Source of the DNA: Pythium myriotylum
Taxonomy: Eukaryota; Oomycota; Peronosporomycetes; Pythiales; Pythiaceae
Assembly (NCBI GenBank): GCA_023091665.1
Contig: JALJCQ010000012.1
Coordinates: 2,790,001-2,854,000 of the forward strand
Direction of reading: 5' to 3'
Length of the DNA stretch: 64,000 nt
The first letter of the stretch is position 1, and each line of letters begins with the position of its first letter. A program made the translations under genes and the position numbers. The notes under the pieces were generated by a model, which worked only from the letters and a program-made list of their open reading frames with translations, was not told the DNA's origin and made no database searches. Shown one piece after another: positions 1 to 64,000 of this stretch.

Positions 1-38
1 TGTAATTGAAACGCCACAGTACTCCTACATGGTGGTAT

Positions 39-476
39 CTACGGCATCATTGAACGACTTCTGAAATCAATCAAACGATATTTTGACGGTATTTTGGGGT
101 TAAAACCTGGCTTGAGCTCCTCCTTGCCCTCCTTGCTCTCTCCCCTGGACCCCTCTCCCTTACGCGCGCTTGAGGTCGTGCTGTCCGCGTCGCGGCCCAA
201 ATCCAAAATCTCGAAGTGGTCGGCGATTGCGCACAGCACGGCTTCAATCGCAGTCAGACGCTGGACGATATCCTCTAGGGTGGACGAGTCGTCGACGACC
301 CGACTGTACTGTCGGATCATCGACTTGTCGTACTCAACACCCTCGGGCTGGAGGTGCTGGACCTTGAGGTGCGTGCGGAAAGCGTAATACTTTAGACGCT
401 TTCCGCACGGCTCAAACCGCCTGTCCTCGGGCTTGCTGGCTGTGACGGGATATCCGGCTTGTAATTGAAACGCCAC
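39..476 (-). other. Open frame inside each 459 bp unit (first copy shown)
   Basis: Each unit carries a minus-strand open frame of about 145 codons ending in TAG; it recurs every 459 bp. It has no ATG at the 5' end: the frame opens at a GTG (476), and the first in-frame ATG lies about 52 codons in. Visible features are a CG-KRLKYYAF-RTHLKVQH stretch loosely like half a C2H2 finger, a possible amphipathic helix (EDIVQRLTAIEAVLCAIADH), then a Lys/Glu/Gly-rich tail. I do not recognise the family. It may be an internal exon of a gene captured and amplified in the array, or a non-coding open frame. The last 25 codons are also reused by the frame crossing the array edge (8760-8838). Confidence 0.35.
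372..409. repeat. Perfect 13 bp hairpin in every 459 bp unit (first copy)
   Basis: The arm cgtgcggaaagcg (372-384) and its exact reverse complement (397-409) flank a 12-base loop, taatactttaga. The hairpin recurs once per unit at 459 bp spacing. The arms are G+C-rich and the loop A+T-rich. It lies within the open frame, so it may simply be coding sequence, but a perfect 13 bp arm is longer than expected by chance in 459 bp. Confidence 0.85.
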
Positions 477-3400
477 AGTACTCCTACATGGTGGTATCTA
501 CGGCATCATTGAACGACTTCTGAAATCAATCAAACGATATTTTGACGGTATTTTGGGGTTAAAACCTGGCTTGAGCTCCTCCTTGCCCTCCTTGCTCTCT
601 CCCCTGGACCCCTCTCCCTTACGCGCGCTTGAGGTCGTGCTGTCCGCGTCGCGGCCCAAATCCAAAATCTCGAAGTGGTCGGCGATTGCGCACAGCACGG
701 CTTCAATCGCAGTCAGACGCTGGACGATATCCTCTAGGGTGGACGAGTCGTCGACGACCCGACTGTACTGTCGGATCATCGACTTGTCGTACTCAACACC
801 CTCGGGCTGGAGGTGCTGGACCTTGAGGTGCGTGCGGAAAGCGTAATACTTTAGACGCTTTCCGCACGGCTCAAACCGCCTGTCCTCGGGCTTGCTGGCT
901 GTGACGGGATATCCGGCTTGTAATTGAAACGCCACAGTACTCCTACATGGTGGTATCTACGGCATCATTGAACGACTTCTGAAATCAATCAAACGATATT
1001 TTGACGGTATTTTGGGGTTAAAACCTGGCTTGAGCTCCTCCTTGCCCTCCTTGCTCTCTCCCCTGGACCCCTCTCCCTTACGCGCGCTTGAGGTCGTGCT
1101 GTCCGCGTCGCGGCCCAAATCCAAAATCTCGAAGTGGTCGGCGATTGCGCACAGCACGGCTTCAATCGCAGTCAGACGCTGGACGATATCCTCTAGGGTG
1201 GACGAGTCGTCGACGACCCGACTGTACTGTCGGATCATCGACTTGTCGTACTCAACACCCTCGGGCTGGAGGTGCTGGACCTTGAGGTGCGTGCGGAAAG
1301 CGTAATACTTTAGACGCTTTCCGCACGGCTCAAACCGCCTGTCCTCGGGCTTGCTGGCTGTGACGGGATATCCGGCTTGTAATTGAAACGCCACAGTACT
1401 CCTACATGGTGGTATCTACGGCATCATTGAACGACTTCTGAAATCAATCAAACGATATTTTGACGGTATTTTGGGGTTAAAACCTGGCTTGAGCTCCTCC
1501 TTGCCCTCCTTGCTCTCTCCCCTGGACCCCTCTCCCTTACGCGCGCTTGAGGTCGTGCTGTCCGCGTCGCGGCCCAAATCCAAAATCTCGAAGTGGTCGG
1601 CGATTGCGCACAGCACGGCTTCAATCGCAGTCAGACGCTGGACGATATCCTCTAGGGTGGACGAGTCGTCGACGACCCGACTGTACTGTCGGATCATCGA
1701 CTTGTCGTACTCAACACCCTCGGGCTGGAGGTGCTGGACCTTGAGGTGCGTGCGGAAAGCGTAATACTTTAGACGCTTTCCGCACGGCTCAAACCGCCTG
1801 TCCTCGGGCTTGCTGGCTGTGACGGGATATCCGGCTTGTAATTGAAACGCCACAGTACTCCTACATGGTGGTATCTACGGCATCATTGAACGACTTCTGA
1901 AATCAATCAAACGATATTTTGACGGTATTTTGGGGTTAAAACCTGGCTTGAGCTCCTCCTTGCCCTCCTTGCTCTCTCCCCTGGACCCCTCTCCCTTACG
2001 CGCGCTTGAGGTCGTGCTGTCCGCGTCGCGGCCCAAATCCAAAATCTCGAAGTGGTCGGCGATTGCGCACAGCACGGCTTCAATCGCAGTCAGACGCTGG
2101 ACGATATCCTCTAGGGTGGACGAGTCGTCGACGACCCGACTGTACTGTCGGATCATCGACTTGTCGTACTCAACACCCTCGGGCTGGAGGTGCTGGACCT
2201 TGAGGTGCGTGCGGAAAGCGTAATACTTTAGACGCTTTCCGCACGGCTCAAACCGCCTGTCCTCGGGCTTGCTGGCTGTGACGGGATATCCGGCTTGTAA
2301 TTGAAACGCCACAGTACTCCTACATGGTGGTATCTACGGCATCATTGAACGACTTCTGAAATCAATCAAACGATATTTTGACGGTATTTTGGGGTTAAAA
2401 CCTGGCTTGAGCTCCTCCTTGCCCTCCTTGCTCTCTCCCCTGGACCCCTCTCCCTTACGCGCGCTTGAGGTCGTGCTGTCCGCGTCGCGGCCCAAATCCA
2501 AAATCTCGAAGTGGTCGGCGATTGCGCACAGCACGGCTTCAATCGCAGTCAGACGCTGGACGATATCCTCTAGGGTGGACGAGTCGTCGACGACCCGACT
2601 GTACTGTCGGATCATCGACTTGTCGTACTCAACACCCTCGGGCTGGAGGTGCTGGACCTTGAGGTGCGTGCGGAAAGCGTAATACTTTAGACGCTTTCCG
2701 CACGGCTCAAACCGCCTGTCCTCGGGCTTGCTGGCTGTGACGGGATATCCGGCTTGTAATTGAAACGCCACAGTACTCCTACATGGTGGTATCTACGGCA
2801 TCATTGAACGACTTCTGAAATCAATCAAACGATATTTTGACGGTATTTTGGGGTTAAAACCTGGCTTGAGCTCCTCCTTGCCCTCCTTGCTCTCTCCCCT
2901 GGACCCCTCTCCCTTACGCGCGCTTGAGGTCGTGCTGTCCGCGTCGCGGCCCAAATCCAAAATCTCGAAGTGGTCGGCGATTGCGCACAGCACGGCTTCA
3001 ATCGCAGTCAGACGCTGGACGATATCCTCTAGGGTGGACGAGTCGTCGACGACCCGACTGTACTGTCGGATCATCGACTTGTCGTACTCAACACCCTCGG
3101 GCTGGAGGTGCTGGACCTTGAGGTGCGTGCGGAAAGCGTAATACTTTAGACGCTTTCCGCACGGCTCAAACCGCCTGTCCTCGGGCTTGCTGGCTGTGAC
3201 GGGATATCCGGCTTGTAATTGAAACGCCACAGTACTCCTACATGGTGGTATCTACGGCATCATTGAACGACTTCTGAAATCAATCAAACGATATTTTGAC
3301 GGTATTTTGGGGTTAAAACCTGGCTTGAGCTCCTCCTTGCCCTCCTTGCTCTCTCCCCTGGACCCCTCTCCCTTACGCGCGCTTGAGGTCGTGCTGTCCG

Positions 3401-6400
3401 CGTCGCGGCCCAAATCCAAAATCTCGAAGTGGTCGGCGATTGCGCACAGCACGGCTTCAATCGCAGTCAGACGCTGGACGATATCCTCTAGGGTGGACGA
3501 GTCGTCGACGACCCGACTGTACTGTCGGATCATCGACTTGTCGTACTCAACACCCTCGGGCTGGAGGTGCTGGACCTTGAGGTGCGTGCGGAAAGCGTAA
3601 TACTTTAGACGCTTTCCGCACGGCTCAAACCGCCTGTCCTCGGGCTTGCTGGCTGTGACGGGATATCCGGCTTGTAATTGAAACGCCACAGTACTCCTAC
3701 ATGGTGGTATCTACGGCATCATTGAACGACTTCTGAAATCAATCAAACGATATTTTGACGGTATTTTGGGGTTAAAACCTGGCTTGAGCTCCTCCTTGCC
3801 CTCCTTGCTCTCTCCCCTGGACCCCTCTCCCTTACGCGCGCTTGAGGTCGTGCTGTCCGCGTCGCGGCCCAAATCCAAAATCTCGAAGTGGTCGGCGATT
3901 GCGCACAGCACGGCTTCAATCGCAGTCAGACGCTGGACGATATCCTCTAGGGTGGACGAGTCGTCGACGACCCGACTGTACTGTCGGATCATCGACTTGT
4001 CGTACTCAACACCCTCGGGCTGGAGGTGCTGGACCTTGAGGTGCGTGCGGAAAGCGTAATACTTTAGACGCTTTCCGCACGGCTCAAACCGCCTGTCCTC
4101 GGGCTTGCTGGCTGTGACGGGATATCCGGCTTGTAATTGAAACGCCACAGTACTCCTACATGGTGGTATCTACGGCATCATTGAACGACTTCTGAAATCA
4201 ATCAAACGATATTTTGACGGTATTTTGGGGTTAAAACCTGGCTTGAGCTCCTCCTTGCCCTCCTTGCTCTCTCCCCTGGACCCCTCTCCCTTACGCGCGC
4301 TTGAGGTCGTGCTGTCCGCGTCGCGGCCCAAATCCAAAATCTCGAAGTGGTCGGCGATTGCGCACAGCACGGCTTCAATCGCAGTCAGACGCTGGACGAT
4401 ATCCTCTAGGGTGGACGAGTCGTCGACGACCCGACTGTACTGTCGGATCATCGACTTGTCGTACTCAACACCCTCGGGCTGGAGGTGCTGGACCTTGAGG
4501 TGCGTGCGGAAAGCGTAATACTTTAGACGCTTTCCGCACGGCTCAAACCGCCTGTCCTCGGGCTTGCTGGCTGTGACGGGATATCCGGCTTGTAATTGAA
4601 ACGCCACAGTACTCCTACATGGTGGTATCTACGGCATCATTGAACGACTTCTGAAATCAATCAAACGATATTTTGACGGTATTTTGGGGTTAAAACCTGG
4701 CTTGAGCTCCTCCTTGCCCTCCTTGCTCTCTCCCCTGGACCCCTCTCCCTTACGCGCGCTTGAGGTCGTGCTGTCCGCGTCGCGGCCCAAATCCAAAATC
4801 TCGAAGTGGTCGGCGATTGCGCACAGCACGGCTTCAATCGCAGTCAGACGCTGGACGATATCCTCTAGGGTGGACGAGTCGTCGACGACCCGACTGTACT
4901 GTCGGATCATCGACTTGTCGTACTCAACACCCTCGGGCTGGAGGTGCTGGACCTTGAGGTGCGTGCGGAAAGCGTAATACTTTAGACGCTTTCCGCACGG
5001 CTCAAACCGCCTGTCCTCGGGCTTGCTGGCTGTGACGGGATATCCGGCTTGTAATTGAAACGCCACAGTACTCCTACATGGTGGTATCTACGGCATCATT
5101 GAACGACTTCTGAAATCAATCAAACGATATTTTGACGGTATTTTGGGGTTAAAACCTGGCTTGAGCTCCTCCTTGCCCTCCTTGCTCTCTCCCCTGGACC
5201 CCTCTCCCTTACGCGCGCTTGAGGTCGTGCTGTCCGCGTCGCGGCCCAAATCCAAAATCTCGAAGTGGTCGGCGATTGCGCACAGCACGGCTTCAATCGC
5301 AGTCAGACGCTGGACGATATCCTCTAGGGTGGACGAGTCGTCGACGACCCGACTGTACTGTCGGATCATCGACTTGTCGTACTCAACACCCTCGGGCTGG
5401 AGGTGCTGGACCTTGAGGTGCGTGCGGAAAGCGTAATACTTTAGACGCTTTCCGCACGGCTCAAACCGCCTGTCCTCGGGCTTGCTGGCTGTGACGGGAT
5501 ATCCGGCTTGTAATTGAAACGCCACAGTACTCCTACATGGTGGTATCTACGGCATCATTGAACGACTTCTGAAATCAATCAAACGATATTTTGACGGTAT
5601 TTTGGGGTTAAAACCTGGCTTGAGCTCCTCCTTGCCCTCCTTGCTCTCTCCCCTGGACCCCTCTCCCTTACGCGCGCTTGAGGTCGTGCTGTCCGCGTCG
5701 CGGCCCAAATCCAAAATCTCGAAGTGGTCGGCGATTGCGCACAGCACGGCTTCAATCGCAGTCAGACGCTGGACGATATCCTCTAGGGTGGACGAGTCGT
5801 CGACGACCCGACTGTACTGTCGGATCATCGACTTGTCGTACTCAACACCCTCGGGCTGGAGGTGCTGGACCTTGAGGTGCGTGCGGAAAGCGTAATACTT
5901 TAGACGCTTTCCGCACGGCTCAAACCGCCTGTCCTCGGGCTTGCTGGCTGTGACGGGATATCCGGCTTGTAATTGAAACGCCACAGTACTCCTACATGGT
6001 GGTATCTACGGCATCATTGAACGACTTCTGAAATCAATCAAACGATATTTTGACGGTATTTTGGGGTTAAAACCTGGCTTGAGCTCCTCCTTGCCCTCCT
6101 TGCTCTCTCCCCTGGACCCCTCTCCCTTACGCGCGCTTGAGGTCGTGCTGTCCGCGTCGCGGCCCAAATCCAAAATCTCGAAGTGGTCGGCGATTGCGCA
6201 CAGCACGGCTTCAATCGCAGTCAGACGCTGGACGATATCCTCTAGGGTGGACGAGTCGTCGACGACCCGACTGTACTGTCGGATCATCGACTTGTCGTAC
6301 TCAACACCCTCGGGCTGGAGGTGCTGGACCTTGAGGTGCGTGCGGAAAGCGTAATACTTTAGACGCTTTCCGCACGGCTCAAACCGCCTGTCCTCGGGCT

Positions 6401-8838
6401 TGCTGGCTGTGACGGGATATCCGGCTTGTAATTGAAACGCCACAGTACTCCTACATGGTGGTATCTACGGCATCATTGAACGACTTCTGAAATCAATCAA
6501 ACGATATTTTGACGGTATTTTGGGGTTAAAACCTGGCTTGAGCTCCTCCTTGCCCTCCTTGCTCTCTCCCCTGGACCCCTCTCCCTTACGCGCGCTTGAG
6601 GTCGTGCTGTCCGCGTCGCGGCCCAAATCCAAAATCTCGAAGTGGTCGGCGATTGCGCACAGCACGGCTTCAATCGCAGTCAGACGCTGGACGATATCCT
6701 CTAGGGTGGACGAGTCGTCGACGACCCGACTGTACTGTCGGATCATCGACTTGTCGTACTCAACACCCTCGGGCTGGAGGTGCTGGACCTTGAGGTGCGT
6801 GCGGAAAGCGTAATACTTTAGACGCTTTCCGCACGGCTCAAACCGCCTGTCCTCGGGCTTGCTGGCTGTGACGGGATATCCGGCTTGTAATTGAAACGCC
6901 ACAGTACTCCTACATGGTGGTATCTACGGCATCATTGAACGACTTCTGAAATCAATCAAACGATATTTTGACGGTATTTTGGGGTTAAAACCTGGCTTGA
7001 GCTCCTCCTTGCCCTCCTTGCTCTCTCCCCTGGACCCCTCTCCCTTACGCGCGCTTGAGGTCGTGCTGTCCGCGTCGCGGCCCAAATCCAAAATCTCGAA
7101 GTGGTCGGCGATTGCGCACAGCACGGCTTCAATCGCAGTCAGACGCTGGACGATATCCTCTAGGGTGGACGAGTCGTCGACGACCCGACTGTACTGTCGG
7201 ATCATCGACTTGTCGTACTCAACACCCTCGGGCTGGAGGTGCTGGACCTTGAGGTGCGTGCGGAAAGCGTAATACTTTAGACGCTTTCCGCACGGCTCAA
7301 ACCGCCTGTCCTCGGGCTTGCTGGCTGTGACGGGATATCCGGCTTGTAATTGAAACGCCACAGTACTCCTACATGGTGGTATCTACGGCATCATTGAACG
7401 ACTTCTGAAATCAATCAAACGATATTTTGACGGTATTTTGGGGTTAAAACCTGGCTTGAGCTCCTCCTTGCCCTCCTTGCTCTCTCCCCTGGACCCCTCT
7501 CCCTTACGCGCGCTTGAGGTCGTGCTGTCCGCGTCGCGGCCCAAATCCAAAATCTCGAAGTGGTCGGCGATTGCGCACAGCACGGCTTCAATCGCAGTCA
7601 GACGCTGGACGATATCCTCTAGGGTGGACGAGTCGTCGACGACCCGACTGTACTGTCGGATCATCGACTTGTCGTACTCAACACCCTCGGGCTGGAGGTG
7701 CTGGACCTTGAGGTGCGTGCGGAAAGCGTAATACTTTAGACGCTTTCCGCACGGCTCAAACCGCCTGTCCTCGGGCTTGCTGGCTGTGACGGGATATCCG
7801 GCTTGTAATTGAAACGCCACAGTACTCCTACATGGTGGTATCTACGGCATCATTGAACGACTTCTGAAATCAATCAAACGATATTTTGACGGTATTTTGG
7901 GGTTAAAACCTGGCTTGAGCTCCTCCTTGCCCTCCTTGCTCTCTCCCCTGGACCCCTCTCCCTTACGCGCGCTTGAGGTCGTGCTGTCCGCGTCGCGGCC
8001 CAAATCCAAAATCTCGAAGTGGTCGGCGATTGCGCACAGCACGGCTTCAATCGCAGTCAGACGCTGGACGATATCCTCTAGGGTGGACGAGTCGTCGACG
8101 ACCCGACTGTACTGTCGGATCATCGACTTGTCGTACTCAACACCCTCGGGCTGGAGGTGCTGGACCTTGAGGTGCGTGCGGAAAGCGTAATACTTTAGAC
8201 GCTTTCCGCACGGCTCAAACCGCCTGTCCTCGGGCTTGCTGGCTGTGACGGGATATCCGGCTTGTAATTGAAACGCCACAGTACTCCTACATGGTGGTAT
8301 CTACGGCATCATTGAACGACTTCTGAAATCAATCAAACGATATTTTGACGGTATTTTGGGGTTAAAACCTGGCTTGAGCTCCTCCTTGCCCTCCTTGCTC
8401 TCTCCCCTGGACCCCTCTCCCTTACGCGCGCTTGAGGTCGTGCTGTCCGCGTCGCGGCCCAAATCCAAAATCTCGAAGTGGTCGGCGATTGCGCACAGCA
8501 CGGCTTCAATCGCAGTCAGACGCTGGACGATATCCTCTAGGGTGGACGAGTCGTCGACGACCCGACTGTACTGTCGGATCATCGACTTGTCGTACTCAAC
8601 ACCCTCGGGCTGGAGGTGCTGGACCTTGAGGTGCGTGCGGAAAGCGTAATACTTTAGACGCTTTCCGCACGGCTCAAACCGCCTGTCCTCGGGCTTGCTG
8701 GCTGTGACGGGATATCCGGCTTGTAATTGAAACGCCACAGTACTCCTACATGGTGGTATCTACGGCATCATTGAACGACTTCTGAAATCAATCAAACGAT
8801 ATTTTGACGGTATTTTGGGGTTAAAACCTGGCTTGAGC

Positions 8839-9728
8839 ACCCCCTCCCCCACGGCGCGCCAATCCGCCAATCCGACTTGATCAGTCAATTGCACATTCCG
8901 CGCTGTCTCCAGGTTGTCACAATCTTGGCACTTTGCACTGCCGACGGCACGCTCTATACCTTTCTCTAGAGATGGGTACCCGAGAAAATCAAACTCCATA
9001 TCACCGTTCTGAATCTCGCAGCGCTTTCGTTGTTCGCTTCGGAACAAACCTGATACGGGCTTCAGAATCGTCTCAACCAGTGTGTTGCCATTTTCTCCGT
9101 TAGGGTTCCTTGAACGAGCACCGGGTGAAATGCTTCTAAAACACAAACCATGCACGGTACAAGCACGATGCAACGCTAAGTTGAAGTGTCAACAGGAAAA
9201 GAGGCTGGCGCATTGATAATACTTATATGTCGAGATCTACCCTTATTCCACCAAAGCTTGAACTCGAATCAATACCTGGGTGAGTAGGCTGCAAAGCGCC
9301 ACACAGACACCCAAAACACCATTTGCGATTATCGCAAGCGCATGACGCCTTGGTCGGTCGACTTGAGCTGGAGGATCAGGAATATGACGGGGCCGAGCTC
9401 GCTCTGAAGCTGTGGGGCCCCGACCTCGCTGTCAATGTGTTGAAATCCGCCGACGACTCTGTTGCACATCCGAAAACTCCATACTGGAATAGGCTCGTGC
9501 TTCTTATTTAGGACACGACTACTCCTAAAGTAGGGACGAGGGTGTTCCTCACTTTGGGTGTGAAGCAATCATGGTCTTATGGGCTGAGGGTGTCAACACC
9601 ATTCATCATCCACGCCGATCGACTGGTCACAGTGACGCTACAACAAAACTGCATAGCACAGCTAGGTCTCCATTCTCGTTGTTCCAATGTGCCGACAAGT
9701 CCCCCCCCCCCCCCCCCCCCCCCTCGCT
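8839..9728. other. Array flank with no recognisable gene
   Basis: This is unique sequence between the tandem array and the transposon relics. A minus-strand frame crosses the array edge (8760-9173), but it has no ATG at its 5' end and its last part is simply array sequence. Short frames around 9320-9570 on both strands resemble nothing I know. The stretch ends in a run of 23 C residues (9701-9723), a likely site of assembly error. Confidence 0.6.
9701..9723. repeat. C23 homopolymer
   Basis: An uninterrupted run of 23 cytosines lies a few bases before the hAT relic's ATG. Its length is unlikely to be exact in any assembly. It could mark an insertion junction or a slippage hotspot. Confidence 0.9.
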
Positions 9729-10125
9729 ATGTCGACCAAGCAGCTTTGTGCCTTCTTCTTCTTCACTGTGGTCCGCCCAGGCGAACACAAGTGCAACATC
9801 TGCGACGTTATTCGCAAGCAAGCTCCGAAGGCAGGCTACACGGACTTGATGAGTCATCTGTGTTCCGTGCATATGGCAAGTGTCTGTCCATGGCGACATT
9901 TTTGGTGGCAGACAACTGTTCGACCAATCAGTGTATCGCAACAAAGATGGGTGTCCTTATGATTGGCTGTGCTAGCCACCGCTACAATCTGGCTGTCGAG
10001 AAGTTCTCATCAGGTTACGACTCTGATGATTTATATGAGATTTCCAAACAATGCGGCCGAGCTGGCTCGCCACACTGATCTTCGTCCAGTTCGGTGCAAT
10101 ATCACGCGGTGGTCATCGGCGCCTG
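9729..10125 (+). pseudogene. hAT-family transposase relic (BED finger joined to catalytic-region fragment)
   Basis: Beginning at ATG 9729, the frame encodes a BED-type zinc finger: C-x2-C (KCNICDV) followed by H-x4-H (SHLCSVH). After about 9890 the reading jumps to another frame with the motif VADNCSTNQ...[11 protein letters not shown], typical of the hAT catalytic region. It then moves back to a third stretch, [20 protein letters not shown], which also matches conserved C-terminal hAT motifs. The central several hundred codons are missing, and at least two frame changes separate the remnants. It is a badly deleted, non-functional copy. At its 3' end it runs directly into a copia fragment at about 10126. 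Confidence 0.8.
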
Positions 10126-10129
10126 AACC

Positions 10130-10873
10130 ATGGGAAATATCATGACCTTTGAAAATGAAGATGCGCTGCCCTTCCACGACACGCACGTGTACCGCCAGGC
10201 AATTGGCTCGCTTCTCTGGATCAGCAACTGCAGACGCCCAGACATCACGATGGCGGTGAACTATCTCGCACGCTACGTTAGCACGCCAACTGAGGAGCGT
10301 TGGAAATGCGTCAAGCGCATCATGCGTTATTTGCGCGGGACTGCCACGATAGGTCTATGGTACAAGAGACCGGCGGCGGCACAGAAGAATATCAAGCCCG
10401 AGTTGTTCCCCGACGCGGACTGGGCCGGCGGCAAGGATGCCAAGCCCACATCTGGTGGTCTGCTCACGATCAACAGCATGGTGATCTCGTGGTACAGCAA
10501 GAAGCAATCAACGGTGGCCCTGTCCACCGCCGAGGCGGAGCACATTGCCGGGGCGATGGCGGTCCAGGACTGCCTGTAGGTAGGGCAACTTCTCGCCAAG
10601 ATGGGGCTGCGAGCGGAGGAGGAGCCGATCCCCCGGCATGTGGACAACCAGAGTGCCATCAAGAACATGGAAAGCAACATCAACACGGCACGCATGAAGC
10701 ACATGAACATCAAATTCCACTTCATCCGTGACCACGTCAAGGCGAAGAAGATCGCTGTGTCGTACTGCCCAACAACGGAAATGAAGGCCGACTTGTTGAC
10801 CAAGCCGCTCGGGGGTACGCGCCATACCCAGCTTGTGAGGATGCTGCACATGGGCACGAACAAGAATGAGTAA
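10130..10873 (+). pseudogene. Ty1/copia polyprotein fragment: end of RT and RNase H
   Basis: A single frame runs 10130-10873 with one internal TAG at 10577-10579. It reads from the late RT connection (IGSLLWISNCRRPDITMAV, LARY) into copia RNase H: the DADWAGG...TSG stretch, ALSTAEAEHIAGA, DNQSAI, and the C-terminal ADLLTKPLGG block. These are conserved copia motifs in the expected order. The TAG stands where family members usually have Trp, suggesting a TGG to TAG change. Everything upstream (gag, protease, integrase, most of RT) is absent and replaced by the hAT relic. It cannot make a functional polyprotein. Confidence 0.9.
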
Positions 10874-11149
10874 CCCCGCGTAACCCAGGGTACGGGATCA
10901 GGTGCAACGAGGTAAAGATGAACCTATCTCAAGTCTGATCGGGCAAGACTCAGGTAAAATGATTGTGGTCGAGGTAGAGTGTTGGTTCCAAATAACGACC
11001 ACGGCTGGGCCACCGGCCCAACGGTCTGGCCGTGGCCCAAGCCCAAATGCAGTAGATAGCCATACCCATCTAATACACTCTCCATTTTTCCCGACAAGTC
11101 CAAGCACAGCGAGGCGCCGTGCAACAGAGACGGAGCTCGATCATTCCGA

Positions 11150-12606
11150 TCCCATGCGTAAAGTCACAGTGCTTGTTACTCTCCAAGGACTTCGTGAAGA
11201 GGTCAGCTAGGTTCTTCTCAGAAGCGACTTGAGTGATCTAGAGTTGTTTTCCATTTAGGTCATGCATGAAAAAGAACTTCGGGTCGATGTGCTTCGTGCG
11301 ATCACTCTTGATGTAGCCTTGTTGCACTTGCGCAACGCATGCCTGATAGGTAGCTTCGTCTTGACTCCTAGGGCGCCACGAACGAACTTGAGGAATCAGC
11401 CCCACCAGATGCACTCACGACTCGCTTCATTAAGAGCGATAAGCTCTGACTGGTTGGTTGACGTGGCAGTTAGAGTCTGCTTCGTCGACTTCCACGAAAC
11501 CGCAGCGTGCGAAGTCATGAATACATAGCCAGTCTGCGAGCGTGCCTTGTGTGGGTCGGAGAGGTAGCCTGTATCTGCATATCGCAGATGTCGTTGGTCA
11601 ACTAGATCACTGACGTGTACGCTCGTACACTTGCGGTACCGGAAGCCGTACTTACGAGTCCGTGCCGAATATCTCAACACATGCTTTACGCCGGACCAAT
11701 GTCTTCTGGTCGGTTCCGATGTGTACCCTAACGGCGAAAGCTATGTCTGGGCGTGAGCAGTTTGCCAAGTAAAGGAGAGCTCCGATGGCTTCCTTGTAGG
11801 GATACTTCTCGTCGAGCACCCTTTCACTGCCACGTCTTGGTCCAAGGACATCGCTCTGTGGTCTCAGGTTCCGCACAACCATGTGGGTCTTGGCAGTCCT
11901 AGAGATATCCCCCATGTTGAAGCGTGTCAGCACTTGCTGATGTAGGGTGCTTGATGCAACACAATACCCACCGGGATCTGAGTTACCTGAAGACCCAAAC
12001 AGAACGATATAGTTCCAAGGTTTCACCTTGAACTCGGACTTCAGTGCTGCCATTGCAGCTTCGATTGCCGCGTCCATTCCGACAATGATAATGTCGTTGA
12101 CGTAGATCCCAATGATGGCAATCTCGGCACCGCTTCGCTTGACAAACAAGCATGGGGAGCATTTATGGGTGTGAAAACCGCATTTAATCAAGTACTGCGA
12201 AAGAAGCAAGTACCAACGCCGGCCGGCTTGCTTCAACCCATAAAGCGACTTAAGTAATTGCACACACGGGAGGTTCAGTAACTTCTCCCCCTCGACACGT
12301 AACCCCTCAGGGACTCGCATATATAGTTCAACATCGATTAGGCCACATAAGTACGCAGTTTCTATGTCTGCCTGCCTGACTTGCATGTTGTTCGCGGCGA
12401 GTACGTGTCGGAATAGTCGATACCGAAACGTTGCGTGAAACCTTGTGCCACAAGGTCCGCCTTAAAGCACACGACTCTACCCTGTTGATCGCGCTTGCGC
12501 GCAAACACCCACCGACATCCAGTAGGTCGGTGCTGTGGGGGCACTCTTGCACGTTTCCAAATAGTTCACGATCGAGAAGTGACTGCAGCTCCGATTTGGT
12601 GGCCAC
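11150..12606 (-). pseudogene. copia reverse transcriptase and RNase H region
   Basis: RT blocks are visible in order but in different frames. CRWVFARKRDQQG and LVAQGFTQRFGIDYSDTYSP (about 12540-12400) come first, then QADIETAYLCGLIDVELYMR, LLKSLYGLKQAGRRWY and the polymerase motif (12386-11652). The polymerase box YVDD reads YVND, losing one metal-binding Asp. RNase H follows at 11680-11396 (GYLSDPHKARSQTGYVF, SELIALNEASRECIWW). The frameshifts and the lost Asp show it is dead. Confidence 0.88.
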
Positions 12607-12811
12607 CTTCCGTTTTGGCCAATCGGGTGATGCCCTACAGTCCGAGACTGTCTGGGGCTCTGCATCGTCCTCGACGGCTGCCGGGAACGAGCTAACGTTC
12701 GTGTCAGCAAGAACTTCGCTAATGGTATCGACATTATGCTCAACATCAACGACCTCTGGTTGGATGGAGCCTCCAGCGAGTTCTTCGTTCGTGCGCCTCT
12801 TCCTCAGATGT

Positions 12812-13999
12812 CTATCCTTTGCACCTTTTGGTCGTCCACGTTTCTTCGGTTGAGCTGTCGTTGTGGGCGAGGCAGGATCGGGGTCGACTGCTATCGCGAC
12901 AGGATAGTTGGATGCTTCTGAGGGTTGACCGTGTCATCCGTCCCGTTGGAGTGAATACATCAGGTGCAATTTGTACAATGCTGTGCAGATGAAGGATGCG
13001 TCGTACGTCCTTCTCACCTTGACCGTTGTATGGGTCCTTGTGAATCTCCTTCGTCGACGGCTGTTCGAATGTGAAAGCCGATCTAGAGGCGTCATCGTCG
13101 TCACCAAGTTTCGGGAAGGTTTGTTCATCGAATTCACACATGGTGATGTGTGCCGTAAATAGATCTCCTGTTTGAGGACTTGGGTAACGGATAATCGATG
13201 ATGATTGGAAACCTACGTATACCCCAAGCTGGCGCCTGGGTCCGAGCTTGGTTCGTTGGTGTGGAGGTATGGGGACGTATACCGCACAACCAAAGATCCT
13301 CAGGTGCTTTAGTGATGGTGGAAACCCATGAACAAGTTCATATGGCGAAGGCCCAACATCAGAAGCAGGCCTGGACCGGATGAGAGCTATCGCATGAATA
13401 ACGGCATGACCCCAACCAGATATCGGCAGGTTTGATCGCAGTAGCAAAGGTCGAGCGATCATCTGGATCTGGTTCACAAAGTTCTCCGCATTCGTGTTGC
13501 GAGCGTATGGTACGGAAGTCTCTAGGTTTATTCCGCTAGACGTGCAGAACTCCTGGAATGACTTCGAGACGTACTCGGATGCGTTGTCGACACGAACATT
13601 CTTGATGCTGTGCTCCGCGAACTGCGTCTTAAAGTGAATGATGCTAGCTAGCAGCTTTGGCATCACTTCGTTTCGAGAAGTGAGCAGTTGAACCTGCGAG
13701 AACCGAGCCGATGTGTCTTTCACAACCATGAAGTAGTTGAAGGGACCCGATGGTGGAGATATCGGGCCGCACACATCGCTCACCAGAATGTCGAGGACAC
13801 TGCGTGGTATGATCTTCTCGCCGTGGAGCTTGACCTTCCGGTGGTTTTGAAGTTTTCCCATCGCACACGGTCTGCACAGTCGTTTGCTATGAGTGGCAAA
13901 GTTACTCTGCTTCAGTGGCATGCCAACCACCGCTCTCGACATTCTCTTCATCATGTCCCTGCCTGGATGACCTGACCGACCGTGCCACTGCTCATACAC
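12812..13999 (-). pseudogene. copia integrase region
   Basis: This is the longest surviving frame of the element (395 codons). It starts with the GAG-pre-integrase zinc region, WHGRSGH...CRPCAMGK. The catalytic DDE core follows: Asp in VSDVCGP, Asp in VRVDNASEY, and Glu in ARNTNAENFV. Next come the usual LRIFGCAVYV and GVYVGFQ blocks. The DDE triad looks intact, but the protein is isolated from protease and RT by frameshifts. Confidence 0.9.
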
Positions 14000-14062
14000 G
14001 CTCGTCTCGGTTAAATGAGGAGCGGATGTGCCAATCGTGTCGTGGATGACACTAGCCGCACA

Positions 14063-14520
14063 CTATGGCGTCGGAGTGATGAAAGTGACATAGAGTCTGT
14101 TGCCATTTTCCTTACATTCCTCCACGATCTGACTTTTCGCATTCAAATGCAAGCACTCCCTGCCATCGGGGAGAGTAGCTGTGTTGACGTGCAATCCATT
14201 CTTCCGTATGTCGGCAAAGTCGATCAAGTTCCAAGAAGCGGATAGTGCGAAGATTGCCTTGGTGATGTTGATCGTAGTTCCATTAGGCAACTGGACTTGT
14301 GCTATCCAGCACCCTTGGCGATCGACGCAACACCGCCACTTGTCTTGACTTTGGTGGGCGTTTGCGATGCCTCGAGTGACGTAAAGAACTTCCAATTTCC
14401 TAGGATAGCGTTGGTTGTTCCTGAGTGTATGAGGCAGGAGTCATGTTCGCTCTCACTACTACTGTAGCACTCAACGCAGTTTGCTTCAGCTTCGTCACTG
14501 TCATCGGACAAGTTCGTCAT
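14063..14520 (-). pseudogene. copia protease and linker remnant
   Basis: The frame 14520-14302 contains CLIHSGTTNAIL, which aligns with the DSG(A/T)T active-site motif of copia aspartic protease. The catalytic Asp position reads His, so the protease would be inactive even without frameshifts. A second frame (14395-14063) continues with the usual protease-to-integrase linker, including LPNGTTINITKAIFA and PDGRECLHLNAK. Confidence 0.75.
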
Positions 14521-15452
14521 GGACGTGGCTTTATTGAAGACGATGGTCCTCTGCCCTTCCCCCTCATCGTCTGCAACGACTTAGCGTTTCGCAGTGACTC
14601 TTGGTAAAGCTTGACGTGGAACGCAGGTGTGGGACACTTCGCAGCCCAGTGACCTCTCAGACCACACTTTCTGCATGCGTTGTTCGAATCCGAGTTGTAG
14701 AATGCCTTGTGTGCCCCAGGCTTCCTGTTCCCTGACGAGAGCTTCCGTCCCTTCCCATTGCTCCTCCACTGCTTCTTTCTATGACGGCGCTGATGTGGCT
14801 TATCTTGTTGACGTGGAGCTTCCCCATAGTTGATTTCAGCCTTTAACGGCTTTTCAGGCGTGCCCGGGACGCGTCGCTCATCGTGGTTGCGCTGAATCAA
14901 CAGGCCGTGCTTCTCATCGAGCAGTAGGGTAGCTACCACATTGTCGAAAGTTGTATGGTTCATGCGGCGATACTTTGTAGCCAGTATGCGTTCCGCCGGA
15001 CTGAGCGTCGTGAGGGTCCTGTCGATCTTGTCCAACTCCGTCAACTTCTTACCACGCCACGAGAGCTCGCTCGCTATGCTGTACGGCTTTTTGTGTACTC
15101 GGTGACTGTCTTGGAGTTGTAGAAACAGAGTTTGTTCCATTCATCGTTCAGGAGTGGCAACATTGCTTGCTTTCGATACGACGCAGACTTCTCCAAATTA
15201 CAGCGGGGTTGCGTTCCTCAAGGTAATTTAACTTCAAGGCTTTGTGCAGGTGCCAGAGGATCAGACACACTGCGCGGGCAGCGTCTTTGCAACTTCCCTC
15301 CTCGTAGTGCCGCTGGGTATGACAAAGTTTTCATCGATGGTGTCGCTAAGGCCTTCGGTGCATATGTTGTTGTAGCACTCTAGTGACCACACGATGTAGT
15401 TCTCGCCACCGATGTCCAGCGCTGGGAATTTCAACTTCTCTAGGTTCGGCAT
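14517..15452 (-). pseudogene. copia gag region with zinc knuckle
   Basis: The frame opens at 15452 with MPNLEKLKFPALDIGGENY, the start of a copia-type gag polyprotein, and stops near 15261. Gag continues in another frame from about 15140 to 14517. Near the C-terminus is a retroviral zinc knuckle, CRKCGLRGHWAAKC (C-x2-C-x4-H-x4-C), within a basic Arg/Lys-rich region, consistent with nucleocapsid RNA binding. The break between the two parts makes it non-functional. Confidence 0.85.
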
Positions 15453-15529
15453 GGTAGGAATGTCAGCTCCGTCAAAGGTGCTATGTCTTGTTGGGCGAGG
15501 ATGCTTAGCCGAACCGTATTTGTCACAAC

Positions 15530-16312
15530 CTCACGAACGCCAACGACGATCAAACAGATCACATTCCAATTCGGCTATTATTCTACATCGGCATGCCCGT
15601 GATGTTTACCAGAAAGCACCCAGACCTGCGCGAGGCAGACGCGATTGCAAATGGGGTCTTGGGATTCATCGTCGGATTCATTCCGGCATCAGCGCCAGAA
15701 TCGTTTGATGCGAGTGTGGTTGATAGGGTGAGAATAATCAAGTTCAAGCAGCTGCCTAAGCTTCTTCTCCTGAAGATACTCTCGTCAATGAAGACATTCG
15801 TGTCCGGGTTTCCACCAGGCGTCATTGGCCTGCCACCTTTGACGGCCAGACTGAACCTCGAGAAGATTCCGAACCTTGCTCAAGCATCTGTGACTGTCCT
15901 TCAATTCTCTGTTGTACCTGCATTTGCTTGAATGATAGAGAAGTTGCAAAGTCAAACCTGCCATGATAGGATTGTAGTCACAAAACTGGAGCGCCAACAT
16001 GCATTGCCACCTCAAACTTTGTATGTCGCGCTGTCTCGAGCCACCAGCCTCGCAAAAGTATTTCTGACTGAGCAGATCACGAAAGAATACTTCAAGAGTG
16101 GGTGGATTCGGAAACTCAATTGCGACCGAAACGAAAAGGTTTCTGAAACACAAATAAGTCGCCTTCATCGAGTCAGATTAAGATTTGTGTACTCTGATTC
16201 GCATGGTGGGTCGTGCACATTCAGGGTCATAGCACAAAGACACACACCGGGCTTTGAAGTGGTTGCTGCAATGCACACATCCAGATCGATCCTCATCAAG
16301 CTGTCCGCTTGA
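15530..16312 (+). pseudogene. PIF1-type helicase C-terminal relic
   Basis: One reading frame, interrupted by a TGA at 15929-15931, holds late PIF1-helicase motifs. These are LLFYIGMPVMFTR, AIANGVLGFIVGF, the PPGVIGLPPLTAR block, SQTCHDRIVVTKL and LPPQTLYVALSRATSL; the last corresponds to motif VI with its VALSRA signature. Walker A and B and everything N-terminal are missing. Such copies are common in oomycetes as host-gene duplicates or parts of Helitrons. I see no Rep domain, so I cannot decide which. Copia gag lies head-to-head about 80 bp away, suggesting that insertion removed the 5' part. Confidence 0.8.
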
Positions 16313-16601
16313 TGCCGACCTCGCGGCTGTGGGCTGCCGCCACATCAAGCCATTCTCTTTGAGAGAGCAGTTGACGCCGCGACAGCAAATCCATGAGCGA
16401 AAGAAGCTCTTCCTCGGTGTAGCCGCGCCCGCGCCCGCCTTGCGATGCATCCAGTGGCTCGGACATTGGGCAATGCGTTGAGGACAGCGTTGACACGCAA
16501 CGGCACTTTTGATCCTCATTTCGCAACCTGAGAATTGTGCAGCGCGTGGCTTGAAACGTCAGCGTTGGCCTCACGCTGATGTTTAGCTGCACAAATCTCA
16601 C
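16296..16601 (-). pseudogene. Myb/SANT-like fragment of a dispersed oomycete gene family
   Basis: A minus-strand frame contains GRGRGYTEEELLSLMDLL followed by a second helix segment with a conserved-looking Trp (QREWLDVAAAH). This resembles the GKGYS-EE-L-x-LL start of a repeat-family Myb-like DNA-binding domain frequent in oomycete genomes. Only one helix pair remains and no longer product can be assembled. Assignment is by resemblance only. Confidence 0.35.
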
Positions 16602-16922
16602 ATAAACGCTGCGAATGGTACCAATATGTGCTTGCGGATAGGTTTATTTGAGTTTCCGATTCCACCCAGTTTCACACCAAGACAACCAACAACTCTAGAG
16701 ACAAGATGACTGGTTCTACTAGTAACTATACCTCCATACGCAGCCTCGTTTGTTGCGAATGGATTTCGCTCTTGATCTTTGGAGCAGACGTATAAGAATG
16801 TTCGGTAAACACAAATATACGCGAGCAAGTGCTTGACTAACCAAGCTCACAGTGTGTCACTTGAATTGCAGCAGCGTGCAATCGCTTAGAGATCCCGTGC
16901 CGAGCAACGCGAGGCGCCACAG

Positions 16923-17051
16923 TGGGGCTAGGAAGGTCTGCTTACACGTCGCAGACTAAGCTTTCAGCGTGCACCGCGTATTTTTGGAGCCAATTTCGTC
17001 TGCGACGTGTGAACATGATGTGTGACGTGTGAACAGGCTTCCCTAGCCCCA
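16923..17051. repeat. MITE-like foldback element
   Basis: The left end tggggctagg-aag...cttacacgtcgcagac (from 16923) and the right end gtctgcgacgtgtgaac...cttccctagcccca (to 17051) are imperfect reverse complements. They contain a 13 bp perfect core (acacgtcgcagac / gtctgcgacgtgt). The right arm carries an extra copy of gacgtgtgaaca. Size about 130 bp with no coding capacity. No target-site duplication was recognised. Confidence 0.7.
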
Positions 17052-17411
17052 TTGCATTATCTTGAAATGGAACTTTTTGTTTCCCGATTGCATTTATTTT
17101 GAAATTTTGTTTGCAATTTTGTCGACTCGACAGTATTGTCGTTTGCATTCGAATTTGTGAGGAATGCCCAATCGAATCGTTTTGGGCAATCATTTTCAAA
17201 TCCATTCGATCGATATTCAACCAACCAGAGCTTCGAATTTCAAAAGACCTAACCACTCTCCCATTCTTATCCACGCCGCGGACAGACAAGCATCACTTCG
17301 CCTGCTCTGATTGGCCTAAAAACAAATCTAAATCGATTCGGATATCTTCCTGTTTCAGTGCCAGTTCCACAAATTTTGGTGAAAACGACAATACCTGAAA
17401 ACACCATCTGG

Positions 17412-17945
17412 CCCGTTCCCAACCAGTTCCATGCATGCATGTATATCAGGTTTAAGCTCTGTGATTGGTGATTCTTGGGTCAGAAATGTTTGCGGAAACT
17501 TCACAAAATGAATGTATTTTCTTCCAATCGTTGTTCGCAAGAGCAGTTTGACACGTGGTTAAAACCCTAGAAGTGTCTCCACCCGTATCGGGTATCTTGG
17601 TCTGCGCGCCTTCTTTAACTCGATGACGCACTATCTCTCGTTTGCGCCGCTGCAGTCCTTCGACCCTGGCGAATCGTGAACTGGTACGGCAACAACATGT
17701 CGTCGGTCGATTTGATGGTCCCTATCAGTGTCGGCAACGTGCTAGCCATTGCATTTTTCACAGCTTGTCAGCTTGCAACTGGATGCTTTGTTTTCATGCC
17801 ATCAATTTTGAGGATTTTGACACGTGTTGAGGAGCTCGATCAGCTTGCTAAACAATTATTTTTGTCGAATCAACGCAGACTGGACTTTTTTTTTGCAAAC
17901 CCGAGCAAGCGTGCATGCTCGAGAAACGAACTGGTTGGGAACGGG
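17412..17945. repeat. 18 bp perfect inverted repeats 500 bp apart
   Basis: cccgttcccaaccagttc (17412-17429) is the exact reverse complement of 17928-17945. An 18 bp perfect match at this distance suggests terminal inverted repeats of a small non-autonomous DNA transposon, or two inverted copies of a repeat. The short open frame at 17676 lies partly inside. No target-site duplication was identified. Confidence 0.6.
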
Positions 17946-18125
17946 CCTCAGAAACGCTCTTTCCAACGGTACCAATTGACCCCAGATTTCAATATTGCGG
18001 TTAAGACAAGTTATGATATAAATGCCCTCAGTTCGTTTCGAACTGAACGGGTTACACTAAATAGTTATCCTCTATTATCGACTACATCCTGCATTATTAG
18101 ATACTGTATCCACTTGACGCATTAA
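17676..18125 (+). CDS. Hypothetical ORF with one hydrophobic segment
   Basis: Open frame of 149 codons from an ATG at 17676. The N-terminal third is hydrophobic (MVPISVGNVLAIAFFTACQL) and could form one or two membrane segments; the rest is unremarkable. It overlaps an inverted-repeat structure, its codon use is not as G/C-biased as neighbouring host genes, and I recognise no family. It could be a fragment of a membrane-protein gene carried by a repeat, or chance. Confidence 0.2.
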   Translation: MNWYGNNMSSVDLMVPISVGNVLAIAFFTACQLATGCFVFMPSILRILTRVEELDQLAKQLFLSNQRRLDFFFANPSKRACSRNELVGNGPQKRSFQRYQLTPDFNIAVKTSYDINALSSFRTERVTLNSYPLLSTTSCIIRYCIHLTH

Positions 18126-18370
18126 GTTGCGCTTATGGTGCGTGATTAAGCAGACATGCTTGACCATGGACCTCTCCCGTCAAACCACCACCAGTTCCCA
18201 CGCCGTTCCCTCCGGAGCTCACTTCGCGATCGCCCGCGAGCCCGCGCGCCGCTAACAGCCAACTGTTGTCATCCCTCAGGACGCAACCGTCGTCTCTACA
18301 CACAACCGCCAAGTCTCGCTGTGCCTGTCTTTCCGAGCCCATCGACGCCTCTCTTAAACCGTCGCCAATA

Positions 18371-18769
18371 ATGAGCTGGCACACGTTTTTCGATCTCACG
18401 GGCCTCGCGGGCTCGTTCATCATTTCCTTTGGTCTCGTCCCTCAAGTGGCGAAGGTGTACGAGACGAAGAGCGCGATCGACTTTAGCTACTCGTTCCTGT
18501 TCATGTACTCGCTCGGACTCGGCATGACAGTTCTGTACGCCGTGGGCGAGGCGCTCTGGCCTATCTTCATCCCGTGCTCCATGGAGTTTCTCGGCGCACT
18601 GCTGCTGCTCATCATGAAGCTCGTGTACGACAAGAACGAGGTTGTCGTCGAAGTCAATGAAAAGGGCGAGCGGCGCCACCTTCTCGTGAACGCCGCCGTC
18701 GCGCGCGCCCCGTGCAAAACGTGCAATTGCAGCTGCGGCGGCGTCACATCGCCAGCCCCAGCCATCTAA
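18371..18769 (+). CDS. SemiSWEET / PQ-loop small membrane transporter
   Basis: 132 residues, three predicted membrane segments (about 7-22, 41-58 and 62-84), equal to one MtN3/PQ-loop triple-helix unit. The Pro-Gln signature sits at residues 24-25 (GLVPQVAKVYETKS), as in SemiSWEETs and PQ-loop proteins, which work as dimers of the three-helix unit to move sugars or other small solutes. The C-terminal tail is short and Cys-rich (CKTCNCSCGG), which is unusual. The start was chosen because ATG 18371 is followed immediately by conserved sequence. Eukaryotic family members normally have a tandem duplication with seven helices, so a single-unit eukaryotic form is noteworthy. The substrate cannot be inferred. 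Confidence 0.8.
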   Translation: MSWHTFFDLTGLAGSFIISFGLVPQVAKVYETKSAIDFSYSFLFMYSLGLGMTVLYAVGEALWPIFIPCSMEFLGALLLLIMKLVYDKNEVVVEVNEKGERRHLLVNAAVARAPCKTCNCSCGGVTSPAPAI

Positions 18770-19022
18770 GTGTCCTTCTCGCACGGACGGCTCGCTCGAG
18801 CGGTCGTTCCTACTAGTGCTTTTCAATAGATCTTCATTTTCGCCCCTGGTTGTCTGTCGGCTGCGTCCGACTTGTTGAGCTGGATTTCGCGTTATTTATG
18901 GACATTTTCGCGTGTGTTATGGTATTTTAGGCTTCCGTGGCGTTATTTTGGGCGCTCGCTCGCCCCCGCCACTCCATTTCCAGCGGCCGACAAGCGTCCC
19001 CACCGACCTCGTGACGAGAGCC

Positions 19023-20294
19023 ATGCCGCCGAAGAAGCAGAACGGGCCGTCGAAGAAGGCGGAGCAGAAGCGCAAGGAGAAGATCGTCGAGGACAAGACG
19101 TTCGGTCTCAAGAACAAGAACAAGAGCGCCAAGGTGCAGAAGTATGTGCAGGAGGTGGAGAAGCAGGTCAAGGGCGCCAACTCGCGCGCCGACCGCGCCA
19201 AGGCCGACGCCGCCGCCAAGGCGCGCAAGGCCAAGGAGGCCGAGGAGGCCATGAAGAACCTCCTGGTCGCGTCCATCACACAGCCCAAGGTGCGTCGCTG
19301 GGCTGTCGACCTTCTAGAACAACTGGCCATGGGTTCACTCACGCGACGACGACATGCAGGTGCCTCCGGGTGTGGACCCCAAGTCGATCGTGTGCGAGTT
19401 CTTCAAGGCCGGCGCGTGTACCAAGGGCACGCGCTGTAAGTTCGCGCACGATCTGAACGTGGCGAAGAAGGCCGACAAGATCGACCTCTACTCGGACACG
19501 CGCCAGGACGACACGATGGACAAGTGGGACCAGGACAAGCTCGAACAGGTCGTGGCTGAGAAGCACGGCAAGGGCATCGTGACCACCACCGACATCGTGC
19601 GTCGCGCGTTTCTTTTCTTTTCCGGTCGAGTGTGTAGTTCGTCATTGACTTACATGTCTCTTGAACAGGTCTGCAAGCACTTCTTGGATGCGATCGAAAA
19701 GTCACTCTACGGCTGGTTCTGGGTCTGCCCAAACGGTGGTAAGGCCTGTAAGTACCGCCACGCGTTACCGCCGGGCTACGTCTACAAGTCCAAGAAGGAC
19801 CGCGAGGCTGAGAAGGAGAAGAAGGTTGAGGAGATCTCGATCGAGGAGATCATTGAGCAGCAGCGCGCCAAGCTCGGCCCCACTGGTGGCACGCCAGTGA
19901 CTGCCGAGACGTTGGCAGCGTACAAGAAGGAGAAGCTCGAGCGCAAGCGAAAGGAGGAGGAGAAGAAGCAGAAGGAGTTGATGAAGAAGACTGGCGGCAG
20001 AGGCATCAGTACGTGGTTCAGGAGACCGTCGAGGGGCTGGAGCCCGATTCAGAGACTGATTTCTTGTCCGTGTGTGTTCTTGCAGTGAGTGGTCGTGCGC
20101 TGTTCACGTTCGATCCGACATTGTTCCGCGACGATGCAGATGCCGACGACGACAAGTACTCAGTGCACTCGTGCAACGAAGACGACGAGGACGACGGCGC
20201 GGAGGAGAAGGCGCCAGTCGATGCGATCAGCGAAGGTGTGGACAAGAGCCTCTATTTACAGGATGTGGACGATCTCGATTCCTTGAAGGAGTGA
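19023..20294 (+). CDS. ZC3H15/Tma46-type CCCH zinc-finger protein (DRG1-binding, DFRP1)
   Basis: Four exons by GT-AG rules: 19023-19289, 19360-19596, 19669-20008 and 20086-20294, joining to 350 residues, close to yeast Tma46. The basic N-terminus [20 protein letters not shown] and the FGLKNKN stretch are family hallmarks. Two CCCH fingers follow: [19 protein letters not shown] in exon 2 and [19 protein letters not shown]...[11 protein letters not shown] in exon 3. A Lys/Glu helix (the DRG-binding region in homologues) follows, then an [10 protein letters not shown] block and an acidic tail. Family knowledge: it binds and stabilises the ribosome-associated GTPase DRG1/Rbg1 in the cytoplasm and supports translation. 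Introns are 70, 72 and 77 bp with GTGCGT or GTACGT donors. Confidence 0.93.
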
Positions 20295-20460
20295 ACTTCC
20301 GTTTCCTGATCGCGGTTATCGATTGTTTGTTCATCATAAGCGAGAACTCACCCCACTCATGCGGCGGCGGGCACAGTCGACGCGATCGAAAAGCAACCCG
20401 AATAGTTATGTGGGAATAGAGTGATGTCCGAGCCTGAGCTCCGATGAAAATATCAACTGT

Positions 20461-21320
20461 CTATACCTCTTGCGACTCTGTCATAGCTACTTGACTGTCC
20501 TCAACAGCACCCCCTTGTGTATCTTGGTCCTCGTTCTCCTGCCCAAATGAAAAGATGGTATTGCCAGCGCGCTGTAGACGCCCCAACAGTTTTTCGCATC
20601 GCTAAGGGCAGACACATTTTCCCCAGTAGGTAAACTGCCCTCTTGAACCTCAACGAACAAACAGACCCACCTCCTCCTGCGCGACATTCAATTGGTCCAT
20701 TTCAGCTTGGATCGCTTCTCCCTCGGCTGCCAGCGCTCTGCAAAGCCCCCATCGTGCAGTCAGTGGCCACGGACACCACCCAGACCAACCATGCAGTACC
20801 ACTTTACCTGTAGTTTGTGACGAAGTTATTTGCGACATCAGCAAGCTAAATAGACCACTCCCCGAGTCAGTTCTCCCGATGCCGAGCTCGCATTCTCGCC
20901 ACCCAGCCCGCTCACCTGCTGAAGGATCTCCTCGATGGACGCGGACGCCGACACCAGCGCGTCGTCTGCCTCCTCCTCCTCCTCTTCTTCTTCTCCGTCT
21001 GGCCTCTGCGGCTCTTCGCTCTCCGGACCAGTGGGTTCCACGTCGGCCCCCGGTGTCTCTGGTTGCGCCTGGCTCTCCTCCTCGTCCTCGTACTGCGTCT
21101 CCAGCATGATCGGCAGCAAGTCGTCGTCGTCGGGCGCGCTCTCGAGCGAGGCCATGAGCTGCGCGTCGTCGGCGTCGAACGAGAGCGCGGGCTCGACGGC
21201 ACGTCGTCCGTCCTCCTGCGCACCGTCGAGCGCCTCCTTGGCGGGCGTGTCATCTCTCCTCTTGCGTCGTCCCCCCGCGTCGTCCGTGCTCCGTCGCTTG
21301 CGTGCACTGCGCGGCGCCAT
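20461..21320 (-). CDS. Acidic coiled-coil protein, four exons, unknown function
   Basis: Minus-strand gene. Exon 1 is 21320-20916, exon 2 20845-20808 (38 nt), exon 3 20737-20671 and exon 4 20601-20461, giving 216 residues with consistent phases and GT-AG borders. The N-terminus is basic (MAPRSARKRRSTDD), like a nuclear localisation signal. A long Asp/Glu-rich middle includes a run of nine Glu. The last third is an amphipathic helix (LADVANNFVTNYRALAAEGE, AEMDQLNVAQEE, CEKLLGRLQRAGN) likely to form a coiled coil. I do not recognise the family; nuclear or kinetochore adaptor proteins have this build, but that is only a guess. Without splicing it looks like a 160-residue ORF ending in intron 1. 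Confidence 0.7.
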
Positions 21321-21714
21321 TGTCGTTTCCCCTCGCGCGTTTCCCTTTGGGGAGGCAGGCGAATCGACCGTGGAAGGATTTCTGCCAAAGGCAACTTCAA
21401 CCTTCTGGGATCTGAGGCGCGTCAGATCTGAGACGCCGTTCCATCTGAGGAGAACTCATTTCTTAGAGAGGGGGACGTCTGACGAAGTCTGTGTTGTCGC
21501 TGGAAGTGCGCGGCCGACCTCGCAACCGCGGGCGGGAAGATCGCGCGCGCTGCATGCACGCGGCGTTGCTCACAATCCAAACGCTCAGCACCCTCGCGAC
21601 CGTGAGCCCCGCGCACGGGACCAAGCCTCGATCGTCGCACTCCAGCTCAGCTCTAGCTGATTCGCCGTCGGTCCATCCCTCCCACTAAACGGCAACGCAC
21701 GCTGTTAGACCTCC

Positions 21715-22236
21715 ATGAGTGTTCCTATCTATGCGACTGTCTACCAGCGACTGCGTGGCGTGCGAAGGCGAGAAGAGGAGCGCGTGAGCGAGCAGAGCGA
21801 GCTCCCCATTCCACCAGATTCTGCGCACCGCCTCAAGCTCGCCGGTTTCCATCTCGAGTCGGACATGCCCCCGCGCCATTCGGCATCGACGGCCTCCTCA
21901 TCCACGTGGCGGTACCGTGGAAACAGCAGACGCTCAGATCTACAGTCGGACTCCAGACCACCACGCCACCAAGACGAGCGGCGATACTTGACACAAGCCC
22001 GATCGACGACTCCGATCGCTGGTGACGTCTTCGCTATGCACCCCGATCTCTTGTACAGTCCGGCAAGCAGTGCGACTAGCCAAGAGCAGCGTTCATTTAG
22101 CCCCATCCAGTATCTACGGAAAATGCGCTCGAGCGGCGAAGCCGTCTCGCCGTCGCAATCGTCTCGGAGCGGGTCACCCAGCGTCATCTTCATTGACTGT
22201 CCCCCCTCGTGCCCCTCTACGCCGCGCATGGCCTAA
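21715..22236 (+). CDS. Hypothetical Ser/Arg-rich protein
   Basis: Open frame of 173 codons from ATG 21715; a second ATG at codon 50 (MPPRHSASTAS) is also possible. The product is rich in Ser, Arg and Pro, has no membrane segment and looks disordered. The C-terminal half (QEQRSFSPIQYLRKMRSSGE, SPSVIFIDCPPSCPSTP) looks more protein-like than chance. It lies 250 bp ahead of STT3 on the same strand and divergent from the coiled-coil gene. No family recognised. Confidence 0.4.
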   Translation: MSVPIYATVYQRLRGVRRREEERVSEQSELPIPPDSAHRLKLAGFHLESDMPPRHSASTASSSTWRYRGNSRRSDLQSDSRPPRHQDERRYLTQARSTTPIAGDVFAMHPDLLYSPASSATSQEQRSFSPIQYLRKMRSSGEAVSPSQSSRSGSPSVIFIDCPPSCPSTPRMA

Positions 22237-22490
22237 TTAGTAAACTATTAACCGTCATATAGAAATATTTACCATCCTCTCACTCTCGCGCGCAGTTGTT
22301 CTCCCTTGGGACATGGTCATCAGCGAGTCCATGTCCACTGGAGGAGAAGGCAGTGACTGTTGGCTCACTTCGGGTGAGAAAGGCAACCACTTTGACCATC
22401 ACTCCTCCAATGAGAGGTCACCGGAAGGTCGCACGAAGGTTCTGTCTGATCTGCAGGTATCCCCTCACGAGCTCCGAGGCCCCGACGGTG

Positions 22491-24874
22491 ATGACCACGC
22501 GGTTGCTGGCGCCGGCGCTGCTCGCGCTGGCCTGCGTGCTCGCCTTCGCCGTGCGGCTCTTCCCCGTGGCCAAGTGGGGAAGCGTCATCCACGAGTTCGA
22601 CCCGCACTTCAACTACCGCGTCACGCGCTTGCTCCACGCTCACGGCGCCTCGGCGCTGCGCGACTGGTTCGATGACCGCGCCTGGTTCCCGCTTGGCCGG
22701 TCTGTGGGCGAGACCGTGTACCCGGGTCTCATGCTCGCGGCTGTCGGGCTGCAGTGGGTCTCCGGGACGCTCTTCCGCATGCCGATCTCCACGCGCGTGG
22801 CCTGCGTCTTCGTCGCACCCGTGTTTGCAGCATTCGCATGTCTCGCCATCTACGCGCTGACGTTGCAGGTCACCAAGCGACAAGCTACGGCGCTCACGGC
22901 GGCGGCGTTGTTTGCCATGTCGCCTGCCTACATCTCCCGCTCGACCGCCGGCTCATTCGACAACGAAGGCGTCGCGATTTTCCTGCTCGTTGCAACGTTC
23001 TGGCTTTGGATTCGCGCCGTCGAGACCGGTACCATGTTCACGGCCGGGCTCACAGCGCTGTTTTACTTTGCCATGGTTGTGTCATGGGGTGGCTACGTGT
23101 TCATCATCAACCTCATCCCTCTGCATGTGCTCGCGCTCGTGGCCAGTGGTCGTTACTCGCCCCGTGTGTATATCGCTTACTCAACGTTCTACCCGCTCGC
23201 GACATTGCTCGCCATGCAAGTGCCATTTGTCGGGTTCAATGCCATCACCAAGGCGGAGACTGCAGGCTCCCACGCTGTGTTTGCCGGACTCCAGGCGTTT
23301 GCAGCGGCGCGCTGGTTTCAGTCTAAGCTGTCCACTGACGAGTTCAAGAAGCTACTTCACGGTGTGCTCGTAGTAGGTGGTGTCGTCGCCGGTGTTGGGT
23401 TCGTGGGTGCCATGGCGCTGGGGAAGCTTCAGTGGACTGGTCGTAGTCTGACGCTGCTGGATCCAACGTATGCATCCAAGTATATCCCCATCATCGCTTC
23501 TGTCGGTGAGCACCAACCGACACCGTGGGCCACTATCTTTCTCTCGCTTGGCCCAATTGTTGTGCTGGCACCCCTCGGAATAATTTACTCCTTCGAGAAG
23601 CTGGATGACGCCCACCTTTTCATGATCCTTTACGCGGCATTCTCGTTCTACTTCGCAGGCATCATGGTGCGGTTGCTGCTCACGCTTGCACCTGCAGCGT
23701 GCTTTTTGTCGGCGCTCGGTCTCTCGAGGTTGATGACGACACTCATTGCAATTACAAAAGACCAGCAATACGACGAGGTGGACATTGTTGCAGCTGCGAA
23801 GCCTGAATCGGCGAGCGAGCAAAGTGACGCGAAAGTGGCAGCAGAGGCTCCAGTGAGTTCTGCCAAGCGAAAGAAAGCTCTACCTCCTGCTACTGCAGCG
23901 CCTCCACCGCCACTTAGTAGTGCAGTGCTTGCGCTGGAGAAGAAGCGCCTTCTAGAAGAGAGACGACGCGCTTATCAATCCTTCTGGGGTGACTGGGGAA
24001 GTGCGTTTCTGAACCGCCTCAGTGGATCAGCATCCTCCAACGTACCAGCCAAATCACTCTCGAGTTTCATGTGGCTTTTGATTCTCGCGCTCGGGGTGAG
24101 TTCTTCTTGCTCCATGGTTTGTACTTGAATGTTTTGCCAATGTGATTTTTTGTGTAGGTCCTACTACTCGCGCACATGCACCACTGTATGAAAGTATCGC
24201 ACATTGCTTACTCATCCACGTCCATGGTGCACGAATCGCGAGACCCCGCCACGCGCACAAGGTATGTCCACGACGACTATCGAGAGGCGTACGCGTGGTT
24301 GCGCAGCAACGCCGAGCCCGACGCCAAGATCCTCGGTTGGTGGGACTACGGCTACCAGCTCTCAGCGCTGGCTAACCGCACGGTCATCGTCGACAACAAT
24401 ACATGGAACAACACGCACATCGCGACGGTTGGTCGCGTGCTCACGTCGCCAGAGGCTGAGGCCTGGCCCATTTTGCAGAGCCTCCAGGTCGACTACATCT
24501 TCATTCTCTTTGGCGGCCGTATTGGTATGCATGGCGACGATCTCGACAAGATGCCGTGGATCCTCCGCATTTCCCAGGATGTGTTCCGCGAGGAAATCAT
24601 CGAGAACGAGTTCACGGTCAATGGCCAATATGTCTTCGACTGCGAAAACGCGACATCGGCGATGCAGCAGAGTCTATTGTACAAGATGAGTTACTACCGG
24701 TTCTTCGACAAACCGGCAAGTGATGCTGACGAAAGTGCACCCCTGCAAACTGCCGTTGACAAGACTCGAAGCGGAAACCCGAAGATCGACGCCAGCGGTA
24801 TCCACTTCGAGCACATCGAGGAGGCCTACACGAGTGACGCGTGGATTGTGCGCATCTACCGCGTCAAGAGATGA
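22491..24874 (+). CDS. STT3: STT3, catalytic subunit of oligosaccharyltransferase
   Basis: Two exons, 22491-24095 and 24158-24874, joined across a 62 bp GTGAGT...TAG intron; 773 residues. It transfers the lipid-linked oligosaccharide to Asn in N-x-S/T sequons in the ER lumen. Seen here: the first-loop catalytic Asp in HEFDPHFNYR (D37), the SVSE-type motif read as SVGE (337-340, with E340 present), WWDYG at 596-600, the D-N-N-T-W stretch from 614, and about a dozen hydrophobic segments before the soluble C-terminal domain. An Ala/Pro/Lys-rich insert (about residues 440-500) sits before the last membrane helix. The start was set at ATG 22491 because the first signal-anchor helix follows directly; the frame is open upstream to 22296. 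The stop lies 24 bp from the stop of the convergent ligase gene. Confidence 0.96.
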
Positions 24875-24898
24875 TATGGCTAATTGCTCTAAGCGTCT

Positions 24899-27107
24899 TT
24901 AGTTGGTTTCTGTCACATGCTCGCCTTGCTGCTGGAACAGCATCGCTATCTGTGCGCTGTCGGTGGCCTGTTCAGGCGTTTTCTCTGGTCGCACGCGCAC
25001 GAAGCGAGGAAAACGGAGTGCGAGGCCTCGGGCTTTGCGCCGCGAGTCCTTGTCCTGAGTCAGCTGCGAGTGGCCGGCCATGTATGATGGCGACAGTGTA
25101 AGCTGCGTGGCCTTGATCTCCCACACGTGAGTAGGTGAGAGCCAGACGTCCGGTCGCTGCGCCGCGGTTGTGACGGCCACGTAGCCACTCGGCAGCTCAC
25201 TAGATCCGGAAAGAACGTCTCCTTTGAGCTGCTGGCTGAGCGTGATTAGCTGATCGTCGCTAAAGCCGCTGCCTACTTTGCCAATTGTCTCGTAATTGCC
25301 CGTCGAAGCGTCAAAGCTCGCGAGCAGGAACGACCCAAAGACGCCGGCGCGACGTCCTTTGCCGTAGAACGCTGCGATGGGCACCAGGTCGAGCGTGTCC
25401 GGCAGGAACGTTCCGCTGTTGGTGGCAGTTTCCTCATTCTCATCGCTCAAATAGTCGTGTTTGAGCTTCATCCACGAGAACGACCGTGCACCGGCGCGAT
25501 ATGCGGCGTTGTCCACGAGTCCTTTGACCATGAGCCCCTCACACCCGGCGGCGACGGACGCGTCGAGGAATCCGCGCGCACGGGTCTCGATCTTGTTGGT
25601 GTCGTCATCAGAATCCACCGACTTCAAATCGATGTCAAGACTCTCCACAAACTCGACAAGTCCTTGCTGCGGTGCCACCACGGCCTTGAGCACCTCCCTT
25701 CGTTCCTGCAGCGGTCGCTGGATGAGGCTCTCGCCATTGAGAGACAGCAGGTCAAACGCAAAGAGGCAGAAGTCGGTCGTCGCCTTGGCCTGCAGCACTT
25801 GGAACGGTAGCAGCGCGTTCGTCTCGCGGTCGATCGCGACGACCTCGCCCTCCATAACGAGCTCCGAGACATCGTGACGGAGCTGCTGCGCGAGCACATC
25901 CACCAACGAGCCGTACTTATCGGTCTGGTCCTCCATGTTGCGGCTGAAGACGCGCCGCACGCCCGGCGCGAAATGCAGCTGCACACGCGCGCCGTCGTAC
26001 TTGAACTCGCACGTTGCGCGTGACTCCCCGCTCTTTATGAGCCTCGTCAGCGCCTCGTGGACACTGCCGATGGGATACGCGGCCATCGTCAGCACGGGCA
26101 CACCCACGCGTGGGGCTGCAGCACGCAGCAGTGCCGCTGTGCGAGCCTCAATGTCGACATGCGAGCTCAACAGCTCGCAGAGAATGGCAGCGAGCGCGCC
26201 GTAGTCAGGTAGTTGCGAGTAGGCCGTGACAACAGCGTCGGTCCAGGCTCGAGCGGCGTTAGCGTCCACGTCGTGGGGAGGCAGACACGCGACCGCGAGG
26301 GCTGAGAGGATCGACTTCTCGCCCATGCTAATGCGCAGCTTCTGGTGCTGAAATCAACACGCACACGACGTCAGTTAATGGACCGGAATCCGAGATCTGG
26401 AAACGCCACATATCCCCTCACCGCGAGAAGGCGCACGAGAAACACCATCTCGTCTGGGGACTGGCATCGCTGCAGCAGCTCAACCGCGCGGTCCTGCTTG
26501 CGCAGTGTGGACCCCGTGCCTTCCTCCGTCGCGATCGCTACCAGCGCGGCGTGGACGTCGGCGACACTGAGCGGCGCATCCGTCGATGGCTCCGAGACGC
26601 GGAGAACGCCTCGGTCCACGAGCAGCGGCACGGCGGCGCCGTAGTCGGGCAGCGACGAGAGCAACTCGCCCCAGTCGATCGCTTCGCCGCCGTCCACGAG
26701 CCGCTGGAGCACGGGCACGAAGCTCTTGGCGCCGAAGCGCAGCTCCACGCCTTCGTGCGGCGGCGCGAGCTGCGAGGCCGTGAGGAAGAGCGCGGCCGCG
26801 AGGTCGCTGCTGCTGCTGCTACTGCTGCGACTGCCTGTCTCGCTCACAGGCAGCAGCCCGCGCAGGTTCTGCGCCAGCAGCGATACGCACGTGTCGCGGG
26901 AGCTTTTGGACCGCTATGTACCGAGAACGCACACACTGAGCACGAGAACGACGAGACGACAGTGAATGGCGACGAGCTACGCACTTGGACGGCGGCGAAG
27001 GTCGCGGCGAGCGTGCGGAACGCGTGGGTCTCGGCCGTGCGCGTCGCGAGCGAGCGCACGCAGTGGCGGCGCGTCGCCCAGCGAGGAGCGGCGAGCACAC
27101 GTCGCAT
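24899..27107 (-). CDS. LIG1: ATP-dependent DNA ligase, LIG1-like, with possible mitochondrial presequence
   Basis: Three exons: 27107-26985, 26913-26422 and 26347-24899; 687 residues. It seals nicks via an adenylated Lys. Seen: an N-terminal helical domain (about 45-235, ending in HQKLRISMGEKSILSAL), the nucleotidyltransferase core with motif I KYDG (K321), FAFDLLSLNG (motif III region), EGLMVK at 475-480, WMKLKHDY (K499 and K501), and an OB-fold C-terminus ending in a basic RFPRFVRVRPEK. The first 41 residues are Arg/Ala-rich with no acidic residue until E26, a likely mitochondrial or dual-targeting presequence rather than the long PCNA-binding tail of nuclear LIG1. Exon 2 needs the TAG acceptor at 26914-26916 to keep phase. 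Confidence 0.92.
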
Positions 27108-27360
27108 GGAGCTCCGCCGTGGTGGATGGAGAGAGTGCGTCTCTCGCTAAGTTAACCACTTGACATTCCAAAAAGGGAGCAAGCGAAGGATCGAGCAAGC
27201 TGCGTGGTGTTCATCCAAACGTGCAGACTTTACTTTTCGGGGCTCCTCGATCTTCTTACAAAAGGCCTCTCGGGTGTGTTGTGTCAAAGTGTGTGTGTGT
27301 GATCCTACCGTACGCGTCCCCGATATCCGAGGGTGGGTTTTAAAGAGTGGGTCTCGCCTG

Positions 27361-28530
27361 CTACTGCATCACGAGCTGCGCCTTGGCGTCCATGAGCATG
27401 CGCACGACGCTCGCGGCGCTCGGACGCAGCGCCGGGTCGAACTGGAGACAGGCCTTGGCGATCTTGTTGATGGGCTCGGGGCACTCGGCCGAGAAGGTCG
27501 GGCGCAGCTCGCCCTTGGCCACCTTGATGACGATGGCCATGTCGGGCGCGCCGGGGGCGCCTGACCGCGACGTGCCCTTCTCTTCGAACGGGATCTCGCG
27601 CGTGTCGAGCTCGCTGAGCACGACGCCGAACGAGTAGACGTCGGCCTGCTCGCTGTAGTTCTCGCCGAGCATGACCTCGGGCGCCGTCCACCGCACGGTG
27701 CCGACGCCGGCCGTGAGCGTCTCCTCGTACGTGCGGTTCCGGCTGAGGCCAAAGTCACTGAGCTTGGCCACGAGCTGCGAGTTGAGCAGCACGTTGCGCG
27801 ACTTGAGGTCGCGGTGGATGACCTTGGGCGTCTTCGAGTGCATGTACGCGAGCGCCTCGGCCACGTCGATGGCGATCGAGATCTTCTCCTTGGTCCAGCT
27901 GAGCTCCACCTTGCGGTTCTCGAGCAGCGAGCGCACGTCGCCGCCGTCCATGAACTCGGTCACGGCGCTCAGGTCCTTGACCGACGTCCACGTGCAGCCG
28001 ATGAAGCGCACGATCTTGGGGTGCACGAGGCGCGCCATGGTCTGGATCTCGCGCGAGAAGCCGACTTCCTCGCCGCCGTCGATCATGCGCTTGACCGCGA
28101 CGGGCTGGCCGTGGTAGTGGCCGAGCCAGACGACGCCGAAGGCGCCCGTCGAGATCTTGCGCGTGAGCAGCACCTCGGTCTCGTCGAGCCGCCACTCGTT
28201 GAGCTCGGGGAACGTGTCGTCGTTGCGGGCCTTGGCCGGCTCGGGCACGCGCGGCGGCGGGCGCACGGGCGGGATCGGGCGCGCGGGCGGCTGGAACGGC
28301 TGCTGCGCGTTCCCGGGCATCTGGTAGTTGCCGCGCGCCGTGCTGGCGCTGCCGCCTTGCCGGTAGCCCGTCGGGGGCTCGTCGCGCTCGATGCGCATCT
28401 CGCTGTACGGGTTGGGCTGCGCCTGGCGGTAGTTGCCGTGGGGCGTCTCGCGCGAGTGGCTCGGCGTGTCGGCGAGCGGCGGCTGCTTGTCGTGCTTGGC
28501 GGCGCCGCTGCTGCAGCAGAAGAGGCCCAT
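27361..28530 (-). CDS. TKL-type protein kinase with N-myristoylation/palmitoylation signal
   Basis: Single exon, 389 residues. The N-terminus MGLFCCSSG has Gly2 for myristoylation and paired Cys5-Cys6 for palmitoylation, so a plasma-membrane or endomembrane location is likely. Residues 15-110 are Pro/Arg-rich and disordered. The kinase domain runs about 118-385: glycine loop (KISTGAFGVVWLG, first Gly replaced by Ser), VAVK with K147, E161, HRDLKSRN (239-246), DFG (259-261), and GTVRWTAPE with APE at 283-285. The sequence pattern is of the tyrosine-kinase-like family, expanded in oomycetes, and is predicted to be Ser/Thr specific. All catalytic residues are present. There is no receptor or ligand-binding domain. 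Confidence 0.93.
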   Translation of the reverse strand: MGLFCCSSGAAKHDKQPPLADTPSHSRETPHGNYRQAQPNPYSEMRIERDEPPTGYRQGGSASTARGNYQMPGNAQQPFQPPARPIPPVRPPPRVPEPAKARNDDTFPELNEWRLDETEVLLTRKISTGAFGVVWLGHYHGQPVAVKRMIDGGEEVGFSREIQTMARLVHPKIVRFIGCTWTSVKDLSAVTEFMDGGDVRSLLENRKVELSWTKEKISIAIDVAEALAYMHSKTPKVIHRDLKSRNVLLNSQLVAKLSDFGLSRNRTYEETLTAGVGTVRWTAPEVMLGENYSEQADVYSFGVVLSELDTREIPFEEKGTSRSGAPGAPDMAIVIKVAKGELRPTFSAECPEPINKIAKACLQFDPALRPSAASVVRMLMDAKAQLVMQ

Positions 28531-30421
28531 GGCTGCGATCGCGGGGACGACGAGGGTGAGCTTCTCACGAGATAATGAGCGAGGGAAGAGAGGAACCGAG
28601 GCGAGCGACCTACTTGGAGAGAGGGGAAGAGCTGGCGAGGCGATGGCGCTTTGCGACTGATTGGCCTGATGGGGCGATTACACACGAGCGGACGCTGCGG
28701 CACGAACGACACGGCCCATTTTGACCACTCCGACGCAGCGAGAAAAGGGGTTGCCAATAAGGGCTAGGGCAGCCCCCAGTCGCTCCAAAGAGGGAAGTTC
28801 AGACCCACCGCCTTCGAACTGTTCTCTCAGTACAAGGTTCTACAATAGAGATGAAATCCACTGCATTGCGTTACAAAAAGAAACAGATGGGCGGTGCAAC
28901 TATTCCATGTCAGCTCTGATCTTCTCGCGGGGGCCAAGCCGCCGACGAATCGCGAGACTGTCCGCGCGCGCGATCGTCGCTGGGGAATTCGGTGCGGCCA
29001 GCCGCCACGCTGAGCTCTGTTCCGAGTTCTCTCTCTCTCTCTCGGCCGCGGCCGCGGCAGTCGGAGCCTGTATCTCGCGCGAAGACAACTCAGGGACCCG
29101 TGAGAAATCTCACCCATGGCTGCGCCTGGCTGGGTACTGGATTCCTACCGTTGCTAGGTTTGTGGCTGGGGAATTCATATCTCGGGGAATCCATTGGCTG
29201 ATATCGAATCGAGTTGTGACTGGCAGAAATGGGAGGAAATAAATCATCTCATTCAAGCTTTCTCAGGCTGTGACATGGACTGCGTCAAACGAATGTCTTG
29301 AACCCTCGCGGTCTGTGAATTTGAGTTGCAAGTTGACGCCCTCCCGAGTGTGCCCCCCGTGGCTTTTAGACGAGCGACCGCACGAGTTGTCCTTGTGGCT
29401 TTCTCGGAGCGAGCTCTTTCCAACGTTTGCGTGTGAACAAATCTGCCGCAGACGAAGCGCCGCTGAGATCCATGGGCGTGGTTTTACGGTGTGCCACTTT
29501 GTCTCGAGACGCAGTCTGCTTGTTGGAACCCTCTCAGCAGCCATTGTCTCGCCTCGAGTGTAGCCATCTCATTCCTGCTCGAATTGTTGATCTGGTTTGG
29601 TTGCTCAGCGAGGCACTTGAAGCACGGGGAAGCGAACATGGCGAAGAGAGCGAGCTCGATGGACCCGGCGAGTCTTATGCCGGTCGCGAGGCGCTCTGAG
29701 ATCGTATTGTAATACTACACGCGGACTGAGACCAGATGACGAAAATATTACTATTTCTCTCTGAAGTAACCGCAAGTGGATCCTCACTCCTCGGGTGGGG
29801 TGGCGCACGTTGGTGTCGTTATCTCTCCTCGTCGAGAACGTTCCGGCGGAAACTGCTCCGCCGTTTCTGTCGCGTCGCCGTCGCGCTCGCTCGCGATCTT
29901 AGTCCGTGCTCCGAGTGTTCTCGAGGAAAACAAAAGCGATCTGCCAACTCGCGCGTGGCACACAGCGGCAGATCGCCACGCGCGCGAGATGGGCGTGCCG
30001 TCAAGTCGGTCTCGGCGAGGAATGTTCCAGTGCTGACCATCTCCGGGTCCTTTCCGTCGTTTGGAGTGTAAAACCTCGCCCTTCAACTTTCTCCGGCGCG
30101 CTTCAACTTGAGGTTTTTCCGTCGAAATGGATCTTGGACAGTCGCGCCCCGCCCCACCGTTGGCGACAGCAACGCCCAGATCTTCCATGGTTCCGCCACT
30201 TGCTTTCTTATCCCCCCCCGACTCTCGCCAAGAAAACCCAACAAAAAACATAATTTCTGTTGTTGGCGTCTTCAACGAAACCCGCAGCCGCTCCCTCATA
30301 ACGAATTTCCATTCTTTCCGCCGCGCGCTTCCTTTTTTGTTCTCCGCTCCTCTGCTCTCCGCTCCGCTCCGCTCCCCTCCTCTGCTCTCCGCCCACTCGG
30401 CATTCCCTCGCCTCCCGCGCC
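28531..30421. other. Intergenic region between divergent kinase and FYVE-GAF genes
   Basis: Nearly 1.9 kb separates the two start codons, long for this block. Several frames of 60-170 codons occur on both strands, but none shows a recognisable motif or a convincing splice pattern. A short CT-rich run (29027-29042) is followed by a palindromic cggccgcggccgcgg stretch. The 5' half probably holds the kinase promoter. The Pro/Ser-rich frame running into the FYVE gene from about 30127 is open but its translation is not conserved-looking. Confidence 0.6.
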
Positions 30422-33109
30422 ATGGTCAAGCCCCGCGCGCTGTCGTCGCCGACGCCGGGCGTCTCCGCGACGCCGCCGCAGCACATGTACCTGCTCGAGG
30501 GCGGGCTCCTCGTCGTCTCGAACCTGCTCAAGACCGTGGCCTGGGTCAAGGACACGGACCGGTCCCACTGCACGGTCTGCGTGCAGCAGTTCCTGCCCTT
30601 CCGCCGCCGCCACCACTGCCGCACGTGCGGCGAGGTCGTCTGCGCCAACTGCTCGGCGCAGCGCAAGATCCACCTCACCGAGGTCAACGTCGAGTGCGCC
30701 ACGCGCGTCTGCTCCTTCTGCATGATCCGCGCCACCGACGAGTCCATCCGCGCCACGGCCAACGGCGCCGCCATGCGCGAGTCCGTCGCGCTCTACCACG
30801 GCAGCCGAACGCATCATGCAGGCGACGCCCGACGCGTCGCCATCGTCGCCACGCCAGCCACGGCCGCCGCCGCCGCGAGCAGCCTGCCACGCGATCGCGG
30901 CCCAGCGCCGCCATCGTCGAGCCCGTCGCGACCGTGCGTGACCAAGCAAATGTCCATGCTCAGCCTCGAGTCCGAGCTCACGGACGGCTCGGTCGTGCAG
31001 CTCTGGCCGCCCGGCGCCGACGAGACGGCGCGGCTCGAGATCGCGCGCCGCGAGCCCATCCGCGCGACCGAGAGCGACCCGACCATGGCGCTGCTCGTGA
31101 GCATCGTGGCGCGCACGCTCGAGTGCCCCGTGGCCTTCATCGGCATCCTCGACGACCAGCGGCTGCTCTTCAAGGCCGCGGTCGGCTGGGACCGAGACCA
31201 CATCCCGCGCGACGACTGCGTCTGCGCCGCCCAGCAAAAGACCATGATCGTCGCCGACACCAACCAGGACAAGCACTTTCTCGCCAACTCGCTCGCGCTC
31301 GCCAACGACCGACCCATGCGGTACTACGCCGGCGCGCCCATCCGCGTGCTCGGCCAGTGCATCGGCGCCGTCTGTGCCATCGACTCCAAGCCCCACTGGG
31401 AGACCTCGGCCGCCATGAAGAGCACGCTCGAGGCCATCGCCAACATCGTCTCCGAGGTGCTCGAGCAGCGCGTCGACGGCTCTCGCAAGGTGAGTTCTTC
31501 CCCTCGCTGATAACTTGACACCGCTCGCAAGCACTGACCGCTCTTCCTTTCTATTCAGTCGATAGGACAAGCCCCCGGAGAGGTCCAAAGCTCACCGAGG
31601 CAGTTTGTTCCGATGGAAGAACGAACTCCCGCGCTGTCGCTCGCGTCGACCGTGACGATCCCATCTCCTGTCAAGTCGCGAGCCGTGCCGTCCGTCACGA
31701 GCTGTGATAGTGAGAGCACTTTCGTCGATGTGTGCGACCACATGCGCGACCTCCAAGTCATTCAGTATTCATCAGAATCGTCCCTGGAAAGCGACGAAGA
31801 CGAGTTCAGCGACGACGAAGAAGACGAAGAACTTTCCGGCCGAGCATCGGAAACGGCGATGCCCACGTCCGCGCCAGTTGTGCACCCGTGGCCGACTCGC
31901 AGCTCCATTATGGTGGATCGCACCAGCCACTGCGACATCGATATGTCAGCCGGCAGCAGAATGAGCATGCCCCGATTCTCGCTGGCTGTTCCCACTGGCC
32001 CCCCGGAGATCACCGAGAAGGTCGGCAAGGCGATGGAGTTCTTTCAGGCGTTGCAGAGTAGCCGCTGGTCTGCGTGCTCAACCAGAGATGACGAAATTAT
32101 TTCTTTTGAGCTCCTCACCCAAGGCCGCCATTTCACCAAGAGCCACGCGGTGATCGCAGGTGACTGCACCCATGTTATTGCACGTCTCCAGACCTACGAT
32201 GATTCTCGGCTGTACTCGGATCTGTTCGAGTATACCACTCAGCGACGCCAGAAAATCAACGTGCAAACGTGGATTGACCACGTCCAATTGCGTCCTGGGT
32301 TCGAGTCTGCCCACTACCCGGAAGTCAACGTGCTCAGCCACTGGCGGCAGTATCCAGACGGCAGCAATGTCATTATTGCTTTCAACGACTCGAACCAGGA
32401 CCTGCTCATGATCGAAGATTTTTTGTTTGGGTGGTTCATCGCTCCGAGTGGATCGAATGGAAACGGCAACTGCTGTGTGAATATCTCGAGCATTGTAGCC
32501 GAGCCTGTGGCTGCGGTCATCAACGAGAACCAGAGCCACCACGATGGCTTCAATCTCAGCAAGCTGCTTGTGGAACGGCTACGCCATACGTTGCCGTATC
32601 ACTATGAGATGGCACCTCTGGCCCCGGTATCAAGTAATCAGTCGTTGTCAACGTCCTCCAACACGTCGTCTCTAGACAACCAACGCATTCGTGAATCCTC
32701 CTTTGACACGCTTCTGGGTGGAATCACTGTGACCGACTCGATGGCGCTCATGGGAATGCGCTCTCGAAGACCGAGCAGCCCAGTCGGCGAGAAGATGGTC
32801 CCGATCCGAACCAGGTACAACGAGCCATCCAGTCTCAATGACAACGAACGCATGATGCTGGACCTGCTTGACAAAACCATCTCAACGCAAGAGGTGCTGG
32901 CTGCGCAACAGCACGTCATGGCCAATGTCATGGACTACCATGGCACGCAGCTGCAGCGCATCTCTAGTGCAATCGATCGCGTCGAGAACATGCTCAACAC
33001 GAACGGGGACAAGCTCAAGCAGCTCCACCTCGTTCGCCCCAAGGAAAACGAGGAACGCCGCGAGCCGCGCCTCACAAACTGGAACGGCCCGCAATCCATT
33101 TCGCTGTAG
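30422..33109 (+). CDS. FYVE zinc finger plus GAF domain protein
   Basis: Two exons, 30422-31489 and 31559-33109, with a 69 bp intron; 872 residues. The FYVE domain lies at about 41-101: W41, C50/C53, the phosphoinositide-binding RRRHHC at 61-66, C66/C69, C74/C77 and C97/C100. It should bind PtdIns3P on endosomes. A GAF domain follows (about 215-350; ECPVAFIGILDDQRLLFKAA, YYAGAPIRVLGQCIGAVC), a small-ligand sensor fold. Exon 2 begins with an acidic Ser-rich linker, then a folded region (about 490-660) that could be a divergent START-like domain (the HVIARLQTYDDSRLYSD and WIDHVQLRPGF regions). It ends with a helical segment. Combinations of FYVE with GAF or START are characteristic of oomycetes. 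START assignment is tentative. Confidence 0.88.
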
Positions 33110-33285
33110 CTGCAGCACCCATCCGTCTCGTTGTAGTTTTGGCATTTTCTTCTAGCAATTCGTGCCTCGTCTTCCAAGTTTTAAAAGCCGTTTTTCAATT
33201 CTAGTGTTAGCTCGCAGCCTCTCCCCCGGTGTCTTATATCATCTTGTTCATCTCTGGAGGTCCTACACATGCAGTTCTTCGTTCT

Positions 33286-34347
33286 TCACTCCGCAGCGGC
33301 CGCTTGCATTCCTAGAAGCGACGCGGCCACGAACATCTGCGTCTCGTGTTCTTCGATAGTCTCTCGTTGGGAGGGCTTTGGACTGTCACCCACAGTCTGC
33401 GCATTCTCACCGTCGCTGGAGGTGCTTGTGTGTCCATTTTCTTCTTGCTCCTGCGTCTTCACGGGAGGCGCCGCGCTCTCGATCGGTCGGATCGTGAATG
33501 ACAGCGCTGTGGAGCCTTGTTCGCACTCGACGCGCTGCGAGTCTCGTGAGGCCTGGGCCTTCTCTTGCTCCTCCTGGGCCTCTTTTTCGGCGATGGCCTG
33601 GGCCGCTCCCATGAGCACGCGCGCCGCAACTTGCGTGCGGAACTTGTTGCGCTTTCGCGAGCGCGGCGACTCGACCGGCTCGCCTTTGTTGTTCACGACC
33701 TTCTTGCGCCGCGGACCGCCGCCGTGGGTGCGGCAGAAGCCGCCGCCCTGGCTCGACTTCTCGCAGCCGTCGGCCTGGCACCGCGCGCCGCCGCCGTGGG
33801 CCTTGCAGTAGTGGCGCGACTGCGCGCTCTTCTCACAGCCTTCGACGCGGCAGCGCTTGCCGCCTCCGTGGCGGATGCAGAAGCCGCCGCCCTGGTCGCT
33901 GACCTCGCACCCGGGGTGCTTGCAGCGCTTGCCACCTCCGTGCGCTTTGCAAAGGCCTCTCGATCGCGCGTAGCTCTCGCAGAACGAGACGACGCACTTC
34001 TTCATGGACCGCCGCCGCGGCGTGAGCGAGCCGTTGCGCTTGGCCGAGAGCGTCGGCGACGCCGCGCCGCTCTCGCCCGCGGGCAGCGGCGCCGGCAGCA
34101 CGAGCGCCGGGCGCAGCGGCTTCTTGGCGGCCGCGCGCGTCGCGCGTTTGACGGGCGTGGTCGGCGTGGTGGGCGGCGGCGCGCCGACGGCGGCGATGGC
34201 GGCCGTGAGGTGGGCCGGCGTGAGCTGCAGGCGCGGCTGCAGCGGCAGCAAGGCGCGCGCGGTCGGCGGCGATGGCGGTTCAAGAGACGGGGCGGCGTCG
34301 TGGCGGGGCTGCTCGGCAGCGCGTGGCGCCGCGACGAGAGGCATCAT
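33286..34347 (-). CDS. Repeated CxxxxC...CxxH zinc-finger protein (WRKY19-like zinc repeats)
   Basis: 353 residues from ATG 34347; the frame is open upstream for 98 codons, but the first convincing sequence starts at MMPLVAAPRAAEQ. Residues 1-110 are Ala/Pro-rich. From about 115 to 212 there are four tandem units of about 24 residues, each C-x4-C ... C-x2-H-GGG-x-R (CKHPGC, CRVEGC and CQADGC with KAHGGG or RHGGG), a zinc repeat often annotated as WRKY transcription factor 19-like in oomycetes. There is no WRKY domain here. A basic patch (SRKRNKFRTQVAARV) and a Gln/Glu-rich tail follow. Probably nuclear and nucleic-acid binding, by inference. No intron. Confidence 0.85.
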   Translation of the reverse strand: MMPLVAAPRAAEQPRHDAAPSLEPPSPPTARALLPLQPRLQLTPAHLTAAIAAVGAPPPTTPTTPVKRATRAAAKKPLRPALVLPAPLPAGESGAASPTLSAKRNGSLTPRRRSMKKCVVSFCESYARSRGLCKAHGGGKRCKHPGCEVSDQGGGFCIRHGGGKRCRVEGCEKSAQSRHYCKAHGGGARCQADGCEKSSQGGGFCRTHGGGPRRKKVVNNKGEPVESPRSRKRNKFRTQVAARVLMGAAQAIAEKEAQEEQEKAQASRDSQRVECEQGSTALSFTIRPIESAAPPVKTQEQEENGHTSTSSDGENAQTVGDSPKPSQRETIEEHETQMFVAASLLGMQAAAAE

Positions 34348-34721
34348 TGGCGTCGGATCTCGTCGTGACCTTGCGAATGGGAAGGCAAGGGCCGGAAAGG
34401 CGGCCACCCCGCCCGGAGAGGCAAAGGCGCCGTTCGAGCGACCTTCGCGCGACCTTCGAGACACCTGCACGCATGAAGCAAATGGGTTCGTGTGAGAAAG
34501 TCCACAAAAGGAGTAATTACGACGTTTTGTCAAAAACGTAAGAATACACTCTCGCTGGAGTGACGTGTATGTCACAAACGATTCCCAACGGGCAGTTCGA
34601 TCAATTAAAATTGCGCACTCGTTCGAGTGACCTGATGTCACTAGGAAATCAACCCAATTTTAGTGTTTGTTGCGGCAACTTATTTTTCCCCCTGGGACCA
34701 TTAGTGGCGGGAGCTCTCGCC

Positions 34722-35823
34722 ATGGTCAAGGACGTCGTGCCGCTGCCGACGGCGCGCGAGGACGGCGTGGCAGAGAAAGACGCGCCGCGCAAGAAGCGCC
34801 GCACGCTGCGCGACGCCGAGCAGGAGCTCGAGGACTGCCGCGTGGCGCTCAAAGAGGCGCGGCGCAAGCTCGTGGTCACGGTCGGTGGAGCTCTTGAGGA
34901 GCTCACGGTTCGATCCAGTAGCTCATGGTGGTTTCTTGTGTGTGCAGGCCCGCGAGAATGCCAAGATGAAAGTGCTGCTCATGAAGTACATCGAGAAGGA
35001 CGACTCGCTGCTGAGCACGAGCCAGCTGAGCATGAGCGACAGCCAGAGCGGCGTCGTGGGCTCGGACGCCGCCACGGGCTCGACCGCCGCGTTCTCGTCC
35101 TCGGGCGTCGACGAAGACGACAGCGAGAACTCGTCGCTCTGGACGAGCGACTTCTCGGCCGACCCGGCCGACGCCGGCGACTCGTTCGTGCCCGTGAGTC
35201 AGCTCAGCCAAATGAGCCAGCTGAGCCAGGTGAGCCAGTGGAGCGAGCTCAGCTCGACCTCGAACCTCGACGAGATCATCAGCTTCCTGGAGAAGCAGGA
35301 CGTCCAGGAGAGCGAGCGCGTGGCCACGCTCGAGGCCGAGTTCAAAGAGCTCAAGCAGGCCAAGACCTTTGTGCGCGTCGGCGTCGGCGTGATCCTCACG
35401 TCGCCCGAGCACCCGCAGTGCGTGCTCATCGGCGCGCGCAAGGGCTCGCACGGCGAAGGCAAGTTCGCGCTGCCGGGCGGCCACCTCGAGATGTTCGAGT
35501 CGTGGGCCGAGTGCGCCGTCCGCGAGGTCAAAGAGGAGGTCGACCTGGACCTGGACGAGAAGCACGTGAGCTTTGCGTTCGTCACGAACGACCCGATGGA
35601 GGACGAGGACAAGCACTACATCACCATCTTCATGCAGGCCACCGTGCCCGCGGGTCAGGTGCCGCGCAACATGGAGCCGCACAAGTGCGAGGGCTGGCAC
35701 TGGGTCACGTGGGACTCGCTCCGAGAGCGTGACAACCTCTTCGTGCCGCTCTTCCACATTACGCGCAGCGACTTCCGCCCCAAGTTGGTGGACGCGACTC
35801 ATCTCGTCAGCTCGCGCGAGTAA
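34722..35823 (+). CDS. Nudix hydrolase with N-terminal coiled coil (NUDT15-like)
   Basis: ATG 34722 starts a first exon ending near 34880. The exact donor is uncertain among several phase-0 GT sites, with GTCGGT at 34881 as one candidate. Exon 2 is 34948-35823 after a TGCAG acceptor. Total is about 344 residues. The N-terminal 65 residues are a basic then heptad-like helix (RDAEQELEDCRVALKEARR), followed by a Ser/Asp-rich linker with repeated LSQMSQ units. The Nudix domain starts at about residue 203 (VRVGVGVILTS). Its box near 230-252 has G-x5-E-x7-REV-x-EE, with Asp where the final Gly is usual. The fold resembles NUDT15/MTH2-type NTP hydrolases, which sanitise nucleotide pools. Substrate not inferable. 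Confidence 0.88.
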
Positions 35824-36265
35824 GCGAATGAGTCACGGAGAGCATGGTCATGGATGTTTGCCGCCGTTGGGCATGTCTCGCGCGGAGCGTAATGGTGTCG
35901 TAACGGACAGGATCTTTTGATGACGTTGGTGTTGACGATCCACGTGATGATGCTGATGACGGTGGTGATGATGATGACTCGGACCAGACTCGCCCAGGAG
36001 CCTTCAACACGACGCATGATCAGTCGAATCTCTCGCCCGGCTGCGCATAGACGGCACGCCGTCGTTGAAGTGGCGCGCTCGTCTTCCTTCCTGCGACGGG
36101 CACCACTCAAATGTTCCTTCGACACACTTCCTGCGTCCTTCTCCCCGACTAAACTGCGAGTGAGCAGGATTACGAAGGATGTACATGCACTGTGTATGGC
36201 GTTCAAAGGCGATATGTTTAGTTAAATGGGGCGAGTGTGGGGTGAAGCAATAGTACAGTATTTGT
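35824..36265. other. Convergent intergenic spacer
   Basis: Non-coding stretch between the 3' ends of the Nudix and NTF2-C2 genes. It contains a gatgat/gatgatg-rich patch (about 35945-35975). No RNA gene, repeat or long conserved frame was seen. Confidence 0.6.
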
Positions 36266-37606
36266 CTAGTTGGCTAGCAGTTGACCGCTCGAGTGGAGCC
36301 AGAGCAGCGCGGCGCACATGAGCAGCACGCCGAGCGCCGACGTGGCGACGAACCAGGGGCCTTCGGCGTCCAGGACGTCGAGCGTGAAGGAGACGACGCC
36401 CCTCTTGGTGATGACGGCCGTCGAGGAGCTGCTCTCGGCGTCGTCGTAGTCGGCCATGGCGGCGTCCACGGCCGCGACGTTGGAGACGACCGACATGCGG
36501 CGAGGACGCCAGTCGCGCTCGCCGTTGAGCCGCGTGACCGACACCGTGAGCTCGACGGGCGAGCTCGTGAAGCCCATGGGCTTGAGCTCGAGCGTCGCGA
36601 TGCCGCCGCGTTCCTGGCGCAGCAGCTCGGCGCCCGTCACGCGCGCGTGGGCGACGCGCAGCGAGCGGAAGAAGCTGTGGTCCCAGAGCGTGACGACCAC
36701 GCCTTCCTCGTCGTCGAGCGGCGGCGGGAACTCGAGGTCGATGCCGTTCCACACGGGCTGGGTCTGTTTCTTGGCGACCGTGCTCTTCCAGAGCACGAGG
36801 CCGTCGTCGCTTTCGACCGTGAGGAAGGCGTTGACGAGCTTGCGCTTGCGGATGGGCGCGAGCTTGGTGGTCACGGCGATGCGCGAGACGATGGCGCCGC
36901 CGTTCTCGACCGCGGCGATCTGCGCGGCCGACGTGGGCGAGTGCACGGCGGGCGCGCTCATGAGGCTGCTGCGGCTGAGGCTGCTGCGGCGGCCGGCCGT
37001 GGGCGCCGTCGAGCAGTCGTCGTCGTCGCTGAGCGAGAGGCGGTGCGGGATGGCGGCGACGACCTTGACGACGTCGGCGATGTTCTTGGGCGGCCCGGGC
37101 TCGGGCAGGCTGCTGAGCCGCGTGTGCGTGATGCGCGTGGCGACGCTCGTGTGGGGGATCCAGTCGACGACCTCGGAGTAGAGCGGCTCGCGGAAGACGA
37201 GCCCGTGCTCGTAGACAAAGGCCGACTGCCAGGCGCCGCGGCGCGTGGGGCGGCCCTTGACGTGGAGCGCGCCGCTGAGCTTGCTCATCTTGGCGCCCAC
37301 GAGGTACCCGAGCACGGCGCTCGGGCCCGAGAAGTGGTGCCCGTCGTGGGTCGTGAGCGTCACGTTCTTGTCGAGAAAGGGCAGCAGCACGGCCGCGTCG
37401 TTGAGCTTGAAGGCGCGCGCGAAGCCCATGTGCGCGCGGCGCAGCTGCTCTTCCTCGGCCTTGACGTCCGTCTCGTCGGCGAGCGGGTCGCTGCCGAGCG
37501 TCGCCATGGAGAGCTCGGTCGCCGGAGGAGCTCCTAACGGGGGCAGCAGTTTGCGCTGGCGGAGAGAAGCTGTTGGCGAGTTGGCGTCGGCAGCCGGGAG
37601 AACCAT
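36266..37606 (-). CDS. Tail-anchored protein with NTF2-like and C2-like domains
   Basis: 446 residues from ATG 37606, or 413 from ATG 37507 (MATLGSDPLADE). No intron. About residues 55-160 look like an NTF2/SnoaL fold: a start helix (AHMGFARAFKLNDAAVLLPF), then LDKNVTLTTHDGHHFSGPSA and strand-rich sequence. Residues 240-370 look like a C2 domain (KLVNAFLTVESDDG, QPVWNG, ELEFPPP, VVVTLWDHSFF), although a full set of Ca2+-binding Asp residues is not evident. The extreme C-terminus has one hydrophobic helix (WFVATSALGVLLMCAALLWL) followed by only a few residues, so it is probably a tail-anchored protein facing the cytosol. Both domain calls are by pattern and need structural confirmation. Confidence 0.7.
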   Translation of the reverse strand: MVLPAADANSPTASLRQRKLLPPLGAPPATELSMATLGSDPLADETDVKAEEEQLRRAHMGFARAFKLNDAAVLLPFLDKNVTLTTHDGHHFSGPSAVLGYLVGAKMSKLSGALHVKGRPTRRGAWQSAFVYEHGLVFREPLYSEVVDWIPHTSVATRITHTRLSSLPEPGPPKNIADVVKVVAAIPHRLSLSDDDDCSTAPTAGRRSSLSRSSLMSAPAVHSPTSAAQIAAVENGGAIVSRIAVTTKLAPIRKRKLVNAFLTVESDDGLVLWKSTVAKKQTQPVWNGIDLEFPPPLDDEEGVVVTLWDHSFFRSLRVAHARVTGAELLRQERGGIATLELKPMGFTSSPVELTVSVTRLNGERDWRPRRMSVVSNVAAVDAAMADYDDAESSSSTAVITKRGVVSFTLDVLDAEGPWFVATSALGVLLMCAALLWLHSSGQLLAN

Positions 37607-39343
37607 TCGCGCGCCAACGTTGGGGAGAAGCGAGACTGCGGCTTTGGTGGTTGACGAAATGAAGAACCCCCCAAAAAAAAAAAACTCGAAATCCGCGCGG
37701 GTGGCTACAACGGTTGATTTCAGTCCAGAGACGCCCGTTTCGTTGGGAAAACAGGCTCGGCGGGATCAAGCGGTGGCGATCGTTGGCGTTGGCGCGGAAC
37801 GGAACCCTCGGGGAGGCACGGGGCAGTGTCTGCGTGGACGAGAGAGCGAGACTGAGCCGAGGCGACGGAGACGCCGCCCGTTCGTTTCCTGGTTGATGCA
37901 CTCGCCCGAGGCGAGGCACTGTGGCCGCGAGTGTTTATGCTCTAGTTCGATTAGGGTCTCCCCAGAATACGTTCGGAGCCGATGGCCGGGCGAGCGGATA
38001 GGGGAGCGACAGAAACGAGGCTCGGATTGTGCTTGAGCTTCTTCCGGTTTGCGCGCGCGCGGCTCGTCTGTCGAGTTGGCAACACGCCAACGTTGGATTT
38101 CGCCTGCGAAATCTGCCACCATTTCCAATCACAGGCAGAGTGATGGTTGATTGTTTCATTGGTGAGAGCGTAATATCCCTGGTTTGTAGATAAGTCGCTC
38201 GCGCAGGCTTTCTCAGCGGGTCCTCGTCTCGAAGAGCGCCATCAACCGGAGCACAATCCGCGCATACAGAGGAATGAGAAATGAGACGAGTTATCTGCGC
38301 AATCCTCGCGGCGAAACGTCGCCGGAGCTGCTCGCCGGGGCGCGCAATCCTGCTCTGTGTTGCTTTTCTCGAGCGTCGATTTGCAGCGATTCGCGGGTCC
38401 CACGCGGTGCGTGCATGGACTCACCGCCTCCGAGACGTTGATTCTGCCGAGCCGTTCTCTTTCCGCCGCGAGTTGCACTCGAGGGTGGATCAGGCGCACC
38501 ATCAGCTTCCACCGATCGCCCGTCGACGACGTTGGGCTTCTACGTTGGCGATGGAAATCTGCCGGGATTATCAGGAAGATCCTTTCGGGAGATTGAACGT
38601 AGTACAGTGGGGAGCTCCCACCACTTCCTGCACATCCAAACTGACTGCAGTGTACGCAGTGACTCCACAAAGCGACAAAGATACAGTAAGTTAGGTTTGG
38701 CGTCACGAAGAGTTCGACTTAGCGTCTTCGTGATGCCAAATGTGCAGGAGGCTCCGGCCACGATGAGCTGAGACCTCCCATCTCGGCATGTGACGGGTCG
38801 CGCGCTCCCTCAAGTCATCTTCCCTCCCTTGAGTGACCTCTCCTCAGAAACTAAAATCAGATGGAGCGGATCGCCTTCCACCCACTCTCCCAAAAATTAA
38901 CGCGAGCCCAACACCGCCACCGGCTGGCCAAGAGTCCAACCGAACCAACAGAACAGATCCAACAAAGAGTCCACAAACGCGTTCCCAGCTTGTCCAGCAC
39001 GCGTGACAAATGCTGGATCGTTGGGGCGAACCCAAAGCAACTCGTGTAAAAACAACTCGTTTTTATTTTGGGTCCAGTAGAATCACCCCCACGACGCCAC
39101 ACGCCAACGCCAACGACCGGTCTCTGCGACATCCGGCTGGTTCCGGGACCCGGTTGCGAGTCCCACACTGGGTCACCCCAAAAAATTACCGTTTCTTACA
39201 CCCACAATCACCGTATACCGTAAGTCAACCCGCTTACCGTACTGACTGCCTACATCGTTACGAACCTATTATTGTTATCAATGTTCCTATCCACCGCTCG
39301 ACCCCGCAGCCCCCAGTGCATATTGCTTGCGAAGAGCTACGGA
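37607..39343. other. Long intergenic region between divergent genes
   Basis: 1.7 kb between the NTF2-C2 gene and the cap methyltransferase, containing both promoters. It includes a short C6A12-type homopolymer near 37669-37685 and several unconvincing open frames (for example 38242-38706 minus). No RNA gene or repeat was recognised. A+T content rises toward 39040-39300, ahead of the methyltransferase start. Confidence 0.55.
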
Positions 39344-40759
39344 ATGGTGCTCGAGGTGACCGAGGAGCCGCTGCCGGCGGGCTGGGAGATCGCCATGTCG
39401 CGGTCCAAGAACAAGCCGTACTACTACCACGCCAAGAGCCAGAAGGTCTACTGGGTCGACGACGAGCTGCCGCGCGGCTGGGCGGCGCAGTTCGACGCCG
39501 ACGGCAAGCGCTTCTTCTTCCACATCCGCAACAAGCACGAGACGACCACGTACGACAAGCCCGTGCTGCGCGAGGCGCCCAAGAAGAGCAACTCGCTGCG
39601 GGACCTGCTCTCGCCCGCCGTCGACGAGGCCGAGCAGCCCGGCGCCTGGGCCGCGCGCCAGCAGCAGCACCAGCAGCAGGCGCCGCCCATGAGCATCGCC
39701 AGCCTCGTCACGCCCGCCAAGCGCTCGTTCGACCAGGTCGCCACGGACGCCGACCCGAACGCCGCGGCCGAGTTCTACAACAAACTCAAGCGCAACGCCA
39801 CGGCCGACCGCGCCGAGAGCCTGCTCTTCCACATGCGCTCGATGAACAACTGGGTCAAATCCATCCTCATCAATGAATATTCCAAGCGAGAAGACCACGT
39901 GCTCGACCTCGCCTGCGGCAAGGGCGGCGACCTCATGAAGTGGGCCAAGCGCGGCATCCTCAAGTACGTCGGCGCCGACATCGCGCAAAAGTCGCTCGAG
40001 GACGCCGTCGAGCGGTTCCTCTCGAACGTGCAACACCGCGACCTCGAAGTGCAGTTCGTGCAGGGCGATCTCGGCAAAGTCTCGCTGCTCCATGATGAGC
40101 TCCACTGCTGGACGCGCGAGCGTGGCTGGCACGACGCCGTGCCGCTCCCGAGCGGCCAGGGCTTCCAGATCGCGTCCATGCAGTTCTCCTTCCACTACAT
40201 GTTCGGCGACGAGCAGCGCGCACAGCAGTTTTTCCGCACGCTCCACGACGTGCTCGTGGACGGCGGTATCTTCATCGCCACGACCGTCGACCCGAACAAG
40301 ATCCTCCACAAGTACTACCAGAACCTGCACGCGGGCAAGCAGCCGGGCGACCCGGACGTGCGGATCGTCGACGAGCAGAAGCGCGAGGTGTGCACGATCC
40401 GCTTCGACGACGAGATCCGAGGCAAACTCGCGGGCTACGAGAGCGCGACCTCGAGCGGCTCGTTCGGACTGCGCTACAACTTCACGCTGCGAGACACAGA
40501 TGAGGAGTCGGGTGGCGACAAGGCCGTGGATCTGCCCGAGTACCTCGTGCCCGATGACCTGCTGGACCGATTGCTCAAGGAGAACGGCTTCGAGCTGCTG
40601 CTCAAACAGAACTTCCACCCGTTTATTACCAAGAACCTCGACCGCAACCGCTCGCTGCTCGACAAGATGCACGTACTCAACTACGCCGGCACGATCTCGG
40701 ACGCCGAGTGGGAGATCGCCGGTCTCTACCAGGTGCTCGCGTTCAAGAAGGCCTACTAG
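39344..40759 (+). CDS. mRNA cap guanine-N7 methyltransferase with two N-terminal WW domains
   Basis: 471 residues, single exon. ATG 39344 was chosen because the WW domain starts ten residues later; the frame is open to an earlier ATG at 39281. WW1 (9-43) has W14, YYY 26-28 and W37. WW2 (about 42-73) has W46, FFF 57-59 and Tyr70 instead of the second Trp. A Gln-rich linker leads to the Abd1/RNMT methyltransferase fold: FYNKLKR...ESLLFHMRSMNNWVKS, the AdoMet loop VLDLACGKGGDLMKW near 187-201, a QIASMQFSFHYMF block, and SFGLRYNFTL / LPEYLVPDDLL. The enzyme methylates the cap guanosine in the nucleus. WW domains usually bind Pro-rich or phosphorylated Pol II tails, which would recruit it co-transcriptionally. 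The stop overlaps that of the convergent gene. Confidence 0.93.
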   Translation: MVLEVTEEPLPAGWEIAMSRSKNKPYYYHAKSQKVYWVDDELPRGWAAQFDADGKRFFFHIRNKHETTTYDKPVLREAPKKSNSLRDLLSPAVDEAEQPGAWAARQQQHQQQAPPMSIASLVTPAKRSFDQVATDADPNAAAEFYNKLKRNATADRAESLLFHMRSMNNWVKSILINEYSKREDHVLDLACGKGGDLMKWAKRGILKYVGADIAQKSLEDAVERFLSNVQHRDLEVQFVQGDLGKVSLLHDELHCWTRERGWHDAVPLPSGQGFQIASMQFSFHYMFGDEQRAQQFFRTLHDVLVDGGIFIATTVDPNKILHKYYQNLHAGKQPGDPDVRIVDEQKREVCTIRFDDEIRGKLAGYESATSSGSFGLRYNFTLRDTDEESGGDKAVDLPEYLVPDDLLDRLLKENGFELLLKQNFHPFITKNLDRNRSLLDKMHVLNYAGTISDAEWEIAGLYQVLAFKKAY

Positions 40760-42953
40760 GCGATCGCGAGCGTCGGGAAGGACGAGATGTAGCCGCAGTC
40801 GCCGCGCACGCCGGTGTTGCCTGCGCCGTCCGAGCTCAGGAAGTAGTTGAAGCACTTGCACACGCCCGTGGTACGGTCTAAGATAAGAATTCACACAAAT
40901 GAAACGTTTGTGTCGACGACGACGCGGGGGCTCCAGCACTCACCGCAGACGCCGCGCGACGAACACTCGATGTTGGCCTTGGTGCCCTTCTGGGTCTCGG
41001 CGACCGAGAGCGACACGGCGCCCGTGCTCAGCGTCAGCGCGGACGTGGTCGTGATCGGCGGCAGGTCGCCTTGCTCGTATGTGAACTCGATCGACGTGGC
41101 TACAACACCAAGCCGTCAAAAAAACCAAACAAGAATCAAGCACTAGCGACCCACGTACTGACGCTGGATGCACTGCAGACCGCTGTGCCGCCGCCACCGA
41201 TAGTCACCGTCACGGCCTTGATGGAGGCGAGGGAGAGGAGAGCAGCCTTGAGCGTCGCAGCAGACGCGCTGAAGGGAATCGATGGAGTCGTCTGTTGACG
41301 AAATGTGAGCGTGAACGAGCCGCCGTCGGCCTTGCAACTGATGCTCTGGATCTCGTTGACCTTGCCCGTCTCGAATGGGTCGGCGCCTGAAGGACAGTAC
41401 CGCGAGGCACAGTCAAAGTCGCGGAACTCGCCGAAGGCATTGGCGTACGCGCCCATGTACGCGTAGCCCGGGGCGCAATCGCATCCCTGGATCTTGTTGA
41501 AATCCCACGTGGCCGGATTGTTGTTGGCGTTGTCGTACGTGACACCGAGCGAGTCACCGCTCGTCGATGTGGCCGCGAGTGCGAGTTGCTGCATGGTCTT
41601 GCACATGCCGTGGCCGTTACAGACGCCCGCCGAGCCCGACGGACAGAGCAGCACGTCGCACGCCGAGCCACCGAAAGGCGCCTGGCACGAGCACACGCCC
41701 GTCTTGGTGTTGCACGTGCCCTTATTCGAGCACTCGGCGAGTGCGTGGGCTGTGTTTGGTGCTGTTGGGCCGTCGAACCACGCGGCGCCTTTGGGACACG
41801 ACCGCAGCGTGCAGTCGGCACCGTAGAAGCCAGTGTTGCACGTGCATTTCCACGTCGGCGTGCCGCTGCACGAGCCCTTACCGTCGCACGGGCCGTTCGT
41901 GGTCGACGGGCACGCCGTGGCGCCGCCCGAGCCACAGTCGCCCCTACTGCCGCCGTTGCCAGCACCGTCCGAGCTCAAGAAGCCGACAATGCACGAGCAA
42001 ATGCCCGTCGTGAAGTCACAGATGCCGCGGTTGGAGCAGTACGCTTCCTCGCGGTTGCCGTCTACCGAGGCGCCGACGCCGTCGTAGAGTCCGGGGGCGG
42101 TGCTCGTTGAGAGCGAGAGCACAGGCGTCGGTGTGCCGCCCGTGAGCCAGCTACGCAGCTGCAGGTTCGGCAGATTACCCGGGTCGTTGGTGAACGTGAT
42201 CGAGGTCGTGGCGCCGTCGGCGTCGCAGATCGTCGTGCCCGTGCCTGAAACCGAGACCGAGACCTGCGTGATCGTGTCGAGTGCCTCGAGCGCGGCCTTG
42301 AGGCTAGCGGCGGTCTCCGTCGGTAGCAAGTTTCGAGTCGTGCGGCGTCGGAACGTGAGCGTGAAGCTGCCCGTGCAGCCAGAGCAGAGGCAGTTGAGTA
42401 ATTGGACCTCGTTGCTCATGAGCGTGGTCGTAAGTGGATCGTCACCCTTGGGGCACTGGCGCTGCGAGCAGTCCCATCCCGTGAAGCCCAGATCGCACTG
42501 GCACCCGAAGATCTTGTCGGCGTCCCAGAGCGAGTATGTGGTCTGCACGAAGAAGTTGGTGTTGTCCTGCAGCGTCGCGGCCTCGCGCAGTGACACGCAG
42601 CGCCCGTTCACGCACGGTGGACAGCTCATGCGCTCGCAGGCGGGGCCTTCGAAGCCCGCGAGACACTTGCATACGCCTGCTGTGCGGTCGCACGATCCCA
42701 TGTTGGAGCACTCGGCCATGGCGTGGGCCGTGTCGACGGCCGAGGCGTAGTCGGCCCACGCGACGCCCTGCGGACATGCTTGCAGCTTGCAAGTCGCGCC
42801 TGCCCAGCCTGGGAAGCACGAGCAGCGACCTGTCGTGAGGTCACACGCGCCGTGGCCTGAGCACGTGCCATCGCAAAGGAAGGTGGCGACAACAGAGTAC
42901 TCGAACGTCAGCAGCACAAGGCAGAGCAGAGCGAGCATCGAGAGCTGAGCCAT
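40756..42953 (-). CDS. Secreted EGF-like/tenascin-like repeat protein
   Basis: Three exons: 42953-41159, 41099-40944 and 40877-40756; 690 residues. An N-terminal signal peptide (MAQLSMLALLCLVLLTFEYS) is followed by EGF-like modules with six-Cys spacing (CDGTCSGHGACDLTTGRCSC, CSNMGSCDRTAGVCKC, CSNKGTCNTKTGVCSC, CNGHGMC). These alternate with beta-rich FTLTFR blocks that occur three times, so a larger module is tandemly repeated. There is no C-terminal membrane helix or obvious GPI signal, so it is probably secreted or wall-bound. The last exon repeats the GVC-x-C...FLSSDGAGN pattern of the earlier unit, supporting the splice choices. Divergent from the coiled-coil gene with 163 bp between ATGs. 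Its TAG and that of the cap methyltransferase share CTAG. Confidence 0.88.
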
Positions 42954-43116
42954 TCTGTCCGTGAGCGACGCAGACGCAGAAGGAGACCGTACCTAGCGAA
43001 CCGACGCTGCAACGGGGACTATGCTGTAACGGAAAACTCCAAGTCACACGTCGATCCCAATCTTACATCAGAGCCAGAGAGAGAAAGGGAAGGAAGAAAG
43101 AGATCGAGACAGGGTC

Positions 43117-44235
43117 ATGGCAGCGACTGCGGCCACGTTGCTCGATTGGCAGCCCGTGTTCGTGCTCGAAAAGGAGAACTATTCACTGCGAGAGGAGAAT
43201 CGACACCTGCACTTCCAGGTCAAAGAGCTCGCGCAGTGGAAGGAGAAGGCGCTCAGACACATGGTTGCGCTCGCCCCGAAGCGCCAGAGAGCACACCAAG
43301 ACGTGCAGCAGGCTGCGCAGCTGCAGAAGAAGCTACAGAACATGGAGAAATCGCTGCTCGCTCGCAGTGCGCTGGAGGAGGCCAACCGCTTGCTGCTGGA
43401 GAAGGAAACGGCGCTGCTCGATCGAGTTGCGAGGCTCGAGACACACAACGCGACACTGGAGACGCAATTGAGTGAGGCCAAACGCAAAGAGGAGACCACA
43501 CGCGCGCATCTTCAGCAGCTTGCAGACCAGTTCCGCGAGCACCTCGAGCAACTTGTAGCTGTTCGAGAGCAGATCGACGGTGCAAACTCCTCAGAAAACG
43601 AGACGACGACCATTCCTGAAAAAGGCCGAGAGGAATGCGAGAAGACCGACTCTGCTCAGGGCGACGTGATCGAAGACCCGAGTGTGCTGGTGAGTGTCCC
43701 GCTTTCCGAAAATGCCTTTTTTGTGATCTTTTTACTTACTTGATCCGTTGAGCAGATCTCGGGACTGGCCGCCGTGTCAGTTACTTGTCTGCGCTGGTTC
43801 CAGCACCACGTCGCGCAGTCGTTCGCTGCGGCGCAGGAGAAGGCGGCACTCTACGAGGCGCAGCACGAGGAGCTCACGCAGCTGCGCGTGCGCGTGGTGT
43901 CGGTGCGGCAGGACGTCGAGCTGGGCGTGGCCGCGCAGACTCATCAGGCACAGCTGCTCGCACGCGTGCAGGCCGACAAGGCGGCGCTGGAGCTCGAGCT
44001 CGAGCGGCTGCGAGGGCTCCACGCGAGCCAGACGCGCGGCCAGGCGAACGCGGGCGACCACGTGCGGCTGCTGGTGGCCGAGGTGCGGCAGTATTTACGG
44101 CTCGTGCGCAGCGAGATCCGCAAGAAGTTCGGCTACGTGCCCGACGCGATCGCCCACGCAGACGGCTGGGCGCGCGTGCTCGACGCGCTCGGCCTGCTCG
44201 AGCGGCAACTGACGAGCAGCTCCGGATCATGTTGA
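43117..44235 (+). CDS. Coiled-coil protein, unknown function
   Basis: Two exons, 43117-43689 and 43756-44235, with a 66 bp GTGAGT...CAG intron; 350 residues. After a short head (MAATAATLLDWQPVFVLEKE), residues 20-150 form a long heptad-rich coiled coil (NYSLREENRHLHFQVKELAQ and on). A polar linker follows, then a second coiled coil in exon 2 (about 195-290) and a C-terminal basic helix (YLRLVRSEIRKKFGYVPDAI). No enzymatic motif. Possibly cytoskeletal, centrosomal or vesicle-tethering by build, but unassigned. It shares a 163 bp putative bidirectional promoter with the EGF-repeat gene. Confidence 0.8.
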
Positions 44236-44426
44236 AGTCGTAATCATGATTCCATCGTCGATAAAAATACTGTTTAGGCCGATTTGAAGTTTCACGTTGT
44301 TCCCAGTTGGGGCGGTTTTTTCGTTTCGTACTTAGCCGGAGATCGCAGTCACTTGCCTGGGCGGAGCTCCTGACGAGCGCAGCCACTTCGTCCGTCCTCT
44401 CGCTCTCTCGCTCGCTGGTGGTGCCC

Positions 44427-45680
44427 ATGGCGAGCCACGAAGGCACCAAGCTGCTGCCGAGCGCCCATGGCGCGCTGGCCAAGGCGAGTCCCGAGCACGA
44501 AGGCTCGGCGCTCTCGTCGTTCCTCGGGCTCGCGACCACCATGATGGGCGCCGTCATCCTCACGCTGCCCGGCACGCTCGAGGCCGTCGGCGTGCTGCCC
44601 GGGCTCGGCATCTTCCTCGTCGCCGGCTGGCTCACGTACCAGTCGTTCGAGATGATCTGCGCGGCGTGCGACGCCACGGGCGAGTTCTCGTACGAGTCGC
44701 TGAGCTCGCGACTCTTTGGCGCCTCGGGCGTCTGGATGGTGCGCGTGCTCACGCTCGTGCTGCTCTTCGGCTCGGTCGTGACCTACAACGTGATCGCCAT
44801 GGACCTCTTCGAGCCCTTCCTCGTCGGCGTGCTCGCGCGCAACACCATCGGCCTCGTCTTCACCATCGTCGCCGTGCCGCTCTGTCTGCCCGAGACCATC
44901 TACGAGCTGCGCTACGCCAACCTCATGGTCATCGTCTGCATCCTCTACATCCTCGTCGCGCTCTTCATCCGCTGCGTGCAAGGCGGCAGCTCGGACGCGG
45001 CGCCCAACGCCACCAACCAGTTCACGTCCGAGCTGCCCGCCGTGGCGTACGTGCTCCCCATCATCACGCTCAGCTTTGCCTGCCAGCTCAACGTCCCGCG
45101 CGCCTTCCAGGAGCTCGGCGACCGCGTCGCCATGCGCCGCGTCCACTTCGCGCTCGTGGCCGCGGGGCTCTTTTGCTACATCTCGTTCGCGTTCCTCGGG
45201 TATCTTTGCTTCCACGGCCACCCGCCGAGCGACATCCTCACGGGCTTCCCGTCCGACGACTCGCTCATCAACGGCGCGCGCATCTGCCTCGGCATCAGCA
45301 TGGTGCTCAAGACGCCCATGACCTTCCAGCCGCTGCGCCAGGCCGTCGAGCTCGTCACGCTCGGCCACGACCGCGAGAGCCTGCCGTTCCGCGCCGCCAT
45401 CACCATCTTCTTCATGTTCACGGCGCACCTGCTCGCGATCGCCTCGAGCGACCTGGGCGTCGCCATGTCGTTCATCGGCGCGCTGGCCGGCAACATCCTG
45501 ACCATCACGGTGCCGGGGCTCTTCCTCGTCGAGATCAGCAAGGGCTTCTACTACTTTGACGGCAGCCGCAGCGGCGAGTACTTTTCGCGCCGCTTCTCGA
45601 GCGGCATCGCCTGGACGGGCGTCCTCTTCTCGATCGTGTCGCTGACGTACCTCGTCTACAACGCCGTCGAGAACTCGTAG
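44427..45680 (+). CDS. Amino acid transporter, AAAP/SLC38 family
   Basis: 417 residues, no intron, starting at ATG 44427 (MASHEGTKLLPSAHG). A short cytosolic head is followed by about eleven hydrophobic segments. The first, SSFLGLATTMMGAVILTLPG, matches the helix-1 signature of amino acid/auxin permeases (usually N-xx-G-A-G-x-L-x-x-P). Other family-like parts are TYQSFEMICAACDATGEFSY after helix 2 and the C-terminal half with LGISMVLKTPMTFQPLRQAV and GALAGNILTITVPGLF. It would import or export neutral amino acids by proton or sodium coupling at the plasma membrane or vacuole. The substrate is not readable. Convergent with the ankyrin gene, 134 bp apart. Confidence 0.88.
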   Translation: MASHEGTKLLPSAHGALAKASPEHEGSALSSFLGLATTMMGAVILTLPGTLEAVGVLPGLGIFLVAGWLTYQSFEMICAACDATGEFSYESLSSRLFGASGVWMVRVLTLVLLFGSVVTYNVIAMDLFEPFLVGVLARNTIGLVFTIVAVPLCLPETIYELRYANLMVIVCILYILVALFIRCVQGGSSDAAPNATNQFTSELPAVAYVLPIITLSFACQLNVPRAFQELGDRVAMRRVHFALVAAGLFCYISFAFLGYLCFHGHPPSDILTGFPSDDSLINGARICLGISMVLKTPMTFQPLRQAVELVTLGHDRESLPFRAAITIFFMFTAHLLAIASSDLGVAMSFIGALAGNILTITVPGLFLVEISKGFYYFDGSRSGEYFSRRFSSGIAWTGVLFSIVSLTYLVYNAVENS

Positions 45681-45814
45681 AGGCTGTCTGTCGACAACTA
45701 GTGCACGATAGAACGCAATGGGTTTAACAAAAAGGGCCAAGCTACTACTTCGCATTTTCGGGAGCTGGAGGGAGGATCTGTGTGTGGGTGGTGTATATGT
45801 GTGGGTGGCTGCGT

Positions 45815-46816
45815 CTACTTCATGCCGCCGCCAAACAGTTTCTGATTGAAATCCTCCTTGGCCTTGTGCTTCTTGTCCCGCAGCAGCACGACGGTGCAGC
45901 AGACGTTGCAGAGGCGGCCGGGGTCTTTCTCCTTGGCGCCGTTCGAGTCGTGCAGGCCCGTGGCGGCCTTGATCTCCGAGGCCTTCTTGGAGCAGTTCTT
46001 GCAGACGATGCGCCCGCAGAGGCTGCAGTCGCGGTAGGTCTCGAGCAGGCCCTTGGGCGCCTTGCAGATCTTGCATATGTTGCGCGGGAGCGAGAGCGCG
46101 GGCGTCTGCGTGCCTTCGCGCATGGCGCAGATGAGCTTGATGAGCGCCTTGCGCGGCAGCAGGTCGCCGACCATGGCGCCGTTGGTGTCGGGCACGTTGA
46201 TGGAGGCGCCGCCGGCCACGAGCGCGCTGGCGATCTCGAGCAGGTTGCGCTCGACGGCCATGTGCAGGTACGTCGTCGTGCCGTTCACGAGCTCGTTGAG
46301 CGCGAGCCCTTTGCGCACGAAGAGCGTGGCGACGGCCGGGTTGTCTTCCTTGACCGTCAGGATGTGGATCGTGAGCGGCGTCTGGCCGCGCACGTTCACG
46401 GCGTGGAGGCTCGCGCCGATGGAGAAGAGCAGCTCGACCATCTCGGGCGCGCACTCTTTCGTGGAGCTCGCGGCGAAGTGGAGCGCCGTGTTGGCGTGGC
46501 GGTCGCCCAGGTTGACGTAGTCGCCGACGCGCGGCAGCTTGGCGAGCGCGCGCAGCACGTCCATGTGCCCTTTCTTGACGGCGATGTGCAGCGCCGTCTG
46601 GTTGTTCTTGCGCTCGCGGAGCTGGAGGATGCTGCCGCCGCCGACGCTCGACTCGCGCGGCGTCTGGTGGTCGCTCGCGCCGCCCGACGAGCGCGCCGAC
46701 GACGACGACGACGACGCCGTGCTGTCGCGGTCCTCGCCCACGTCTTCGAGGTCGTAGCCGAACTTCTGGAGCGTGGCGATCATGACCTTGGTCGCCTTGG
46801 CCGTCGACTCGTCCAT
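45815..46816 (-). CDS. Ankyrin-repeat protein with C-terminal FYVE/RING-like zinc domain
   Basis: 333 residues, single exon. Residues 25-60 are Ser/Asp-rich. Ankyrin repeats occupy about 68-222 (NQTALHIAVKKGHMDVLRAL, NTALHFAAS, GQTPLTIHIL, TTYLHMAVERNLLEIASALV). The C-terminal zinc region has eight Cys in four pairs: C248/C251, C264/C267, C272/C275 and C303/C306, the spacing of a FYVE-like cross-brace. It lacks the R(R/K)HHCR lipid-binding motif, so binding to PtdIns3P is doubtful. Such ankyrin-FYVE proteins are common in oomycetes. A Lys-rich tail ends in GGGMK. Confidence 0.85.
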   Translation of the reverse strand: MDESTAKATKVMIATLQKFGYDLEDVGEDRDSTASSSSSSARSSGGASDHQTPRESSVGGGSILQLRERKNNQTALHIAVKKGHMDVLRALAKLPRVGDYVNLGDRHANTALHFAASSTKECAPEMVELLFSIGASLHAVNVRGQTPLTIHILTVKEDNPAVATLFVRKGLALNELVNGTTTYLHMAVERNLLEIASALVAGGASINVPDTNGAMVGDLLPRKALIKLICAMREGTQTPALSLPRNICKICKAPKGLLETYRDCSLCGRIVCKNCSKKASEIKAATGLHDSNGAKEKDPGRLCNVCCTVVLLRDKKHKAKEDFNQKLFGGGMK

Positions 46817-47867
46817 CTTGGTGTCGGCGGTTGGGGAGGAGCGAGGAAGAGGAAGAGAGAGAAGACGAGCGGAGAAAATAACGTTGGCGTTATTTACTCG
46901 CGATTCGCGATTCGAAGCGGCGATTTGGAATGGATTCGGTCGCGATTGGGATTGGGCACCCTGCGGCGAATGTGAAGTGGTGCGGGTGGGGAGGTCGTCT
47001 CGGGGGCCGTGCGAGAGGGAGTATGAGTCCTGCTCTGTGTTGGAAGGAGTAGGCGTCAGCGTCAGGGGATCGTTGGCGTCGTCGAGGTCGAGAGCGCGCG
47101 GCCTGGCTCTGGAAGAGTCCCGGAGGTGTCCAACAAAACAACCGAGTCAGAAAAACACCCCTTACAAACGCGTCGTGAGGGTTCACGCCCCTGGCGCACG
47201 CGATAATCGTGGTTTCGGGCTGGGGGAGCACCCGCTAGCAGAGGCTGTGGATTAATTGAATCTAACAACAAAGGGAAATACTGTGTTCTACAATACCAAA
47301 ACTGTATAAAAGACTAGAACCTGTTAGAAATCGAACTCCGACCGAGTGGATAAATCCATGCAGGTCTCGACGATGCCTTGTCGATCATCTAGAGCGATCA
47401 CAACCATCCCAATAAGATAGTACATGGGCTCGTGATCAGTACAGCGGGGATTGTCTCATCTTCCTCCCTGTGAGCGCGAGCACTCGACGCGACGTCCGGC
47501 GAGCCACGCGTCCGCCACTGAATAGCTCCCCAGAAGACAACCGTGTCACCGTCAGATGTCAAGTCTAGTTTGTGAGCGTGGCGCGCCGCGTGCCAAGTGT
47601 TCAGCTTCCGAGCGTGACGTACTAGGTTAAGGTACCGACTGGCACGGAAGGAGCGACAATGCTGGTTGGTCATGTCTACGAAACCGACACTTGGGCAGAC
47701 AGGTCGGACGTCTTCACCGACCACACGATCTTTACTTTACTGGACTTTACGGCGAAACCCAAGGTGAACTTACGGGGTCATCACAGTACCGCTTCAACTT
47801 GGCGGGGAACAGGCCGGCGGCGTGCCAGTACAAAGCTCCGGCGGCGGTGCGACTGGGAAGCGCGTCG
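46817..47867. other. Intergenic region
   Basis: About 1 kb between the divergent ankyrin and helix-hairpin-helix genes. Open frames here (for example 47398-47724 minus) have no recognisable motif. A GTTAGAAATCGAACTCC segment near 47323 has a T-loop-like core but no pairing arms, so no tRNA is called. Confidence 0.55.
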
Positions 47868-48849
47868 ATGGCTCCAGCGTCGCGGCTCTGGGCGAGCGCG
47901 AGCGCGAGAGAATGGACGGACGCGTGGGCGTCGTACGAACGCGTCGTCCACGAGCTCCAGGTGTGTGCGTGCGTGTGTCGTGGCTGGACGGACGCTCGCT
48001 CCACGGTCTCACCTTGGGAGCTCCTCACGGGGTCTCGCATCAGAAAGACCAGCTCGTCGAGCTCGATACATGGTTCCGCTCGCAGCTGCCGACGACGCTG
48101 CGCGCGCGCGACCCGAACCCGTTCGTCTCGCAAGCCGAGCTCGTCAAACTCATGGAATGGAAGCTGAAAAAGGGCAAATGGTAAGCCGTGGCTCGTCTCG
48201 CTCGTTGCTTCGGGGCTCAACCGACCACCACGAACGTTCGATTGAAGGCGCCCACAGCTCATGAAGTTTGTCAAGGATCTCACCGACAAGCAGGTCAACG
48301 AGGCCTCGGCGAAGGCGCTGAAGGAGCTCAAGGCCGGCCGCGTCAAGCCGGCGGTCGAGGCACTCGCGGTGTTGAAAGGCGTGAGTTGAACCCATTGCTG
48401 CATCCCATTGCGCACGATCTCACGCGCCTTTCTAGGTCGGACCGGCGACGGCGTCAGCGGTATTAACCGCGTACGACGAGAGCGTCCCGTTTATGGGTGA
48501 CGAAGCGCTTGAAGCCATCGCCAGCATCATCGGCCCACGCAAGTACACGCTTTCGCACTTTCTTAGCTTCCACCAAGAGCTCTCGAAGAAAGCCAAGTGG
48601 CTGAATGAGCAAGCCGACAGCGACAGCGATGCAGACGCTTGGACACCCCAGCGTGTACAGTTGTGTCTGTACGCAGAGGCGAACGCTGAGTCGAAACCAG
48701 AGTCGTCACCGGCAAAGCCAAAGGCTGCGAGTGCAAAGCGGAAGCAAAACTCCGTCGACAGTGAAGAAAAGCAATTGCCGAAGGTTGCTTCTAGTCCCAC
48801 GGAGACGGGTCGCCGCACTCGGCGAAGAACAGAAAGGTTCGGTCAGTAA
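47868..48849 (+). CDS. Helix-hairpin-helix protein (HhH-GPD-like), unknown role
   Basis: Four exons: 47868-47960, 48044-48180, 48248-48380 and 48436-48849; 258 residues. The exon 2 to 3 join restores Trp across the intron (KGKW-RPQLMKFVKDL), using the acceptor at 48246-48247 rather than the later AG. Domains: an N-terminal helical part (SQAELVKLMEWKLKKGKW), then a helix-hairpin-helix LKGVGPATASAVLTAY, as in DNA-glycosylase-type HhH folds, with ESVPFMGDEALEAI following. The basic C-terminal tail (PKAASAKRKQN, RRTRRRTERFGQ) suggests nuclear localisation and nucleic-acid contact. Proteins of this build occur in fungi and plants without assigned function. The catalytic Lys/Asp of true glycosylases is not evident. 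Confidence 0.78.
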
Positions 48850-48862
48850 TCACAATTGGTAA

Positions 48863-49360
48863 TTGTCTGCTTTCATAATCATTGCGACGACGAATATACA
48901 ACGGGTGAAGCTTGTTGACGCCGACGTCTTCACTCGCGACTACAAAAATGTCGTGTTTGTTGACGTTGCTGAACCCATGCTCAATAATCATGCGACACTG
49001 TTGCTCCAACTGGCCACCAGAGAACCCATCATCAAGCTCAACACGCGGAGAACGTCATGCAGCTCCGCCATAAACTATGACACCAGTTTTTCGCACTTGT
49101 CGCTCGATCGAGCAGATCTGTTCTACCGCTACCACGTCGAGCTGCTCCGCCTCATGCGCGACCCGACGATGGAGATTCGCGTCAAGCACGAGATGATTCT
49201 GGCGGACAATCAGTGTGTCAAGCACACCGTCGAATGATAGATCACACGCGAGTTCATTCGCCAATTCCAGACACAAGTGCACCATCGAGTGAGGCTGTTG
49301 GAGTCTACACCATTAATTAAAAAGAGCGTCGAGCTTACTACGCAAGCGAAGTAGTTCGAC
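48863..49360 (+). pseudogene. Broken unrecognised coding remnant
   Basis: A frame from 48863 to 49237 ends in LDRADLFYRYHVELLRLMRD...EIRVKHEMILADNQCVKHTVE, which looks like real protein. After two adjacent stop codons the sequence continues in another frame as TREFIRQFQTQVHHRVRLLE, ending at about 49353. The arrangement suggests the 3' end of a gene broken by frameshift and stops. I do not recognise the family, and no intact start exists. Confidence 0.3.
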
Positions 49361-50141
49361 GTGATAAGGACGAAGAGAAGATGAACTCAACGCATTTTAG
49401 TGCATGAAATCAGTAATCGCTCGTAAAACGAGAGCGGATGTTCTTCTGCGCGTGGTGCGCGAGGCGCGTACTTCACGATACCCAGGACTCCGACCATGGC
49501 AAGACAAGAGAAGACAAGAAAGGCAAGCGCAGCTCAAGGTGGATGGTGAAAAGTCAAGAGTCAAAAGTCAAAAATCAAAAGAGCCCACATGTGAATGAAG
49601 AAATAATCTTGAACGAACAAATGATGCGTTGCAATACGATTGCAGCCAGTGCTGACTGTCTGGCGCACTTCGCGACGTCGCAGCAATCCTACGCGTTGAG
49701 TTGGTTTGCTCAACCAAGCTTCCGCGTTTGACTCTAGACTCTTGCCTCTTGCATCCTGTAGGATTTGCATTCCCACTCGCACTCGCAACGGAGCTCGAAC
49801 TAGGCGCCGGATCAAATGCAAACACCACACGAAATTCATCATCTTGCCACCGTGAGACCTTGTCACCGCAATATTTTGGCGCATCCACGTTTACATTCAC
49901 AATCACAATCACACTCACCGCAATACCTCTTGCGCTTGACCAATCGGTCGTGACAGGAGGCTCTGCGCTTCACGCTTGACGCTCAATTAACGCTTGTGGC
50001 TTGACGCTCGGTGGTCGAACTCGGCGCTCCAGTCACGATCGTCGCTGCCGCCACCGACATCTCCGCCGTCTCGACTCGCCCGATCATCAGGAGCGCTCCA
50101 ATCATTTGAACGTATACAGGTGCCGGCACAATCGCAGTTGT

Positions 50142-50143
<2 letters not shown>

Positions 50144-50206
<63 letters not shown>
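50144..50206. repeat. (GA)n microsatellite
   Basis: About 31 uninterrupted GA dinucleotides, immediately after the sequence tcgcagttgtga. It lies within the repeat-rich spacer. Confidence 0.97.
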
Positions 50207-50208
<2 letters not shown>

Positions 50209-50375
50209 CTCCGTTTCAGAACACACGTCTACTATACAGGCGGATGTACGCTAAGCAGCGCCACGGCAACACACGTCACAGCCTCGCCCGTGCCCTTCTG
50301 TTGAGGACTCAGAACGCCGCGCGCTGCTGCCAGGTCTTGTCATCGAGGCGGAGATCCCACAGCCGAAGGTGAGAC

Positions 50376-50440
50376 CACATTGTTCCAGGACGTTGAAGTG
50401 GCGGTCAAGTGGAGCCACTTCAACGTCCTGCAACTATGTG
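50376..50440. repeat. 27 bp inverted repeat with 11-base loop
   Basis: Arms 50376-50402 and 50414-50440 match at 25 of 27 positions, including a perfect inner 17 bp (caggacgttgaagtggc and its complement). The 11-base loop is ggtcaagtgga. Directly followed by a second hairpin. Confidence 0.85.
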
Positions 50441-50478
50441 GTGTAGGCTAGCTAGCGCGGCTAGCTAGCGTACACCAC
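50438..50478. repeat. 19 bp hairpin with 3-base loop
   Basis: Arms 50438-50456 (gtggtgtaggctagctagc) and 50460-50478 match at 18 of 19 positions, with a three-base loop gcg. Each arm itself carries the palindrome gctagctagc. It overlaps the outer arm of the preceding hairpin by three bases, so the two structures are in tandem. Confidence 0.85.
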
Positions 50479-50862
50479 GTCAGTCCGTCCGTCCGTCCGT
50501 CCTTTCTTCCTTTCTTCCATGAAGTGGAGCCATGTTGCTGAATGACCAGCAACAAGACCACCCGACAATATTATTCTGGTGCTGCTGTGTCTCGTGGATG
50601 CTCACGCGATATGTGTGTGCGCACATGAGGTCTATTGGTCGCAATAACTGTGTCCTAATAGCTCAAGCGATCTGGAAAGGACGTCACAAACATGACAGGC
50701 AACCATGTTGGAAGTAAATGAGTCAGCTAAATGATTCGATTGAGCTAGTAGAAGAAGTAGATGAACACGCTGACAAGCCATAACGAATACAACGAAAGGC
50801 GAGGAGGAGCTCGTCCCAAAGCAACAGCAATACTAGTACCAAAAAACAACACCATCGCGAGG

Positions 50863-52713
50863 CTAGTTGGCGCGCGCAGCTCGCGCGACTCGAGCCAATG
50901 CGTCGGCGCGCTTCTGGGCCCACTTGGGGCTCTGCTCGAAGTCGTACACGCGCGCACGCTGGTTGGTGTCGTAGTTGGCCGGGACGTTCACGGAGACTCT
51001 CCGTGGCTGATGCGACCCGCGCGTGGTGGTGTTACCGCGCTGCGCCTGCGCAGTCTGCGGGACTGGGACTGCGGCGTTGGTGGAGCCACGGTGCAGCTGG
51101 AGCGGCTCTCGCGACGACGTTCGGCGCTCGACCTTGCCACGAGCTGCGATGGGCGTCAGTGTGGGCTTCGGCGTCGGCGTCGGTGTCGGTGCCGGGCGTG
51201 ATGGCGGCACCTGGGTGACGCGAAGTCGCGGAAGCAGCGGCGCGCTTGCGCTTGCGCTTGCGCTTGGGCTTGCGCTCGTTGTCGTACCGGCACGTACGTG
51301 CGAGACAGGTTTGCGTGGCGGCCGCGATGGCGTTCGACGAGGAGCTGATGACCTGGCGGCTGGCGATGGTGTCGTTGGTGTCGTCTCGACTGCGACGATG
51401 GCTTGATCGTCTTCATCTGATAGAGCGGTCGAGTCTGCGAGGTCTTCCTTCAGCTCGCTGGCGCCATCGACTTCGACTTGTTGGCTTGCGACTTCATGAT
51501 CTGGCGACAGAGAAGTCTCCAGCGCGTCTCGCGCAGGCTCTGCGGTTGGTGCTGGCTCCGAGAGTGCGCCCGAGGCCGGGTCCGAGTCCGAGTCCGAGTC
51601 CGGGTCCGGGTCCGGGTCCGACGCCGACTCCGACTCCGACTCCGACTCCGACTCGTCCGCCGTGTCAGATGCTGTCTCCGAGTCGTCGTCGTGGGTGATC
51701 TCAGCGCCTGCGGGCTCGATACGTGGCATCTTGATCGACGGATCCTGATACGTGAGAAGCTCTTGCGGTCCAAAGGTTGTCGTTGAAGACGACGACGAAG
51801 AAGAAGACGCCGCGCCTCGTTCCAAGGACGCCGAGTGCCAAGCCAATAACCAAGCACTCAGCACCGAGGTCGAGGCCGCGCTCCAAATCGGACTCAACAT
51901 CAACATGGACACCGGACGTGTCTGCGTGAGCTCGAGCGAGATCACCCGAGCACGAGCGACGGCGGCGGCGCGGGCATCAACATGAACGCCACGCGCGCCG
52001 TCCGTCACATTTGCAGTTGCAGACACGATCGCTGACGTCGGAGGCAAGAGGAGCTGGTCGTGGCTGACAGGTTGGGACTTGACGCGAGCGTGAGCAGAGC
52101 CGCCAAACGCGCCGTCGACGTCGACGTCGATGACCGAGACATTAAGTCCGATCCGCACGTTGACTTGGCGCCACGCGATCACGCGGCCATGGGCGTCCGT
52201 GATGGGGATGCTGAGCGAGCCGCGGCCCACGAGCGTGAGCGCCTTGGTCATGGTCGTGGAGACGGTCGCGAGGATGCAGCGCACGGCGGCGGCGGCATCG
52301 AAAGTACACACCGCGAGCTCGCACACGCAGCGTCCGATGTGGATGAAGAGACACCAAAGCGTCTTGGCGGCGAGTCCCGCGACGGCGACGAGCGCGATCG
52401 GTGCGTGCGAGACGACCCGACGAGCCGCGAGGAGCGCGAGAACGGCGAGAACGGCGAGATCGGCGAGCGCGCGGGCCATGCGGCCTAGGTGGCGCAGCGT
52501 CCGCCGCAGTGCGCGCAGAAGCACGAGGAGGTGGGCCGCCGCAGCGTCGATGGCCGCGAGGAGGTGGAGCTCGGCGAGGTCTTCGAGAGCGTCGCAGAAG
52601 TGGCCGTAGATGGCGGCCCAGTGGAAAACCTGGAGCGCGCCGTGGAGACCCGTCAAGATGATGTGGACGATCAAGTCGACGAAGAAGAGCGCGAAGTCCA
52701 TGGCGGTGGTCAT
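50863..52713 (-). CDS. Membrane-associated low-complexity protein, unknown
   Basis: 616 residues from ATG 52713 (MTTAMDFALFFVDLIVHIIL), no intron. The frame is open for another 76 codons upstream, but those look non-coding. The first 170 residues are Ala/Leu-rich and hydrophobic with several possible helices (the LVLLRALRRTLRHLGRMARA and VSHAPIALVAVAGLAAKTLW regions). The rest is low complexity: a DSDSDPDPD/ESESES acidic block (about 375-405), a Ser/Thr/Pro section, alternating SASASASA and PTPTPTPKPT repeats, and an Arg-rich C-terminus. No known domain. It may be a membrane anchor with an extended disordered tail. Repeats make the exact length prone to assembly error. Confidence 0.6.
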   Translation of the reverse strand: MTTAMDFALFFVDLIVHIILTGLHGALQVFHWAAIYGHFCDALEDLAELHLLAAIDAAAAHLLVLLRALRRTLRHLGRMARALADLAVLAVLALLAARRVVSHAPIALVAVAGLAAKTLWCLFIHIGRCVCELAVCTFDAAAAVRCILATVSTTMTKALTLVGRGSLSIPITDAHGRVIAWRQVNVRIGLNVSVIDVDVDGAFGGSAHARVKSQPVSHDQLLLPPTSAIVSATANVTDGARGVHVDARAAAVARARVISLELTQTRPVSMLMLSPIWSAASTSVLSAWLLAWHSASLERGAASSSSSSSSTTTFGPQELLTYQDPSIKMPRIEPAGAEITHDDDSETASDTADESESESESESASDPDPDPDSDSDSDPASGALSEPAPTAEPARDALETSLSPDHEVASQQVEVDGASELKEDLADSTALSDEDDQAIVAVETTPTTPSPAARSSAPRRTPSRPPRKPVSHVRAGTTTSASPSASASASAPLLPRLRVTQVPPSRPAPTPTPTPKPTLTPIAARGKVERRTSSREPLQLHRGSTNAAVPVPQTAQAQRGNTTTRGSHQPRRVSVNVPANYDTNQRARVYDFEQSPKWAQKRADALARVARAARAN

Positions 52714-53207
52714 GGTGGCGCTTGTCTTGTGTTGTCGGAGAGGATGGAGCGGGAGGAGGGAGGGAGGGAGGGAGGGAGGTGTGGCTTGCTTGGTTGGCGG
52801 AGCGGATGTTGGGAATGGAGTCGGCGAGGGGGGGGGATCCAGGGTCTCGATAGTATGGGTACGGAGGGGCGACGTGGTGTGGCAGCGGGGTCGATGGGAC
52901 CGAGGAGGGGTGAGCAGGCGAGATCTTTGGTTCTCGCGCAAGAGCTCGTGGAGTGTTCGAACTTTCTAGGTGTAGGGCTGAGGCGTTTCGGAGGCACGTG
53001 ATTGGGTCGGTCTGTGCAGTTAGTTCTCTTGGAGTGGAGACTGGTGTACTATATAGTACATCATCGCTGTCTCTGAGGGTGTCTAGGGGTACGCTCGGTG
53101 CTCTTATATGCGAAGGAGGAGCGGACAGTGTGCATAGAGGATAAACTCCGTCCGCTAGGGTACGGGTGGCGCCAGTGTCGAATTCCACCACTAAGCGAGT
53201 GGAAGCG
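52714..53207. other. Spacer between divergent genes
   Basis: About 490 bp carrying both promoters. A purine run of aggg units (52749-52781, five tandem copies plus flanks) could form a G-quadruplex on the + strand. A ggggggg stretch lies at 52830-52836. Otherwise featureless. Confidence 0.5.
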
Positions 53208-54106
53208 ATGAAGCGGGTACGCGATGAGCATGAGGAGGACGACAAGGAGGAGGAGGAACCGCGAGACGAAAGTATTCTCCCAGACCAGATCTCTGGGCGT
53301 CGCTGGCAAGATATTCCGCGAAACGCGAAGCTCACCGAGGCCGAAACACTCACGTTTTTCAGCGAGTTCAAGAGCGCTGGAGAACTCACCGACGAAGATG
53401 TCATCGAGCGCTGCAACTTCCTTGTGCGGCATGCGCCTCCCAATAGCTATCTGAGCTTGAAGATTAAAGGCAAATTCGTCCAACTTATCAAGCGCCTTGA
53501 GAAGGTATGTGATTGTTACTAGTCGCCATCCATTGAGCCTCGGTGTTTGATGTGCTCTAACCTTATCTGTAGGTCGACCCAAGAGAGCACTGCCTCAGTC
53601 GTGATGACTGTCTTCAACCAAGCGGCGTTGTCTGGAAGACTGGCGAAGAGATTGAGGCCGCCGGGCGAGACTGTTTCCCCGAAGACGTGATGATCTGCAC
53701 CATCGACAAAGATCTGTTCAAGTTATGGCCATTGCTGTCGTTCATGCAGGGCATTGGCACGCTCCATCAAGTCGACGGTCGCGCAATCGACCTTGGGCGA
53801 AAGATCATGCATCTGCTCGACGAGCTGGGCAAGAAATATCCGGCGCTCGCGAAGCTGCTCGATCCACCAACGGTTATCTTCAACCTACAGGCTATGAACA
53901 TCAACCCGGGTGCAGTCGTCATTCCCTCTGGACTCGCACCTGGAAATGTGCCCGCGTTCCCTGGCGCTGTCGGCATCTGGACTTGTCCATCAGAGTTACG
54001 CGCTGGCGAACTCATCGGCCACCTGCGTGCTACGCTCGCTCCCATCCTGCTGCCCGGCGTCGCCCCACGGTTTCATTATTTTAATGCACCTATGCAAAAC
54101 CTCTAA
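53208..54106 (+). CDS. Conserved-looking protein of unknown function, last host gene before the element
   Basis: Two exons, 53208-53504 and 53573-54106, with a 68 bp GTATGT...TAG intron; 276 residues. The start is the first in-frame ATG (MKRVRDEHEEDDKEEEE); the frame is open further upstream but without ATG. The N-terminus is charged, followed by helices (TEAETLTFFSEFKSAGELTD, SLKIKGKFVQLIKRLEK). Exon 2 contains LWPLLSFMQGIGTLHQVDGR, a helical LGRKIMHLLDELGKKYPALA, and a Pro/Gly-rich segment (NINPGAVVIPSGLAPGNVPA). I do not recognise the family. Codon usage is host-like, but the 3' flank turns A+T-rich within a few hundred bases. Confidence 0.65.
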
Positions 54107-54286
54107 ATTGATAATCTACCGCGCCAACTCGCCAACGGCCCGTCGTGCAGCTCGCCCCCGCTTCTACCAGAACCTGTGGCGCCATGGACGCGTTCTACCT
54201 GCACAGTTGTCGTGCCATCGTCGCTTCCGTCGCCAAGATCAGAATTGTCATTGCAGATATAAAAAGGTGGCCACCTCGATTCTCGT

Positions 54287-54524
54287 TATCAGAAGCAACG
54301 ATATCAGTTATGAAACATATCAGATGTTATGAATTCAGATAAATGATGGCCAAGTGTCCATGTCCAGCTCCAAAAAAATTCCATTTTTACTTTTACACTA
54401 TTTTTTACTAACCCCCTCCTACCCCCTTTCTTTATAATATTTTCTATAAGAATACAGAAAAAAGCTGGACATCTGGACACTAATAACATACATTGATCTA
54501 GAACTCATATCGTCGCTTCTGATC
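54287..54524. repeat. Foldback structure at the left border of the element
   Basis: The outer arms atcagaagcaacgatat (54287-54303) and 54508-54524 are reverse complements with one mismatch. An inner pair, agtgtccatgtccagct near 54353 and agctggacatctggacact near 54463, also inverts with a 2-base length difference. Together they make a nested 238 bp imperfect palindrome with no coding capacity. It could be the element's terminal hairpin or TIR, or a MITE that landed at the junction. Confidence 0.65.
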
Positions 54525-54666
54525 AAAAGAAAGCTGGCCACCAAAGCTGGACACACGTGGCCACTCACCTGGACAGCAACTTAATGCTCGACATCTCAGC
54601 GCAACCAGACGATGCAACACCCCCTGTTTTCGACCAAGGATACAAAAAAATACACACCTGGACACA
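54352..54666. repeat. Iterated tggaca/tggcca motifs
   Basis: The octamer ctggacac or close variants (tgtccag, ctggacat, ctggccac, ctggacag) occur about eight times in both orientations between 54352 and 54666, often preceded by aaag. Iterated short motifs beside a replication gene may be origin or regulatory iterons; this is inference. Confidence 0.45.
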
Positions 54667-54672
54667 ATTACG

Positions 54673-54766
54673 ATAAAGTGACTTCATGGTGGGATCCCCG
54701 CACGACGACATCATATAAGGTTCTTCCGCTAAAGTGACTCGCGGGTACCCCGACGACATCATAAAA
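54673..54766. promoter_or_regulatory. Imperfect direct repeat upstream of the helicase gene
   Basis: Two copies of an aaagtgact...ccc-cg-acgacatcata block, about 45 and 36 bases long, lie at 54676-54716 and 54731-54762. They precede the first element gene and are plausible promoter or operator repeats. No TATA-like box is as clear here as before the downstream genes. Confidence 0.5.
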
Positions 54767-54846
54767 AAATTATGATCTTAAGCGAAGAGTATATAGAATA
54801 TAAAAAACATAACCTTAGTAATATAACAAGTAATATAGCAACAACG

Positions 54847-57408
54847 ATGTGCAACTTCATCAAAGCCAACGGAGAACAGTGCAAGCTTGCTCGCAACAAA
54901 GATCGATGCGGGAAACATCAGATTATTCCAGTTGAACAAAATAATCTTGAGATCAGTATAGTAGAAGAAATGTCGCCACAAGTCAATACTCCAGTCATTG
55001 CCGAAGTTGTTGATACACCAGCGCCATCGGTAATCAAGCCCGTCGAGGTCTCGAATGTTGAAGTTAGTAAAGTTCCAGAATTGGATCAGTCGATTGTCGA
55101 ACCGGTGATCGCGGAAGGGGTGGTATATAAAGAGGATCAAAGTTCGGATTTGGAATTAAATAATTCGATTGATGAGGATGAATTCTTCTTTGAGAATTAT
55201 ATTGAAGAGGGCAGGGCATTTCAGTATGATGTAAAAGAGAATTCGCTAGATGCCACGGCAATCATTGGTGCTTTCGACGAATACATCAACGGCAAGGGCT
55301 TGGATATCGCAGATTCAGAAAAGACAGACAGAAGGGCATTTTTAGATGGGTATCGCTATTGCTTGTATATCCAGCAAGGTAACATGACTTTAGTTCATTA
55401 CTATTGCAAGACTGAACAGATGATGAAGAACATTCCGATCATGATCGGCGAGATAAACGTCGCTCAATATTGTGTGGCAAATAGGCTGTACGACCAGCGT
55501 CTACACAAACTATGCTGTATGATGAAGCGATCGTGGTTCAGTGATAACAACAATACTTGGAACTTGGCTGGTATGCTATATCGCAAGCAACATGTCGAAC
55601 TTGGATTGATGCGAAAGACATATCTGTGTATTTTGCATTCCATGACCGATCGATTTGATCAAGCTGCTGCGTTAAAAGTATTCAATGATTGGGAAACATC
55701 CAAATATCATCCGAAGCTATCTGAGTCTCAAATCAAATCCATTGCTGGTGGAACTGATCCAGAAGGATACAAGCAATGGAAAGCAGAGTATGAGCCAATG
55801 GAACTCAAAGAAAAGAAAGGCAAAGACGAAAACAAAACAAAACAAGATGACTTGACTGTTCCTTATTATCCTAAGTTTAATATCTACTACGAAGAGGGAG
55901 AATTGCCGCCAATCTTCTATTGTAAGAACGCAGAGACATATCTTGATGTTATCAGTCTGAAGAAAGAAGTCATCACAATGGACAGAATCTACAAGTTTAT
56001 CAAAAACAACATTGCTTACATTTTGCAAGGGGGGAACGGATACTACTTGACTAAGAATCGAGATGCTTTCGGAGATATCGATTACACAGTTATCCCCCGT
56101 ATCAATCAATTCGATATGATGTTCAATATCAACAATACGATCGAATTAGATGATAATGGACTTATTGAGACTGATAACACAGAATTTGACACCGATAGCA
56201 TCATTACTTTGCCGCTGTCTGACGTGATTCACCATTATAGAGATGATATCACGTTTGGTAAAGTTGATTTTATGCCGTACAACGCGAAGACAGGTGCGTG
56301 CGATACTAAGTTGAATCAGTTCAACTGGAACTCCAATGAAGTATTTAACAAATTCAACGGATTCGTTCATACCTACGATCCTAACTTTATTGTCGATCAA
56401 TCAAAGTTTAAACTCTTTGAAGATCATATCAAACACATTTGGTGTGGAGGTCGTGATGATTTGACTAATCATATCATGAAGTTATTTGCTTGGTATGTTC
56501 GACGTCCGTATGAAAAGTCAGGAGCTTGTGTCGTTCTTGAGGGGGAGGAAGGTTGCGGTAAGAATATTGCGTTTGAGATTCTGAAAAATCATGTCATCGG
56601 GACTCGCTACTGTCTTGAGACGCCAAAGATGAAAATTCTGACTGGTCGCTTCAACTCGGCACGCGAGCATAAGATATTGACCGTTTTGAACGAAGCAGCC
56701 AATGTCAAGCAATCCTCACATGAAGACCAAGACGAACTTAAAGACTGTATCACCGAGCCGACTTGTATGATTGAGAAAAAAGGCATCGACCCTTATCGAG
56801 TCAAGGACTGTAATAATCTCTTTATTGCATCCAACAATTCATACAGCGTGAAAGCATCAAAACAAATGCGTCGATTTCTATATTTGCTGTGTAAAAGTGA
56901 TCGTCTCGGCGATAAAGCATACTTCAAGGCGATGATTGACGAGTTTGATAACACTGATAGTGGTATTCATTTGTATCATTATCTTATGAATATGGACTTA
57001 AATGGATTCCATCCTCAGAACGACGCGCCAATGACCAAAGAAAAGTCTGATATGCAGAAGTCGGCTATTGAGAAGCCTGTTCAATGGTTTATCGAATGTG
57101 TGACCAATGGGACCAGCAACAGCATTTTCCAGGAAAGCCAGCATAAGGAAACGCCTGATACGTTAGAATTTGTATCGATTGATGACATGCTATCAAAATT
57201 CACTAAATGGATGATTGAAGAGGCCAAGGATGCATCGTTATACACGCGAGATCGATTCGCAAAGACGATATCTAAAGCTCTAGGGCCTAACTACAAGAAA
57301 CAAGTCCATAAAGTCCGTCGAAGAGGCTATGATCTATCGGTTAATGGTCTCAAACAAACGATTATCAAATACACTCGCCGGAGTGATTTGTTTGATGACG
57401 ATGAGTAA
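54847..57408 (+). CDS. SF3 helicase (D5-like) with N-terminal zinc motif
   Basis: 853 residues from ATG 54847, or 878 from an earlier in-frame ATG at 54772. The later start is preferred because the conserved-looking zinc motif begins there: C2-x9-C12-x8-C21-x2-H24 (MCNFIKANGEQC...CGKH), a small cluster also seen on many protist-virus proteins. A low-complexity acidic segment follows, then a helical region with DPEGYKQWKAEY that resembles primase-C-terminal linkers. The SF3 helicase core has Walker A GEEGCGKN (about 565-573), Walker B TVLNEA (about 612-617), and motif C NLFIASNN with sensor Asn (about 656-664). No primase catalytic triad was recognised N-terminally. Role: replicative helicase of the element. 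Confidence 0.9.
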   Translation: MCNFIKANGEQCKLARNKDRCGKHQIIPVEQNNLEISIVEEMSPQVNTPVIAEVVDTPAPSVIKPVEVSNVEVSKVPELDQSIVEPVIAEGVVYKEDQSSDLELNNSIDEDEFFFENYIEEGRAFQYDVKENSLDATAIIGAFDEYINGKGLDIADSEKTDRRAFLDGYRYCLYIQQGNMTLVHYYCKTEQMMKNIPIMIGEINVAQYCVANRLYDQRLHKLCCMMKRSWFSDNNNTWNLAGMLYRKQHVELGLMRKTYLCILHSMTDRFDQAAALKVFNDWETSKYHPKLSESQIKSIAGGTDPEGYKQWKAEYEPMELKEKKGKDENKTKQDDLTVPYYPKFNIYYEEGELPPIFYCKNAETYLDVISLKKEVITMDRIYKFIKNNIAYILQGGNGYYLTKNRDAFGDIDYTVIPRINQFDMMFNINNTIELDDNGLIETDNTEFDTDSIITLPLSDVIHHYRDDITFGKVDFMPYNAKTGACDTKLNQFNWNSNEVFNKFNGFVHTYDPNFIVDQSKFKLFEDHIKHIWCGGRDDLTNHIMKLFAWYVRRPYEKSGACVVLEGEEGCGKNIAFEILKNHVIGTRYCLETPKMKILTGRFNSAREHKILTVLNEAANVKQSSHEDQDELKDCITEPTCMIEKKGIDPYRVKDCNNLFIASNNSYSVKASKQMRRFLYLLCKSDRLGDKAYFKAMIDEFDNTDSGIHLYHYLMNMDLNGFHPQNDAPMTKEKSDMQKSAIEKPVQWFIECVTNGTSNSIFQESQHKETPDTLEFVSIDDMLSKFTKWMIEEAKDASLYTRDRFAKTISKALGPNYKKQVHKVRRRGYDLSVNGLKQTIIKYTRRSDLFDDDE

Positions 57409-57425
57409 TCACTGATCACTTGTGC

Positions 57426-57439
57426 AAAAAAAAAATAAT
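57426..57439. terminator. A-tract between convergent element genes
   Basis: Ten A residues followed by taat lie between the stop codons of the helicase and the first GIY-YIG gene. The same A8-10-TAAT arrangement recurs at 61448-61459 between another convergent pair, suggesting a shared 3'-end signal acting on both strands. Confidence 0.4.
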
Positions 57440-57456
57440 CTGCTAGACATTGATTG

Positions 57457-57972
57457 CTACTGAGCTTCAGCCCATCTGATATACTTTTTAGATTTGAAGT
57501 GATATGTTCTACCTCGATATTGGTAATGACCACCACATTCACAGGTTACCTTCTCGACAAGTCTATCATTATTTAGCTCGTTGTATTGCTTGTTTTTCTC
57601 GTTGAGCACTTCTTTGTTGGTCTCCCAATATTTTTTCGTACTCTCTCTCTGTTTTTCTCTTTTTAATAGTCCAAATGGAGGTACCTTATTCACACAAGTT
57701 CTCTTGAATTTGTTGATCCATAGCGTTTCGTAGGCATGCAGCTGATGTCTATCGGCAACCTCATACTGCTTGATCAATATAATCTTAAACTCGTACGGAC
57801 CATATTTCCTGAAATACGGATAGATTGCAATTTCGCTTGTTGATTTCCCTTTATCCCAACGTTTAAAATTAGACCGATGCCCGTTCATACGATGTTTGAG
57901 TAGATTAAACGTGCTACCCACATAGCAAATGTCGCTTTGACTACAAACGATTTTATAAACTGAACCGATCAT
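57457..57972 (-). CDS. GIY-YIG nuclease 1
   Basis: 171 residues. The N-terminal GIY-YIG fold reads GSVYKIVCSQSDICYVGST, with catalytic Arg (R28, KHRMNGH) and Glu (E82 in HAYETLWI) in the expected places, so it is probably active as a single-strand-nicking endonuclease. A basic linker leads to a C-terminal mini zinc motif C144-x-C146...H158, where the fourth ligand position holds Tyr164 (KSKKY). In the paralogue at 61466-62068 this position is His. Encoded opposite to the helicase, 48 bp from its stop. Such genes in protist viruses are often homing or lineage-specific nucleases; a role in integration or recombination is also possible. Confidence 0.9.
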   Translation of the reverse strand: MIGSVYKIVCSQSDICYVGSTFNLLKHRMNGHRSNFKRWDKGKSTSEIAIYPYFRKYGPYEFKIILIKQYEVADRHQLHAYETLWINKFKRTCVNKVPPFGLLKREKQRESTKKYWETNKEVLNEKNKQYNELNNDRLVEKVTCECGGHYQYRGRTYHFKSKKYIRWAEAQ

Positions 57973-58024
57973 GACTATTGTTATACTTATAGCATTTATA
58001 CATCAAGATCAAACATAACTAAAG

Positions 58025-58495
58025 TTATCCCAATCGAAAGCTCCCGCCTTTCATACGACGGCGAGTCACGGGAGGCGCCATTCCAACTCCTGTGAATTGT
58101 CGCACACCCTTTCGAATTTCGTGACTGAAACCACCGGTTTCTGGGCCGGCTAGATCGGCAATCTTGTCGAGTGCGGTTCCAACAATTGGTTTCCAATTAT
58201 CTTTGAGAAATCCACCAATGCTTTTAGCAGTAGATTTAACTCCTTTCCACAGATCTCCCCAGAAGCCAGAGCCACTAAGTCCCGACTGATGCGTCCGTAG
58301 AACTTCTCCGTGAGACATATGTAATTTCGTCCCTTTGCCCGATTCATAAGCCTTTACTAGCTTCTTGTAGTTCTCAGGATGGAAATAATGCGCATGGCCC
58401 TTATTTAATTGAGAATGGCTCAAACGAACGGGCTTGCCATGTAGGACTTTAAGAGCCTGCGCGTGGCTCAAATCGACGGGGAATTCCTTGTACAT
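58025..58495 (-). CDS. Small glycine-rich protein, possible internal capsid (pVI-like) protein
   Basis: 156 residues. The N-terminal half has repeated LSHxQ-type segments (DLSHAQALKVLHGKPVRLSH, KLHMSHGEV), common in small structural proteins of PLV-like viruses. The C-terminal half is an amphipathic stretch, GSGFWGDLWKGVKSTAKSIG followed by GFLKDNWKPIVG, resembling membrane-active cement proteins such as adenovirus pVI. It then becomes basic (TRRRMKGGSFRLG). Function is inferred from build only. It shares a 46 bp intergenic gap with the divergent recombinase gene. Confidence 0.55.
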   Translation of the reverse strand: MYKEFPVDLSHAQALKVLHGKPVRLSHSQLNKGHAHYFHPENYKKLVKAYESGKGTKLHMSHGEVLRTHQSGLSGSGFWGDLWKGVKSTAKSIGGFLKDNWKPIVGTALDKIADLAGPETGGFSHEIRKGVRQFTGVGMAPPVTRRRMKGGSFRLG

Positions 58496-58518
58496 CTAAA
58501 TTGAATATCTGGATTACT

Positions 58519-58525
58519 TATATAC
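58519..58525 (+). promoter_or_regulatory. TATA-like box before the recombinase gene
   Basis: tatatac begins 23 bases before the recombinase ATG (58542), in the short gap shared with the divergent small structural gene. Similar TATA boxes stand 14-23 bases before the ATGs of two other + strand element genes. Confidence 0.5.
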
Positions 58526-58541
58526 AGAGCGAGAGACAAAA

Positions 58542-59810
58542 ATGTCGAAGGTTAATAAATCTAAAACACTCAGTCTGGATGAATTTAAAAATACTATCAC
58601 TCGTGATATTAGAATGGGAAGCGAGCATGATAATTTGTCCGACACTACAGTAAATCTATACACCAGACAACTGGTCAAGCTTTACAAGGCCGGCGTTGCG
58701 AAACAACAATGGTCCCCAGATGAATTCATTTCCAATATTCATTATCCAACGAAATACGACGATGCCTCTTTTCAAAAGACGTTCAAGGTTCAGAACTCGA
58801 GCATCATTGCTCTTCTGATGAGCATCTATACAAGCAAAGAGAGTCTCATACTGACACTGAACGCCATGTGCAAAATGGTCAAGAACCGATTTCGTGAAGC
58901 ATTTGGATATTACAATGCGATTAGAAAGGAACTGAGTAAGCAAAACAAAGCTGAAAAGCTGGACAACGAACTGACGCCAGAAGAAGAGAAGAAGTACATC
59001 AGCTATGAAGAGCTAATGTCCGTCCCTGGTAAAGTTCATAAGGTGCTCACCGAAACGTATGGCAAAGTGTTTCTATCTCGATCCGAGTTTGAGGAGCTGG
59101 CTAAAGCTAAGAGGACTGAGTACTTGAAGCTCGTGTTTGATTACATCACACTGTGGTTGAACGTGCATTATCCACTTCGTTTGGTATGGCCGAGCGTTCT
59201 CCTCGCTCCAGAGGAGGGAGCTAACTATCTTCAGGGTAATACATTACATTTGAACGATTTTAAGAACGTTCGACTAATGGGACCGCAAACGATTCAGTTA
59301 GATAGTACGACGATGAGCTTGATCAAGTCATATCTCCACTTCTTGACTAATACGCTTGGAGAGCAGCCTAGTAAGCTACTATGGCGCATTTTCAATCGAC
59401 AGCCAGGCGAGTATGATTATACCAATTCGAGCAATAGCTTTAGTCAGGTCCTATCTAAGCTCTTTGTAAAGTACAATGGAAAGCCAATGTCAATGAATAT
59501 GATCCGGCACATTGCTGAGTCTCATTTGATCCAATCGCCAGCATATGCTAAACTCACCAATCGCGAGAAGAATGATCTACATGCCAAACTACTCCATAGC
59601 ACCATGGCAGCCAATACGAGCTATAACAAGATTGCTAATCGAGCGACGGCAGAAGTATCAGATGTCTCATTTGAGCCTGAGGCGCCTCCTGCAAAGCCCG
59701 CTGCAACGCCTCCAAGCAGGCCTAAAGACCGTCGGGAACGCATATTCCATGGAGACTTCACACCTACTGGCAGCGACAAGACGCTCGAGATTGACATATT
59801 TGAAACTTAA
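58542..59810 (+). CDS. Tyrosine recombinase (integrase)
   Basis: 422 residues. An N-terminal helical core-binding domain (LSDTTVNLYTRQLVKLY, then SIIALLMSIYTSKESLIL) precedes the catalytic domain. Catalytic candidates in order: R213 (HYPLRLVW), Lys near 241 (HLNDFKNVRL), R322 in MNMIRHIAE, H352 in AKLLHSTM, and nucleophile Y361 (ANTSYNK). The spacing H352-Y361 and the order R..R..H..Y fit the family, although the usual H of the HxxR box reads differently (S-MNMIR). A Pro-rich tail follows. It is the likely integrase of the element, inserting it into host DNA through a 3'-phosphotyrosine intermediate. The frame is intact. Confidence 0.85.
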   Translation: MSKVNKSKTLSLDEFKNTITRDIRMGSEHDNLSDTTVNLYTRQLVKLYKAGVAKQQWSPDEFISNIHYPTKYDDASFQKTFKVQNSSIIALLMSIYTSKESLILTLNAMCKMVKNRFREAFGYYNAIRKELSKQNKAEKLDNELTPEEEKKYISYEELMSVPGKVHKVLTETYGKVFLSRSEFEELAKAKRTEYLKLVFDYITLWLNVHYPLRLVWPSVLLAPEEGANYLQGNTLHLNDFKNVRLMGPQTIQLDSTTMSLIKSYLHFLTNTLGEQPSKLLWRIFNRQPGEYDYTNSSNSFSQVLSKLFVKYNGKPMSMNMIRHIAESHLIQSPAYAKLTNREKNDLHAKLLHSTMAANTSYNKIANRATAEVSDVSFEPEAPPAKPAATPPSRPKDRRERIFHGDFTPTGSDKTLEIDIFET

Positions 59811-59824
59811 TTTATTTACAACAG

Positions 59825-59832
59825 TATATAAA
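59825..59832 (+). promoter_or_regulatory. TATA box before the small split gene
   Basis: tatataaa lies 14 bases before ATG 59839. It is the best match to a TATA consensus among the element's intergenic gaps. Confidence 0.55.
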
Positions 59833-59838
59833 GCGATC

Positions 59839-60314
59839 ATGGAGCAATCACAAAGCGATCGTAAAGCGGACACGAAACAAACAAAAGTATATCGCAAAGT
59901 GGTCCATTCCACGTTGAATTCCATGGATTACAAGCATGTCTAAGGAACGACAAGACTCGAGCCAATATCAAGTCTATGCTCGTCTCTCATGCGTTTGTTG
60001 ATCTATGGCGAATGATTGAAGAGGATAAAAGCTTTGACAGGGCTTTGTTTGACCTTCTCGATGAGCCCGAGCGCGACTTTATGAAATACTGCCTAAACAA
60101 ATTTAAGATTACTTCACGAGGGTTTGAAAGTGCGTATAATCAGCTTCTAGATGGTTTGGTCAAGCGTCTGAAGATGCTCGAAGGCGCAAAGAACATTGGC
60201 GATGATTCACCACTTATAAAAACGGAAATGAAGTCAATCCTTGACAAACTATACGAAAAAGTTGTGTTCTCTACCTCCTACTACAGTCAATTCAAGCGTC
60301 TGATGAAGCTTTAG
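59839..60314 (+). pseudogene. Small helical protein gene split by an apparent frameshift
   Basis: ATG 59839 opens a 34-codon frame that ends at a TAA (59941-59943). The frame one base back is open straight through this point and continues to 60314 (last part from ATG 59976: MLVSHAFVDLWRMIEEDKSF ... QFKRLMKL). The first frame has the TATA box, the second has the bulk of the protein, so together they look like one gene of about 155 codons with a single-base loss near 59940, or a sequencing error. No slippery heptamer is visible, so programmed frameshifting is unlikely. The C-terminal part is helical and charged. Family not recognised. If translated alone, 59976-60314 makes 112 residues. Confidence 0.55.
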
Positions 60315-60567
60315 ATCTCTTAGACTCGCGTTTGAAGTTCAATAATTTTGAAGTATCAATGTAACGAGGAGCTTTCTTCTTTTTTTGCTCCTTGGCAAGG
60401 TGGCTAATGCTGATCTTCTGAAGCTGATTGGACAATGTCTCAATATTCGTTGAACCATAATCGTTTTTAGATGGAGCTACCGCTTTCGAGTGATCCACTT
60501 CGCCTGATCCATCAATCTCCATTGCCTGAGGCATTAATTGTCGTCGAATTCTCTTTCGTCGATGCAT
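60292..60567 (-). CDS. Small basic protein, possible DNA-binding
   Basis: 91 residues from ATG 60567 (MHRRKRIRRQLMPQAMEIDG). The frame is open upstream but without ATG. It is Lys/Arg-rich at both ends (MHRRKRIRRQ and KEQKKKKAPRYIDTSKLLNF), with a short helical middle. The basic character suggests nucleic-acid binding, perhaps a core protein; this is inference. Its stop end overlaps the opposite-strand small gene by 23 bp, and it is divergent from the penton gene with 37 bp between ATGs. Confidence 0.5.
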   Translation of the reverse strand: MHRRKRIRRQLMPQAMEIDGSGEVDHSKAVAPSKNDYGSTNIETLSNQLQKISISHLAKEQKKKKAPRYIDTSKLLNFKRESKRSKASSDA

Positions 60568-60586
60568 TTTTCTTTCTTTTGGATAG

Positions 60587-60593
60587 TATATAC
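60587..60593 (+). promoter_or_regulatory. TATA-like box between divergent element genes
   Basis: tatatac, 18 bases before the penton ATG (60605). The palindromic-leaning core (gtatatac) could serve both the penton gene and the divergent basic-protein gene. Confidence 0.5.
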
Positions 60594-60604
60594 AAGTAGA
60601 TAAG

Positions 60605-61404
60605 ATGTCATTTCCAATTCTGTTAAATTTGAACAACCAAGTGGCTACTCACCAATTCCGATATCGATTCTCGCAGCCCATTGATTTTAGTCAATATGAG
60701 ATTGCACTAGGATCTTTATCCATCTACTACTCTTGGCGAGCAATCACTGCTCAGCGTCAGAACAACAGCTTTAAGATCATATGGCCAACTGCTTCTAGTA
60801 CAACTACTTATTCAGTCACTTTGCAAGATGGCACATATTCGGCAAGCGATATCAACAACTACCTTCAATATTGGTCGATTCAGAACAATCTCTATTTGAT
60901 CAATAACACGACTGGCGCGTATTACTATTTCATCTCATGCTCTGAGAACCCTTCTAGCTATGCCTTGCAGTTTAATATGCAGCCAGTCAAGAATATCACA
61001 GGATACACTCCTGCTTCAGGGATGCCAACGCTTCCAGTCACAGCATACACGCCTCAGCTTCAAATCGATAACGCGGCGTTTGGAACTATCATCGGGTTCA
61101 GCCCGGCTACGTATCCCGCGGCTCAGACAACGAGCACTTATGCGGTTAATAGCAACTTGGTGCCAATGATCGATCCAGTCGCAGCGGTAGTCGTAACGTG
61201 CTCTAATCTCTATAATCCGATCGCGAGTAACAACCAGGTACTGCACACGTTCACATCTGCTGGCGTGGAGTACGGCGGATTGATAACTACCTCACAGGGT
61301 CAGGGCTGGCTTATACACCGATGCAAGGCACTAATAGCGAATTAACATTGTCATTTCTGGATCAAAATATGATCCCGCTTGGGATTATTGATAACAATTC
61401 ATGA
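60605..61404 (+). pseudogene. Penton / minor capsid protein, apparent 3' frameshift
   Basis: The frame from ATG 60605 runs 246 codons to 61345. Its N-terminal half carries the IALGSLSIYYSWRAI stretch (about 33-47), typical of PLV/virophage minor capsid (penton) proteins, and the whole is strand- and Asn/Thr-rich as expected for a jelly roll. The last 16 or so residues of that frame (QGWLIHRCKALIAN) look out of register. The -1 frame from about 61300 gives a more protein-like continuation ending at TGA 61402-61404, so the gene seems to have a one-base indel near 61290-61305. In an intact virus this protein would form the capsid vertices. If not a sequencing error, it marks decay. Confidence 0.7.
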
Positions 61405-61447
61405 ATTAGGCTGTTAATCCGCCCTCGTAAGAGCAACGGCAGTGAAT

Positions 61448-61459
61448 AAAAAAAATAAT
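61448..61459. terminator. A-tract between penton and GIY-YIG 2 genes
   Basis: A8 followed by taat, between the 3' ends of convergent genes, matching the arrangement at 57426-57439. Confidence 0.4.
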
Positions 61460-61465
61460 GCTTCC

Positions 61466-62068
61466 TTACTGAGTAGCTAACCATTGCTGATGTTTTTTTG
61501 TTTTGAAATGCGTGGAACGATTCGAATGACTATACGATCCACTGCACTCACAAACACTTTTTTGATTTTTTTGTAAGCGATACTGGTCAGGTCTCTTTCT
61601 GGCTTTCTCCATTTTTGCAACCTTGTCTTTGTTATTTATGCGATATTGTTGTGCGACTTGACACAGTCTATCTCTATTAAGTTGGTAGTGGGAGCGGTTT
61701 TGTTCATTGACCCTTTCGCGATTGTCTTCGCGGTATTGTCTATTATATAACCTCTTGATACAGATCGGAACAATTTTATTCATGCAAGTCAATTTTGAAA
61801 TCCACAAAGTTTCGTATGCCTCTAAATGCGTTCGATCCACCACTTCATATTCTTTGATTAGAATCATTTTGAAATTATCAACGCCAAACTCCTTGAAGAA
61901 TGGGTAAATCGAACACTTGGCTTTTGACATGTCTTTTAGCCATTCTTTGAATGCACCCTTATGCTGGTGAAATCGATCTCTAATTGTATTAAACGTGCTG
62001 CCAACATAGACATGATCACTGTGAATGCTCACGATCTTATATATTCTTCCGACTTTAGTGTCCGACAT
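61466..62068 (-). CDS. GIY-YIG nuclease 2
   Basis: 200 residues from ATG 62068 (MSDTKVGRIYKIVS); the frame is open 24 codons further upstream. The GIY-YIG core is GRIYKIVSIHSDHVYVGST, with catalytic Arg32 (IRDRF) and Glu86 (EAYETLWI). The middle is a longer basic helical linker (residues 105-165). The C-terminal zinc motif is complete: C173-x-C175, H187 and H193 (VCECSGSYSHSN, THFKTKKHQQW). Clearly paralogous to the nuclease at 57457-57972: same architecture, opposite strand to its convergent neighbour, both next to an A-tract. Duplication within the element or capture of two related homing nucleases is likely. Confidence 0.9.
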   Translation of the reverse strand: MSDTKVGRIYKIVSIHSDHVYVGSTFNTIRDRFHQHKGAFKEWLKDMSKAKCSIYPFFKEFGVDNFKMILIKEYEVVDRTHLEAYETLWISKLTCMNKIVPICIKRLYNRQYREDNRERVNEQNRSHYQLNRDRLCQVAQQYRINNKDKVAKMEKARKRPDQYRLQKNQKSVCECSGSYSHSNRSTHFKTKKHQQWLATQ

Positions 62069-62111
62069 ATTGTAGCTTCTATATCTTAGTAAATCTTTGC
62101 TCAAGATAAAC

Positions 62112-62732
62112 TCACAAGTCGCATACATACTCGATAACATTCTTGTAAATCTTCCGGTTGATGATATCCATTAACATGGTGCTCATTTTTTCGGATGTTG
62201 TTTGTTTGTAAAGATCGATGAATGTTTTAATTGGGATATCCGTGGGGAAATCGCGACAGATGATACCAAGGTCTCGCTGAGTTAGATTCCGACCAAGAAT
62301 TACGTACTGAGAGTTGATTCTAATGGTCTTCGGAATGCCAAAATACGATTGACTAATGTAGATCATGCTAAACCCAGACTTCCGCCCTCTAATGAAGTAT
62401 TGTCCAATCTGTGCTTGAGTCTTTTTAGGTTCCAACACAAGGTCATCAAAGATAACCAGTTTGCTAGTCTCAGAGTCGTATTCACTCATTGCTGGAACGA
62501 CTCCGTTTTCAAAAATCTCCACATTATCGATAGTATCTTTGACATGGTCATACAACACTTCATTGGACTTTGTCGAAATAAGGATTTTTGTGAAGCATTT
62601 GCTAAGAAGGGCGATTATGTAGAGAACGGTGTTTGACTTCCCAGAGCCACTAGGAGAGGCCACGCACATGCGAAATGGCAGCTCAAAGTGCTCGTTCTTA
62701 GGGAACCGCTTCAGTTTTGACTTTGGTATCAA
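62112..62732 (-). CDS. Genome-packaging ATPase (FtsK/HerA superfamily), start unclear
   Basis: The coding homology runs from about 62732 to 62112 (about 207 codons). Walker A is SPSGSGKSN (about 26-34 counted from 62732) and Walker B KLVIFDDL with Asp96-Asp97. SGFSMIYISQSYFGIPKTIR is the region just before the sensor and arginine finger. It resembles the A32-like packaging ATPases of PLVs, virophages and NCLDVs. No ATG lies in frame between the upstream stop (62765-62763) and residue 22, and the first ATG would delete the strand before Walker A. An out-of-frame ATG at 62766 leads to a stop after four codons. Either initiation is non-AUG or a small indel has broken the start. Confidence 0.8.
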   Translation of the reverse strand: MIPKSKLKRFPKNEHFELPFRMCVASPSGSGKSNTVLYIIALLSKCFTKILISTKSNEVLYDHVKDTIDNVEIFENGVVPAMSEYDSETSKLVIFDDLVLEPKKTQAQIGQYFIRGRKSGFSMIYISQSYFGIPKTIRINSQYVILGRNLTQRDLGIICRDFPTDIPIKTFIDLYKQTTSEKMSTMLMDIINRKIYKNVIEYVCDL

Positions 62733-62752
62733 TTCGTAGAAATTTTGCGTCT

Positions 62753-62762
62753 TATAGTATAG
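62753..62762 (+). promoter_or_regulatory. TATA-like sequence before the fibre gene
   Basis: tatagtatag lies 10-19 bases before ATG 62772, overlapping the probable 5' end of the divergent packaging ATPase. Confidence 0.4.
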
Positions 62763-62771
62763 TCATCAAAA

Positions 62772-64000
62772 ATGTCTTCACTGCCTCCAACAATTAGCTC
62801 TCCTTTATTCAATAGCTCATACTTTAACTCATCTAATGGCTACCTTACTTTAACTACAGGTGATCAAAGACACTTGCGGCTTGGTGGTGTTGGCACGCTA
62901 TCTTCTTTAAGCGTCATTGGTAATCTCGACATTGGCTCGTTGTCACTTGGCGGATCGCCTATTAGTTTATCCGCTATTTCAGGGATAACACTTGGTACTG
63001 CTCAGCCTAGCAAAGTGTTGTCATTGGATGGAAGTGGTTCTATCTCGACAATCACATCACTCACATCAACGACCTACTATGGAACAACTGCTAATATTCA
63101 GTTCATGAATACTGATATTCTATCAGCTGCTATCAATTGTAATGCCCCTATTTTCTATGCCCTATCAGCAAACAATACTGCTACTACTTCGACATATCAA
63201 CAATGGAGCAATACTATCGCATCACCAATCACGGTAGAGATGGATATGAACAATGTATCGCCTATCTTTGGTACTACGACGAATCATCCATTTAGAATTA
63301 TGACAAACAACACTCAGAAACTTATCATCAATTCAGGTGGTAATGTATCTATTGGTAATAGCAACAACACTTATAAATTGGATGTTGCTGGAACATCAAT
63401 TACTGATATCTTGAGAATTAGAGCTACTGGTAATTGTCCTGACTTTATTATCGATTCTCTAGATGGAGTTGGCGGAACTGATTCAGGATTACGAATCTAT
63501 GCTGCAAGTCAAAATCTACTCACATATTCAAATATGTCATTCTTCAACCCCGCAAGAACAGTGAATATTGCTACGATATCTACTGTGAATCAAAATTGTT
63601 TTCATACAAGAGTTCAATTAGGCGCTGATACAAATGCTACAATGCCTAATGTTGGGTTTTGTAGTGGTAATAATGCTATTTGTAGAGATGCTCTTATGAT
63701 CACCGCTAATGGTTTAACTAATAGTTCAAATTACACACCTCAAGCAAAATTAACCATATGCGCGTCTCAAACATACCCTGATGGAGGATACAATAAAGCA
63801 TTGAGGATCACGAATCCTAACTTTGTTAATGAATTTCAAATTCAAATTACTGATGCTAATGGTGGCGATACATGGATGGGAAATGTCAGTAATACTGGTC
63901 TTCGATTTGGAGTCAATAATTCGACTGCTATGTATTTAACAACTGCGGGGCGTCTTGGTATTGGAACGACAAGTCCTGTAGCCCCTCTTCATGTGGTTGG
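62772..64000 (+). CDS. Tail-fibre-like / adhesin-like protein, 3' end outside window
   Basis: From ATG 62772 the frame stays open to the last base of the window: at least 409 codons with no stop. It is Ser/Thr/Asn/Gly-rich and beta-prone. The segment GTAQPSKVLSLDGSGSIS (from about residue 74) matches a motif widespread in fibre proteins of algal viruses. GNVSIGNSNNTYKLDVAG (about 190) and GRLGIGTTSPVAPLHVVG (about 392 to the end) are two copies of the G-x-(V/L)-x-IG...LxVxG repeat that in phage and algal-virus fibres precedes a C-terminal intramolecular chaperone (peptidase S74) domain. That domain would lie beyond the window. No signal peptide. Likely a surface fibre used to bind the host. 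Confidence 0.8.
   Translation, partial: MSSLPPTISSPLFNSSYFNSSNGYLTLTTGDQRHLRLGGVGTLSSLSVIGNLDIGSLSLGGSPISLSAISGITLGTAQPSKVLSLDGSGSISTITSLTSTTYYGTTANIQFMNTDILSAAINCNAPIFYALSANNTATTSTYQQWSNTIASPITVEMDMNNVSPIFGTTTNHPFRIMTNNTQKLIINSGGNVSIGNSNNTYKLDVAGTSITDILRIRATGNCPDFIIDSLDGVGGTDSGLRIYAASQNLLTYSNMSFFNPARTVNIATISTVNQNCFHTRVQLGADTNATMPNVGFCSGNNAICRDALMITANGLTNSSNYTPQAKLTICASQTYPDGGYNKALRITNPNFVNEFQIQITDANGGDTWMGNVSNTGLRFGVNNSTAMYLTTAGRLGIGTTSPVAPLHVV

Follow-up and report, generated by a model that had tools for sequence, protein, structure and literature searches.

The window, the 64,000-nucleotide stretch analyzed here (bases 2790001–2854000 of contig C12), ends inside an integrated virus. The element is very probably a polinton-like virus (PLV) that resides in an oomycete of the Pythium lineage and belongs, most likely, to the Gossevirus (GKS1) group; we infer that it integrates by recombination at an att site formed on circularization and spreads between genera in capsid-forming form. 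This assignment follows because the hallmarks of a PLV are present, namely a double jelly-roll capsid protein (by the model of a close homologue), 1.72-kb inverted repeats of 99.7%–99.9% identity and a module of packaging ATPase, protease and penton candidate, together with a helicase and a tyrosine recombinase between the repeats, and because related copies and a virus-free copy of the insertion site exist. Elements of this kind have already been published; the anatomy of the att site, the similarity across genera and the silent-site divergence of the copies appear to be the new parts.

Extent and Termini of the Element

The window was read together with the next 20 kb of C12 downstream of its edge, and the genome searched comprises 58.7 Mb in 55 contigs. 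The element runs from window position 53056 to C12:2865959 (C12:2843056–2865959), a length of 22.9 kb, or ∼16.9 kb without a nested Copia element, and is split in half by the window edge. Its left terminal inverted repeat of 1.72 kb occupies 53056..54777 and has the outermost bases GTACATCATCGCTGTC. The right copy lies at C12:2858242–2858637 plus C12:2864628–2865959 and is split by the Copia element. Window 54382–54777 is an inverted match of C12:2858242–2858637 (99.7% over 396 bp, BLASTN), and window 53046–54387 of C12:2864628–2865969 (99.9% over 1342 bp, BLASTN). The intervening Copia element of ∼6 kb has 330-bp long terminal repeats that are 99.7% identical and an open pol frame of 1472 aa with an rve domain. 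The outer end of the terminal repeat could be fixed because four other capsid loci are likewise bracketed by its first 80–120 bases as inverted pairs. Junction comparison places a host half-site, GTAC, at 53046..53049 and a 6-bp core, TATATA, at 53050..53055; the core is repeated at the right junction (C12:2865960–2865965).

The original prediction had set the left border at 54287, which is wrong. A small inverted pair is present there (54280–54309/54502–54531), but it lies inside the terminal repeat and is not the terminus. The prediction had also described an A+T-rich gene cluster directly beside host genes. The base composition is as described, with 38%–45% G+C in the ten 1-kb bins from 54 to 64 kb vs. 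54%–66% in the four bins from 50 to 54 kb, but the nearest of these "host genes" lie inside the terminal repeat, whose outer 1.3 kb is higher in G+C than the body of the element. An open frame (stop to stop) is found there at 53573..54103 (+ strand), and frames of the outer repeat, this one among them, have homologues at C19:352358–352770 (88%) and C4:1179839–1180475 (71%–79%), neither of them near a capsid match. Two frames of the terminal repeat gave no Pfam match at E up to 10. To judge from these homologues, the outer part of the repeat is probably host DNA that the repeat has captured.

Two further features of the surrounding DNA may be recorded. Just downstream, part of the insertion locus recurs as an inverted copy (L003 1952–7365 vs. 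window 50484–53059), which includes part of the gene at 50863–52713. A fragment of a Copia-type integrase at window 12812–13954 looks similar, on inspection by eye, to the pol protein of the Copia element in the PLV terminal repeat.

Gene Content

The leftmost gene of the element body (54772..57408, + strand) encodes a superfamily 3 helicase/primase-type replication protein of 878 aa (DUF5906, E = 3.1e-17; PHROG DNA primase, E = 8.7e-25). It is followed by a GIY-YIG nuclease (57457..57972, − strand; PF01541, E = 2.2e-6) and a small protein of 156 aa with no assigned function (58025..58495, − strand), an open frame whose 440-bp match in the copy at C6:777k is 96% identical at the nucleotide level. 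The tyrosine recombinase (integrase) of 422 aa is encoded at 58542..59810 (+ strand). Two further open frames of unassigned function also match other copies at the nucleotide level, one of 112 aa (59976..60314, + strand) those on C6 and C14, and one of 114 aa (60292..60636, − strand) various others. Next come the minor capsid (penton) protein candidate (60605..61345, + strand), a second GIY-YIG nuclease (61466..62140, − strand; PF01541, E = 6.5e-8) and an A32-type genome-packaging ATPase (62112..62732, − strand; PF04665, E = 1.8e-8), which has 31 matches in its own genome. A gene for a fibre-like protein starts at 62772 (62772..64000, + strand) and continues in frame to C12:2854484; past the window edge it encodes a C-terminal peptidase S74 intramolecular chaperone domain (PF13884, E = 2.3e-12), and the protein also matches a PHROG tail fibre (E = 1.4e-5). 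The helicase, the packaging ATPase, both GIY-YIG nucleases and the fibre-like gene at the edge had all been proposed from the window alone and are borne out by these matches.

It had also been suggested that the DNA beyond 64000 be read for a capsid gene and a right terminus. Both are there. The fibre gene is followed by an open frame for a 333-aa protein, a capsid candidate of 576 aa (C12:2855569–2857299, − strand), a protease of the adenovirus type, for which the Peptidase_C5 match (E = 1.6e-4) lies only slightly above the cut-off, and an open frame of 87 aa. The integrated PLV is thus essentially complete. The predicted structure of a close homologue of the capsid protein (P0001) is a double jelly-roll, with the Sputnik virophage capsid as the best PDB match and mavirus and PBCV-1 also matched. 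Similarity to virophages was seen at the level of the fold only; a profile search of PDB sequences with the capsid gave no virophage capsid up to E = 1 and one weak match to a viral structural protein (9nek_A, E = 0.053).

The penton candidate and the 112-aa frame gave no Pfam match at E up to 10. A homologue of the former adjoins the ATPase gene in a second lineage in this genome (33% identity, E = 7e-34), and its earlier naming as a penton protein is upheld as a candidate assignment, by homology and position. A strict Polinton (Maverick) is defined by a protein-primed PolB and an RVE integrase; neither was found among the scanned frames of the element, in which the only rve domain belongs to the nested Copia.

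The recombinase gave no Pfam match even at E up to 10, and a profile search of PDB sequences returned antibody chains only. Across an alignment of 36 relatives, R322 and H352 never vary, and conservation is at least 90% for R213, K241 and Y361. The protein models as a Cre-like fold. An R-K-(H/N)xxR-H-Y active site and a Cre-like catalytic domain are thus present, and the original call of a tyrosine recombinase stands. The HxxR position reads Asn; in tyrosine recombinases, His is usual at the first position of this motif.

Copies in the Genome and a Second Lineage

The capsid has 37 matches in the genome: 11 of 80%–100% identity at seven loci, one broken match of 38%, and 25 of 23%–35%. Several copies are broken or nested. 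The recombinase has 11 matches, of which seven are close, one at each of the seven close-capsid loci. The other four (26%–27%) lie 9–11 kb from capsid matches of 27%–28%, and on these sequence matches such loci constitute a further lineage. One distant element, on C1 at about 909–925 kb, was read further and contains an RVE integrase with a chromodomain and, at the edge of the stretch read, a PolB fragment. The combination of RVE integrase and PolB indicates that the genome also harbors a lineage of Polinton type whose capsid is related. The same mixture of PLVs and Polinton-type elements has been published for oomycetes (PMC7805220).

At C6:325671–350685, an insert of 25 kb with TTAA and 13-bp inverted ends interrupts a broken capsid-gene relative and itself contains a distant-lineage capsid match (28%). 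The 13-bp inverted end CCCCTCTGTTACC with TTAA was considered as a terminus of the second lineage and rejected, a 12-base part of it being present in only 2 of 86 loci. The CCCCTCTGTTACC/TTAA unit looks like a separate insertion of piggyBac type, a family to which we presume it belongs. Short stretches with PLV-type termini and no capsid match are found at C7:1204480–1209025 and C11:2260479–2261562 and are possibly non-autonomous derivatives. A 15.9-kb stretch in an array (C30:221633–237554) likewise has PLV termini and no capsid or ATPase match.

Junctions and the Proposed att Site

In the genome, the 17-base terminus has 22 exact matches, two of which are the ends of this element. Outside the termini, short cores, A+T-rich in most cases, separate the element from host DNA. 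Joined to each other, the two ends make 12-bp inverted arms, GCGATGATGTAC / GTACATCATCGC, around 6 bp, that is, a 30-bp palindrome, and the 4 bp that lie innermost in the arm (GTAC) are found again at the host sites. The mirrored GTAC is exact in 9 of 18 independent host flanks, and 13 of the 18 have a core that conforms to YATRTA in one or the other orientation. At the C16:1161759 and C11:2260479 ends, GTAC stands at a spacing of 5 rather than 6. For this count, identical duplicated flanks were taken once, the C11:2260479 and C15:123942 ends were added, and C30:3328323, which has a mutated terminus, was kept (8 of 17 with exact GTAC if it is left out). C1:1582106 (mutated terminus), a chance match with eight mismatches on C14, and element-element junctions (C30 positions 221626, 221633, 237554, 237561 and 302329 with the facing 302336, and two on C28) were omitted. 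The 4- and 6-base flank and core strings were read by hand.

The core is identical at both ends in three of the six informative pairs, those with unrelated flanks: TATATA in the window element, CATGTA at C6:777081/792012 and CATATA at C6:288904/355643. It differs between the ends at C30:3210136/3225845, C30:221633/237554 and C11:2260479/2261562. The pairs at C12:231403, C16:1161759 and C7:1204480 are uninformative, because their two flanks are inverted copies of each other. These identical flanks extend over at least 1.5 kb at C12:231403/258229, whole 601-bp pieces at C16:1161759/1178239 and ∼55 bp at C7:1204480/1209025, and are either real palindromes or assembly artefacts. Between neighboring elements on C30, one core is common to two facing termini.

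The exact sequence GTACYATRTAGTAC occurs 12 times in the genome, at ten element ends, one worn element end (C29) and one plain host sequence (C6:276213). With one mismatch allowed, the 14-bp pattern has 59 matches vs. 47 for a reversed control, a modest enrichment.

The locus also has a virus-free inverted duplicate ∼4 kb past the right end, in which the left and right flanks (98% over 259 bp and 99% over 299 bp) meet at GTAC-AGTAT-GTAC. Its 5-bp core, AGTAT, differs from the TATATA of the window element, so that this is not a letter-perfect pre-insertion site: either copy may have changed since, or the core may have been replaced. AGTAT is also found at the ends of the C16:1161759 element.

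A contig misjoin is unlikely, because the 17-base terminus recurs at 22 exact places and a virus-free copy of the site exists so close by. The flanks do hold inverted duplications, which are able to mislead assemblers. Against this, ends of this type are found at many places, next to different host flanks, and the element itself contains a Copia insertion with nearly identical long terminal repeats, which makes it highly improbable that the junction is an assembly artefact joining contaminant viral DNA to the host.

A Proposed Mode of Integration

The linear genome would circularize, its two ends meeting as the palindromic att site, and the Cre-like recombinase would then exchange this site with host sites composed of GTAC half-sites around ∼6 bp, so that the core would remain at each junction. 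Recombinases of this class use two inverted repeats of 11–13 bp separated by 6–8 bp (PMC3212892), a geometry that the joined ends, with 12-bp arms and 6 bp between them, fit. In tyrosine-recombinase PLVs of cryptophytes, flanking repeats are rare and often partly symmetric (PMC12220804, section 10), as would fit palindromic cores.

Flanking repeats of 6 bp could also be ordinary target-site duplications, made in trans by the RVE integrase of the second, Polinton-type lineage. RVE integrases typically make duplications of 6 bp (PMC12220804, section 10), an element with RVE integrase, chromodomain and PolB is present in the same genome, and half of the informative pairs have identical 6-mers at their two ends, with the 6-mer varying from element to element, all as expected for this alternative. 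The host flank, however, mirrors the terminal GTAC of the element in half of the cases, and most cores fit YATRTA, which indicates sequence-specific recognition from both sides, as for a recombinase; moreover, a close tyrosine recombinase copy accompanies the capsid at 7 of 7 close-capsid loci. We therefore regard action of the RVE integrase in trans as unlikely. That the junctions were made by the predicted tyrosine recombinase is the better reading, because the joined ends have the arm lengths and spacing expected and GTAC, the inner end of the arm, recurs in the host sites.

We lean, with reservation, toward a general model in which tyrosine-recombinase PLVs integrate in a manner like Cre/lox or phages: a 30-bp palindromic att site would form on circularization, the virus would enter GTAC-N6-GTAC sites, including the ends of resident copies, and so build arrays, and the same lineage would have moved between Pythium- and Phytophthora-lineage oomycetes after the hosts split. 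The precise mechanism of PLV integration was stated to be unknown in December 2025 (PMC12721341), and a docking sequence in the end repeats suggests how PLVs may carry out this poorly understood step of entering chromosomes. A defined 14-bp target, the att palindrome and a virus-free copy of the site make PLV entry directly testable in vitro. An exact search of public viral contigs with the joined att palindrome gave no match and no circular form, and a scan of the same contigs with two peptide patterns each from the recombinase and capsid alignments gave no relative; records very near this genome may be excluded from both.

Selection and Probable Spread between Genera

Six genes of the window copy were compared with the C6 or C16 copies (Nei-Gojobori, own script). 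dS is 0.15–0.19 for the capsid (C6 and C16) and GIY-YIG nuclease 1 (C6), 0.5–0.6 for the recombinase (C6) and protease (C16), and ∼1.0 for the ATPase and penton candidate (C16). With such different dS values between genes, the copies appear to be mosaics assembled from lineages that differ in age. dN/dS is 0.05–0.10 in these comparisons and 0.16 between the C6 and C16 capsid genes (dS 0.04). Changes fall mainly at silent sites, which indicates that the capsid and other structural genes have been under purifying selection.

A host gene at 39281–40759 (mRNA cap methyltransferase) served as a yardstick, with identity measured over MAFFT-aligned residues. It is 77%–79% identical to its orthologues in Pythium insidiosum and P. 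oligandrum, in support of the predicted integration into an oomycete genome, 71% to Globisporangium ultimum, 65%–68% to five Phytophthora/Plasmopara proteins and 51% to Saprolegnia. On the same scale, the capsid is 97.5% identical to a protein of Phytophthora nicotianae, 96.6% to Plasmopara halstedii, 81% to P. cactorum and 76% to P. infestans, and the recombinase reaches 95.7% with proteins of P. lilii and P. fragariaefolia, 93% with P. sojae, 90% with P. infestans and only 84%–94% with P. nicotianae/Plasmopara, a range that weighs against the spread proposed below. BLASTP, as a second measure, shows the same contrast: 70%–72% to Pythium and 54%–58% to most Phytophthora rows of similar coverage for the host gene, vs. 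94% to P. nicotianae and 93% to Plasmopara for the capsid. In a capsid tree of 34 rows, a clade with full support unites the three copies from this genome with P. nicotianae, P. halstedii and P. lilii; the tree does not resolve the order within this clade, and support is only partial for the deeper forks that place it among other Phytophthora sequences. Taken alone, the tree may be compatible with vertical descent of one old virus lineage. The argument for transfer is the degree of protein similarity, with one host gene as the measure, and on this basis horizontal spread between the Pythium lineage and Phytophthora/Plasmopara is probable. The radiation of Phytophthora and Pythium is dated to ∼80 million years (PMC8204020). 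Horizontal transfer of such elements has been inferred in general, with replication within a genome or group judged commoner (PMC10120064).

The element would then spread between oomycete genera as a capsid-forming virus, and not only by copying within a genome. That the copies are now a purely intragenomic transposon, with capsid genes kept by chance, is favored by the broken or nested state of several copies and by the Copia insertion in the terminal repeat of the window copy. Such chance retention is improbable, given that capsid, penton, ATPase and protease genes differ mainly at silent sites (dN/dS 0.05–0.16, dS up to 1.0) and that the capsid is far closer to the P. nicotianae and Plasmopara copies than the tested host gene is to its orthologues there. 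The viral rather than transposon lifestyle of the original prediction is still inferred, now with purifying selection on the capsid genes and similarity across genera in its favor. The contrast between host and virus similarity bears on whether such elements are living viruses.

Comparison with Known Elements

The original prediction had held that PLVs of stramenopiles are known mainly from algae and metagenomes, a view that is out of date, as PLVs of oomycetes have been published (PMC7805220, PMC10120064). The Gossevirus (GKS1) PLVs among them share with the present element an oomycete host and probably the capsid family. The named relatives of the capsid are oomycete proteins, including one of P. 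infestans, for which a Gossevirus capsid has been named (PMC7805220); the placement is made through the published grouping of oomycete capsids rather than a named Gossevirus reference. Five of the published oomycete elements carry a helicase-primase and a tyrosine recombinase, and terminal inverted repeats were described in seven integrated elements, three with flanking repeats of 5–7 bp (PMC7805220). Up to 299 capsid copies occur in one oomycete genome, and horizontal transfer was inferred at some point between host groups (PMC10120064). The present element differs in its Pythium-lineage host, and an att-site sequence, an empty site and host-versus-virus divergence between oomycete genera were not met in the sections of these accounts covered here (PMC7805220, PMC10120064). 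An att-site sequence for PLVs was likewise not found in the literature searched, which comprised open main texts rather than subscription papers and supplements.

Phytophthora water mold MELD virus, a third-party record compared by protein match only, has a capsid 68% identical to the present one, but it falls in another supported clade of the capsid tree. The tyrosine-recombinase PLVs of cryptophytes have the same integrase class, long terminal repeats and, in some, partly symmetric flanking repeats; most are without flanking repeats, 10 of 232 in cluster C1 having putative ones of 7–23 bp (PMC12220804). Those of Oxyrrhis also share the integrase class and long terminal repeats, and flanking repeats were reported as not found (PMC12721341). 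The Crypton transposons of oomycetes encode a tyrosine recombinase and have terminal direct repeats of 5–6 bp, thought to be recombination substrates (PMC3212892). Unlike the present element, they are without terminal inverted repeats, capsid genes go unmentioned in the sections of that account covered here, and most CryptonS elements have TATGG ends (PMC3212892).
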